Shown piece by piece: positions 1 to 64,000 of a DNA stretch of 64,000 nucleotides (within the stretch, counting starts at the first letter, position 1; each line of letters starts with the position of its first letter). The DNA is from Cornus controversa (taxonomy: Eukaryota; Streptophyta; Magnoliopsida; Cornales; Cornaceae). A model generated the notes under the pieces. It searched no databases and had not been told where the DNA came from. It was given only the letters and a program-made list of their open reading frames with translations. Both the position numbers and the translations under genes were made by a program. The stretch covers positions 33,553,501-33,617,500 of the forward strand of contig CM048846.1 in the NCBI GenBank assembly GCA_026545225.1, read 5' to 3'.

Positions 1-1334
1 AACTTGGCCAAGCGGATGTCGCTTCCGTCGGGTTAGCAACCCGTAGAGCATAAGCAGAGTTTGTGGTTTCTAAGAAACCCTTACTATGGAATTATGACAA
101 GCACAAATCCTCAATTGAATTAGTTTCCATATTATACGTGGTGTGAGTCTACTTGTGAGTTGTGGCTTCATATAAATTGTTATATATTGAAATGTGAAGT
201 ATCACACATGATTTCTAAAACTTTTATATTTTAAGTGTAAAAAGCATAGATACTTGTCATGTAGTCATGTAGGAATTTCATTTACATTTCATGAATGGAT
301 GCCTGAGTTAAGGTAGAGTTGCGTGGATCATTCCTACTGGGCATAGTTGTATGCTCACCGCCTTTCCCCAAACTTTTTTTAGATAAATCACCCATGGAGG
401 ATGAGGCATAGAGCTCTAGTGCAGATGTTGAGCTTCTTCTTTTTGGACATATGTATATATAGTCCATGTCGACTACAGCTAGAAGTGTTGCATTTACATT
501 TGATTCACATTTGCTTTCGAATTTCAAATGTAATCGCCACATTTGACTCATGTTAGGACTTTTGAGGAATGTATGTAAAATGAACCTTTATGTATGACTT
601 TTGAGAACAAATGGATTATGGACTTTTGAGCTTTTTTATGTATAAAATTATGACAATGAATGTTGGCGATTAGATTTGTACATCTTTATCATGCCAAATA
701 CCTTATGGATTATTTGTGGATGTTTTGCATCAAGGATAATGTAGATTTTGGAGCAAAATTGTGAAATGTATAGACTTACATATAGGAGGCCCAAATGGTT
801 GGATTTGTATGAGTTTTATTCATGTTTAGGATTGCAAATGAGTGTATGAAATAGGGAAAGTATATAGACTTCTGAAAATCAAGTTTTGAGAGATTTTTGC
901 ACTTTCGGTCGCCTAGTCTCTACAGCAACAGGCCGAAACTGTGAGATATTGAAATTTTGCAAATGGGGTACCTGTTTTGGATGACTGAATGAAGTATTTA
1001 GTTGGCCAAAAGCTCTCTTTAGGCCACCAACAGAATTGGGAACCTGAAGGTCAGCTGAACCCAGGTTTCAGCCGACCGAAGAAGGTTTCCGACAACCGGA
1101 ACCTGGACTGAATTGGATTTCTGGGATATTTTGAATATGAATGAGTATGTATAGATACATGGACCAATGAGGCACCCATTGAGGTTGATAATGATGAGTA
1201 TACGCATATGTAATCGCGTATGCATCGATAGCTTCCACAATTGAATGGTGTTAGGGTGACATTAGGGATATGATTCGATGATGTGGGAACCTAATCACCC
1301 TTGGTTTGCAGAAGACGAAAATCGGGGCGTGACA
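1..1334 (+). repeat. 3' part of a Ty3/Gypsy 5' LTR (copy A)
   Basis: The segment ends in GGGGCGTGACA, the 3' terminus shared by the other long LTRs in the window, and is followed two bases later by an initiator-Met-type primer-binding site and then a gag remnant, so it is a 5' LTR in plus orientation. Its left end is outside the window. Bases 1-120 align with 6511-6600 of copy B, including a hairpin (CGGGTT-agc-AACCCG). A cluster of short imperfect palindromes (such as GGTCAGCTGAA) lies at about 1046-1105. The long LTR suggests the Tekay/Del-type chromovirus lineage, which is an inference. Confidence 0.75.
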
Positions 1335-1337
1335 ACT

Positions 1338-1351
1338 TGGTATCAAAGCTC
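1338..1351 (+). other. Primer-binding site, initiator-Met tRNA type
   Basis: TGGTATCAAAGCTC begins three bases after the LTR end at 1334 and differs by one base from the usual TGGTATCAGAGC core of plant retrotransposons primed by initiator methionine tRNA. It fixes the orientation of copy A. Confidence 0.8.
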
Positions 1352-1621
1352 TAAGTTAGAATACCTAGGGACAACGGGGAATGGTCATATCACATGTAAG
1401 TTCGAGAAGGTTAGATCAAGTATTTAGAATTGTAAACTTAAGGTTGTGATTGTACATTTAAGGCTAAGTGCATAATTACATAGAAATGCTTATGTGCTTA
1501 CTTATTTGGTATGACATGCTAATTGTGAAGTATATTGACATGTTATGTATGCATGAAACGAATTGGTTAAGTGCATTCATGCTTTGAATTTTAAGTGTCT
1601 TCTTGTTATCAATATTGCAAG

Positions 1622-2765
1622 ATGCCACATTGTAGAGCTCGTGGAGGAGCATTGGCAGCTGCTCTTATAGATGGAGAGCAGTTCATGTGCGACATGTTCA
1701 CTACCATGCTGCAAATTGCTAGGGAGACAAAAAGGGAACTCAAAAGGAGACACAAGGTCTCCCAAGAGCAGTTCCTCGTCGTCGAATGATAATGACATTG
1801 GGACATGTGAAGAAGCATAGTCCGCTATCTTATTTGGGTGAATCCGATCCTATGGTGGCGGAGAATTAGTTGGCCAAAATTGTTACACTTCTTACCGTAC
1901 TCAAGATAGAGCAGGATCTAAGGGTGAAAGTGGCAGTCCATTACCTTAAGGGTGATGCCAGTCGTTGGTGAAAATTTATAGGAAACTACCATTACATCAA
2001 AATGATGGATTAGGACTTGTTTAAAACACTTTTCTTTGAGAAGTACTTTCCGGTGACAGTGAAGGACAAACTAAGGTGGAAATTTTATGAGTTAGTTCAA
2101 GGCTCAATAACCATGATGGAGTACGAGACTAAGTTCACATCATTGGCTCGTTTTGTATGAGAGATGATCCTAACGGAAGAGCTTAAGATCAAACTGTTCG
2201 TGAGAGGCCTCCGAACGTTGATATAAGATAGAGATACGGTCTTGGGTTTGACTAGCTATACGGTAGTTGTGGAGAGAGCATCTATAGCCGAGGAGCTCAG
2301 CAATGAGAATAAAGAAACAAGGGAACTAAATAACCAAGCAAGGAGCACGAGGTCCCTTCCTGACAATCGTGCTAGGAAGACAGAAAGGGATGGTGAGTCA
2401 TTCTCACAAGGGCAACAAGCCCAATCGACACCATCTGTGGCTATACCTACTGGATCTTCATGATCTAAAGTGGTTTGCTTCAACTGTTAGAAGCCCGGGC
2501 ATTATAGGTCTGAATGTACTCAAGAATAAGTTCCTTCAATGGCAGACAAGAAGTGTTTTCATTTTCAACAGATGAGACATGGAATTGTCCCCAGTAGAAG
2601 GGTACATAGAGTGGGGTTGGTTCTTAACAGCATACTACACTGCCTACTACTCCACAGTAGGACTTTAAGGTACTGCCACCACCACAGATAGTGCCATCTA
2701 TTCAGAGTTCGTGGGCACCAGCTAGAGGAGCCACGTCTAGTGCTCCTAGTCAGCAGTCTGGGTAG
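1622..2765 (+). pseudogene. Ty3/Gypsy gag polyprotein remnant (copy A)
   Basis: A decayed capsid gene. Translation from the ATG at 1622 starts MPHCRARGGA and reads into a stop at 1787. After frame changes the retrotransposon gag domain is recognisable at about 1830-2230, with segments YLGESDPMVAE, VHYLKGDASRW and LFFEKYFPVTVKDKLR. A CCHC zinc knuckle (CFNC, GHYRSEC, with an internal stop) is at about 2475-2520, and a second knuckle has lost its cysteines. The gag of the reverse-strand element at 62340-63290 is clearly homologous. No protease or reverse transcriptase follows: at about 2766 the sequence switches to a Copia element. Several stops and frameshifts make it non-functional. Confidence 0.8.
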
Positions 2766-4098
2766 TAAAAGGAACTTTTCTAAAGACTAACCAAGATGGA
2801 CCCAAAGATACTTAGGTACCAAAATAAATTACTTAATATCTTTTTGTAGGTATGCTTGAAGTCCGTTTCCACTTCTAAAGACTAATGGTTTCTCGATAGT
2901 GGTTGGTCAAGGCACATGACAGGATATCGTTCAATTTTTGCCTCCATCAAACCTTATGATGGTGGAAGTGTAAAATTTGGTGATAACTCAAAAGGCAAAG
3001 TTGTTCGCGTAGGGACAATATGTATTTCATCTTTATTATCTATTGATAAAGTTTTTTTGGTTTATGGATTGAAACATAATTTGTTTAGCATTAGTCAACT
3101 ATGTGATATAGGACTTAGTGTTACATTCAAATCTAATAGATGCATTTTTGAAAATGATAGAAAACAGATTATCTCCGTAAATAGAAATGGAAATTTATAT
3201 TCATTGCTTTTATGTGAATTGCATGATCAAGATGTTAAATGTTTTATAACTTCTAGTGATAGTAATTGGCTATGGCATAGAAGACTAGGACATGCTAGCA
3301 TGGATTTAATTTCCAAATTGCCTTCAAAAGACTTAGTCAAAGTCATCCCAAATACTAAGTATATGAAAGACATGACGTGTAGTTCTTGCCAATTAGAAAG
3401 CAAGTAAAATCCTCCTTTAAAAGAAAGAAGGACATCACATCTACTAGGTCACTTGATTTAATTCACATGGACTTATTTGGTCCGGAAAGAATTGTTAGTC
3501 TTGGTGGAAAACTATATGCCTTTGTAATTGTCGATGACTACTCTAGATGCACTTGGGTTTTCTTCATCACTCACAAAAATGAAACTCCTTTCATTTTTGC
3601 CAATTTTTGTAGAGTTCAAAATGAGAATGATTTCAAAATTAAAGCGATTAGAAGTGATAGAAGTAGAGAATTCGACAATCAAGTTATAAAAAGTTTTTCT
3701 GATGAAAATTGATACAATCACAATCTCTCGTCACCTAGAACTCCTCAAGAAAATGGTGTGGTTGAAACGAAAAATCGATCTCTCCAAGAAATGGCTAAAA
3801 TAATGTTAAATGAGCATAACCTTCCTAGATACCTATGGGCCGAAACCGTTAGAACTTCTTGTTATGTGATAAATAGAGTTATTATTAGAAAAATCCTTGA
3901 CAAAACTCCATACGAAATATGGAATGAGAAGAAGCCTGTCATTAGCTATTTCAAGGTATTTGGATGCTAATGCTTTGTCTAAAATGATAAGGACAATTTA
4001 GGAAAATTTGATGTCAAATCTGATGAAGGTGACTTTCTAGGATATTCATCTAGAAACAAAGCTTATAGAGTGTTCAATAAAAAAACTCTAATGGCAGC
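2766..4098 (+). pseudogene. Sirevirus-like Copia pol, protease to integrase part
   Basis: The first half of a Ty1/Copia polyprotein, entered part way through gag-protease. The aspartic protease signature FLDSG...RHMTG is at about 2888-2925. A GAG-pre-integrase region with an HHCC-type zinc module (HRRLGH...CSSC) ends at 3407, where a one-base frameshift leads into the integrase. The integrase core keeps HMDLFG (3465-3482), RSD and PQENGVVE (3742-3765), consistent with the D,D,E triad, but stops occur near 3711 and 3969. Coding continues to KTLM (4082-4093), where the 4099-9390 insertion interrupts it; the same frame resumes at 9391. Phrase-level similarity in the second half places it in the Sirevirus lineage. 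Non-functional. Confidence 0.85.
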
Positions 4099-4321
4099 TG
4101 TCATGCCGTGTTTTTTGAGTCATTGGATACTTTGTCTCCGGGCCCAAATCCTGAAGGTGAACCCATCCTTTAAACCTTAATCAACTTTCTTAACCTTTAA
4201 ATTACCATAGAAGCTTAATCACATTCTTGCACATGCATATGTACAATTCAACGTCATCTAATCTCAATGGGGCCCTCACGTATTCACACATGCACATCCA
4301 TCATACTTGTGGACTGCAAGT

Positions 4322-4555
4322 TTCGATTGAGCAAAATATACCCTTCGATCAATTGAAATGGGTTTTTCTCATAATCAAAATTGGACTTTCGATTAGTCGA
4401 AAGGGTCGATTAATCAGTGGTTCATTGAAGTTCAATCAAAATCCTACTAGAATTTGGCCTATTTCCATCGAAATTATCTCGATTGAAGCTTGTTTAATCG
4501 AAGGCTTTTGATCAATCGAAAAGAGGTTTTCGATAAATCGAAATGCCCTTCGACT
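4322..4555 (-). repeat. Palindrome cluster, TCGATCAATCGA type, in solo LTR
   Basis: Repeated near-palindromes of the forms TTCGATCAATTGAA, TTTCGATTAGTCGAAA and TTTTCGATAAATCGAAA lie 225-455 bases from the LTR terminus at 4099. The same position holds palindromes of different sequence in other LTR copies in the window. Confidence 0.7.
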
Positions 4556-5180
4556 GAAATCCTGAATACATCACACTTAAACACATTCGAGCCCAAATCG
4601 ATCCCAACATATTCTCATCCCTTAGATACATCAACAGAACATTGCAATCATTAATAAAATTTTATAACATCATAATTCTCATACAATTGATCCAAATCAT
4701 ATATTTCATTGATATGACCTTCCAAGTTCATAGTCATCATATGAATTACATGTATACAGTCCATAAGTAGTAGCAATTCAACTGTGACTACAACTATAAT
4801 AAAATCAAGATGCTACAAGCCAGCTTGGATAGCCATATACATAATATCCAAAAATAAAGCGAAAAAGCTACAAGGAGCTCCACTTAGACATTTAAGTCTC
4901 GTCCGTCATATGTACCTTATCTGTAAAAATGTTTGGGGGGAAAGGGGTGAACAAATCTACGAGCTCAGTAGGAATACCCCAACCCACCTAAGCATTGACC
5001 TGACACCAACCTATATGATATGTATGTCACTACACTACATGACACATTCAACGTTCTCATGTACAACCAACGTAATACAAATCAAGAATAAATGCATTAA
5101 ATCCATCTATCATGTTTAACAGTTTAAACACATAAGCAACAAGATATATACACCTTTTTCGGTCATAATCTGATACATTG

Positions 5181-5385
5181 ACATGATTGGTCATCTCCGA
5201 TGATCATGTAACCTTGGACACCTCCAATGACACCCGTATGATTTGGACAACTCTGAAGAATCATACAACCCTGACAATATATTGGTTTTGCCAAATGTGA
5301 ATGGACAACTTCGATGTTCACAAGGTTTATGGACAATCACCAAAGTCTAGGCGTGGTATGATGGGGCAACTCCAATGGTCATACC
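5181..5385 (-). repeat. Stem-loop array with conserved loop core (solo LTR copy)
   Basis: On the plus strand the loop core reads about GGACAACTCCGA. Perfect stems flank it: ACATGAT/ATCATGT (5181-5187 with 5203-5209), GTATGATT/AATCATAC (5236-5243 with 5259-5266), TGTGAA/TTCACA (5296-5301 with 5317-5322) and GGTATGA/TCATACC (5355-5361 with 5379-5385). A further unit, ATGGTT/AACCAT (8272-8277 with 8289-8294), lies across the copy B insertion. The order of units matches the array at 15796-16118. Confidence 0.75.
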
Positions 5386-6647
5386 CTATATAGAGACCGT
5401 GCCCAATTTTGGTCGGTTTTTCAATTTCTTTCATTTATTGCTTTAAATGTATTTTAAATGATATTTAACATGTTTTGAATGCGGGAAACATGTTTAGAAG
5501 GTTAGAATGTGGTTTCGAAAAGTTTTGACAACTTTTAGAAAAGTTTGACTTTTTGGTCAACGGGAGCCCCGGGATGAGGTTAAGTGGGTCCGGGAAATTT
5601 AGAAAATTTTACTTTTGGTTATGAACTAAATGAAATGTTTAGAGTGTTAAGGAAGCAATTTCGAGTCCAACGGAGTTTTCGGGAATTAATTCTGAGGTCG
5701 GGAAGGTACATTAAGTGGTCAGGAGTAAAATGGTCATTTCGCGCCCCTAGGGTTGAGATAAATATCAAAAAGGTCTGAAATATTTCATTTTACAGATCTC
5801 TCTCTCTCTCTCTACGTCTCCCACTTCATCTCTCTCCCTTCTCTCTAGATTCTAGGTCACTTGAAGTGTGATTTGGAAGATCCCGAAGAAGGAAAGTGTG
5901 TAGAGGGCGTTGAGGGCTTCAGTTTGAACTGATCAAAGTTCACATTTTGTGAAGTTGAGAAAGCTGGAATTTCTCAAAGTTGGATTCAAAGCATAGGATT
6001 TGAGGTAGGGGTTCTAAACTCATTTTTACTTTGATTCTATAGGTCACATACTTGTGACATGAAAGATAGATTGGGATTTCTTGAGTTTAGGGTTTTGTGT
6101 ATATGTATATATGTATGAAAATGTGATTTATGCACATCGATAGGTCTAACATGTTAGTTAGGGTTTATGTATGTTGTGTATGTGCAAATGAGACTATGAA
6201 TGTTCTTGATGAAAAATGTGTTCATTTGGTGAAAACATGAAAAATGTGAGTTTTTATAGACTTGTGCATAAAAGATATGATTTTTCTTGTGAAATGCATA
6301 AACATGATGATTTTCATGATATAAGTGCTATAACATTGTGACAATCTTGAGGTGAAAGGAAAATGCATTAATTTGACAAAAATGCATTCATGATGTGGAA
6401 TAAATACATTGATGTGATTATGTGCACTATATGAAAAGCGAGTTTTGGGGCGTGACAACATTAAGAATTAAGGTGAGGGAATGGTCCCTAGGGAGAAAGA
6501 CCTAAAACTTGGCCAATAAGAGACGCTCCCTTCGGGTTAGCAACTCGATAAAGCGTAAGCAGAATTTGGGTGCCGAAGAGACCCTTACTATGGATGGTGT
6601 GATAAGCTAGTCCCCATTGAAGTGATTTTTGGATTTATGTGGCGTGA

Positions 6648-6648
6648 G

Positions 6649-6693
<45 letters not shown>

Positions 6694-6708
6694 GGCTTGT
6701 TAAATTGG

Positions 6709-6736
<28 letters not shown>
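6648..6736. repeat. TA microsatellites inside copy B
   Basis: Two runs of alternating T and A, about 40 and 27 bases, are separated by about 20 bases of LTR sequence. Confidence 0.9.
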
Positions 6737-6741
<5 letters not shown>

Positions 6742-7734
6742 CAAATGCATTGAGATGTGAAGCAACACACATGATTTGAAAAATATGACTGTTTATAGGT
6801 TAAAAGCATGTATACTTGTCATGTAGACATGTAGTGATTTCATATGCATCCATGCGGCCGCCTAAGTTAGAGTAGGGTTGGGTGGATCTTCCTACTAAGC
6901 CGCAGTGGTGCTCACCCCCTACTTATATAAACATTTTCAGATAAGGCGGACGAAGCATGATTAGTTCAATGGACCTTGTTGGGTTCCTTCTTGGATTTTG
7001 ATCTTTTGGGATGTAGATAAATGTCCATGCCGGCTTGTGGCATGTTGACCATAGTTGTAGTGTTGCCTTTACACTTGTATCTTCTTTTGTTTATGAACTC
7101 CAAATGTAAATGCCACACTTGTAGGAAGGAGACTTTTGGGAAATACATGTATAATAACTTCCATCATTTGATACTTGGAGATGTATGGCACCTTAGGACC
7201 ATTTTTCTCTTTAGTTATGATTTCTTGTATGGTTACTCATGAGCAAATAGGGTATGGAAAGTAGGTATGCATGAGTTGTTGAGTGAAGGTGGTAAGAAAA
7301 ATAGATGGAATTACATTTCAAATGTGAAATGCATGTTATGTGAATATACTTGATGGCCATTGAGGCATTAGAGTAACCCTTGGGGGGACACATGCCCAAA
7401 AGTGTCCATTTTGAGTTCAAGGAGTAAATGGAATTTATGTATATAGCAAGAGAGTTGTGTTAGCTTCGATTTGATAGGTCATGGACCTTGTTTGGATTTA
7501 AATTGAGAAAGATATGCATGTTTTAGTACAAGAGTGGATAATCTGACCCACACCCACTAATTTGAGTATAACTTAAGTTTTGATTGGTATTTTTATATGA
7601 TTAAAATTGGGTTCGAAACTAGAGATGTTGAGGATGATCCATGTCAAATTTCAAGTCAAACAGACTTACGGATTGTGAGATATTAGCATTTGAAGTCATG
7701 TTAAAGAATGCTGTCAAAAATTCAGGACAGGTGC

Positions 7735-7866
7735 AGTTTGAGGCGCCTGGAAATCTTTGAGGCGACTCAAAGTGTAGTTTGAGGCGTCTCAAAGGGCTAT
7801 TTTTGAAAACACAAACTCTATGGAAGTTTCAGGCGACTCAAACTGATGTTTGAGGCGCCTCAAAGA
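7735..7866 (+). repeat. Palindrome cluster, TTTGAGGCGCCTCAAA type, in copy B
   Basis: Five copies of a G+C-rich palindrome occur in 132 bases. The last is the perfect 16-base palindrome TTTGAGGCGCCTCAAA at 7849-7864; the others have one or two substitutions, for example GAGGCGACTC and GAGGCGTCTC. It lies about 240-370 bases before the inner LTR terminus at 8107, the same place as the TCGATCAATCGA-type clusters of other copies. Confidence 0.8.
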
Positions 7867-8107
7867 CCTGTAAACCTAAAAAGTGTGGAATTTTATGATT
7901 TTTCAAGATTTATGAGTGGAAATGGAATGTCATGTATGTATGGACTGATGTGGGGCCCATTGGGATGGATAGTGATAAGTATACGCATAGATAATTACTT
8001 GCGATTGATTAGCTTCTGCGGTAATCGAGAAATATGAGGAGGTTCATTGGGGTTTAATGAACGGGTTCACCTCCGATTTTTTAGGACATAGGAAATGGGG
8101 CGTGATA

Positions 8108-8240
8108 GGATGGTATCAAAGTTTGATACTATCGCATGAGTGTGGTTAAGGTTGTTTACGGGGTTGAATGAACGGGTTCGCGACCTGGATTCGGGTCGGT
8201 CCGGGGGAGTTTCGGGCGGTCCGGTTTCTGGGGCGTGACA
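8108..8240 (+). repeat. Extra LTR-end module carrying a primer-binding-site copy
   Basis: A first terminus GGGGCGTGATA ends at 8107 and is followed at once by GGATGGTATCAAAG, resembling the initiator-Met primer site. About 133 bases later a second terminus, GGGGCGTGACA, ends the element next to the target-site duplication. The same module is at 17460-17593, so the LTR of this subfamily appears to contain a primer-site copy within itself. Confidence 0.7.
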
Positions 8241-9390
8241 CCCTAGTGGATAATTTTACCACTTTCATGACATGGTTAGACAACTCCAAACCATATGTAT
8301 GGCTCACTTACTCAATTCCCTGGCAATTACTCATATATGCCTGTTAAGCACATATATCACATAACATAAGATTTTTATGTTTTTTCCTAATGCTGATTTT
8401 CATGTTTTTTCCTAATGCATATTCTTGCTACAATTAAGTCTAGAATGCATTTCCACTACACATTCTCCATATAACCACATATATGTTCAAAGACAGGCAT
8501 ATATTTCATATATACACACATTTCATAATACACCACAACATGCTCTCATTTCATACATATCACAAGTATACATTCACCACATCATATATATCACATTATG
8601 CATCATACTAGCATGTAGAAATCATAATAAGAAAAGGGAATACACAATACCATAGCCCTATCAATTATCTCATACATGGTAACTCAACTAAAACCTCCCA
8701 AAATTCACCGAAACCCTAGGATCAATGACTAAAAGAGAAGAAACACCCTAACCTTAAAATTGAAGGCTTTTATAGCAATTTCCATGAATTCCTCCAAGTC
8801 CTATCTTGCCAAGATTCAAGTTTGTTTGGTTCAAACTGAAACCTTTGCCAAGCACTACAAGTTGTCCTTCACAAGCAACTCCCAAATCCAAGCCTACAGC
8901 CTCTGAAATGAATAGAGAAGGAAGAAAGATGAGGTGGGAGAGAAGAGAGACGGTTAGGAGTGAGTTTGGTCAAGATAGAATGAGTGATTCTCTACAATTA
9001 CATATATTTAAAATATCTAGGGGCAAGAAATGACCAAAATGCCCCTGAGCCACTTAACGTACCCTCTCGACTTCCGTTTTCGATTCTGAAAATGGCTATG
9101 GATTTGAAATTGCTTCTTTAATTCTTTAAACAATTTATTTGGTCTAAAATCACAAATAAATATTTTTCAAAATTTTTTCAAGTTCCCGGGCCCACTCGAC
9201 CCCCTTCCCGAGCCCCGTCAACCCAAAATTCTCAAACTTAGCCAAACTCTCCCAAAACTTCCCAAAACCTCTGAACAAGTTCCCAAACATGTTTTCACAC
9301 TTAAAACATGCTAAAAATCATTTAAAATGTAATTATGACAAAAGTAATGAATAAAATGAAAACTTGCCAAAATTGGTCTTGGTCTCTACA

Positions 9391-10675
9391 GTAGTCGAAT
9401 CCATACAAATTGTATTTGATGAATCACTACCCCCACCTCTCAAAAGAATTTTAGAGGATGATAATGAAATTCTTGAGATAGAAGAGTCTAGTGGCAACCC
9501 TAGCATTGAGGCTAAGAATTATGAGTCTTCACTTGATGATTCCCCAAGGGATAGCTCAAGTAATGATCAACCTATTGAAGAAGAAAATGATCATCTTCCT
9601 AGAAGTTGAAAATTTGTACAAAATCACCCAATAGATCAAATAATTGGTAGTCCATCCAAAGGTGTTAGCACAAGATCCAAAGTTAGCAACATATGCAATC
9701 ATTTGGCTTTTGTGTCTCAACTTGAATCTAAAAACTTTCGTGAGGCCAAAAACGATGAGTCTTGGATTCTTGTAGTGAAAGAGGAGTTAAATCAATTTGA
9801 AAGAAATTAAATGTGGAATATAGTTCCTAGACTTAAAGAAAAAACTATCATTGGTACCAAATGGGTTATTAGAAATAAAAAGGATGAATTATGTGTCATT
9901 ACTAGAAACGAAGCAAAGCTTGTTGCTCAAGGTTATATTCAAGAAAAATGTATTGATTATGAAGGAACCTTTGCACCCGTAGCTAGATTAGAAGCCATTA
10001 GAATGCTACTTGTTTTTGTCTCCAACAAAAACTTTAAATTGTTTCAAATGGATGTAAAAAGCTTCTAAATGACCTAATAGAAGAAGAAGTGTTTGTTGAA
10101 CAACCACCGGACTTTGAAAATTTTGATTTTTCAAATCATGTTTTCAAATTGTCAAAAGTCCTATATGGCTTAAAACAAGTTCTAAGAGATTGGTATGAAA
10201 GAGTAAGTGGCTTTTTACTTATAAATGATTTCATTAGAGGAAGAATTGATAACACTCTCTTTACCAAAATCAAAAGTGGACATTTGTTAATCATTCAAGT
10301 ATATGTTTCTAATATTATTTTTGGTCCAACAAATGACAAGATATGTAAAAAATTCTTCTCTAGCATGCAAAAGGAATTTGAAATGAGCATGATGGGTGAA
10401 CTCATCTTCTTCTTAGGTTTGCAAATCAAACGAACATTTAATGGCATTTTCATTTGCCAATCTAAGTATGTTAAATATTTGCTAAAGAAATTCGGCTTGG
10501 AGGAAGCCAAACATGCCAAAACTCTAATGAGTCCTCCCTTTAATCTAGATAAAGATGAAAAAGGAAAAGATGTCGATATCAAGAAATATAGAGAAATGAT
10601 TAGAAGTCTATTATACTTAACCGTTAGTAGACCAGATATCATGTTTAGCGTTTGCTTGTGTGCTAGATTTCAATA
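9391..10675 (+). pseudogene. Sirevirus-like Copia reverse transcriptase part
   Basis: This continues the polyprotein interrupted at 4098. An acidic linker (9391-9609) is followed by the region before the polymerase and the RVT_2-type reverse transcriptase, with GTKWVIRNK, LVAQGY, YEGTFAPVARLEAIR and QMDVKSF (9850-10060) and, after a frame break, VFVEQPP, FKLSKVLYGLKQ and RPDIMFSVCLCARF (10090-10675). The catalytic YVDD is replaced by YVSN at about 10303-10314, so the polymerase would be dead even without the stops at 9607, 9808 and 10066. Block order and wording match Sireviruses. Confidence 0.88.
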
Positions 10676-11272
10676 ATGTTCTAAAGAGTCTTATTTACGT
10701 GCCGTTAAACGTATTTTCAAATATCTAAGTGGCACTATTGATTAGGACTTTGGTAACCATGAAATAATTTTCTTGATCTCACTAGCTATACGGATGCCAA
10801 CTTTGTCGATTGTAAAATTGATAGGAAAAGCACAAGCAACACTTGTCACTTCCTAGGACAATCACTCATTTCTTGGTCATGTAAGAAACAAAATTTCGTG
10901 GCTTTATCAATGGCGAAAGCCGAATATGTAGCCGTCAAAAGTAGTTGTGCTCAAATGCTCTATATAAAACAACAACTACAAGATTTTTGTCTTACATTTG
11001 ATCATATCCCTATTTATTGTGACAACACAAGTGCAATATGCATTCTAAAAATCCTATTCAACATTCTCGGACAACGCATGTTGAAATAAGATAACACTTT
11101 CTTAAAGATCACGTGTCAAATAAGGATATCGAGCTCGATTTTATCACCATCGATAAATAACTTACCGATATTTTTACCAAACCGTTTCAAGAAGATAGGT
11201 TTAATACTCCTAGAAGATAAATAGGGATGGCCTTAGAAAAGGAAGTCAAAAAAATTTACAAAAATTGAAGTT
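10676..11272 (+). pseudogene. Sirevirus-like Copia RNase H part and end of pol
   Basis: Shifted reading frames give recognisable RNase H pieces: a degraded DAD-type segment near 10790, VALSMAKAEYVAV (10899-10937) and IYCDNTSAICI (11012-11044). The usual C-terminal IFTKPFQ follows at about 11174-11194, and the protein ends near 11270. Several stops are present. Downstream to 11580 is a non-coding stretch rich in short palindromes such as CAGTCGACTGA. Confidence 0.8.
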
Positions 11273-11279
11273 CTGCACA

Positions 11280-11581
11280 GATCAATCGACTTATGAATCT
11301 ATCAGCCACATGAAGAGATGCTTCAGCTGATCGAAAGGGCCTTTCAGTTGACTGAACCATGGATATTAAAATACATTGAAATGAGACATGTATCAGCCGA
11401 CTGATAGATATTTCAGCCACCTAAACAATCCGTCGACGGACCAAAATTTTGTTTTGGACAGTTTTAAGTCGTGAACCCCAACTGAAAATCATTTCCTATT
11501 TTCCCTCCTAGCCCCAGTCGACTGAAGAAAGGATTCTCCTCCTCCTAGGCAAACCCTAAGGTACTTCTTCCTCATCATTTC
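11280..11581 (+). repeat. Palindrome-rich spacer after Copia pol
   Basis: This stretch has no reading frame. It holds repeated near-palindromes such as TCAGCTGATCGAAA, TTTCAGTTGACTGAA, ATCAGCCGACTGAT and CAGTCGACTGAAG. They resemble the clusters in the Gypsy LTRs although this element is Copia. Confidence 0.6.
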
Positions 11582-12805
11582 TTGATCAATCCATTGAGCA
11601 TTCTCATCTCTTTATCTTCACCCTCACCAGAATCTCTACCCACAATGCCTCCACAGAAGAATTCAAAAAGAGACTCTCGTCCATCAAAGAAATCCAAATT
11701 TCCTCATGTAAATATGGTCGGCCAATCGAATCCACCACCACTCATAACTTTGATCCCAGCCATTTCCTATATTCATTAGTTCAAGTATGAAAATTCGAGA
11801 CTCTCATAAGAGAAAAAGTTTCTTAATTGGAATGTGGCCAAGGGCAAAGTGATCACTGGCACCGAATGTGAAGCACATCATATGGATACGTACACATTGT
11901 TTGATGACATCTGATTGATAGAGTTCATTTCCATGGACGTTCCCTATTACCCAAAATTGGTGAGACTTTTCTATGCTCACTTAAAACTGGTAGAAGATGC
12001 TCATGTGTCAACACTTCATTCATTCGTAGTCGGGACATACATTCTTCTTGATCAAGCGGGAATCCGGAGACTTCTGGACTTACTAGGAGGATGTATTCAA
12101 TATTACACTTTTCACATTTTTTATATGAAGACGACAGATTTGATCCTCTAGAAGCTATTCGACAAATGAGTCATGACAAGACCACGACTAATATCATTAA
12201 AGTGGTATCTAGTCAATTGACCATCGAAGCCCAAATCATTTAAAACATCATTATGTATATGATTTTTCCAAAATTGGGTGGCCACTTTGATGTTTCCTAT
12301 ATGGAAGCATTTCTTGTGTGGTGTGTGCTCAATGGGAAGAGATTCGATGTCTCCTTTCTTATCTACCACCACATACTTGACCACAAGAAAAATGGTGTTC
12401 ATCTCTACTACGCCATGCCTCTCACTAGAATTTTTACGACTAAATGAGTCAATCTATCTCTTGTTGATCCCGTCACACAAGGGCCTCGAGATAAAATCAA
12501 CTCCACAATGTTGAAAATAATGAAATTAAGGTAAGATAGAAATGGACATTGGTATGATCCTATGTTTATAGAAGGAGTTGAAGAGAGTGAAGAAGAGGAA
12601 GGGGAAGAAGAACAAGAGGGAATGGAAAGAGAAGAGCCCATAGAGGCTGAAGGTCCTCTTCTACCTCCTGTGACTATCCCACCTCCCAGAGTTGGTTCAT
12701 TTCCTTTCCAACAAGATATTCGAGACATGCTACCCAAAAACCTAGCCATTGCCAAGCGAAATGAGAAAAAATTAGATGATTTGGCAAAGAAGGTTGACGA
12801 TCTTG
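11582..12805 (+). pseudogene. Decayed 3' ORF, possible plant retroelement env-like or transposon-protein-like domain
   Basis: A broken ORF downstream of the Copia pol. The best start is the ATG at 11645 (MPPQKNSKRDSRPSKKSKF), a basic Ser/Lys-rich N terminus. After a stop at about 11777 it continues with GKVITGTECEAHH and YTLFDDI (11846-11911), VPYYPKLVRLFYAHLKL (11939-11989) and an acidic tail rich in Glu (12580-12640), then a Lys/Asp heptad-like end (12750-12830). The stretch YYPKLVRLFYAHL recalls the putative plant transposon protein domain of retroelement 3' ORFs; Sireviruses also carry an env-like ORF in this place. Several stops and frame changes are present. The assignment to either family is uncertain. 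Confidence 0.45.
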
Positions 12806-13008
12806 TGATCGACGTTGAATATTACGCATTCTAGCATCTTAATTTGCATATTTTATTCTCTTCGTAGTAGATTATTGTGATTTTACTCTGTTTTAGTATT
12901 TTATGTATTTTCAGGGCCTTAATGATTATTTTAGTTAAAACCATGATTTTTAACTTTTAAAGATGACATTCAAGAGGGTATATATGAAGCCTACATCAAG
13001 TGGTCAAA
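12806..13008 (+). repeat. 5' fragment of an LTR related to the solo LTR at 26586-27948
   Basis: Starting at TGATCGACGTTG, about 200 bases match the minus-strand sequence from 27948 downward, including shared TTAATTTGCATATTTTATTCTC and TTTTACTCTGTTTT blocks. Homology starts exactly at the LTR terminus and stops near 13008, where unrelated sequence begins, so this is a truncated LTR. Confidence 0.7.
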
Positions 13009-13039
13009 GTCTAGTTAATATTGGGTTCTTCAAATGCAT

Positions 13040-13855
13040 TGTCCTTTGGACCAGTGGGAGTACCCTCAGGACTTGATAATTCAAGCTAGGGTTTGTATGC
13101 TTGTGGAACCTGTGTGTGGAGAGTCAGTAAAGGAAAACAAAATGGAAGGAGTCAAATAAAGAAATGATGCTACCTATTGGGGAGAATTTATTTTCTTCTT
13201 GACCTTAGCTTTGTATAGTTCATCTTCTTTACCCTCTTCATTTTCTTTTTTATCGTCATCTACTTGTTCTTCTATTTTTTTACCTCTTTCACATGACCTT
13301 TCTTCTTTCTATTTCCATTTCTTTTTCACTTTCCAAAGGACCACCACCTGCAGAAAAATTATGACCAACACTACTGTATTTACCAACATTACCTCTTATA
13401 GACTGAACATCTTTGACCTCTTTCTTTATACTAACCCCACCATTGTGCCCTTCATCTAGAAGTACACAGAAAACATGGAAAGGAATTGAAGGAATCAAAG
13501 TAAAAGGCATAGTAATGGAGTTACCACCTGAACCATCAGTTTTGTTCCAAAGAGGCTTGAAGAATGCTAACAATCTCTAGCAAGCTTCAAAAGAATCCAA
13601 CTTTCTTGTGAAAGCTATGTAATACGACCACCATATAGTAAATCTTTCAAAATTTTGTGTATTGGGGATAAATTCTTTAAAGCCAAAGGCCTTCTTATTT
13701 TTCTTAAATTTTTTATCAACTACCTAAAATTGATCATCTTTAACAAATCGGGTCCTCAAATCTAAATTCCAATTGCTTAACTCATAAGGAGGTAAGGGTA
13801 GAAGTTGTGCAAGCCCAAACTGTCTTGCTAATTGAGCTGGGTTGTAGATATCCCT
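13040..13855 (-). pseudogene. Plant mobile domain (PMD)-like fragment
   Basis: On the minus strand from about 13850 the frame reads YNPAQLARQFGLAQ, then WNLDLRTRFVKDD, FGFKEFIPNTQNFERF, TIWWSYYIAFTRKLD and FFKPLWNKTDG, followed by a charged tail ending near 13110. The spacing of the ARQFG and WW..Y motifs resembles the plant mobile domain found in MAIN-like proteins and carried by many plant transposons; this is family knowledge, not a search result. In-frame stops near 13725 and 13580 break it. It lies between two LTR fragments and is probably transposon cargo. Confidence 0.45.
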
Positions 13856-14600
13856 TGACACCCCCTAATTTCCATGCATAATTTGGCCAGACTTATACTC
13901 AAAAATAGGACACATCAACACCAGATACTAAACAAGCATAGAACACAAGATGCAATAAAAATATATATAAATAGCAGAAGGATAACCTATAAATAATAAA
14001 ATTCCAATCTCTATAAAACTCCATAAATCCTCACTCATTACAACATGGAAATCCCTTAAAATAAGGAATCCTAAATCCAAAATCATAATAAATAAATTTA
14101 AAATTCGTAACATCCTAATCAATGCATAATAGATAAAACCCTACACTAAAAAGATGAACTGAGTGGATGATCACGAGCACCATTGCTAAACCAAATCTAA
14201 ACCCTGTGGCTAGAACTTTCTGAGACCTGAAATATCAACAAAAGGTGGGCTAATCCCACGAGAAAGTCTTCTCTACTACATCCCAACATAGAACCAATAA
14301 ACCCATCATATTAAACCTAAGTAAAAAATAAATAAAGAGACATATAACTCTATATCCATAAGCATGTAATCATATATTATAAATATAAAAAAATGATACA
14401 GTAGCATAGGCTACGACAAATTTATTACACCAGAAACACATAGATATACGGATAACCAAAAACTTGAAACCCTAGGCGATACGTATCAGAGGTGATATGT
14501 TTACGGGTCCAAAGGAGAAGAGAATAGGAAGAACTTGCCTTACAAAATTCAGGGCAGAACATCTTCTTTCCACACCCAAACGATGTGGGATCGTAAGTCC
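13856..14600 (-). repeat. Unclassified LTR-like remnant
   Basis: The segment starts TGACACCCCCTAATTTCC on the plus strand, similar to the reverse-complement terminus of plant Gypsy LTRs, and has no coding frame. It ends against the start of copy C. CCCTT occurs at both edges (13851-13855 and about 14599-14603), which may be a target duplication or chance. Confidence 0.4.
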
Positions 14601-15795
14601 CTTGGGGACAAGAGGGGACAAACACACTTTTTGCATTTTTTGCATTATAATTGCCATAAATGCATTTTGAGTGGTGTTTAACATGTTTTGAGTGTGGAAA
14701 ACATGTTTGGAAAGTGTTTTTAAGGTTTTGGGAAGTTTTCGGGAGAATTGGAGGAGTTTGACTTTTTGGTCAAACCGGGGCCCGGGATGCGACTTAAGTG
14801 GGCTCGGCAATCTGGAAAATTCTCAAAAATATTTATTTTTGGGAATGGCTGAGATGAAATGTTTAGAGAGTATATGAAGTGATTTCGAGACCGTAGGAGT
14901 TTTCGGAATTGAAAAAGGAGTCCGGGAAGGTACGTTAAGTGGCCGGGGGGCATTTTAGTCTTTTTGCAAGCCCTAGATATTTTAAATATCAGTGGCAGAG
15001 ATATTTAGCCATATCTCATGCCTCTTTCTCTCTCTAAAGTTCTCCATCTTCAAAGCTCTCCATTCTCTCTACATTTCGGACCCGTTCGGCTTGGATTCAA
15101 GGCTTGCCGAAGGAGGGAGATACGTAGGGGACGGCTAGGACTTCCATTTGAACCGAATAAAGTGGTGATTCGGCAAGGTAGACTCTGCTGAAAAATTGGT
15201 GAAGTGCTTGGAAGGCCTTCATTTTCGAGGTAGGGGTTCTTCTTCTCTTCTAATTGTCGATTCTAGGGTTTCGGGTGAAGAAGAGAGGTGTAGGTTGTGT
15301 TTCACATGCTTTAGGATGGTGAGAGGTGTGAAAAGTTGTATTTTCTTCTGCTCTAGAGTCCTTTCTTTTCACAATTGTGTATGTTGTGTTGGTGGTAGCA
15401 TGTGGGTTGGAAGCATGTGAGTGTAAGAAATTGATACATAGGCTTTATGTGTTCAATTTGCTGTATATGTGAAAAAATGTGTACTAAGTGTCATGTATGT
15501 GATTATATGTGAGAATGTGGTTGTTGAATGCATGTTTAGTTCTGTGTGCTAAAATTATGCATTGAATGTAGCATGAGTAAAAATATGCTAATTTTGAAGT
15601 TGTATGCATATGAGATAATATATGCATGTGTTATACATATATGTGCTATATGTGGTGTGTGGTGATGGAAAATATGCTTTTTACTTCTTTTTAGTATCAA
15701 TGAGCATGAGTTGAGCATGAAAATAAAATATCATGTGTTTATGCATTCATATTGCACATGTGGGAAGTTGCGGGAAAAATGACGCAAATGAGGTG

Positions 15796-16118
15796 CACGA
15801 GGTTTCGGAGTGGTCCAACCGTGTTATGAGATGTGGTAAAATTATCCACTACGTATGGCCCTCGGAGTTGACCCATCATACTAAGGCTTAATGTCTAGGA
15901 TCGGAGTATGTCCAATATTAATGACCCCTCGGAGTTGTCCCGGTCATAGAATGATTATCGGAGAATGTCCATGATTTGTGAGTCTCGGAGTTGCCCCCTC
16001 ACTCTATGGCAATCCCATATATTGCTATGGTAGAATGACCTTTCGGAGTTATCCCGGTCATTGGATGGTCATCGGAGTTGTCCAAGGTTACATGATCCTC
16101 GGAGCGGGCCAATCATGT
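15796..16118 (+). repeat. Stem-loop array with conserved loop core (copy C)
   Basis: About ten units of roughly 30 bases, most with the core TCGGAGTTGTCC flanked by complementary arms. The clearest are GTATG/CATAC at 15853-15880, ATGACC/GGTCAT at 15921-15947, GTGAG/CTCAC at 15978-16002, AATGACC/GGTCATT at 16034-16062 and ACATGAT/ATCATGT at 16090-16118. The arms differ between units while the core stays recognisable. One unit near 16008-16025 keeps a stem (GCAAT/ATTGC) but lacks the core. Confidence 0.78.
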
Positions 16119-16837
16119 AGGGTATCAGATGAGGACCGAGAGAGAGAGCATTTACTCACTTTAATGCTTTTATGTTTGAACATGTTGTACATGCTTCTTG
16201 AAATATGCAATCCTCTTTAATTGCATTTGTTGATGTGTTTGTGAGATTGTGGATGTGGCATGTAGTGTATTCATATGCATTCCATGTAGGTCGTGTCGGG
16301 TCGGCACTTAGAAGGGTTGGGGAACCTTTACTGAGCCGCAGTGGTGCTCACCCCTTTATTATAAACTCTTTTTACAGATAAAGCGCCGATGACGGATGGG
16401 ACATGAGTGTCCAAGTGGAGCTCTAGTGGTGTTTTTGCTATCTTTTGGATGTTGCACATTTTGTGGCTATCCATGCTGGCTTGTGGCATGTGACTTCCTT
16501 TTAGTGATGGTTGTGCTTTGGACGAATGTAATTTGGATGTATGTATGGGATTTTAAACTTGTTGGGTGTGGAGAGAGAACGGTTTAATATATGTAATGCC
16601 CATGGCGGCACTTAATTCATTTTGATGATGCTTCCATTTTGAATGGGTTGTATTCGTGAAAGAAATGGTTCGTTTTGGTGTATGAATTCAATTATGAATG
16701 TGATCTTGATTGTGAGATTGATGTTGGAACCTTCCATTTATGCTGTTAATCTTGTTCTAGGGGTTCTAGGATGATAGAATGTTGATTGGGCTTCATGTGG
16801 ACCATGTATAGGGCTGTTGGAAGTCCTAGGAGGTGCA

Positions 16838-17090
16838 TTTCGATCAATCGAGATTTAATCTCGATCAATCGAGATGCCTATTTCGATCAATCGAAGTCCC
16901 CATTTCGATTGATCGAAAGGGTGATGATTTATGGTGATTTTCGGAGTCCAGATAGGAGGAATTTCGATCAATCGAGACCCCTATCTCGATCAATATGAGA
17001 TATTGCAGGTCTGGGGTCCCGAGAGGGTGAAAATCTCGCTTAAATTTCGATTAATCGAGATTTCATCTCGATCAATCGAGATTACTATTC
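16838..17090 (+). repeat. Palindrome cluster, TCGATCAATCGA type, in copy C
   Basis: Eight or nine copies of the near-palindrome TTTCGATCAATCGAGA and its T-for-C variant occur, most with the twelve-base palindrome core TCGATYRATCGA. They start about 610 bases and end about 360 bases before the inner LTR terminus at 17459. Confidence 0.85.
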
Positions 17091-17593
17091 ACAGCTTTTT
17101 CCAAAACTTCATTTCGACGAAATTTCTTCGTTCTAGATCGGAATTGAGCGTGGTTTTTTTTGAACTTGAGTATTTTTGGATTCTCTATCCAATGGTGTAA
17201 ACTTCAGTTCTAGATTCCAAACACAGAAAGTTTTGAGGCTCAAAAGTGAGTGATTCTTAAAAGTGTGGGCAGGTAAATGTTCATTAAGGTGTGTGATTTG
17301 ATGTAGGGCCCATGGGGATTAGTCAAGGTGGATTTGGGTGCATTCATATACAAGAATTGAGTTAAGCTTCCGTGGTGAATGAGGGTAATGAGGGCCTATT
17401 GGGCTAAATGGACGGTTTAACCTCCGGTTCTCCGAGAGTGAGGAAATCGGGGCGTTATAGCATGGTATCAAACCTTGATACTAATGCATTGAGTGTAATT
17501 GAGATTGTTCATGGGGTTAAGTGAACGGGTTCACACTCGGGATTCGGGGTCGGTCCGGGGGAGTCCCGGCGGTCCGGGTTTCGGGGCGTGACA

Positions 17594-20147
17594 CTAACAG
17601 TCGCTTGATCTCTACTTTCCAACTGGAATCTAGTTTGGATCTTCATTTGGAACTGAACAAGTTCCTGGCATGCCGACGCTTTCACTAAAAGATTTTTCTA
17701 GGCCAAACACATAGCACACTTACTATTGTCTATATTTTAGTTTGTGCCTAAAATTTCATATTTATAATATTTGTAATTCAAAATTGAAACATCAAATAAA
17801 TGTTTTGGTAGAAGGAATTGACAATTTGAATAAGGTATAAATATGGAAATATAAATTCAATCAAAAGGATACAGTCTTAGTCTACGTCTTAGTCTGTTTG
17901 GCTGAGTGAGAATGATAGGAAGGGAAAGAAAAAGAAAAGCAATATTATTATTTGGGTAAATTACATAATGCTCTACTAAGGTAGTACATATTACACTGAC
18001 ATCTCTAATTGTCGGATATTTTTGTTGGACGAGTTTAAAAACATATTATTTAAATTCAAGCATTTTTGCACCCTATGAAAGTCGAACCCCATACATTTGA
18101 ATTTACGATTTGTCTCAAGAGACTCCTTATCCACATCTGTGGGTTAATATAAGACTTCGTTGATCATTAATAAAGGAAATTTTTGGTTATAATATCAGTC
18201 CTTGCAATATAGTTTGGGTTTGGTGTATATTTTTACTCCAGCCCTTTGGACAAGGTTTGAGGATTGGTATCTTGCTTCTTGATGAAAAATTTTCTTATAA
18301 AGAATTAATGAGAGTTCGTGTAATTATATTATCTCTCAAGAGAGTGGGTGTAATTTTTCCTATTACATGATCTTGAGGAAGATTTTTTTCCAAGGGTTGA
18401 CTGAAATGTATTGTACCGATTTTGTCTCTACACAAAACTTCGATAAAGCTAGACTTGTTGCTTTTTTAGTTAAACGTGCCTCCTTTTAAATTTGGGATTT
18501 CCGGTCTTGGCCATCCATCTACCACAACTCTATAATTAATGGCCTCCAAGTTTTCTTTTCACAATTTGATACAAATAACATCAACCACATATGTGTCAGT
18601 AGAAGTAAAAAAAAAAAAACTACCATTTCATATTCCTTTTGGGTCACTGTTAGAGCATCAGAACTCGTACACAGTAATGTATGGGGACTAGCCTCTTTAC
18701 ATTCAATAAGTGATTTTCATTACAATGTTATTTTTTATATATAATTTCTCCCCCTATTGTTGGATTTATCCTTTCACCTAGAAGTCAAATGTCTATGATG
18801 TATTTGTATCCTTTAAGGAAAAAGTTGAAAATCTTTTTGACCATAAAATTAAAATTTCGTTCTGGCGGCAAGGAGAAATTCACAAGTAAACTTTTTTATG
18901 ATTTTTTTTTTTGGCGTGTCATACGTTAGTTGCGCGATGCAAAAATAATTAAAAAAGTTAAGGTTATTAATTTAATAATGTATTCTAATTTTTCCACCTT
19001 ATTATTAATTATTCAATTAAGGAGAAGTCACCATGTTTTCTTCTTCATCTTCAAAATTTAACCTCAGACAAGTAACAGAAATAAAAAAAGAAAAACATTT
19101 ATTCTTCTAAAAGTCTTTTGTCATAAAATGAACAACTTTCTATGTACACGAACTAATAAGATTTCAGTGCAGTCTTTTCTAGGGACATCTCTCGAACTCT
19201 TTCTACAAAATGTGTGGTCCTTGGACAATAGACATGACCATGAACAATGAGGCTCCTTGCCCTCTATATCTCATCCCACAGAAATTAACCTTCCACACAC
19301 ACAGACACACTGTGTACACACACACTTTATATATATATATATATATATCTATATATATATCTATATATATCTCAACTACCCATTCCCCAATCAAAGGGAC
19401 TGCTCTGCCATATTCTGCAGGAACAGTAAGAAAACAAATCTACTCCTTTCTCTTGTATATTCAGTCTACGTACTATACTTACTGACCATCGTCTCAATCA
19501 CCCCCACAATGTCAAGTGTCAAAAGCTACTATTCCTTTTTTCAGGGTAAAGAGAAAGATAGATATATATATATATAGAGAGAAAAGATGATGAAACACTA
19601 CAAAAGAGCACTGTACAAGGACAAGTTTTCCCGTTTTCCTGTTTTGGGGATCTAAAAGAACAGTCCCAAACCTTAGTTGGCCATTAATATGAAGTGGGAC
19701 CAAACACTCACCTAACCAAAAGATGACATACCCTTCTCTGCTTTTTCTCTCATCTTTCCTTTTCATACTTCTTCATATTTGACAAAGAGAAAAATAAAAT
19801 AAAAACATTTATATTTTTCTGCTTTTTTTTTTTCGTTCTCTCTTCTTTTATCATTATCACTTTAGAGCCTCTAATCCATGAGACCCTTCCATAAAAGCTT
19901 TCTCAAAATTTTCAGCTTTCTGCTCCTAACATCAATCACTACTTGTATAAGCATCTTATTTCTTTAAGTCATCTCTCTCTCTCTCTCTCCCAAACGGCTC
20001 AATCTAACACACGATTCTGCATTCAATGTCCCATGTTTCCTGCAGCTCTCCACACCTTTTCTTCATCAAAACCCTCATAAGCAAGCCACCCCAATTGCAC
20101 CGACTCTGAACTCCCTCTCTCTCTCCTCTTTGCCACAGTTCTGCAAA
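17594..20147. other. Host intergenic DNA and 5' region of the IDA-like gene
   Basis: No gene is supported. The stretch is AT-rich with a TA microsatellite near 19328-19375 and CT-rich tracts near 19975-19990 and 20115-20130, the latter probably in the 5' untranslated leader of the downstream gene. No convincing TATA box was picked out. Confidence 0.5.
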
Positions 20148-20378
20148 ATGATTAGTTGTAAAAGGCCTCTAGTTCAGCTTCTTTGGATGGTTTTGCTGTT
20201 CATCTTCATTGTTGGTCACTGTGATGGCTCAAGGAGCATCCATGTATTCAAACTCAAGCCAAAGCCTCAGAATTTAGGGCACTTCATGGGGCTCTTGCCA
20301 AGAAGGATACCGATACCGTCCTCCGGTCCATCGAGGAAACACAATGTCATTGGGTTAGAAAGCTGGAGGTCACCATGA
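20148..20378 (+). CDS. IDL: IDA-like (IDL) signalling peptide precursor
   Basis: A 76-residue secreted precursor of the INFLORESCENCE DEFICIENT IN ABSCISSION-like family. Residues 1-27 form a signal peptide: a basic start (MISCKRP), a hydrophobic core (LLWMVLLFIFIVG) and a likely cut near CDG/SRS. A variable linker follows, then the PIP-type mature motif at residues 54-66, IPIPSSGPSRKHN, and a short tail (VIGLESWRSP). Family members are processed to a peptide of about 12-14 residues with hydroxyproline, which is perceived outside the cell by HAESA/HSL receptor kinases in organ separation, root emergence and stress. The start is the ATG at 20148; an upstream TTG at 20130 is in frame but is not a plant start. 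It is a single exon, as usual for the family. The SSGPSRKHN form and the tail point to the IDL6/IDL7-like branch rather than IDA itself, an inference. Confidence 0.85.
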   Translation: MISCKRPLVQLLWMVLLFIFIVGHCDGSRSIHVFKLKPKPQNLGHFMGLLPRRIPIPSSGPSRKHNVIGLESWRSP

Positions 20379-20540
20379 AGATTAATTTCTTGATGCTGAA
20401 TGAGAGCAAGCATTTTTTGAATTGCAAAAGGTGATTGAAGAATATTTGAATCATGGGTACTACTGTCGATGGGTTTGATGGGTATTATTCATTTTTGGGT
20501 CTTTTGATCATAGCAGAGTTTGTGCTAATTTAGATGATAG

Positions 20541-20572
<32 letters not shown>

Positions 20573-22529
20573 GGGTATGTGTTGTGTGTTATCTTCCATA
20601 CTCATGGAGTAGGACTTTGTTGTTTAATGATCAGAATTCTTTTGGGTGTTGTGCTTCAATTGTCAGTCACTCACAAGCTTTGCAACATCAATTTCTAATC
20701 ACCTACTGGTATATTTCTTAGGTTTCTTTTGTAATATATTATTACACTCTTATGAAGATGACTTCAGTTCTATGAGTAAAATCATAATTTTATTTAAATT
20801 CTGTGTCTTTGAGTGAAATCGTTATTTGCCCTTTGTTGAGACAAGGGATGATGGATCATGTGCATAAAAAAAAAAATTCACTTCTTGTTTTGAAGTTTTT
20901 TTTTTTTTTTTCCTTTCTAATTTGTACGAATTTTCTCATTAATTTCAAGACCATTATGTGTATTTAGATATGGTATCTCATAATTATTATATGAACAACC
21001 CTTTTGTTGGGTAAATCAAATTACTGGAGTAATTGCTAATCATAAATCTTTGATCTGAAGTTTCATGATATATAATTGATATGATTTGTTGTGGGTTATC
21101 CCAATGGGTGTCTTGTGAAGAAATATCATTTCAATCAATCAACTATTCATACCATTGATTTCAGGTAAGGGGAAGATCTCAATCTCGTGTCATAAGGTGG
21201 TGCTGTGTACGCATTTGCTAAAATGATTACCATTAATTACTTTAGCCACTGAGTGACATATTTACGTACAATTTGGTTTGAATCTCGTTTCTTTTTTATT
21301 TTTCGTTTTTTAAATTATATATATATTTTTTAATTAATGCATAATATATTTTAAATTACATTAAATTCTATTCTTTTAATAAAAATAATTGCAAAAATAA
21401 TCCTATCATGTTTCAGCCGTGTTCATGTTGTGTCAATTAAAAATAAAGTATTCAATTTTTCGACACTTTTAATTATGTCTAACACATATTTAAGTTGTGT
21501 CATACACGTGTCTGTTATAGCACAAAAATCATAAAAAAAAAAAAAAAAAAGAGTTCATGTCTCATAGCACCTCACTGAGGACAAGGACAAAACGTTAGTT
21601 TGCTTTGAATTATGCTGTAATCAACTTTAGAAGAAATAAAAAATTACTATTATGTAATATTTATATTTTTACGATTAACTACGTGTTCGCTTGCTAAAAT
21701 GACTTGGTTAGTCGATGTATCTAAATTGATCCCAGACGAGCTAGAGTCATATTATCAGCTCAGAGAGATTGAATTCGGTTGAACACAATATATCTTTTGA
21801 AGTTCAAGTTAGATTTGAGGGAGAGAATAATGATAACTCCCTCAAACTTGTCTCAATTAAGAGTACTTTCAACCATTGTAATGAAATATAAATTGGTAAT
21901 TAAAAAAATTCAATTACACTAGAATCGAAATTGACTAAGAATCATAAATTGCAAGGAAATATATTAACAGGAAATTAAAAGTACTGGAATAGTAAATTCG
22001 CATAAAAGTAAATTGTCAAGAAAAGGAAATTGACTTGAAATTAAATTGATATGAAAGGAAAATGATAAGTAAAAACATTTGATGACAAGTGTGTGTATAT
22101 ATATATATATATATTTATATATTATATAATTAAGTCATTGGATGACAAGTTATAACTTTAGTCATGCACTTCGCAAGTTATTAGTTTTTACCTAAACACT
22201 TTATTTTTCTTTCAAAATTGAAAATTATTTTGAATTAATGCATGCTGAATCTAATTTGCTTTTCCTTCATCCAACAAATAATGATGTGAAGACAACGGCA
22301 AAGAACTCCAAACTAATTATGAACTTGGTTCAGCCTTTTATTGGGCTCACCGAAGAGTGTCTTGGAGATTTCGAAGTTCGGGTAAAAATTAAAGAATCAA
22401 GTTATAATGAGAAGCTTGGATCGAGAGAGAGGCCTCCTCGGTCTCTCAATCCAACTGCTAAGATACTACATTCATGCAAAAGACTTGTCCGAATTAAATT
22501 ATTACTATGAAAAATGATAGAAGTGTCAA
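20379..22529. other. Intergenic DNA downstream of the IDA-like gene
   Basis: It contains the 3' untranslated region of unknown length, a TA microsatellite at about 20548-20571, a poly-T run near 20896 and a poly-A run near 21535-21550. No gene is seen; the small frame near 22238 shows no domain. Confidence 0.5.
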
Positions 22530-22538
22530 TTAATTTTT

Positions 22539-22751
22539 GAGCAATGCTACACGTTATAAAATTATTTCATGAATTTGTATCATGAATGATGTGACAGGTA
22601 ACGTAGAGAGTTGGTATTGGTGGAATTCCTCTTATACACAGAGTCCTATGATATTATCACCGAATTCCACCAATACTAACTCTGTACGTTACCTGTCACA
22701 TCATTCATGATATACATTCATGAAATAATTTCATGACGTTTAGCATTTCTC
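22539..22751. mobile_element. Mutator-type foldback MITE
   Basis: 213 bases with inverted arms of about 90 bases; the termini are GAGCAATGCTACACG and, reversed, GAGAAATGCTAAACG. It is flanked by a perfect nine-base duplication TTAATTTTT at 22530-22538 and 22752-22760. Nine-base duplications with long terminal inverted repeats are typical of Mutator-like elements. No coding capacity. Confidence 0.88.
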
Positions 22752-22792
22752 TTAATTTTTACAAGTGATTGAGTTATCAAACATTGATTAAA

Positions 22793-22966
22793 AAGTAATG
22801 TTACACCTCTCGAATAAATATCTTAAAATATATCTCGAATCTGTGTGGCAGGTGACATGTATTGGTAGAATTTTTCCTATACACGGAATTTCGGTAGTCT
22901 AGTATACCTGTCACATAAATTTGATATATATTTCGAGATATTTATTTAGAACATATAACATTTTCT
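22793..22966. mobile_element. Second Mutator-type MITE
   Basis: 174 bases with termini AAGTAATGTTACACC and, reversed, AGAAAATGTTATATG. The inverted arms share AATAAATATCT and GTGACAGGT blocks. A perfect nine-base duplication TTGATTAAA flanks it at 22784-22792 and 22967-22975. It sits 33 bases from the previous MITE. Confidence 0.85.
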
Positions 22967-22975
22967 TTGATTAAA

Positions 22976-25900
22976 ATAATATAATGCTCATTGAAGTCCC
23001 AACAAAATCGATTGGGATATTCTAGCATTGCTCTTATCTTTATGTATAGAAAAAAGAAAAGAAAATTGAGGCCTCATTGAAATCAATTGAAAATGAAACT
23101 TTACAAAAAGGTGGGCATTGATGGCTTTATAGTGCTATCATAGTATAAAATGAACTTGATAGAAAGCCAGCCTTAAAACCCTTTTTTTTCCTTCTTTAAT
23201 AAAGGTATTTCACTTTCATTCATTTTGAAAGAGATGGAGTGATGATCATTGATCAACAATTCATTGATCTCAAAGCAAGCAGTGCAAATTACAAACATAA
23301 AAATGTGCTTCATATCAACCCCGGACTAAGATCCTAAGGTCTATTAAACAGAGATTACAAATATGTTGAATCAATATTGTTTTATCAAATGATAAATTAA
23401 AAACCCACATTGTGGTTCTCTCCCTGAAAAAAAGAAAAAGAAAAACCCTAGACTACTTAGATAATCATTAGTCCCAAAAATGTCCATGCCATAGTTAGAT
23501 TTCTCTCTCACATTTTTCCACAATTGAGTAAAAACGTATGGGTTTGTCTGGTTTAATTTTGTAAAAACGATTTTTAAAAAGGCAGAAAATAAAAAATTAT
23601 AAAAGATAGTTCTCCAAAGACAAATTTTTTTTTAAACTAAGTTTGCAAAAAAAAATTTCAGAAACTGTCAATCAAACAAACTTTTGAACAATTATCTGAT
23701 TTTTAAATTCTTATATAAAACATAAAAAAATTGAACCAATGTCTTTTTGCTCAAATTAATTGCCGTCAAACTTACATCTGCGTTATCATCTATACATTTA
23801 GTATTTTATTATTACACCATACAATGACCCTAATCAGTTAATATGGATCTCAAAGCTAATCCACTTCAAAGTCGGTGCTAAAATGGGATTTGATGATGTC
23901 ATGCTGAGAAAAATGCAAAACCGTGTCAAATTTAGAACAAAAAAGTCAACGTGAAAATTGAATTTGGACCACTTTGAACCTTCCTTTGAAATTTTGGGAT
24001 CCCTTCCTCAAAGTTTGTCTGATTGAGATGTGAAGGGCTTGTTTGGTTGTCTGTCGGTGAAAGAAATAAATATATTATTTAATTTTATTTCTCAAGAATA
24101 ATTAATTAAGAAAGTCCAATATAGTATCAGTTCTGTTAACCAAAGTGATGACCTTGATTTCTGGTTTAAAATTCAAAAGGGTCCCTCCTGTTGAAATTTT
24201 GTCTAGGAACTCCATTGACCAAAACACTTCTTATCTGTTCCTTGTTTTTTGCTAAAAAAGAAAAACAAAAGTAAAAATAAAGAACTTAAAGTTCTCTGAT
24301 CAGTAAAAAAAATAGATACATAATCATGACAATGCAATGGATGGTGGGGCTCAACAATTATATATATATTTTTTTATTGAAAACCAAAATGGATCAGATG
24401 AACCCATCAAATTATGCTTTTTAATCATGCAACTTTCGAAAAATCGGATGTTTTTATTTTTTATTATGGGTACGTAAAGAAATAATTCAGAATGCGAATA
24501 ATCATTCATTTTGAATGCTGAAATTATGTTAAAGACTTGGCTGTCATTGCTTTCAATATATAACTTCAGGCTTGTGCTACTCTATTGCATTAATTAAGTG
24601 CCAGTCCATCAAATGGTACTAATGAAGGGTTGTATGATTAATTAAAAATCAATGACTATATGATTACTTACAAGGTTAGTATAAATTGGGGTCACAACAA
24701 GCGTGCATCATAATAGTGCCAAAAGAGAAGTTGAAACACCAAACGGTATGGGAGATAGATGCTGGAAATGCAAAATTAATAAATTACAGTACATATAAGG
24801 GTAAAATTGTTTACACCCAAATTCGTAATTTGGTCGGGGGCATTTGGCATAGGATTAATTCATGCAGAATATTAAGCTGAGCTGATTGATCAAGAAATAA
24901 TCACGACCAATTCTCTTATACATTGTAAAAGAAAATTTGATACGATATTAGACATGAAAATCAATACATCTAACACTTTCACATGAAAAATGTTTCATGT
25001 TTTCGAGTGATCGCCTCAGCAGATGACATCATTTGCATGACCTAAGACCAAGTACCATGCAAACCTAATCATGTTTTGTCTCATCTCCACTAGTGATTCC
25101 ACATACTCGTATTAGTCATGTGCTAATATAATTTGAATAATTAATCCTAACTATCCACGTGAAATCCAATCTGACAGACGATCTTGTTCAAAGCCTTAGA
25201 GTCATGCAAAACTTGTGAGTTGAAGTTAAATTTAAAACCTAGAGGAGGATGATTATGTTTATTCACTTTTTGTTTAATATTTCAAATTATCTAATTTTAA
25301 GTCCAATTAAAATCTAAGCAACCGCACAAAGCATGTAAATAAAATAAAGTGCAGTAAAGTAAACGAATGCACTAGATATACGTCCAAATCAGGAAAAAAT
25401 CACAGGTGAGGCTTTGTAACTTTGGATAACCAAATTCACTATCGTTGAAGCAAAGTACAACAGACTCTGTCCTAGACTCACACCCACTCCACTCTAACAA
25501 GAACTTAATGTTGAACACCTCAGACTTACTATTGTGACTCTCTTGTCCAATTGCTACAAACTCTCGGTTAACGTCACAATCCTTGTACAATAATAACTGG
25601 AAGAATACGAACACTCAATAAGTAATATGTGTGTGCTCTCAAAAATATAAACAGAAAATTCAAGTTCTCTGCTGAAAAATATCTCTATACTTTCTCTCTC
25701 TAAAAATATCTATTTGATGCGTATTGAAAGCTCCGTAAAAGTAAACTGAAAGAGAAATCATATGAGATTTTTATAGATGTTAAAAATCATAAGTTTTCTT
25801 TAAAAACAAGTTATAAATAAAAAGGAAACAAGTCCCAAAGTTTAAGAAAATTTTAGAGTCAAATCCATGTCAAAACAGGATTCTACAAAGCCAAAATCCG

Positions 25901-26585
25901 CCACCAAAGGGATTGGACCGATCCAGCCTTCACTTGGACTAGTTCAGCCTTGCAAAGGTCTTAGTTTAAGATATCAAGACCTCATGGACCAGTCCAGCTA
26001 AACCTTGCACTGATCCAACCTTGTAATTTTTGAAAAACTACTTAAAAATCTTATTTTACAAGGTCGGAACCACCCGGTTTGAAATATATGTGTTCTCACC
26101 ACTTTACTTGGATTACGTGACTCTTATACTTGATCAATGATGTCCTCATGAAATCGAAATCATCTAAAAACTTCAATCGATCAAATTCTTGCTCAGATGA
26201 TGCCTTCGTCCGAAGATTCAAGTTTCATAATTTTGAAGAACATTTGCATGGTTGGTATAGAACTTCATGCTCACTCTGAAACTTCAATTACATGATCAAT
26301 TACAAAAATATAAATCAAAGATAACAACTCAATCATATTTAGTTTTGACACCGAAGATTGCCAATTACAAAAAGATACGTCACAAAAATGTCTCTCTAAA
26401 TAGAAGTCTTTCCCCAACGGAAAAGAGGTCTAGCACTACACAAACAAAACAAACAACTCATCCCTAGCAGATACCTTTTGCTCCCAAGTAATCATAGCCC
26501 AAGGTCTCAACTTGCCTATCTTTCTGTCCTCTATTGCATTTATTTTCTTTGTATAACTTAGATTTTATTTGTTTGCATATACTGC
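22976..26585. other. Gene-poor intergenic DNA
   Basis: No gene is supported. There are homopolymer A/T runs and many short AT-rich repeats. At 25905-26030 a group of near-palindromes of the GGACCNGTCC type (GGACCGATCC, TGGACTAGTTCA, TGGACCAGTCCA) suggests an old, unbounded retroelement fragment. Confidence 0.45.
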
Positions 26586-27948
26586 TGATGTTGTTTTAAA
26601 ATTGTTAAATAACTCGCAAGTGTACGAATCTATTAAAGTATAGTTCGGCAAGAACGAGGTCGAACCCAAGGGAATGCTTTGAGAAGAAAAACTAACACAA
26701 ATTCAAATTAATTTAAAACTAATCTAGTTTAAACACAAGTTGGTTGATTTGAGATAAATTAAACTAACATGCAAATAAAATAACACTATTAAAATCAAAT
26801 AGAGAAAATAACTAAGGTTTCGGATTCCACCACCATTAAATCCATGAAGCTTCTTATATTCATTTATTAATTCCCAAATTTAGAGTAACAATCAAGAAAT
26901 CAATCTATTGCTAACTCAAGATTTATCAATAAAGCACTATGAATAATATATCAAAAAGGTAAATTTTTCTTCGCTTTACTAGTGTAGAATTCTAAGCATC
27001 CTATGTATCCAATTTAATGAAAAACATAAGATCAAAGATTATCACTTTTAAGAAATACAAACTCAAGCTTAGATTAATTATAATACTTTCTAACTAGCAC
27101 ATATACATGATATAGATGGTGAAAGAATTATAAAATAATTAATCACAAGAAGCGAAAATCATAAGCAATTAAATCACACACATGAGAATCAATTAATGAA
27201 CAAAAAAACTTCACTTCATTAATGGAGGTTTCCTCCTCAACCCTAGTTGAGAAGTTTAGTTACACATGGTAGAAGAAGAAGAAGAAAACAAAATAATAAA
27301 AGACATAATGAATAAATAAAACCCGGATTGTCTCTGTCTTCTCTGCCCTAGCCTCCTCTTCTTTTCTCCTCTCCCAAAACAGCCTCCAATTCACCTCTTT
27401 ATACCCCAAGAGAATACATAAAGTCCTAATCCAATTAGGAAATAATTAGGGTTTTCCCGCAGCCCAAAATAGGTATATTTTTCTGCTGACATTCGGTCCA
27501 AGTTTTGACCCAGTAGAAGTCCGATTCACGAAATTTACGTGGAATACAAAAGTGTCCAGAATCGAATTTCGTTCAACCTAAGTGGGAATTAAGTCAAATT
27601 GATGCTCGAAAATAAGACTTTAGGTCGACTTTCCAAAACTGGATTAAATGCAAAATTGGGCTTCAGGCCCGTAACCTTCTTAAGCAGTTGTAATTCTCTT
27701 GCACCTCTTCCTTGGGCTGATTTGAGTTGAAATATGGGGTTGAATGGACCCATTAGATGTAGGCTTCATATAATCTTCTTGAATATCATCTTTAAAAGCC
27801 CAAAATTATGGTTTTATCTGAAATAATCATTAAGGCCCTGAAAAAGACAGAAAATACAAAAACAGAGTAAAATCACATATAACCTATCACTAAGAGAATA
27901 AAATATGCAAATTAAGAGGCTAGAATGCGTAACATTCAACGCCGATCA
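26586..27948 (-). mobile_element. Solo LTR with ACTGC target duplication
   Basis: On the minus strand the element starts TGATCGGCGTTGAATG at 27948 and ends CAACATCA at 26586. ACTGC flanks it on both sides (26581-26585 and 27949-27953). About 1.36 kb with no coding frame. Its start resembles the Athila-like LTR at 32829 (TGATAAGCGTTGAATG) in layout, and its first 200 bases match the LTR fragment at 12806. The TGTACGAATC and GAACGAGGTCGAACCCA blocks near its 3' end are common in plant LTRs. Confidence 0.82.
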
Positions 27949-27953
27949 ACTGC

Positions 27954-29500
27954 TTTCTTGTCTTATATTTAAATAGTTTATATTTATTAATTTCTTACCT
28001 TGTTTTAAGTAGTTATACTTGTTAGAGCTTTACATTCAATTCTTCATGTGTACCAAGGACCAAGATCGTGTAACACCTAAAAAGTTGTAACAAATCATTT
28101 TTTGACAATCAATGTTAATGATAATGTTGCATATCTCTTGTTAAATGTTATTTAGTTGATACATCTTTGCTCTTGTTTAATCCAAACAGGAAATCCAACA
28201 CTAACACTTCAAGGAAATCAACTGTGCCATTTAGGCCGAAGTGAGTGAACTAGTGAGAGGATCATTTTCTATTCTCCACAATTGCACGAAATCATATTAC
28301 ATAAATATTATAGGTCACCTACTAGTAATATTTGCTTGGCATCCGAATTAACTTGGTTTCTCAATAACCAGCAAATTCAGACTTAGTGTCATTTCCAATA
28401 ACTAGTAAATTCAGACTTGACGTCCTAGCATGCCCGCACACTACTAAACAAATCAACCTCATGAACGAGGTGCGATTTACCGCTAAACAAAAATACATTG
28501 ATCTCCAATGAAGTTTGACCTAATTACACATGGAGGAACTTTTATAAAAAAGTTTAAGTTACCCCTCTTTAATGATTTAACATTTATGGACGTCAAAAAT
28601 CAAGCTGAAATGATTAGTATGCCTCTATAATTTTTTGAATAATAAAAGTTAAAATCTTTGTATAGGTGAAATGACACTTTTTACCCTTTATATAATTCAT
28701 TTTATTCCTCTCTTTATTTCTTCCATATCTTTCTCTCTCTCCTCTCCAATTATTATCGCCACTCCCCCACTATGTACTGCCACCTCCTTCCACCACCACT
28801 CATTATGATCTTATATTTTTCCACCAATAGATCATCTTTATCATCTCTCATCAACAATAGCATCGATAGCAAACTCATCCACAAAACATGAATTTTCAAA
28901 AGAGTTATTCTGTATTTTAATATCATTACTACTCCTTAAAACATTCGACTTTGGTCTGCTTCATCGAATTTAATGCCTAATTATTCCAAGCCGCAGCTAA
29001 ATCCTTCTCTTTATGCACTTCTTGATTTTCAAACTTGTCCCTGAATCACAAATTCTAATGACAATAAAAAAATCCTACGATAATTGAATCCATAGCTGCC
29101 GTTCCTAGCCTAAAAACAAGTGTTTGGTGGAGAAAAAAATTGAAACTAGGTTTGGAATTGGAAACACTAAAAAGAACCTCTTTATCGTCCCTCATGCCGG
29201 TGAGATCGGATTAGACAAGTTAGGTAAGGTGATGTGGAGTGTACTGGTAGTTTTAGTAACAAGAAAAGAAGATAAACGACTATGTGGGCATAGGGAAAGA
29301 ATCATTCAGGTTTGCCTGTAACTGTGGTGGTCATCAAATTTTGTGGAAACATGAGTAAGAGGTGGAGTAATTGGTGGTGAGAACATGCTAGAATCAATAA
29401 TAGAATGAACTGATAAGGGTGAGGAACATGATGATGATATTTCCATTGAGGGGTAAACTGCATAAAACAATAATAATAATAATAATAAATAAAAAACTCT
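27954..29500. other. Intergenic DNA with a possible Mutator-like end
   Basis: No gene is seen. At about 28495 the block ATTGATCTCC, GAAGTTTGACCTAATTACAC resembles the left end of the Mutator-like element at 44122, but no partner end could be placed with confidence. Confidence 0.35.
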
Positions 29501-30040
29501 CTTATATACATAATGTGTGAAAAAAAAAACCCTTGAAGTTTAATTAACCTCTTACATTTTTCAAAGTGTACAAATAAGTATACTCTGTCAATTTGATGCT
29601 AATGGAAGACTAAAATGACTAAAATACCCTTATGGTATAATAGCAAAAAAAAAACACAAAAGATGTAAAATGTCCAAAAAGGACATGATGGGTGTATAAC
29701 AAATACTCCTAGGTCCAAAAATACTAGATATCAAGATCAAATAGAGAGAGAATGAGATTGAAAGGTGAGAGAAAGTGAGATCAAAGAGTGAGAGAGAGGT
29801 TAAATCGTTCAAGTGTTTGGGACACAAAACAGGTGTATAACAGATACCCCTACGATGTCTTTTTGAGTCATGTCATTTTTGGACATTTCGCATCTTTTCT
29901 GTTTTTTTATTTTTTTTTCTATTCTACCATAAAGATATTTTAGTCAGTTTAGTTTTTCGTTCATGGAAAATTGACAGAGTATACTTATTTGTATATAATT
30001 TGAAAAATGTAGTGGTTTTTCTCACATTCTATATATAAAA
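29501..30040. repeat. Long imperfect inverted repeat, probable foldback MITE
   Basis: The left arm (about 29501-29690) and right arm (about 29865-30040) are inverted copies sharing AAATAAGTATACTCTGTCAA and ACTAAAATA blocks. The loop holds GA-rich sequence and a direct repeat (GTGTATAACARATACYCCTA). Boundaries and target duplication could not be fixed. Confidence 0.6.
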
Positions 30041-30319
30041 TGTTTGTTTTTTTTTTTTGCACTTTTTTCCTAAAATGTATAAAAATCTATGAGGGGCATT
30101 ATGGTCATTTAAAAAGGATATTTTTGGGTCTTTATATAATAGGTAAGACAGTCAATGAATACTTTCTAACGGTCATTAGACAGAGAGGTCAATTTGCATA
30201 GATTTTTCAAATGTTAAGAGGTTTATTCGCATATTGAATAGGAAGGGGGTTTGCTACACATTTTCTTATTTAACGGGGGTTTCTTACACTTTACCTTTCC
30301 ATTGAGAGAAGATTTTGAC

Positions 30320-31708
30320 TATCACGCCCCAAAATCTAGGCCACCGAAATCCCCCGATCCAAGACTGAACTCCGGAGGTTAGACGTTACACTTATTCGGT
30401 CACTGCCCCATGACCCCAAATAAACATTCCAAACAACTTTTTGATACCTTTGCATCACTCCTCGATTCCTACCAGGACCATCGAGATCAATTATGCGGAA
30501 GATTTTATGTAACACCTCTGGTTCCATTCCAGAACATCAATCAAGATTAATTAACCTAAGGTCTTAGTCTCACAATCTTGTAGAAGCATTCTCTCATAAT
30601 TATTGTTAAATTATGCCTTAAATCAATCATCACTAATTAGCCGTCAATTGATAACCAAACCAAGCAGTCCACTTAACTCAGCTTAATTCTCCCCTAAGGC
30701 ATTACGATCAATCGTAATACATGTTACGATCAATTGTGACATACGATCAATTGTACATGTATCGTAACACGTATCATAGCCCTCGAATTTGCTTAACAAT
30801 TGTCAAATTAATTTACCTTAATTATACGTTCCATTTTAATTTAGCTTATGGGCCATCGTAGTTCTACGATCAATCGTAGAACTGATTACAATCATTGTAT
30901 TCTCCCAGGCAGCCAACTTTTGTTTCAAGTCTTAACCATTTAACTCCATCTTTTCACTCACAAACTCACATACATTCACCTGGACATCTTTAAAACATAA
31001 ATGAAATATAAATTACCTATTCATCATCTCATAATCATCATCATTCATAGATTTGCCAACTAAATCTCATCATGTACTTGAATATAATAAAAGAGTCTAT
31101 ATACATGCATTTCGAATCCAAACCTTACAATCATTCAAGGTCTCATAATCATAGTTACAAAATCTCCAAATGTGTACATCAATATACATATGAGCTATGC
31201 ATTTAAGTCCACATTCTAGACATGCATTCACAAAATTACCCGAAAGGTCGTCTAAACTGCACACCCAACTCAAGGTTGGTGGGACTCTGCCACATCCTTG
31301 CCGGTACCTAAAATGTTTGTATATAAAGGGATGAGCTCCTACGTGCTCCATAGAAATGCCTAAAGCATATCTCCTAAGGCCTTGTGCATAGACGCACGCA
31401 AAGGAAAGGAAAACATGCATTAAAGAATCATATCATGCATGCCCAATTCTACATATCACTATGCCATGAATATATTCATTGTGTCATGCACTTCTTATGT
31501 GTCACCCATGCAACTAAAGACTCGCATTCCAATGAAGGACCATCCGGTCTTGTATATCACTTCCATTGAACACCCGAACTCTATTCTTGGTCCTTTCGGG
31601 TTTTTTACTTCCAAATTCCTATGTCGGACCATTTAGTGTCCCTAAGCCTTCCTACATACACTTTCAAACCATGTATGTGCAATGCATGAAAATTTCATAT
31701 ACTATGGT
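30320..31708 (-). mobile_element. Left LTR part of a 9.9 kb Gypsy insertion (element D)
   Basis: The part starts TATCACGCCCC on the plus strand and is flanked by TTGAC (30315-30319), which recurs at 40198-40202 after the opposite terminus, so 30320-40197 is one insertion with later nested elements. The first 136 bases form an LTR-end plus primer-site-like module (TTTTTGATACC near 30437). A TACGATCAATCGTA-type palindrome cluster is at 30706-30880. Bases 31093-31707 are repeated in the right LTR part (from 37557). The run stops where element G begins. Confidence 0.75.
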
Positions 31709-32828
31709 TGTCACGCCTCAATTTTTTATGCCCAAAAATAAGGGTGATTAAGTCAAACACCTACATCTCTCACATACAATCCCACTATGATATCACGCTT
31801 TGATACCAAGTTATCACGCATCGATTTCCAACATCCAAAAATGGGGTGATTGAATTAAATATCAACACCTCTCATCGATCACAAGGATCATTCCAAAACC
31901 ATATAATCGCGAAAGCTAACTATAGATACACAATTACATAAGTGTATACTCATCACCATTTATCCCAATAGGCCCCACATTAGCCTATGCATCCACACAT
32001 ATTCATTCCCATCCTAAAGTTTGTGAAATTCAAACTAAGCTAGTTTTGGTTGGCTGAAACCTTCTTCGGTCAGCTGAAACCTGGGTTCAACTGATCTCCA
32101 GTTTGCGAGTTCTATCGATCGACTGGAGAGTAGTTTCGGTTGCCTGAAAAGGTGCTTTCGGCTGGCTGAAGCCCTTCTCTAGTCGTTCGAAACTAGTTTC
32201 CAATTTACAATCATTCTGGATCTCACACTTTTGGTCGGCTGCTACAGAGAACTAGGGAACTAAAAGTCCCTAGAAGGCCCAAAACCTATACTTTCCAAGT
32301 CAAAGTGCATTCCATTAATTCAACAATTCATACTCAAGCTTAAGCATGAATAACACTCAATGAAATCCATACGTTTATGTCTTATAGGTGCAAAATCCAT
32401 ACATTTCATAGATGTAGTCCAAAATCATATACTCTTAAATATGTTTTCCTCAAGTCCTCAACACTACAAATTATAAGAGCATTTATACAACTCCACTTGC
32501 ATTCGTATAAATAATTTTCTATCTAAAAATGATATATCATTTCAAATGTCTCAACATGCCACAAGAGAAATGGATAATAATATATGTAATCCTCAAAATA
32601 ATTCAAAAATGCTATCGAACATTCCACATGGCCATTCATGTATCATCCACCACCAGTGTCTTATATGTAAAAATGTTTGGGAGAGAGGGGTGAGAAAAAC
32701 AACAAACTCAGTAGGAATGCCCCAACCCACCTAGGCATCAACCCGACACTGACTTACATGATATGCAACCATGATGTCGCTACACTATATGACATTCCCA
32801 ATGTTCTCATGTCAATTTAACACAAATT
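31709..32828 (-). mobile_element. Gypsy LTR fragment (element G) nested in element D
   Basis: The fragment starts TGTCACGCCTC at 31709; a second terminus, TATCACGCATCG, starts at 31812 directly after TTTGATACCAAG, the reverse complement of a primer site. Its palindrome cluster at 32043-32240 is the reverse complement of the one in copy A (GGTCAGCTGAAACC and relatives). It is cut by the Athila-like LTR at 32829. Confidence 0.7.
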
Positions 32829-34965
32829 GATAAGCGTTGAATGTTATATATTTTTGCGCCTTTACTTATGTATCTTGATCCCATAACTGCACATATTGTA
32901 TAGTTTTTACGTGTTTTTATATTTTTGATGATTTCAGGTTCAAACTCAGAATGTGGCGTAATTCGACCCCTTTATTAGTTCAACAATGCATTCCTAATTC
33001 CTATCATCCTTCAAGAAAAATCTGCATTAAGTAATAGTGAATGGCAGGTCAAGACAGGAGTCGAAAAGTTAAAAAGTTGAAGATCTGTAGAAATATGAAG
33101 ATCGATGCATCGAAGTCCCTATTTTGATGCATCGCCCGAACCTACAGAAGATATTTTTCTGAAGATATTTTCTCCACTTGCCACTTATCTAATTTTGCTT
33201 GGATAAAGCCTTACATGGAATTTCTATGATATTTTGAGACTCAAATCAGTTATATATCTAGAGAATATGTAATAAGAAAAATATACACAATTCGTATAAT
33301 AGAGAGCATAATTTAGAAATTCTAGAGAGAGAAAGTGAAGTTCTAGAGAGGGAAAGCTTCAATGAGGGTTTTGTAAGGCCTTGAAGACCATTTTAAGTAT
33401 GGGACCATCTCTGTCTATGGAGTACTTCCAACCCACTATGATCAACTAATCCTTCTCTAGGATTTTGACAAACCCTAACTTTGTAAATATGTTCTAAGTT
33501 CAATGAATTGGGGATTTTTATGTATTTAATGTATATGTCTCATGCCTTGAGCCTTATATATATATATATATATATAAGTTTACATTTTTTTATGCTCATG
33601 TGTGGTGATTTATTTTCTTGTCTTAGAATGCTTGAATTCCTCACATGATTTTCAAACACTTATATTTTCACAAGGACTACAAGTGATCGCTTGAGACTAG
33701 TTTCCACTATAACATGCATAGCTAGATTTGTATAGTCCATGCTTAGAGAATGTGATTTTGCTTCAATTAGGTAAGTAGGTAGGTAGGAAAATCATGTGAC
33801 AATGATTTTACAACAAGTAGGTAATTAGGTAAATAAGAAAAATTATGTTTTTCGAACATAGATTATAATATATTAAGGTGTGTGTATTCTCTTGACGACA
33901 CCGTTGTAGGTGGGACTTGTCAACACGTCAATAGTACACATTTGCATGAATTCCCCCAATTTATTATAAGTGTGACATACTACGAGGTTAGCGGGGAAGT
34001 TTAACCCTAGTCCTTTATTCTTTTCTCAACCTTTGTATTTAAATTACTTTTATGCTTTCAAAGTAGAGTAAGCATACAACCAACACGGTTCTGATTTGAA
34101 CAAGAACCAACCTTCAACATTTAGCGAGTTATACCTACGTAGTCTCTATGGGATCGACACCCACAGAGTTATGCTCATGTGTGGTGATTTATCTTCTTGT
34201 CTTAGAATACTTGAATTCATTACATGATCTTCAAACACTTGTATGTTTCACAAGGATTACAAATGATGGCTTGAGACTAGTTTTCACTATAACATGCATA
34301 GCTAGATTTGTATAGTCCATGCTTAGAGAAGGTGATTTTATTACAATTAGGTAAGTAGGTAGGTAAGGAAATCATGTGACGATGATTTTACTACAAGTAG
34401 ATAATTAGGTAAATAAAAAAAATCATATTTTTCAAAGATGGATTATAGCATATTAAGGTGTGTGTATTCTGTTGATGACACCATTGTAGGTGGGACTTGT
34501 CAACACGTCAGTAGTACACATTTGCATGAATTCTCTCAATTTATTATAAGTGTGACATACTACGAGGTTAGCGGGGAAGTCTAACCTTAGTCTTTTATTC
34601 TTCTCTCAACCTTTGTATTTAAATTACTTTTATGCTTTCAAAGTAAATTAAGTAAACAACCAACACAGTTGTGATTTGAAGAAGAACCAAACTTCAACAT
34701 TTAGCGAGTTATGCCTACGTAGTCTCTGTGGGATCGACACCCACAGAGTTATGCTCATGTGTAGTGATTTATCTTCTTGTCTTAAAATGCTTGAATTCCT
34801 CACATAATCTTCAAACACTTGTATGTTTCACAAGGACTACAAGTGATGGCTTGAGACTAGTCTCTGTGGGATCGACACCCCTCAACTTAAAGCCCTATCC
34901 TTCAAGGATTCGTTCTATTACGAGTGGTAAATTTATAAATTTTGAGTAGCGTAACTGCATAGAAC
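32829..34965 (+). mobile_element. Athila-like Gypsy 5' LTR
   Basis: The LTR starts TGATAAGCGTTG and ends about GCATAGAACA just before an Asp-tRNA-type primer site and a gag gene of the Athila/Tat type. It contains a pair of TCGATGCATCGA-type palindromes at 33101-33150, a TA microsatellite at 33556-33577 and a tandem repeat that inflates it. The 3' LTR is missing. Confidence 0.78.
33591..34878 (+). repeat. 579-bp tandem repeat within the Athila-like LTR
   Basis: TATGCTCATG marks the unit start at 33591, 34170 and 34750, giving units of 579 and 580 bases and a third unit shortened to about 130 bases. The third unit jumps from TTGAGACTAG straight to TCTCTGTGGGATCGACACC, an internal deletion at a short shared TAGT. 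Units one and two are highly similar with scattered substitutions. Confidence 0.85.
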
Positions 34966-34972
34966 AATTTTT

Positions 34973-34989
34973 TGCGCCGTTGTCGGAGA
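34973..34989 (+). other. Primer-binding site, Asp-tRNA type
   Basis: TGCGCCGTTGTCGGAGA resembles the TGGCGCCGTTGCCGGGG primer site of Athila and Tat elements. It lies eight bases after the LTR end. Confidence 0.75.
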
Positions 34990-35359
34990 CTACGGTTGAA
35001 TCGCTAAATTAGAGGATTGAGTCTAGTTTAAATTTTAATTTAACTCATTCTTTATATTCTTTATTTGTAAGTATCTTTATCTTTATTTCTTATGTGTTTC
35101 ATTGTAGGTACTTATCTAATCAAGGCATCAAGACTTAAGCTTGGATCCTTGTGAGTAAAGTACTTAACTTTCTTGCACTTAGAAATCTAAAATTTTGTTT
35201 CTGCACATAGTTTAAAGTTTTTTGTTTATTCATATGCAAGGTAGGAGATCCTTTTCATTACCCTCGTTGCTATGTGACCTTGAACTTGAACGAACTCTTA
35301 GACAACATAATATTGTTCCTAGGGACCCTATATTGTTTAGAGAACATAGGAGAGAAATC

Positions 35360-36028
35360 ATGGCGAATAATGACAACCAAAATGTTCAGCAGAATCCAAT
35401 CTTACCACCTCCACCGGGCTGTGAGATTCTTCGAGATTTTTATGTTCCATTTACCTATGCATCTCCTTCTTGTATTCGTTTCCTCGAATGCGGGGAGGAA
35501 CAATTTTGAAATCAAATCCTCAACAATTAATTTTCTTAGTTGTTTTCATGGGCTTCCAAACCAAGATCCTTATAAACATATTGATGAATTCTTAGAAGTG
35601 TGTTCTACGTTATAGTTGAATGCACAAGCGGAGGACAACTTGAGACTTCGTCTTTTTTCCTTCTCGCTTAAGGATAAAGCTAAATAATGATTTAATTTCC
35701 TAGAGCCAAATTTCATTAACTCTTGGACTGAAATGCAACGAGAGTTTCTAAAGAAATATGTCCCAATAGGAAAGACTAATGATGCGCGAAGAGCCATCAT
35801 TGATTTCTCTCGAAGGGAGGGAGAAGCTTTTTATGAAACTTAGGAAATGATGAAAGATCTTTTGAGGTCTTGCCCACACCATGCTATTCTCAAATGAAAA
35901 CTGGTGCAAGGATTATATGATGGTTTAAAAGAGCCCCACAAAAAAATGGTTGATGCTAGTTGTGGAGGTACATTCTTTCTAAAAAGCCCCGATGAAGCAT
36001 GGACACTCTTTGAAAACTTGAGCAAGTA
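35360..36028 (+). pseudogene. Athila-like gag remnant
   Basis: It opens with the ATG at 35360 (MANNDNQNVQQNPILPPPPG) and, after a frame change near 35505, gives the capsid domain: FEIKSSTINFLS, FHGLPNQDPYKHIDEF, SWTEMQREFLKKYVP and CPHHAILK, ending with DEAWTLFENLSK. These blocks match the gag of Athila/Tat Gypsy elements in order and spacing. At least four stops and a frameshift inactivate it. The rest of the element, including pol, is missing: a Gypsy LTR end follows at about 36060. Confidence 0.8.
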
Positions 36029-36059
36029 GGAACTGAGGATGATGTTGGTAGTAGTTTGC

Positions 36060-36186
36060 TATGGTTTTTCAAGTCTTGGAGTGACGATCAGGGGATCATG
36101 ACACCTCACTACCCAGAGTTCGAGCTCGGATCAGGGGATTCCCTGCGGTCTAGATTTTGGGGTGTGACAGCTTGGTATTAGAACAT
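36060..36186 (+). repeat. Gypsy LTR end and primer site (element J)
   Basis: TTTTGGGGTGTGACA ends at 36169 and TGGTATTAGAACAT follows at 36173, a degraded initiator-Met primer site. The leader downstream (ATACCTAGGGACGACGGG) matches copy A at 1360-1380. Only about 100 bases of LTR remain. Confidence 0.7.
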
Positions 36187-36559
36187 AACTTGTTGTTAAA
36201 GCTTAACTAGGTCAAATACCTAGGGACGACGGGTGAGGGTTGTATCACTTGTAGTTACTGTTTGGTTAGAACCTTTGAGTTTGAAAACTTAGAAACACGA
36301 ATAGACATGACATAGTTGATATGAGAACTTATGTGTGAAATGTGCTTACATGATAAAAATGTGAAGTGCTTATGTTATGACACATGTTATCCGTTATATA
36401 TTATGTGTTAATTTGAGAACATATTTATGTGATTAAATGTGCATTGAAAAGAATGTATATATGTTACATGTGGAAGTGATAACATGTTGTTAAGTGAGTT
36501 GTAGTTTGATTATGTTGAATACATAGTATGTGATAACTTATTATCATTGACCTACATCA

Positions 36560-36965
36560 TTTGTACGGGCATTGGGGCTAGAGATTAGTTCATTAGGTAG
36601 AGCAGTTTGTGTTGATACGCCAGTGGGCGGTACAGTGATCCTTGATAGAGTGTGCTAGGGGTGTGCCATTGAGATAGTCGGGAGGACATTTGAGTTCGAT
36701 TTCATTCTACTAGACATAAGTAGTTTTCATATCACACTTGTGATGGATTTGTTATCAGAATTTTATGCTATGATAGATTGTTTTAGAGGGAGAGTGACGA
36801 TTTGTACGCCCGAGGGTGATTGCTTTCGCTTTGTGGGAGATCGGAGTGACTCCTATACTTCACCATGTTATGGCATTAGTAGTCGTGAGCGACACAATTT
36901 TATCTTGGCTAGTCTTTTGGTCGAGGGAGAGGAGATGCTGAGAAAGGTGTATCCGGTAATGATGT
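36560..36965 (+). pseudogene. Gypsy protease remnant (element J)
   Basis: Reading from about 36560 gives degraded Gypsy protease blocks: VCVDTPVGGTVI-like, then EFDFILLDI, and after 36740 MDLLSEFYAMIDC, RGRVTICTPEGD and ILASLLVEGE. Homologous blocks in the reverse-strand element at 61791-62105 are FDVILDIDWLSTYRATIDC. Gag is absent between the primer site and this protease, so an internal deletion has occurred. The frame stays open past the protease into a 42-base minisatellite and ends at 37330. Confidence 0.75.
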
Positions 36966-36973
36966 GCACTATT

Positions 36974-37225
36974 CCGGTCATCTTCTCAGGCGAATTTCCG
37001 GCGACTTGCACGGTTTCGGTCATCTTCTCCGATGAATTTCCAGCGACCTGTACGTTTCCGGTCATCTTCTCCGGTGAATTTTCGGTGACTTGCATGGTTC
37101 TGGTCATCTTCTCCGGCGAATTTCCGTCGACTTGCACTGTTCCGGTAATCTTCTCCGGTGAATTTCTGGCGATCTGTACTGTTCCGGTCTTCTTCTCCGG
37201 TGAATTTTCGGCGACCTGCAATTTT
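36974..37225 (+). repeat. 42-bp minisatellite, six units, open reading frame
   Basis: Six consecutive units of 42 bases each start about GGTCATCTTCTCCGGNGAAT and encode a 14-residue repeat of the form PVIFSGEFPATCTV in frame with the upstream protease remnant. The opposite strand is open too (PEKMTGTVQVAGNS). Unit-to-unit divergence is moderate. Confidence 0.85.
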
Positions 37226-37389
37226 TTTGGCGAACTTTCTGGGAAGTCGATTTTGGCCATTTTTACCAACTCAAACTGGTTCCTAGCTAAATGGACCATT
37301 CCAGACGCAATTGTGAAGTCTATTTTGTAGAATTCAGCTTCAATTTGTCAAATTTAGCATTCGAGGTGCTATGATATTAATAAAATATA

Positions 37390-37516
37390 TCAATATAATA
37401 TTTTTAAGGGTATAATAGACATTTCACCCAAAATTTAACATCTGTTAGTCCATTTCTTTTAGAGGGGAGGTCATTGTAACAAATTGTTTTAGTTTAATGT
37501 TGAGTGTAATTAGGGC

Positions 37517-37550
<34 letters not shown>

Positions 37551-37556
37551 AATAAT
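37390..37556. repeat. Right terminus of a Mutator-like or related element
   Basis: The block AGGGCAAACCTCAGGGGAGG, GTCAGTGTAATTTACCC at 37510-37552 resembles, in reverse complement, the termini of the elements at 40604 and 44122. The matching left end is not seen, so the element is truncated. Confidence 0.5.
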
Positions 37557-40197
37557 CTATATACATGCATTTTGAATCCAAAACTTATAATCATTCAAGG
37601 TCACATAACCACAGTTACAAAATCTCCAAATGTGTACATCAATATACATATAAGCTAGACATCGAAGTCCACATTCCGGACATGCATTCACAAAATCACC
37701 CAAAAATTTGTCTAAACTCCACACCCAACTCAAGGTTGGTGGGACTTTGCCACATATTTGTCAGTACTTGAAATGTTTGGATAAGCTCCTACGTGCTCAG
37801 TAGAAATGCCTAAAGCACATTTCCTATGGCCCTGTGAATACACACACATAAAGGAAAGGAAAACATGCATTAAAGAATCACATTATGCATTCCCAATTCT
37901 ACATATTACCATGACATGAATATATGCATCATATCATGCAATTTTATGTGTCACCCACAAAACCAAGGACTCAAATTCCAATGAAGTTGTAATACCCCAC
38001 TCCAACACATGGTATGATATTGTCCGCTTTGGGCCTGAGCCCGCACGATTTTGCTCTTGGGTTTTTACCTCAAAATGACTCATACTATTTGAAGAGAACA
38101 TACTACATATAAGCACATCCCCTTTTTTACACCCAGGCGATGTGGGATAGAGCACCATGTACCTTATCAGTGTGGTAGCTCAGCCCAGTGTCTGTCTTCG
38201 CACCCGCCCACTCACACCCGTCCACAAGGGTTACTACAATCCACCCCCCTACGAGGCCCGACGTCCTCATCGGCACACTTCTGACTGGGTTCAGGCTCTG
38301 ATACCAACTGTAATATCCCGCTCCAACACATGGTATGATATTGTCCGTTTTGGACCTAAGCCCGCACGGTTTTGCTCTTGGGTTTTACCCCAAAAGGCCT
38401 CATACCATTTGAAGAGAATATACTACATATAAGCACATCCCCTTTTTCACACCCAGGTGATGTGAGATTGAGTACCCTGTACCCTGTCAGTGTGGTAGCT
38501 CAGCCCAGTGTCTGTCTTCGCACCCGCCCACTCACACCAGTCCACAAGGGTTACTACAATCCACCCCTACGAGGCCTCATACTATTTGAAGAGAACACAC
38601 TACATATAAGCACATCCCCTTCTCCACACCTAGGCGATGTGGGATTGAGCACCCTGTACCCTGTCAGTGTGGTAGCTCAGTCCAGTGTCTGTCTTCGCAC
38701 CCGCCCACTCACACCCATCCACAAGGGTTACTACAATCCACCCCCTACGAGGCCCGATGTCCTCGTCGGCACACTTTCGGCTGGGTTCAAGCTCTGATAC
38801 CAACTATAATACCCCGCTCCAACACATGGTATGATATTGTCCACTTTGGGCCTGAGCCCGCACAGTTTTGTTCTTGGGTTTTTACTCCAAAAGGCCTCAT
38901 ACCATTTAAAGAGAACATACTACATATAAGCACATCCCCTTTTCCACACCCAGGCGATGTGGGATAAAGCACCCTGTACCCTGTCACTGTGGTAGCTCAG
39001 CCCAGTGTCTGTCTTCGCACCCGCCCACTCACACCCGTCCATAAGGGTTACTAAAGAAGTACCATCCGGTCTCGCATACCACTTCCATTGAACACCTGAA
39101 CTCTATTGTTGGTCCCTTTGGTTTTTTTACTTCCAAATTCCTATGTCAGTCCATTCGATGTCCCGAAGCTTTCCCACATACACCCTCAAACCATGTATGT
39201 GCAATCCATAAACATTTCATATACTATGCTTATTCTACATTCTCACATAACAATCATACATGCATCAATATAAATCAATGTATCAACGTATGGCATGCTT
39301 TCACAATCTCATTGAGACATTAAATCAAACACATGGCCACATAGTTCATAAAAGTGAACCAAACAAACCCTAAACCCCAATTTGTCACATGTCAAGCCCA
39401 CATAAGTTTCATAGAAGACACATAAGCACATATTCATCATTTGCATATTTTCAAATCATGCAAAGAACATATTTATATATGTTATACATAAAAAAAATAC
39501 TCATGTTACTTATGTAAAACCTTAGTTGTACGCCCTAGGCATCCATCCTACTAACAAAAACCCAAAAAATCATAGGTTAGTCATTCCTACCTATATTTAG
39601 AGGAATTTCTAAACAAAACCCTCAATTCCACCGAATCTAAAATTGCCCAAAACAAATTTTTTTCAGATCAAATCCAGGCTCTCAATACATAGAGCAACCC
39701 TTCCTTCTTCTGTGCCTTCCGAATCACACTCTAAGGTCTTAAAATATTAGAGAGAAGGAATGTAGCCTACTATTTAGAGAGAGAAAATATGGCTGAAATA
39801 TTTTTAATTGGATATTTATAAGCCCACGATGTGAAATGACCAAAGCGCCCTTACGCCATTTAACGTACTTTTTCGGCCTCCAATTTTAATTCCGAAAGCG
39901 GCTACGACCCCAACATCAAATTCCATCTCTTTCCTAACATTCTATTTGGTGTAAATCCAAAAATAATTATTCTCTAAAATTACCCAATTTCTCGGGCCCA
40001 CCTGACTCGTGTCCCGGGCCCCGCAGACCCGAAAATCTTAAAATGAACTAAATGGCTCAAAAACTTTCCCAGATCTCATAACTAGTCCTAGAACATATAA
40101 TTCATATTTAAAACACGTGAAAATCTATTTAATTCATTTCTAAGAGAATAAATAGAAATAAAAAAAAATGGATCAAAAATAACCCGGTGTCTCTACA
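37557..40197 (-). mobile_element. Right LTR part of Gypsy element D
   Basis: The part starts within the LTR, repeating 31093-31707, and runs to the terminus GTGTCTCTACA at 40197, followed by TTGAC, which matches the left duplication at 30315-30319. Bases 39830-40197 align with the reverse complement of the 5' portion of copies B and C (CTCGGGCCCACC, GTCCCGGGCCCCG). A multimeric TRIM sits inside at 37988-39055. Confidence 0.75.
37988..39055 (-). mobile_element. Multimeric TRIM retrotransposon
   Basis: Four LTR copies in a row: 37988-38238, 38309-38558, a 5'-truncated copy ending at 38735, and 38805-39055. Full LTRs are about 250 bases, TGTAATA...TTACTACA on the plus strand. Internal spacers of about 70 bases carry CCACCCCC (reverse of a purine tract) at one side and GCTCTGATACCA (reverse of an initiator-Met primer site) at the other, so the element is on the minus strand. 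The third unit jumps from the spacer into the middle of an LTR at a shared AGGCC. GAAGT flanks the whole array (37983-37987 and 39056-39060), so it arrived or grew at one insertion site. Confidence 0.88.
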
Positions 40198-40202
40198 TTG
40201 AC

Positions 40203-40594
40203 ACTGTAGTGACAATTTAGGAACATGGGAAAAAAAGAGTTGGTTTGTGTGGGTTTTATTGTAGAGATGAAAGAACTGAATATATTGTTGTACATATACA
40301 TATGTATGTATGCCTAGAGAAAAGAATATGAGAAGTTTTGTTATGAATTGATAGATGAGGAAGGAAGGAATAGAAGAAGACTACATGTAAAAGGCACGTT
40401 CTGTTGCATGCAATGCTTTGCGATTTTGGGTCAATTTGTGTGTGCCAAATTGTTGTGACCTTTTGTTTATAAGAGAAAGTGAGAGAGAGAAAACTCTTCA
40501 CATGAGTTTGATTCAATAGGTTTGTGTATTTTACCCTACATATAAATATGGGTGAATTAATCTAACCTCTCTTTATAGTTGGGCTTTCCACCTA
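40203..40594. other. Short host-like spacer
   Basis: No gene or repeat is recognised. The sequence is AT-rich between element D and the Mutator-like element. Confidence 0.4.
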
Positions 40595-40603
40595 TATATT
40601 AAT

Positions 40604-41796
40604 GGGTAAATTACATTTTGACCCCCTCACGTTTGCCAATCTTCATTTTCACCCCCTTTCAGTAGTTTTTGGTCGACTTTGGTCCACGACATACTAAAAT
40701 GACTAAACTACCCTACTTACATTCACTAAATTACATACATTATATTTTTCTGTAAACCACCATCCCACCTCCACAACCACCACCGCTATCCATACCCACA
40801 ACCACAGTGACCACTATGCCTAAATATCACAATCAGTAACCACCATCCCCACCTCCACAACCACCATCGCCACAATCACCACCACTATCCATACCCACAA
40901 CCACAGTAACCACCATGCCCAAATACCACAATCTGTAACCACCATCCCCACCTCCACAACCACCACCGCTATCCATACCCACAAGCACAGTGACCACCAT
41001 GCCCAAATACCACAATCTGTAACCACCATCCCCACCTCCACAACCACCACCGCCATCCATACCCACAATCACAGGTGAACCCTATGAATCTTCTTGTACC
41101 CCCAATTGCAATGCAGAAACCTATGGATCCAATAAGAACAAGGAGAAGAAAAAAACCAAAGAACGCTGCCCCTACTTGGCCTTCGAGTGCCATGACCTTA
41201 CGCGAGGCCTACAAGTGGCGTTAGCAAATTATGCGCAAGATCGGCCGCAAAGTCGCCGAAATCCAGAACGAGGGTTTGGGCTTCATTTTTGGGGTAGGGG
41301 TGAGGATAGTGGTTGTGATGCAACAGATTATGGTATTTGGGCATGGTGGTGGTTGTGGTTATGTATAGATAGCGGTGGTGGTTGTGGAGGTGGAGATGGT
41401 GGTTTCATTTTGGGGGTGGGGGTGAGGATGGTGGTTGTGATACAACAGATTATAGTGGTGGCTGTGGTTGTGGGGGTGGGGATGACGGTGGTGGTTGTGA
41501 AGGTGAGGATGGTGGTGGTGGTTATGGGAGTGGGGGTGGTGGTGGTGGTGGTTATAAGAGTGGAGATGGATGGCGGTGGTGGTTGTGGAGGTGGGGCATC
41601 AGATTGAATTCTTGAAATCGATGAAGGGTAGTTTGGGCATTTTTTGTTACTATTTGCCAATTTGACCGTTGACAATGACTTTAGGGACTAAAGTGATGTA
41701 TAATTTTAAACCCCAGGGGTATAAAAGTTGATACGCAATCGTGGGAGTTAGGTTTACGTATGGACATACCTCAGGGGGTCAAAATGTAATTTTTCC
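40604..41796. mobile_element. Pack-MULE (Mutator-like element carrying host-gene sequence)
   Basis: 1193 bases with terminal inverted repeats GGGTAAATTACATTTTGACC at the left and, reversed, GGAAAAATTACATTTTGACC at the right. A perfect nine-base duplication TATATTAAT lies at 40595-40603 and 41797-41805. The two flanks of the interior are CCACCA-type and GGTGGT-type simple repeats that can pair as a long foldback (about 40757-41075 against 41330-41600). Between them lies a piece of an ISY1-like gene. No transposase is encoded. Confidence 0.88.
41131..41281 (+). pseudogene. ISY1: Captured fragment of pre-mRNA-splicing factor ISY1
   Basis: The first frame gives KEKKKTKERCPYLAFECHDL (to 41198). 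A frame change leads to EAYKWR, a stop at 41222, then QIMRKIGRKVAEIQNEGLG (to 41281). The two pieces follow the conserved N-terminal region of ISY1, a component of activated spliceosomes, in order and without a gap. The fragment ends at what would fit an exon border and sits wholly within the Pack-MULE. The frameshift and nonsense change mean it is not a functional protein. The identification rests on remembered family sequence and needs a similarity search. Confidence 0.75.
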
Positions 41797-41851
41797 TATA
41801 TTAATTAGGGTGAATATCTTTGACATTTTTGAGGTTTGTCAAAATATCTAA

Positions 41852-42396
41852 GAAGAATGCAAGGGCAGTCGCTTAAGCGACCATTCTTTCACACTAGTTC
41901 CACTGATTGGTGGAAAGTGAAAATCAATCATTAATTACTTTTGTGTAATAAATGTCCTAATTTGTCATCAATCAGTATGTCTTTGTAGTTTTAAAATATT
42001 TACATTCATGCCATCAAGTAAAATTATGGTGTTCATAAAGTAATTTTTCAATTTTTAAAGAAAATTTTATTTTTTTAATTAAATTGAGAACCAAGATTCA
42101 TTAAGTATTTTATATTCCAATTAATTAAAATTTTCAAAAAATTATATAGAAAATGATTATAATAATAAGTATATGGATTAATATAAAAAAAATTATTAAA
42201 AGTATTTATGACCACTATAGTTTATTTGTTTGTTGATAACACTAATGTAAATATTTTAAAACTATAAGAGCATATTGATTGATGACAAAATATGACATTT
42301 ATCACAAAAAAATATTTAATGATTGGTTAACACTTTAGTGAAGTGAATGTGAAAGTGAAAGGACAGTCACTTAAGCGGTTGTCCCTAGCACTCCTC
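41852..42396. mobile_element. Mutator-type MITE with 160-base inverted arms
   Basis: The termini are GAAGAATGCAAGGG and, reversed, GAGGAGTGCTAGGG. The arms share CGCTTAAG, TTTGTCATCAATCA and AGTTTTAAAATATTTACATT. The flanking nine bases, AATATCTAA (41843-41851) and AATATTTAA (42397-42405), agree at eight of nine positions. No coding frame. Confidence 0.82.
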
Positions 42397-42405
42397 AATA
42401 TTTAA

Positions 42406-44121
42406 TAACTAAAAATTTTGGTAAAAATATTTTGACTTCCCATGTCAAAGTTAACTAAATTTTCGTATTGCCTTCACTAAAAGTCTTTTAAAGATGATGT
42501 GTATGTTGACTTCATAAAAAAAATAAAAATCCCAAATGTCAATAATGCCCACAAGATTTCTGAAAACCCATACTTCCTTAGTTCCTTCTCCTCCTCCTCC
42601 TCCTCCACTTCATCATCTGCGTACCCTTCCAAGTAAATTCACAAATGGAGGTCTCAACCAAAGCAAAGGAAAAATAGAGAGGGTCTCAACCGATTGAAAT
42701 CTGTGACACAAATCAGTCCAAAAGCTCTACCCCAAATCTCTCACTGAAGCAGCAAACACATATTTACAAAACTTAACTGTCCACGACAGCTAACAATCTG
42801 ACCCATTTTTTGGGCAATGATTACACTCCTTATTCTGTCACTACTCGCTATGGCCTCCACTGCATCGACGAAGTAGTGCCATTTTCGCGATGCCTTTCCT
42901 ACACTTCCTCGTCGCCAAATAACGTTTCATCGACTCCTTCATTTCAGTACTATGATGTCTTCTCATTGGCTTTAGACACCGGCGACACCAACCGCCTCTG
43001 TCACCTAATTCGTCGGCCTCTACTCCTTGGTTTTCCTCTGAACTTGACTGGACGACTCTCTCTCTTTTCTCTGTCTTCTGAAGAACACCGGACCTCATAC
43101 TGATGATGGCTCTCTAATCTATCTGTTCAGTTTAGGATTGAATCTTCATATTTTAATTGAATTCATACATTCTATATTTAAATTTGATTTGAATTTTTGG
43201 TTAATTTTGAAATTTTTTGATTTTGTAATTAATTTGTACTGATTTGCGCAGTGAGTGATGAAATTAAAGAGCGATATATACACATATAGGTATCTATGTA
43301 TGTATATGTGTGTTTGCATCGCTCGGGTTTGGATTTACATATTTTGATTAAACTTCTATTTTTTGAATTTAAATTTCATTCGAATTTGTAGTTATATTTG
43401 AACATTTTGAATTTTGTTAGCATATTGGACCTCAAGAAAAATCAAAGAGCAGTAAACATATATATATATATATGCACATATATGCATATATATGTATACA
43501 TATATATTAATTTATACATTGTGATACATGTATTTAAATCAGTTTAAGAAAATTATGAGGTGGAGATATCTCCTTAGGAATTAAACTGGAAAGATTAATT
43601 TCTTATTGTGTGATATGCGCCGGGGGGGGGGGGGGGGGGGGGGGGATTATTTTACTATTTCAAATAGTAGACTAACTCATGGCTAAGTTGTTGTTAGGAC
43701 CATAAAAGAAATTGAACTAGAATGTCAATATTATCCTTATGTAGAGAAAATTACAATATTAACCCTCGTAATTATTTGTACTGACGAGTATACCCATTAC
43801 TATATGACAAAAATGCCCTTATGCTAAAATTGCAAGGAGTCACAACCCATACATATACACTTCATATTTATCAAAATACAACAAGACTCATGAACAACAC
43901 TGAAATTCTGTTCATTCATAATTCCATGCTTAATTAAAGTAAAATCTAAACCAAATTTGTCCTAGAAACACAAACAATTTCCACACATTAAATATATTTT
44001 TTCACACATATAAATTTGATTGAAATAGGTAGATTTAATGTGTAGAAATCAATTATTTGTGAAAAACCGTTACAACAGCGTGTTGTAACAGCGATCCTCT
44101 CGTGTTCGGTGATAATTGGAA
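42406..44121. other. Intergenic DNA with a local duplication and a poly-G run
   Basis: No gene is recognised; the frames near 42810-43103 show no domain on either strand. Two related units of about 185 bases start near 43136 and 43323 (shared ATTTAAATTT..ATTTGAATTT blocks and GAGCGATATAT/GAGCAGTAAAC ends). TA-rich microsatellites occur near 43455-43510. Confidence 0.45.
43622..43645 (+). repeat. Uninterrupted run of 24 G
   Basis: A single homopolymer of 24 guanines follows ATGCGCC. It is exceptional in this AT-rich region and could fold as a G-quadruplex; its length may be unreliable because such runs are error-prone. Confidence 0.85.
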
Positions 44122-45734
44122 GGGTAAAGTACATTGACCTCTCTTGAAGTTTAGCCTAATTACACAGAATATCAAACTTATGTATTTTGTTACACTAACC
44201 TCCCTATAACTGATTTGACAAAACAAACGTTAAATTTTAGAGTTATTTTACCATTTTACCCCTTATATTTTTTTGTTAAAAATTGTAAAATATCTGAATA
44301 GCTGAAATTACCATTTTGCCCACATATAAAAACATTCCTTTTTTCTCTTATTCTCTCTCCTTCTGTGGCCTTTACCCAAGTCGAATGACTCAATGAACCT
44401 TTTTGGATAATTTTATATTAATTTTTTCACTCACAAACTAGAGCACATGAATATGTAAAGTTGTGAAGAGAATAAATCTGGGTCCAAGAATTTTTTTTTT
44501 TCTCATCCTTTTTCTCAGCAACCAAATGAATATATAGGTAAAAAATTCAAGAGAACAAAATGAGAAGAACTGAAGAATGAATTTACAGGTAGGTTTGTGT
44601 AGGCTTCGAATGCAAAACCAGCAAGAATGACGGCGAGATTGATAGTAGTGGTTTTAATTTTGGGTAATATTAGAAGTGGTTCTAGCATACGGGTTGAGTA
44701 GTTCTCGCATTGATCGGCGGTGAGACCCGGCGTCGATGGCTGAAGATTTGATAGATTGGTGCTGACCGTTGATGAGAATCTCGCAATCAGTGGTGTCGTT
44801 TGATTTGCAAATCGGTGGTGCCGTTGGATTTGCAAATCGGTGGCGATGGCCAAAGAATGGTTGATCAGTAGTTCACCTATCCGACGAAGATGACTGACCA
44901 GTGATATGGCTGGACCGGTGATGAACAATTGTCTCTCTCACTATAAAAATATATATACATATATAACTCTATATATATATATATATAGATATATATATCT
45001 TCTCTATATCACAGTCTCTCCCTCTCTTCCATGCCATTTTCATCGTTCTCAACAACCAAAACAACAACAATCTCTCTTCCATTCTATAAAATTCACCTTT
45101 TTCAAAAGCTTCTTTTTATGAAACTTAAGTTTTCCCATGCTTGGCCCACGTTACAATGCACATGTATGAGAGTGAGAAGAGCTTAAACCCAAAAGGGAGG
45201 AAGCCTAAACCCAGAATAGAATCTGATGATGAATTTCTATATTCTTTCATATTCAATTTAGAACCATTTTGAAAATGGAAAAGAAAATCTCAAATCTATA
45301 TGCATTATAAAACCCAATTTGAAATCAACTCCAAACAGATTGGGTTTGAATATATAAAAAAAAAAAAAAAAGAGTTTGATACAATGCTAGAAAAACATTC
45401 AGTATCTTGTAATTCAACAATAAACAGTTCTTTATCTATATGCTATATACACACACACTAAAGTTACGTGTGTAATGGAACAATTAAGGTTACGTAAGAG
45501 TATTTTTGTCTCTTAAAACTAGAATTTTTTTTTTGTAGTTTGGTGACATAAAGGATTATAACATTTTTTTCATTTATTTATGGGTATTTTGGTCACTATA
45601 ATTAATTTTTGGATGAAAAATGTAAAATTTTGAATTGAGAGAGGTCTTTGTTATAACGAAACAAACGTTAGGAAAAATCAGTGTAATAAAATACGCAAGT
45701 TTGATATTTTGTATAATGTTAGTGTAATTTACCC
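44122..45734. mobile_element. Mutator-like non-autonomous element
   Basis: The terminal inverted repeats are GGGTAAAGTACATTGACC at the left and, reversed, GGGTAAATTACACTAAC at the right, with a shared inner block ATATCAAACTTRYGTATTTT. The adjoining nine bases match at six of nine (TAATTGGAA, TGCTTGAAA), a decayed duplication at best. A 137-residue open frame on the minus strand (44515-44928) shows no domain that could be named. Confidence 0.65.
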
Positions 45735-46221
45735 TGCTTGAAATCAATTCTTATTGAGATTTTATTGAATTTTTTATGTAAAGATGGAGGTATATGTATA
45801 GATGCTAGTTTTCAATCCAAATTTTTGGCTGTGTAGACTGCGAGGTCATGTTTGACTCCTTCTCTTCTGAATACTTTATTATATTTTGATTCCGCCTACC
45901 ATTGTTCTTTGAGATAAGATGGATATTCCACTTGACTAAGTTCTTAGTGATCCTGAGCCTTTATATATATATATATATATATATATAACCGTGTCCTTAT
46001 GAAAAATATAATTCATTCATGTCACTCGAAATATTTAGAACTCTATGCTTGGTTTCAGTATGGATGCTATTGGACAGAAAAAACAGCTTCTGTGGGCCAG
46101 CTCTTTTAGTTCTACGAGCCCAGGAACTGATATCCTGCCACCCCACTAACTATAGAGTAATCTGAAATGACGCCCCATGATGATGTTTATTTCACTTTCA
46201 ATTTGTCTCTCTACAAACTTT

Positions 46222-46252
<31 letters not shown>

Positions 46253-46931
46253 CAAGTGCTTTTGTTGGCAATTATAAGTTAAAAATAATATGAAGCGGTT
46301 TAATGAGCAATTTAAGGACTATATGGACCATAGTTGTTAAAGTCTGGCAAAGGATTTCTGGAGCCTAAATGCATGACGCAATATGAGGGGCAAACTTGAT
46401 CGAGGTAAAGTGTGTGTAATAAGAAGGCATATGTAAACATATATTATTACATATATTCATAATCAAGCACTAATTGTAACTAATACAAATAGTGAAACAT
46501 AAATTTATAAATTTTATCAAATATTTCATAAGATTAACAAAACGATACATGATATAGAACATTTTAATTTAGTAGTCATTAAATAAAAAAGAAAATGATA
46601 TGAATAAATAATTAAAAGATACAAGGCACACATTTTTGAACCTGAAGTCTGTTAAAAAGTGTTAGTCTGAGAGCTTTATGTGAGCTTGATTAAAGGAACT
46701 AATATTATAGGGGTCTTCTTTATCCCATATCGAATCTGGATGAAAAAGAGAATAGGTATAAATGAGCGAGTAGACAACACTATTCAATAGCTTAAATTTT
46801 TGAATTATTGATAAGTGTCTGATCCGTTACTTTTTAATATCAAAGTCAGATCCAGTTCTTGATTCGATGGACTCGAAAAATAGAAAATTATTTTTAAAGA
46901 ATTGTCTCTAAAAACAGACATTTTTTAACTC
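45735..46931. other. Intergenic DNA with TA microsatellites
   Basis: TA runs occur at about 45962-45988 and 46227-46252. At 46670-46860 there is a weak resemblance to a TRIM-like LTR (AATAGCTTAAATTTTTGAATT), repeated in kind at 54150. No gene is seen. Confidence 0.4.
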
Positions 46932-46932
46932 A

Positions 46933-47162
46933 GGTTCCGTTTGTCTTGACGTAAAATATTTTCTGAAAAATTCATGTGTTCGGTAACATCAAGCAAGCTA
47001 GTTATTCAATATTTTACGAATTGATTGGATCAATCCAAACATTTTGGTGTGAAAGTATTTTACGGGTAAAACATTTTTCCTTTTAAAATATGCAATCAAA
47101 CACCGAATTATTTTAGAAATATATTTCAAAAAGTATTTTACATCAAAACAAACGGAGCCTTA
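46933..47162. mobile_element. MITE, superfamily uncertain
   Basis: The inverted termini are GGTTCCGTTTGTCTTGACGT at the left and, reversed, GGCTCCGTTTGTTTTGATGT at the right. The flanks TCA and TTA could be a decayed three-base duplication of the PIF/Harbinger type. It appears to sit inside a second, AT-rich inverted-repeat element (about 46880-47265). Confidence 0.6.
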
Positions 47163-48270
47163 GTTTTCAAAAAATAACTTTTAAAAACTGTCAACCAAAC
47201 AGACATATTTATTATAGTTTTCTCATTTTCAATTTTCAAAAAATAAAAACTGAACCAAACAAGTCCAAGTCCTAGTGTTTCCTGTGCTTTAAGATAGGAT
47301 GATGTGGCTTTGAGAAGATGGAATTAAATATTTGCATACAGACAGCAAAGCAAATAATCTATGTACACAAATCAAAAGATAGATAGAAGCACAATAAATA
47401 TACAAACAGTCACTAGTAAAAGAAATTCAAGATTCTACATTCAACTCATTAGCTATTTAGCATATATCTTGTCCCCTTGGCCTACGAGAATATCTGCATC
47501 CTAAACCTGTTACAAATTCTACTTGAGTCCAGATTAAAAACCATAGAGATAAAACCATATAACTTAGACTTTGTCATTAGGCCATAATTTACAAATTTAT
47601 GTGCACCCACCATTATGCAATCAATGATTTTTATCATCAGTTACATGTTGAGCAGAAAAACATCAGCAGAGAACTCACCAAACCACCTGGGTATGTTGTT
47701 TCACCAAGCAAGTCAATTTAGTTATCCAAGCATGATCAATTACAAACTGAAACCCTGATTACAAACGGATAGCACGACTGAAACCCAATTAAAATTTCAG
47801 CTATAGACAATTTTCTGATGTTTTAACCGAAATGATTTTACTGGTTTCTTTTTAAGATGAACCTAGTAATTAAAGGGGTTGAGGTTGGGACTTTTGAGTC
47901 GAGTTACTAACTCAATTTCAAACAGATAGGGTTTGGCCTGGACCAGCCTTGGTCTTCTTCGACCCTACGAGTTGACAGCTCCAGTTAAACAGCGGAACAA
48001 ATCGTCTAAGTGAAGAAGTACAGCACAATGAGCATCAAATTGGTGAACTCATATAAGACCTGGCTATGCTGAAGTACATAATAAAATGTCCAGACGTGTA
48101 CTCATAAATCATGAAAAAGAAAGAATAAAGTAGAAAAGAACTATAGTATGGTGGATCTGTGCAAACAAAAGATATGTTGTTTATTGCAGGTAACTATTTC
48201 TTCTATGAACAAACATTTTAGACTTGCAAGGAAATCCAGGAAAACAAATAAAAAGGACAGGTAAACTGAC
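47163..48270. other. Region downstream of the WNK gene
   Basis: It probably contains the WNK 3' untranslated region near 48100-48270 on the minus strand. No other gene is recognised. Confidence 0.4.
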
Positions 48271-51200
48271 TTAAATATTTTTCTGTGACAACCTTTTTCT
48301 TGTCTCCGTAACTGCTTCCTGCCTTCTCTTATATATGTCCTTGATCTCCTCCTGGTATTGCAGTTCAATCATTTCCAGTTCCAATCTCAACTCCTCATCT
48401 TCATCCTTGAGAGAGAGAGAAGAAAAATAGACAGGACAACTTGAAATGGTTGACACACTATTGCAGCCCGTGTCCACGATCTTGCCTATATCACCAGGGC
48501 TCAGATCTGATTCCACTCCTAACATGGATTTCGCAAGTGGTCTCTGCAATCCATTTCGATTACAATTCATGCATCCCGTCTCTGCATTCACGTAGTTATT
48601 AGTTAAGCACCTCTTATCATTCCCCTCGTTAGAGACTGCACAAGTATATGACATTTCAAAACACCAATCTTGTGTAATGGACTTACCCTGAAATCCATGA
48701 TCAGCACGAGAAATAATCTCATCAGGCTTTGAAGCATCAGGGCCATCCTGCATTGGATGAATGGATCCTTCATAAGAACTTGAAGCAGGAGAAACCAGAC
48801 TTGGAAGATTAACAGCTTCAGTAGTGTTTTGAACAGATGGAACTGATCTTTCTCCTCCGTGCTGAGGTGACTGAGAGTCCTTGTGATGACCTTCAGGGGT
48901 TTGAGTTGTACTCAAAGCAGCTAGATGATCAACAGAAACACAAGGTTTCCAATTGGGTATTAAATTTATCAACAACAAATCAATCAGCTCTGCTATGAAT
49001 AGAACATTCTGATCTGCTAGTTCAAGTTGCTCAACCATTTCACTAGAAACCGAAAGGGCTGTATCACTATCAAGGTAGAACAAGAAATGGATATTCCTGA
49101 CCCGACCTGCATCTAAAGAAGAAGAATAATTACTTCCCAACTGTACATACGTGCATAAGAAAATCTCAGTAATAATAATTGAATGCAGAGAAGACTCAGA
49201 AGATAAGAGTGGTAATGAACTATAATAAAGCATGTGATTACCATTCTTATCTGCTATTCTGAGTATAAGCGATACAGAATTTTCATCAGTACCCTCGCCC
49301 TTTAACAAGAAATCATTGCCTTTCCTTGATCTCCGTACCTCCAAGCACAAAGACTGAGACCCTCCATCCACAGAATTATCAACAAAGGTGATGATGAGCT
49401 CACCATCATCATCAGAATCAACATCCACGGAGGATGGCCTATTCCGTGCTGTAGTAGGTCCTTCTGAAAGCAGACACCGATCTCCAAAAGCTCCCATTTT
49501 AGGTACAACTATATCTGGAAGTAGCAATGGACAGTTTTCTGGTGATCCATCCATTTGGAGAAAAGGGTCTTTCAGAAGCTCCTTTGCTGACAATCTTTGA
49601 GATGCTGGGACTAGACACTTCTCTATGAAAAGTTTCACTTCTGGATCTCTTACCTTAGAGAGAGCAGCAGGCTTTATTCCCTGTAAAGGACTACTATCAC
49701 GTAACTTACCAATGTTTAGCAAACTTCAGAAGTTAAAGAAATACAATATTTAGTTATCCTAAATAACTTACAGATGAGACCTTCTTATATATTTGAGCTG
49801 AATTTTTACATTCACTATATGGATATTCAAATGTCACCATCTCCAGCATACACATCCCAAAAGAGTATACATCAGCCAACTCATTGTAATCCTCATCATA
49901 CAGTTCTGGTGCCATAAACTCGGGGGTTCCTACAACAATCACATCAACATAAAAGTTAAACAAACCAGCATGAAACAAGAAAAGTGGGCACAAAGACATA
50001 AAAGAATCATTCAAATAATCCATCAAAATGTGAAACATGATGTGGGATGAGTTTTATCTAATTCACTCCCATCCCCCAAGACCACTGCAAATACACACAC
50101 CGGTCCCCCCAAAAAAATATATATATGAAAAAGGAAAGATAAACACTAATGGCCTTTATAACGACCATGTTCATTATAGTTGGCCATTACCAATTTAGCA
50201 GTACTATATAGGGAAACGCTATATATACCAATTACACTTCTTGCATTAGCTTGTTGCATGACCGTAGCAAGCCCCAGATCTCCGATCTTAACTTCGCCCT
50301 GATGGCCATTTATAAATATGTTATCACACTTAAGGTCCCTATGCATAATTGGCGGGTCTTGACTGTGAAGGTAGTTCAAACCCATCAAAATCTGCCTTGC
50401 CCAACACTTCACAGCCTTTATTTGAACCTTCTTGTGTTTCTTGCGGTACCTAAATCACCAATCACATCCACTAATCACGGTACTAACCTCACCACAGAAA
50501 ATATAAAGAAAATTTTAAAGAGAGATATGATGAAGAAAAAACATACTGTCTCAGGTTACCCGAAGTGAATAACTCAGTAATTATATTAACCGTCTTGTTG
50601 TTATCATCTATCCAAGAATTATAATACTTAATTATGTTGTTATGTTTTAAGGATTTCAATAGATGGACTTCAGAGTACAGCTTTTCTAAGTCTTCTGGTG
50701 ACTGTAGCACCTCATCAATCCGAACTTGACTCCAAGCAACCTCAATCCCGTCACCTTCATCAAATGCCTGGTAACTGTAAAAAATAAAACTAAGGAAAGC
50801 ATGTACTCAAAGAAGACTAATTTCAGAAACACAAAAAAAAAACATAAAAAAAAAGAAGAAAAAAAGATCTAGGCTGCAGTTGGCTGCATAAAATTAGGTC
50901 TAAGTAGTATCAACACATTCATTCACAGTAATTATGATTCAGTCAGACACTTGTGAGTCTGATACTTATCCAGCACAAAATTAGGCTTTGACATTCTTTG
51001 CATACATCCTTAATATTTTTTTTAAAAACTAATCATAATAATTTTAGGCATTTCAGTACTCACTGGCATGCACTAGACACTCTTGGGATCCTTTTATGTT
51101 CTATACTTCAATAGTATTTTTATTTTTCCACAATATGACCCCATAATAGGGACTGGTCAGCCAGGCTTGGAATTACGTTTGTGACAGCAGCATACATTGA

Positions 51201-52103
51201 GAGTTTCCTCTGTGCTCTCAGCTCATCTTGCTCAACTTTCTTCAGCAACTGCCTTTGTTCTTCAATGGACACTCTATTGTGTTCTAGATAATTAATCTCA
51301 TCAGTGATAGCTGTGTTGTTGCAATTGGAGACAAATCAGTGATAGCTATGTCTTCTGAACTCATCTTGCTCAACATTTTTTTTAATGAGGGAAGTATCAT
51401 ATCGTTGTACGCGTAAAATGTTTTAAAAGTACAATATGATTACCAATGGGCATTAGCCCAGATGGTATGTCTGCAACATAGTTTTTTTTTTTTGAGTAAA
51501 TAGAGTTGAAACCACATAATGGGAATATGGGCAACATAAGTAAATTTCACGGTTAGGTTGCTTAACAAACTAAGCATTTGGAATTGGATTTATATTCCAT
51601 AGATTCCGATTCCATATAAACAGTTCCTATGCGAAAACAGGATTATTAAATTCCAGTAAATCAAATTCAATACTACATGACCAAATAAATCTTCAGAAAA
51701 ATTCATGAACAGAAAGTTACTTGCACGATTTTATTTTTCTTTTTAAATTGAAAGATAAACCTAGTGGTACTTGCTCACATTTCAAAAGTAAAGTCTAAGG
51801 GTTCAAGTTCCATTGTGAACAAAGTGGGTGTATGAGTTTCAAATAAGAAAAAAAAAAAAAAAAAATTGAAAGGATACACCGTCTTGAAAGCACCTTTTCC
51901 GAGGACATCCTTATACTGTGAAAACCCATAATCAAACATTAAAGCATGTGAACAAACTAGAGAAAGAAAAATGAAATTCAATGAAGAAACCACAATATGT
52001 TAAAAAATACCCGAATATATCGAGCAGTTGGATCAGTCTCAACGATATTGGGATCAGGAGGCTCCGGGTTACCGGAACTATCTCCGTTGCTATCCGAGTT
52101 CAT
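48271..52103 (-). CDS. WNK: WNK (with-no-lysine) serine/threonine protein kinase, WNK8/WNK10-like
   Basis: Seven coding exons, read on the minus strand: 52103-52011, 51915-51878, 50774-50547, 50449-50229, 49929-49772, 49680-49242 and 49106-48271. All junctions are GT-AG, phases agree, and the sum is 670 residues plus stop. Kinase domain at residues 32-287: glycine loop GKGAFKTVY with the WNK catalytic lysine at K42, tryptophan (VAW, residue 58) where other kinases have lysine, HRDLKCDN with D158, DLG with D177, and GTPEFMAPE at 194-202. An OSR1/PF2-like regulatory region is at about 356-438 and a Glu/Arg-rich coiled coil ends the protein. Plant WNKs are cytosolic kinases linked to flowering time, osmotic and sugar/G-protein signalling. 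The 135-nt intron between exons 6 and 7 is open in frame. The exact orthologue number is not certain. Confidence 0.92.
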
Positions 52104-52553
52104 CTCACCAAGCAGGCTTCCACATTTTAATTCAAAACTTGAAGCAGAATGAGGAAATTTTGAGTTTTGGTCACTACAAATTCCTAAACTAAACAAAAAA
52201 AAATTCAAATTCAAACATTCGAATGAGAGCTAACCGAAATGTAACTATTGAATTGAAGCGAAACATTGTTAATCGATATACATTGAAACATAATTACGAA
52301 TGTATTCTAATAACGTAACAATGATTAGAAATTTGAGGTTTTACCTGCAAAAAGAGATTGTTATTGAGCAAAAACGACGAATAGAAAAGAAAAATTAAGA
52401 AACCTAACCCTAATCGATACACATTCAGGAAAGAGAATTTGAACAGGTGTCGTTAGATCATCCCCATCCTCTCTCTATCTCTCTAACTACTCTCTCTCTC
52501 TCTCCTGGCAACCAAAAATATGACAGCTTAAATACGTTTCCTATTTATACATA
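52104..52553 (-). promoter_or_regulatory. WNK 5' untranslated region, probable leader intron and TATA box
   Basis: A TATAAATAG box on the minus strand occupies 52541-52549, which predicts a start near 52515. The leader contains a GA-rich tract on the sense strand (CT on the plus strand, 52465-52505). A donor (GCAG/GTAAAACC, exon end 52345) and an acceptor (GTTTAG before 52183) suggest a leader intron of about 160 bases. This is a sequence-based prediction. Confidence 0.55.
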
Positions 52554-53065
52554 TCTGTTGCCACTAATAATTAATGAAGGATAATTATGTTGTTTGGAAA
52601 AAAGTTTTACTATTATTTCGATTTTTTTTCGAATTAATGTGCTATTTATTTTATTATTTTTTTTTGAGAAATTTAATATTATGACTTTAATATTTTATTA
52701 TTTTTTTTCTGAAAAACAAAATTGGATTAATTCAAATCTTGGAAAAGTACATCCAAGGCCAAATATTTCATTGTAAATCAATCATTTTTTTTTTTTTTTT
52801 GTTGAGAAAAAGGCTCATTTGCTTAAAACACGGGACCATTATCTCTCCCATGAGAGTTTCTTTCCAATTTTTCCAGTGAAATGTTTTTTATAATTAGTGG
52901 TGGCGCACACTAGTACACTAATAATATCGTATAACTCATTTTAGTAACGTGAATTACCACTTATAATTATAAATATTTTCTACTGAATAAATTGTGAAAA
53001 ATACTAAATGGAGATAATTTTTACTTCAAAAACATGAGTTGCCTATTACGTTGTTTACTAGTCCT

Positions 53066-53671
53066 AAGGGTGGCAATTCGTGTTCCCGTGTCGTGTTCGT
53101 GTCGTGTCGTGTCGATTTATGAGTATTCTACCAAACAGCTCAACCCTAACCCGACCTATTTAATAATAGTGTCAACGACATTCAATACTAACCCAACTTA
53201 TTTATTAAACGTATTACCCGTGTCAACTTGTGTAACCTGTTAAATAAACATGTCATAGAATGGCACGACTTGTTTAATAACTTAACTTTTTTCATCCATT
53301 TAACTTAATTAATATGAGTTTCTTTACCCCTGAAAATCTCTCTGAATATCATATAAAAAATAAAGTACATATCAATATATAAATCCTAAAATCAAACTAT
53401 ATTATAAATTTTGTATCTATACATAAACTCAAAAAATATACTAAGGTAATTCAACAACTGGGAAGACACCAATAATTCATATCAATAATTCATGTCGCAA
53501 TCGTGTTGTAATCGTGTCGTAATTGTGTCACGGGTTAGACAGCTTAAACCCAAACTCAACTCAATTTTTGCGTGTTGTGTTCGTGTCAACCTATTTATTA
53601 AACGTGTTAACTTACTTCAAACTCAAATCCGCTTAATCCGTGTCGTGTCATGTCCAATTTTGTTACCCCTT
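53066..53671. mobile_element. hAT-type MITE
   Basis: The termini are AAGGGTGGCAATTCG and, reversed, AAGGGGTAACAAAATTGG. The flanking eight bases CTAGTCCT (53058-53065) and CTAGTCCA (53672-53679) agree at seven of eight, the duplication length of hAT elements. The interior has repeated CGTGTCGTGTCG and TTATTAAACGTGTTA motifs in both orientations. No transposase. Confidence 0.8.
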
Positions 53672-53679
53672 CTAGTCCA

Positions 53680-54507
53680 TACTAGCCTAAATCTGCTATT
53701 GCAGGAGATGAGCTGTTCGATATCTTTATTAATGAATAAATAATATTTGTTTGGATTATTTCGGTAGACGAGCTTAAAGAATGAACTAGAGATTAATTAC
53801 TCTATTACTTATTTTGTAGAAAATTCTACTTGACATGTTTTTTCCTTCATGATATATATCTTACCAACATATAACTTAAATAACATTAAATTGCGGAATA
53901 AGTTGCATACCTTTTTAATGTATAGTATTTGATTCAAAAAATATTTTCTAAGAACAAAGACAAATGGCGGAATTAATTTTTATCATTAATTTCAAATACA
54001 AAAGTACCAGACATGTCCTTATATTTGCACTATAAGTCCATTTGTAAAGTAAAATATTATAGCATTAGCAATAGGCCTAGTGTCATGGTTTCTTGCTCCA
54101 CATTAAATCGGATAGAGAGGGTCTTGGGCATGTAAGGGTAGGTAGGTTCCAACATCTAATAGCTTAAACTTTTGGGTTGAATAGTAGGAGTCCAGGCCAT
54201 GACAAGTGGCATCAAAGTGGGCCCAATCCTTGATCTGTTATTACGCCAAGTGTTCACACGGGTCGAGTCCGTGATTGGGTCTTTACTCGGTCAACCAATT
54301 ATTAGATTAGACGGGTAAGTAGAATGGTTTGACTGCAACGAGGGTATTGCAAGTTCAAACGAGGAGGCAACACTGCCTAATAACTTAACCTTTTGAGTTA
54401 GATGGCAGGCACTCGACGCATGACACCTAGTTTGTTGTACACAACAACAACAAAAACTTTACAATATTATTAGTATAATTGTAAATATTGGGAGAGACTG
54501 ATATAAC
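53680..54507. other. Intergenic DNA with a TRIM-like remnant
   Basis: At 54079-54230 a TGTCATGGTTTC...CCATGACA segment is followed by AAGTGGCATCAAAGTGGGCC, resembling an LTR with a degraded primer site. A related block (CCTAATAACTTAACCTTTTGAG) recurs near 54380. Bounds are uncertain and no gene is seen. Confidence 0.4.
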
Positions 54508-54716
54508 AAAATGCTTTGACACCCCTCTAGGTTTACGTTTATTGTCCATAGAGAATACTTATGTCAAAAATTGTTCTGACACCTCCTTGCCAAGTGCGTT
54601 TACCATTATACCCTCCTATATTTAAACAAATTGCAAGCATCATTTGCTGACTTATAGATTAAAAATATAAAATGTCTATTTTGTCCTTCATCAAATCTAT
54701 TACTCTCTCATTTGTT

Positions 54717-54773
<57 letters not shown>

Positions 54774-56340
54774 CCATTGAAGACCCATGACCACCAAGTT
54801 TTCTTCACCGAGGACTGTCTCGACGCCATTGTCGAAGACCTATAACCACCGTAGCAGCCCATCACTGAATCTACACCACTCCACCATTTGGGTCTCCTCT
54901 GTTATGTCTCCACTGAAACTCTACTCCACCATCTTCCTCCATTGTTTGGGTCTCCACTGCAAATCCTACCAATCCACGACAGAGACTCACCGAAGACGTC
55001 GTCGGTTGTGAGCTTGGCAAAGGGATTGAGAGTGAAGAGGAGAGAGAGAGAGATGGAATCAGTGGTGTGGGCATGGAGTTTCATGAAGTGACTTTTCATG
55101 GTGGAGCTAAGTACAGATGGTGGTGTTCTTTGATTGGTGGTGCGACTCTTAGAGACAGATGAAACTTGAAAGCTTTTTAGAGAGAAATGAGGAGAGTTAG
55201 AGAGAGAAAGAGAGATGAAACTTGAGGTGCGTGAGACCACCTTCGGCGAGGTTCTGAAGTCGGTCAAGATCGACGTTTCGATGATGGCTCGACAATGGAG
55301 TTGGTGGTTGTTGGTGGTGGCCGAAATTGAACTGTTCATCATCTACTCCATCTTCTCATTTCACATTCCAATGACTTGTTACATATTCCGTATGGGACAA
55401 CCAAATTCTGTTATGATTTTTAGCCACAATTGAACTCATCAACCTTCCCAAATAGCCTTATCATCTTAAGAATCCATGAAAATATCAATCTTCAAAATTC
55501 AAGCACACCATTGTTTTCCCAAAACTAAACCCAAACTATAGCTCTAGTTTAACTGCTGACTCCCACCACCATTTTTGACATCAACTGCCATCAAACACCA
55601 TTAATTTCTCCACTCTCTACACCAATAAATTCCTTGTTTGTGTATCCATCTATGATTTAAGATTGAATCAAATTAAAATGAGACTTGAAACCCCTGGTCA
55701 CAATGAGCCACTGCCACCTATTACCAGTTCATTTTTCGACCACCATTCCACCCCAAAGCAAACCAAATCTTATATCAATCTACTCGTCATGGATCCAACT
55801 TCATTGTGGCACAAAAATCTTCACCAACCATAGCCTAGATTAGAAATTCCCAAATATCAAAATTTCTAGGTTCTACTTGTTGAATCCCTATTTAACTCAA
55901 ATTCAACACCCAAATCAACAAATTAACACATCTAATCATGTTAAATGGTAACTACACCGAAGACAGTAGTGCTAGGTGGTGATGGGTTTTGTTTGGACAA
56001 CGAAGTGGAGGAAGTGGTGGTTGGTTGGTGGGTTGATGGAGCTCAGCGATGGAGATGGTGATTGTAGGCCTGCTATGGTGGACCTTGGGCCGGAGAACAC
56101 TGTGTTTGGCTATGTAGTGGTTCTAAATTCATTATGAGGGTATAAAGGTCTAATTATTTAGGATTAAAATTGTACTTTCAAAGAAGAATGGTAGTTTTGA
56201 CATTTTAACATTTCAAATTAGCAGATGGGGGTGTTAGGGTTAGGTTAACCAAAACTTAAGAGGTATTAGAGCCATTTTTGACACAAGTATTCTCTATGAG
56301 CGATAAACATAAACCTGAGGGTCTCAGAACATTTTACCAT
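54508..56340. mobile_element. Large non-autonomous inverted-repeat element
   Basis: The left end (CAAAATGCTTTGACACCCCT, then ATAGAGAATACTTATGTCAA) is matched in reverse by the right end (ATGTTCTGAGACCCTC, ATAGAGAATACTTGTGTCAA), giving arms of about 90 bases. The interior has a roughly 50-base TA microsatellite at 54721-54769 and several open frames on both strands without a recognised domain. No clear target duplication was found; a Mutator-like origin is likely by analogy. Confidence 0.65.
54721..54769. repeat. TA microsatellite, about 24 units
   Basis: An uninterrupted alternating AT run within the inverted-repeat element. Confidence 0.9.
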
Positions 56341-57470
56341 TTACTATACCATTAATTGTTATTTTATTTCTTTACATTTTAAATATACTATGTTCTATTG
56401 CTGTCATCTGCAGTTACCCACTCACCCATTCGCTCTTTTCGCCTATTGGCATTTGTAGCTTAGGAACATTAATCGATCCATTAAAACACTTCCATATGAA
56501 ACACTATGCTTACTAGGAAAGTAATGCATGTCAATGTTATCTCTCTTAGCATACTTGAATAGTTGAGAAATTGCAAATGGCTTGAATTTATTTTCATTTT
56601 TCAATTTTACATAAGATTTTGAAGGATAGATTGAATCTAATTTGCTAAAGAATATATTTGAACCAAAAAGACGAGGTAAAGTTCCACGCAAACTTGCAAA
56701 GCGACTTCAGAAGTATCCATCGACATATTTATTATTGAATGCAATGAAGAGTAATAAACTCAAATCTTGTCGGTTGAAGAGAATACAAGATCTCCACTTT
56801 AATTTGGTACACCTATTTTATTTATTTATATATTGTTTTTTGCTTAACAATAGAAATTGGTACATCTATTTAAGGCTTACGAGAAAAAAATAAAATAAAG
56901 ATCAATTTAAGAAGTTAAGCAGATGGCTAACTACAATGCCAAATTATATTAGAATAGAATTAAGATATTACAGATAAGAAAATAAAATAAAAAAAAACTG
57001 AAATCATTGATCTTTCATTATTTGGGAACTGATAAAACTTAAACTCTGCTTAAGTATCCATAAAAAGCCTAATATTTGGAAGTACTTTCTCATGAACAAA
57101 ATAGAATAATGGTTGTGTAGTGTGGTTGCATATCAGGATTTGTGATGTCATGTATTTATCAACTCCCTAACATGCATACCTAAAAAAAAGAAAAAACAAA
57201 AGAAGGAAATTTTCATATACATACTTAGTATGTAGAAGTTAGGTTAACAACAATTATATGATTTATATACTTTTACATCTCCTATGTAGGTCAACACTAT
57301 CATGTACAATAAATTATACATGTGATGTCGTACATATCATATATATGAATATGTATTTAAAATTTATACACAAAAAAAAAAGAGTTTTGCCTACCAGCTC
57401 TTTGTGATGTTATTTGCCTAACTCCTTTTGACTTTGCCTTTTCCGTTGTTCTCCATCTGAGGATCGTATT
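56341..57470. other. Intergenic DNA
   Basis: No gene is supported. A basic 50-residue frame near 56642-56800 (KRRGKVPRKLAKRLQKY) has no recognised domain and could be a remnant exon. Confidence 0.4.
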
Positions 57471-58511
57471 TGTTAAGAATTGTGTCTCAAATTCTTAGTC
57501 TAATTAGGTTTCTATTTTAGAGTTGTATTTTGTTATATATTTTCTATTAAACAAGTCTTAGGCTCCAAGGAATTGTATTCCTTGTCCAACAAGGAATAAG
57601 ACATAGGACTGTATAAATAGTTACCTAGGTTATGAGTTAAGACTTATGAGATTAAGAGATATATAATTTTATGAGGGAGTTGATGGGTAGAGGTAGTTTA
57701 TGTGTTGGTAGAGTAAGAAAAACATCAATGACATGGGTGGTGAGGTGACAAACTCGTGGAGCTGTATATGGTGAAAAGATATGTACATGGTAGTGGTATT
57801 CTACCATTGTAATATCTCTATGTATTATATCCCATCCATGGATGAAAGCCAGTTTGGCCAAACCATATTAAATCTTATGTTTGTGTATGATTGCTTTATT
57901 GGCTTTCATTGGATATTCATTATTGTGCACTTCTGCTACCCCCGACGAATTGGTATTTGAGCCGAAGGTGAAGGAGATACAGAAAACTCAAGGATTCTCA
58001 ATTGATGTTGAAATGGGTTTTAGTTGTAGGTGGAGTCAACGAATCAGCTTGATTGTTCATAATAGGTTGACTACCGTAATGGGTTACATGACACAGAGCT
58101 CGAGTAGTTAAGTGTAGCCTTGGAGGTTTGACTGATTAAGCAAGGTACAGTGGGGACAATTAGAGTTTTGTATGAGGATCATGACATCTTGGCATGTATA
58201 GTAAGGAAGAATTGGCTTCTTGAGTGAAAGTCCCTAAATCAGGTTGGGTTATTGGAACGGTCCATGAGTGCAAGTCCCTAAAGAGTGATTTGGTTTATAT
58301 GCAAGATTGAAGCTGCATTAAGTTATCCTAATCAATGAGTTGGGAAATGATGATTGACTTGATAGAATTTGAGCCAAGGTATAGATTGTTAGGAATTACG
58401 TCTCAAATTTCTACTCTAATTAGGTTTCCATTATAGAGTTACATTTTGTTAGAAATTTTATATTAGATGAGTATGGGCTTCAAGGAATTATAATTGGAAA
58501 ATTTTCTTATA
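57471..58511 (+). mobile_element. TRIM-like short retrotransposon, 3' LTR interrupted
   Basis: The 5' LTR starts TGTTAAGAATTGTGTCTC at 57471. A primer site, TGGTATTTGAGCC, lies at about 57950. The interior is about 430 bases without coding sequence, and the 3' LTR starts TGTTAGGAATTACGTCTC at 58387 after a GAGCCAAGG purine stretch. About 110 bases of the 3' LTR align with the first 110 of the 5' LTR before the Gypsy LTR terminus at 58512 cuts in. A signal-peptide-like frame at 57881-58111 spans LTR and primer site and is not a gene. Confidence 0.75.
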
Positions 58512-60440
58512 TGTCACGCCTCGAATTTTCATACCCAGAACAGTACAAGAACTCAAGGGTAAGAATACAGAATATCAACACATCTTATAGCATAACTATT
58601 ATGCCCCAAGTTCCCATACCTACATCGATATAGGGAATAGGGGTGAACAATTCCAACATCATCACTCGTCATCACTCCTTAACCTTATTTACCCTCCGAT
58701 ACTATGTTGTCATGCTTATATTTCTATTACTGGGCCCCTCACAGAACACCCAAATAACTAATAGTCTGACCCAGCACAAACAACACTTTAAGTGATGCGA
58801 TTATTCGAAGGTGGAACTTCGATTAATCGAAGTGCTTTGATTAATTGTAAGTGGAGCTTTGATTAATTGAAGTGCTTCAACCAATCAATCTTCTTGAGTA
58901 ACTTATATCGGGACACACAGGTTTTGGAGGAATTGAGCCTAGATCTTTGATTAATCGAAAGTCAGGGTTCAATTAATCGAAGGTTTGATTAATTGAAGAC
59001 CTTGTTTCGATTGATTGCAAGTTCATCTGCTGAAATTCCCATTTCCATGACTTTGAAGCCTTAAACACCAATGCAATTGCATCAAACTTCCCACAACCTA
59101 ACATACACCTATACTCATTAGCATACAACCTTAACATACATAATCATCAACTAAATTATGGAAACACTCACCAATTGAAAACATACACCATTTATACATA
59201 AAATCATGTCCAAAAGCTAATATCCACGGCACACATATGCCCATATAAAATGATTCAAAAGATAAGTCTCCTTATACAATTCAAAATGCACTAAGTCCAC
59301 ATCCTGGATATGCATAAAGTAAAAACAACCTAAAAAGAGAGTACTTCAAACTCTAAGTCCAACTCACAGTTGTTCACCATCGACAACCTCCTTGCTATGT
59401 CCTGAAATTATTAATGTAGGGGGATGAACAAAGTTCAACGGGCTCAAATTCACATGTTATGCAATCCACCCAAGTTCACATTTCATATCAATACATAACT
59501 TAATTTAACATATATAGCATACCTATGTGTCATGCTTCCTAGCATTCTAGTCAAACGCTATAATTTGTATTTTCACATGACATGCACATCAATATACTTG
59601 ACAATTCATAAAACTCAAATTAAACCATGCAACAATGCACAACTTCATCATATCTATAACATATGATAAAAATGAATTCAAAGTCTAACACAAAATCACA
59701 TAACTCACATTGTTCACATTGCTTTTAGTTCTCATATAGCTCTCAGAATTTTACTAACACTCACACACCCAATCTAGATATAGGCCGAAACCCTATACCC
59801 CATATCCTCAGTTATTTTTGGGACACTAACCCACTGGTAACCAACTCTCTTGCGCAAGTTTGAGGTCTTTCAATCCCGAAGGATCTATTTTCCCTCTACT
59901 TTGTACATGAGCCATTTCTGAGATATCTTCTCACACACACAAAATATCACGTTTTGAATAGACATATACAAGTCTCGATACATTAGCATCCATTTCATGT
60001 CCTATATTTATTTCTAGTATGTCATACAAGAAATCATATTGACACATACACACATTCAGCCTCTTATACAAATTTTTCATTGAAATTAGGGTTTCAATCC
60101 ATATCACCAAAATCTCATATATACAATATATTTCACATAAAGCATATACTAGCAATTCATGCATTCTAAATCACATTTCAATCATTTTCAATCCGAAAAA
60201 ACATATATATTTCAATTCAAACCGAGAATCTATTCACAAGAGTTCATATATTCATATATAAAATGAAAACATCAATTTTATGCTCATATTATGAAATTTA
60301 ACTTGTATTGAAAGACATAACACACACCCCTTACCTCAAGAGATAAATCTCAAGCTACACCTCAATTTCACCAATTTAAAAGTTGCCCAAACCTAGCCTT
60401 GTTCGGTTCAAAATGATGCCCTCGCTACATAGAATGAATT
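58512..60440 (-). mobile_element. Gypsy 3' LTR of the reverse-strand element L
   Basis: The plus strand reads TGTCACGCCTCG at 58512. Further terminus-like points (TATTATGCCCC near 58598 and TGTCATGC at 58708) are each preceded by degraded GCTCTGATACCA-like sequence. The palindrome cluster (TTCGATTAATCGAA) is at 58797-59030. Toward 60430 the sequence matches the mid-LTR GTGTAG-GGGC, TTTGAACCGAA block of copies B and C and then joins the RNase H remnant, so the LTR 5' quarter and the integrase have been deleted. Confidence 0.72.
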
Positions 60441-61500
60441 TTACTTTTTTGAGAAAAGGTATTTGAGACTCTTGTGATCGGAGAATACTTTGAACCTTTC
60501 CCCATACAAATAATGTCTCCATAACTTAAGTGCAAAAATCACCGCCGCCAACTCTAAGTCATGAGTTGGATAATTCTGTTCATGTGTCTTCAATTGGTGT
60601 GAGCCATACGCCACAACCCTTTCGGTTTGCATCAATACGCATCCCAAATCGAGTCTTGAAGTGTCACAACTAATCGTGTATCCCAACTCTTGTTCCGAAA
60701 TAATCAAGATTGGAGTTAAAGTCAATCGACTCTTTAATTCCATAAATGCTTGCTCGCCAGCATCATTCCATACAAATTTAACTCCTTTCTGGGTAAGCTT
60801 AGTCATGGGTGCTGCTAACCGTGAGAAGTCCTTCACGAACCTTCGGTAATACCCGTCTAACCCCAAGAAACTATGTATTTCAAATACACTCTTTGATTTT
60901 TCCCAATTCATCACCACCTCAATCTTGGATGAATTCACGAAAACTCCTCCTTCAGACACTACATGTCCAAGGAATGTCACCTCTACTAGCCAAAAATCAC
61001 ACTTCTCGTATTTGGCATACAGTTGGTTCTCCATTAGGAGTTACAACACAATCCTCAAGTGACCCTCATGCTCCTCTTCCGAAGATGAGTACAATAGGAT
61101 GTCATCAACGAACACTACTACAAACTTGTCCAAGTAAATACTAAAGACAAGGTTAATTAAATCCATTAACGATGCCGGTGTGTTCGTCAAACCAAACGAC
61201 ATAACCAAGAACTTGTAGTGTCCATATCGAGTACGAAAAGCAGTTTTTTGAATGTCTTTATCTTAACACTTCGAACCCTTTAGCTGATCAAACAAGTCAT
61301 CTATCTTTGGCAAATAATATTTTTATTGATCATTGCTCAGTTCAACGTCCGATAATCAATGCAAAGTCACAAAGATCTGTTTTTCTTCTTGGCGAAGAGG
61401 ACCGGAGCTCCCCAAATTGATGTACTAGGTCATACAAATCCCTTGTTTAGCAACTCCTACAATTGGTCCTATAATTTTTTTAATTCTGTTGGTGCCATTC
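60441..61500 (-). pseudogene. Gypsy reverse transcriptase and RNase H remnant (element L)
   Basis: On the minus strand from about 61440: PVLFAKKK and LCIDYRTLN, then after frame changes [17 protein letters not shown], and [10 protein letters not shown] (catalytic VDD kept) near 61110. After a stop at about 61035 come [34 protein letters not shown] and the RNase H part [40 protein letters not shown], which ends at 60441 against LTR sequence. Order and wording match Tekay/Del-type chromoviruses. Integrase and chromodomain are missing. Confidence 0.85.
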
Positions 61501-62110
61501 GGTACAGTGCCATATAAATTGGCGGGGTACCTGAAGCAAGTTCGATGGCAAACTCCACTTCACATTTTGGAGGCAACTCAGTCAAGTCCTCTACAAACAC
61601 ATATAAAAACTCATGTACTACACGAAGAAACTCTCTATGTGCCATATTTTCACCATCTACTAGTAAGCTAGCTAAAAAACATCGAAGCCCTTTTCGATCC
61701 ACGATTATACAAGGAAGATACGTAGAAGTTATCTCGTTCTCCCACAAAACAAAAATAATCACCTTCTGGTGTGCATATCATCACTCTCCCCTAATGACAA
61801 TCAATGGTAGCTCTATAGGTAGATAGCCAATCTATATCCAATATCACATCAAAATTAGACATGTCGAGGAGAATGAAATCAAATACCAATCGATGACCTG
61901 AAATCTTGATTTTATAAGACCGGCAAACACTACCCAAGGTCACTCTACCACTGATCAGTGTATCAACATACAAAGCGGTATTGAGAGATGACACCTCTAA
62001 CCCCAAAGCACAAGCAAACGCAACATAAATGAATGAATGAGATGCACTCGAGTCAACTAACACCCTAACCCAAGAGCTAGAAAATAAGAATATATCTCGA
62101 ACCACTGACG
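61469..62110 (-). pseudogene. Gypsy protease and linker remnant (element L)
   Basis: The aspartic protease reads VRVLVDSSASHSFIYVAFA (the usual DSGA-type motif is DSSA here), then LEVSSLNTALYVDT and FDVILDIDWLSTYRATIDC at 61791-62105. A frame change follows, and the linker to the reverse transcriptase reads FLYVFVEDLTELPPKCEVE, FAIELASGTPP and ALYRMAPTELKKL (61469-61600). Confidence 0.82.
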
Positions 62111-62339
62111 TTCCTGCCGAGGTCTCTCCTGGAATAAGGCTAAATGTATGTCCCGGTGCTCTCTAGCCCTGCTCTCCAATTCTCTGATATCCAGACTACT
62201 GACTAGGGGCACTAGATGTGACTCTTCTAGTTGATGGTCATGAACTCTGAATAGATGGTACTATCTGTGGTGGAGACAATGCCCTAAAGCCAGACTATGG
62301 AGTAGTAGTCTGAATAGAACGCTGTTGTGAACTAATCCC

Positions 62340-63290
62340 ACTCTAAGTACTCTTTTTTTTAGGACAGTTCCAATTAATGTGCCCCATCTGTTGACAGTGA
62401 TAACACATCTTTTCACACACAAAAATAGCCTGCACTTATGTACACTCAGACCTGTAGTGCCCAGGTTGCTGACAATTGAAACACGCCACTCTAGATCATA
62501 AAGATCCTGTAGGAACAGTCACAGATCGAGCCTGTTGGTGCCCTTGCAAGAATAAACCACCATCCTTTTGCTTCTTCCTAGCACGACTGTCCATAATAGA
62601 CCCCATTCTCTTCATCTGATTCTTAGCATCCCATATCCTCTTATTGTCATTACTAACCTCCTCTGCTATCAGTGCTCTTTCCACTACCGTAACATACCTT
62701 GTCAAGGCCAAAACTGATACTCTATCCCTTATGAAAGCCCGAAGACCTCTCACAAACTTCTTTACCTTGATTCCTCGTTAGGAAGTGAATTTGGTCTCAT
62801 TTTCTATGACTATCATATTGCCTTAATGTAAATCAAAGAATTCTTGCCTTAAGCTAACTTTCACTGTCACCGAAAAATATTTCTCGAAAAACAATGTTTT
62901 AAACATATCCCAATCCACCACCTCAATATCATTGTAATTCCTAATGAACTTCCACCAATGGTTTCCCTCACCCGTAAGGTGATGAGCGGCCACCTTCACC
63001 CTTAAGTATTCCTCAACCTCTAATGCGGTGAGGAGTTTGACTATTTCGTCTATCTAATCCTATGCCACCATAGGGTCAGACCCTCTAGCGTATGATGGTG
63101 GATTGTGCTTCTTAACATGTCCCAAAGCCAACATTATCCTACTAGGACCCGCTCTAGGTTAAGCCTGATTTTCCTCTTGTGTTTCCTTAACAATTTGTCA
63201 TATGGTTGTAACTATGTCCTGCATAAATTACTCTCCATAAATAGGAACTGTAGTTGCTCCTCTACGAGCTCTTCGTGGTGGCATCTTGGT
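62340..63290 (-). pseudogene. Gypsy gag remnant with two zinc knuckles (element L)
   Basis: It starts at about 63284 with MPPRRARRGATTVPI. The capsid domain (VKVAAHHLTGEG, WWKFIRNYNDIEVVDWDMFK, LFFEKYFSVTVKVSLRQEF) lies at about 63010-62830. A more intact frame at 62753-62496 contains FVRGLRAFIRDRVSVLALTR. CCHC knuckles CFNCQQPGHYRSEC and CYHCQQMGHINWNC are at about 62485-62370. Several stops occur. It is homologous to the gag at 1622-2765. Confidence 0.82.
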
Positions 63291-63524
63291 ATATAAATAA
63301 CAACAAGACACTTAAAACCAAGACATACATAATATCAACCAACTCTCCCTATGTTTACACAACGTCGTGGAAAATCATTTCATAATTAGCATGTTATACC
63401 AAACAAGTAAGCATATAAGCATATTCCATGCAATATGCCATAACCTTAAATGCACGTACACAACCTCAAGTATACACGTGTTCTTACCCCACCCATTGCC
63501 CAAAGGTATACAAACCCGATTGCT

Positions 63525-63718
63525 CTGATACTAAGTTGTCACGTCCCGAAAAGGAATGAAAAATGGGGGTGATTAAGTTAAACATCATTACCTTTCACTG
63601 ACAATTACGCTCTAATACCAAGTTGTCATGCTCCAATTTTCAACACCCGGAAGGTCATGGGAAATTAGGGTGATTAAGTTAAACATTATTAACCAACAAT
63701 TACGCTCTAATACTAAGT
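63525..63718 (-). repeat. Tandem LTR-end plus primer-site modules
   Basis: LTR termini TGTCACGTCCCG (63537), TGTCATGCTCC (63624) and TGTCACACCCTC (63719) are each preceded on the plus strand by GCTCTRATACYAAGT, the reverse complement of an initiator-Met primer site. The modules are 87 and 95 bases long and share GTGATTAAGTTAAACAT. Confidence 0.8.
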
Positions 63719-64000
63719 TGTCACACCCTCGATTTCTAACATCCGGAAGGGCATGGGAAATGGGGGTAATTAATGAAATCTTTGTATCCTTCAACTACAA
63801 ACCTACTGTGAACAGTAAGTTCGATTAATCGAACTTGGACCTTCGATTTATCAAAGTTATGATTAATCGTCGGTCTATTGAACTTACAATCGTAACATGC
63901 TGGTTTTTGAGCTCCAATTTCACAAAATTATGATTAATCGAAGAGGGGTCTTCAATTAATCAATGCCTTTTGATTAGTCGAAGAGGGGTCTTCGATCAAT
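63719..64000 (-). mobile_element. Gypsy 5' LTR of element L, cut by the window end
   Basis: The last terminus starts at 63719 and the LTR runs off the window. The TTCGATTAATCGAA-type palindrome cluster begins 100 bases in, at about 63818. Confidence 0.7.

Follow-up and report, generated by a model that had tools for sequence, protein, structure and literature searches.

Why would an LTR hold a row of short stem-loops whose loops look alike while the stems that carry them change from one unit to the next? The question arises from two related LTR copies in a window of 64,000 nucleotides (the whole stretch of DNA that was analysed), which resembles plant nuclear DNA and contains LTR retrotransposon remnants nested in one another. 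Among the best 120 of 7998 candidates scored as relatives of an RT/RNase H piece nearby, those with a named source come from plants (Cornus, Dionaea, Stephania, Actinidia, Rosa). The two copies and the insertion that interrupts one of them are as follows.

14628 to 17595, + strand: LTR copy C, ending in GGGGCGTGACA and reading as a solo LTR; ends judged by eye
About 9390 down to 4099, - strand: LTR copy S, a relative of C; judged by eye
5389 to 8240, + strand: LTR-derived insertion splitting the array of S

The start of copy C is approximate and by alignment falls about 28 bases short of S; over the longer aligned stretches the two are 68-71% identical. The CCCTA at 5384-5388 and again at 8241-8245 reads as the target-site duplication of the insertion. 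This insertion (5384-8245) may itself be composite, as an LTR-end-like GGGGCGTGACAAC lies inside it at 6447-6459. No internal region of C or S was seen in the window, and the elements' own Gag is thus unseen. From motifs in the LTRs the family may be Tekay/Del, and Ty3-like RT/RNase H and protease pieces are present in other elements of the window. The surroundings are rich in repeats of other kinds. LTR-end-like and primer-site-like sequences recur within or beside LTRs at 17449-17470 and 63540-63760 (- strand), and short repeats of the TTTCGATCAATCGA type occur in or near several LTRs (16837-16916, 4502-4543, 58798-58877, 63800-64000). Beside another LTR, at 38079-39053, sequence is duplicated in tandem (periods of 177 and 497 bases), and a 42-base repeat occurs six times at 36965-37220 with one reading frame open throughout. 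A 483-aa ORF at 48271-49722 (- strand) has no Pfam match; we presume it to be the end of a plant WNK kinase.

The hairpins themselves form two arrays, one in each copy.

15796 to 16119, + strand: stem-loop array of copy C, with nine core units and two hairpins without the core
15796 to 15823, + strand: unit C1, GGTT/AACC plus CAC/GTG enclosing TCGGAGTGGTCC
15833 to 15849, + strand: C2, GTGG/CCAC hairpin, core absent
15853 to 15881, + strand: unit C3, GTATGG/TCATAC with one G-U pair, loop of 17 nt
15901 to 15913, + strand: C4 core, good stem absent
15921 to 15947, + strand: unit C5, ATGACC/GGTCAT, loop of 15 nt
15958 to 15970, + strand: C6 core, good stem absent
15978 to 16002, + strand: unit C7, GTGAG/CTCAC, loop of 15 nt, partner of S5
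16008 to 16026, + strand: C8, GGCAAT..ATTGCT hairpin, core absent
16034 to 16062, + strand: unit C9, AATGACC/GGTCATT, loop of 15 nt, partner of S7
16072 to 16083, + strand: C10 core, exact TCGGAGTTGTCC, outer stem absent
16089 to 16119, + strand: unit C11, TACATGAT/ATCATGTA, loop of 15 nt, partner of S9
5181 to 5209, - strand: unit S9, ACATGAT/ATCATGT, loop of 15 nt
5216 to 5227, - strand: S8 core, good outer stem absent
5236 to 5266, - strand: unit S7, GTATGATT/AATCATAC, loop of 15 nt
5296 to 5322, - strand: unit S5, TGTGAA/TTCACA, loop of 15 nt
5331 to 5343, - strand: S4, degenerate core (TTGGTG), stem absent
5355 to 5385, - strand: unit S3, GGTATGA/TCATACC, loop of 17 nt
8269 to 8299, - strand: unit S1, separated from the other S units by the insertion

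The array of S, on the minus strand and interrupted by the insertion, thus has seven core units. Seven of the 16 core units (C5, C7, C9, C11, S5, S7 and S9) share a common build: 5-8 bases of arm are followed by two further bases, TCGGAGTTGTCC or a near form of it, one more base and the matching arm, giving a 15-nt loop of NNTCGGAGTTGTCCN. The loops of C1 and S1 are shorter, and a good stem is missing from five core units (C4, C6, C10, S4 and S8). All four arm pairs given in the original prediction (ATGACC/GGTCAT, GTGAG/CTCAC, AATGACC/GGTCATT and ACATGAT/ATCATGT) do lie at the predicted place in C and enclose a TCGGAG core. The array itself is real, and the observation is confirmed in part.

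As a sequence motif, the core belongs to these arrays. With up to two mismatches allowed, 12 occurrences are counted in the 64 kb where 2.5 would be expected; none of 100 shuffles attains that count, and all 12 fall inside the two arrays. The exact 12-mer is found in two of the nine C units and the hexamer TCGGAG in all nine, the latter count being partly circular, as likeness to the hexamer was the criterion by which units were collected; the S units carry TCGGAG or a near form. Once arms made up only of A and T, or of fewer than three different letters, are excluded, the 64 kb hold 23 inverted repeats with a stem of at least 6 and a 15-nt loop, six of them in the two arrays. Ranked by raw density of inverted repeats, the S array is level with one other place in the window (about 43161-43600) and C is lower, so density alone is insufficient to single out the array.

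Comparison of C with S depends on which units correspond. Alignment gives the orthologous partners C1/S1, C3/S3, C4/S4, C7/S5, C9/S7, C10/S8 and C11/S9, and places C5 and C6 in a stretch that C has in addition to S. The order-by-order comparison of the original prediction was therefore misaligned, and the true compensated changes are fewer than it implied. In particular, its contrast of ATGACC/GGTCAT with TGTGAA/TTCACA, which would amount to six compensated pairs in one stem, is an artefact of this misalignment. The TGTGAA/TTCACA of S aligns instead with GTGAG/CTCAC of C, a difference of one compensated pair (G-C against A-T) together with an end pair present in S only. The largest change is found between C9 and S7, where AATGACC/GGTCATT aligns with GTATGATT/AATCATAC; here three pairs are compensated, two of them adjacent and altered together from CC/GG to TT/AA, and an end pair is again confined to S. 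In the same register, C3 and S3 differ by one G-U against A-U and by an end pair in S only, and C11 and S9 by an end pair in C only. Outside the common register, C1 and S1 read by eye as CAC/GTG against CAT/ATG.

Loop and stem have diverged in different ways. Among paralogues, the 12 bases of the core are 85% identical in C (7 units) and 77% in S (6 units), compared with 28% and 30% for the arms, a contrast that is partly built in as the units were found through the core. Between orthologues, for which this bias is weaker, the identities are 81% for the core (14 of 72 positions differ) and 70% for the arms (29 of 96 differ) over six of the seven pairs, C4/S4 being omitted. The loop looks conserved as sequence and the stem as pairing.

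Whether the stems pair beyond chance can be judged by scoring each left arm against the right arms of all units, with Watson-Crick pairs only. Over the 16 units, none of 100,000 permutations reaches the observed pairing of arms with their own partners; the observed sum is reached by 27 of 100,000 for C alone, by 95 of 100,000 for S alone and by 2 of 5,040 when orthologues are tied together. The excess is smaller once G-U pairs are allowed (258 of 50,000). Pair counts were taken from an alignment of 13 core units; the other three, C4, C6 and S4, were omitted for a core that is one base longer or degenerate. Standard pairs fill 72.1% of the cells against 46.6% in shuffles, both-sided cells number 34 against 14.6, and covariation is 0.681 against 0.248, each value being reached by none of 500 shuffles; slid controls give at most 46.2%, 10 and 0.297. 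The two remaining measures, which are those that relatedness inflates least, are not in excess: pairs with both-sided change stand at 8 of 8, their ceiling, against 7.0 (175 of 500 shuffles reach this), and further pair types at 21 against 18.2 (84 of 500). The units being mutual paralogues and orthologues, no pairing statistic here is a clean probability. RNAalifold, run unconstrained on the 13 rows, recovers six of the eight pairs of the stem, all of which show both-sided changes, and adds two inner GG/CC pairs with zero compensated changes. The inner GGA/TCC pairing is not maintained as such, GG/CC alone being retained.

A substitution null for the fate of pairs was applied to four of the seven orthologous pairs (C3/S3, C7/S5, C9/S7 and C11/S9), whose stems lie in a common register, a choice of stemmed pairs that favours the structure reading; it leaves out C1/S1, which is in another register, and C10/S8 and C4/S4, which hardly pair. 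The four stems hold 29 pairs, with 14 of 58 sites changed. Four pairs have changed on both sides yet still pair, where the null gives 0.69 (P 0.0009). Pairs found in one copy only are fewer than expected (4 against 8.9, P 0.009), and all of these are terminal pairs on the outer side of the longer stem. The total of changed pairs that stay paired, 5 against 3.5, is not unusual (P 0.25). Taken together, the hairpin stems pair more than chance, which suggests a structure kept by selection, on an evidence base of 16 units in two LTR copies of one window. Stem-loops with a conserved loop and stems conserved in their pairing, as would characterise a retroelement packaging signal, are thus present in both copies, two of the five pair-count measures lying within shuffles.

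Folding energy counts against it. Whole arrays fold no better than shuffled sequence on either strand (z of +1.70 for C in sense, -0.92 in antisense and +1.42 as DNA; +0.56 and -0.22 for the larger part of S in sense and antisense). Among the 13 single units, the best z values are -2.47 and -2.29 in sense and -2.63 and -2.41 in antisense. Across the aligned cells there are 69 Watson-Crick and 6 G-U pairs, and the 6 G-U are about as many as the 4 A-C mismatches, counts that do not tell the strands apart. In 550 nt of context and with no span limit, C1, C5, C7 and C11 are predicted likelier in sense and C9 equal, sense exceeding antisense in four of six C stems; under a 60-nt span limit, sense is preferred by C1, C7, C9 and C11, with C5 about equal. 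Of four S stems, taken in 290 nt of context, two favour sense without a limit and none does with it. Predicted formation in context is 0.0 for C3 on both strands and 0.01-0.08 for S5. Since the C stems are mostly likelier in sense and those of S are not, sense RNA appears to be favoured mildly, by C alone. The claim of a selected structure in the original prediction is therefore a fair reading of the pairing tests, to be set beside an ordinary folding energy and two of five measures within shuffles. Its picture of alike cores on changing, still-paired stems is borne out by arm permutation, pair counts and the substitution null, less the misaligned six-pair example.

Where the array would lie in a transcript can be read from motifs shared with other LTRs of the window (^ marks the putative splice point).

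15230 to 16377, + strand: putative LTR intron holding the array, GAG^GTAGGG ... TTTTTACAG^ATAAAG; motif likeness only
15230, about 8752 (- strand), about 6005 and about 39590 (- strand): donor-like AG^GT sites
16300-16390, 4900-5000 (- strand), 6880-6960, 320-400 and 32650-32760 (- strand): block ACTGAGC...GCTCACCCC or a similar sequence, followed by a T-rich tract

The aligned LTRs have a TATA-like, CT-rich stretch, and the array lies downstream of it. A donor-like AG^GTAGG or AG^GTTAGG follows the CT-rich leader in all four LTR copies aligned, and an acceptor-like, T-rich tract ending in AG is found near the equivalent of 16377 in five of seven copies; these splice-like motifs were read by eye, and the aligner misplaced some rows. 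If the sites were used, the intron of C would measure 1148 nt. T content barely marks it, at 0.348 against 0.326 and 0.334 in the remaining LTR. RNA splicing is described for the plant retrotransposons BARE1 (available text of PMC3735527) and Ogre (available text of PMC6317226).

The array appears to be particular to one group of LTRs. An Infernal covariance model built from 13 of the 16 core units matches the two arrays 13 times, the weakest of these at E 0.18, and the next match, outside them, has E 0.2 (13.5 bits); no further array besides C and S was found with it in the window. In other LTR groups (6466-6600 with 1-100; 31525-31665 with 39050-39190) a similar place is taken by different conserved blocks, none clearly more stable than shuffled sequence (z -0.52 to -1.10), so the hairpin array is not general to the LTRs of this window. 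Rfam gives no match in the window at its gathering score; relaxed to E up to 1 over 14600-17600, its one match is mir-1206 at 16406-16454, a candidate set aside, scoring 20.6 bits where the gathering score is 70 and lying outside the array. Searches of DNA collections for relatives covered viruses and prokaryotes. Core patterns hit 9, 0, 2 and 0 stretches of viral contigs, and a protein query found no relative; the first nine stretches hold at most two near cores per strand at any locus, and one candidate locus (L006) reads by its genes as phage. A pattern run on genome contigs returned 69 bacterial stretches, rejected as relatives, in which the distance between paired cores is a multiple of three in 115 cases out of 122; one locus with several matches (L073) is an open frame of short repeats. 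On 71 loci (L010-L080) the Infernal model has 27 matches at E up to 0.1, the best at 22.5 bits, and loci scoring as high as the weakest array units are to be expected because the core pattern selected them. Such an array was not found described in the literature surveyed, whose coverage of subscription journals is thin, so absence from print is unproven.

What might these hairpins do? Tentatively, we favour selection at the RNA level, the hairpins most likely serving as a multi-site packaging signal by exposing their GGAG loops to the zinc-knuckle Gag of the element. They would form in tandem in RNA transcribed in the sense direction from one LTR subfamily belonging to a plant Ty3/gypsy-type retrotransposon, the array probably being transcribed given its position downstream of the TATA-like, CT-rich stretch. 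If it lies within an LTR intron, as it may, it would be carried solely by the unspliced genomic RNA. The stems would serve to hold up the loop with GGAG, a motif that CCHC zinc knuckles are known to bind, and the element's own Gag could recognise several such sites for selection, dimerisation or packaging of the genomic RNA. Gag recognition is the most likely job because the loop with GGAG resembles known zinc-knuckle targets, namely those described in the available texts for HIV-1 nucleocapsid (PMC7599994) and for Lin28 on pre-let-7 (PMC3759924). Two reports count against the packaging proposal: in HIV-1, replacement of the GGAG loop barely altered packaging (available text of PMC7599994), and in STNV-1 no role in vivo could be discerned for the signals proposed to direct packaging (available text of PMC6475782). 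As for zinc knuckles nearby, the gag remains of a different element hold two CCHC motifs (62364-62405 and 62442-62483), the first of which scores 20.4 bits for Pfam zf-CCHC, just below the cut-off of 20.8. A zinc-knuckle motif broken by a stop codon is also seen in a second gag remnant at 2476-2517. The fuller picture would have some ten hairpins, with almost invariant GGAG loops on stems that drift, bind Gag as a packaging array within an LTR intron; it is unlikely to be right in every part.

The strongest rival dispenses with structural selection. Template switching, during DNA replication or reverse transcription, would perfect imperfect inverted repeats, so that stems could be kept up by mutation and acquire matched changes in single events; the available text of PMC8794818 argues that hairpins can arise and persist through it, multibase compensatory changes included. 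The joint alteration of adjacent pairs between C9 and S7, the almost exclusively Watson-Crick pairing and a folding energy not above shuffled are all in its favour, and we regard it as possible, if on balance doubtful. It leaves unexplained the loop, which is kept in sequence (77-85% identical against 28-30% for the arms, the loop figure being partly built in) and, in seven units, in its length of 15 nt, and by itself it does not account for a row of hairpins. The same permutation, pair-count, RNAalifold and substitution-null results would serve equally for RNA hairpins with another task, be it in regulating splicing or the export of unspliced RNA, in leader translation or in docking a host protein. 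The position of the array between possible splice sites, with the BARE1 and Ogre precedents, speaks for such a task; those sites are motif likeness, and base composition marks no intron; we consider it rather unlikely.

It is improbable that the array works as double-stranded DNA, with palindromes bound by a dimeric protein, for example a transcription factor, as an enhancer in U3. A weak arm consensus around ATGA/TCAT, arm centres spaced by about 21-22 bp (nearly two turns of the helix) and a TATA-like sequence that follows the array in C at about 16357 would suit this idea, and U3 tandem repeats are known, for example in Tnt1 (available text of PMC3601003). A dimer site, however, fixes its half-site; a palindromic transcription-factor array would show one fixed half-site sequence and no covariation within units, whereas arm permutation shows departures from the consensus to be matched within units beyond what permuted, consensus-keeping arms give. 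With the loop kept as sequence and the stem as pairing, fixed-sequence DNA dimer sites fail as an explanation. Least probable is a functionless, decaying tandem repeat with chance palindromes, for which one could cite the mere two old copies, the five of 16 units with no stem and the ordinary folding energy, but which sits poorly with the permutation and substitution nulls and with three of the five pair-count measures. This ranking is unchanged by the two unexceeded measures, the P of 0.25 or the results under the 60-nt span limit. Should the Gag-recognition reading hold, a hairpin repeated several times per LTR would offer a direct means of studying how this group of retrotransposons packages its RNA, and many genomic copies would separate selection from upkeep of stems by template switching.

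Among known systems, the HIV-1 psi hairpin is similar in presenting GGAG to a zinc-knuckle binder from an RNA position upstream of the coding part, a position that is inferred for the array. It differs in having a GGAG tetraloop, compared with many near-regular tandem copies inside an LTR, a 15-nt loop and putative binding and packaging here. We take the packaging signals of STNV-1 to be stem-loops with a shared loop motif. As described in the available text of PMC6475782, they are likewise several, short and degenerate in sequence, and they belong to a positive-strand satellite virus in which their in vivo role is disputed. The terminal loop of pre-let-7 also offers a hairpin-loop GGAG that is read by the CCHC knuckles of Lin28, but in a single animal microRNA precursor that is not arrayed (available text of PMC3759924). 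Within LTRs, the long R regions of retroviruses carry a conserved stem-loop, although in other hosts and, in the available text of PMC3601003, with no constant-loop tandem array described. The same text places short tandem units of the Tnt1 type in the U3 of LTRs; those repeats are tied to transcription, whereas the stems of the present array vary with matched changes.
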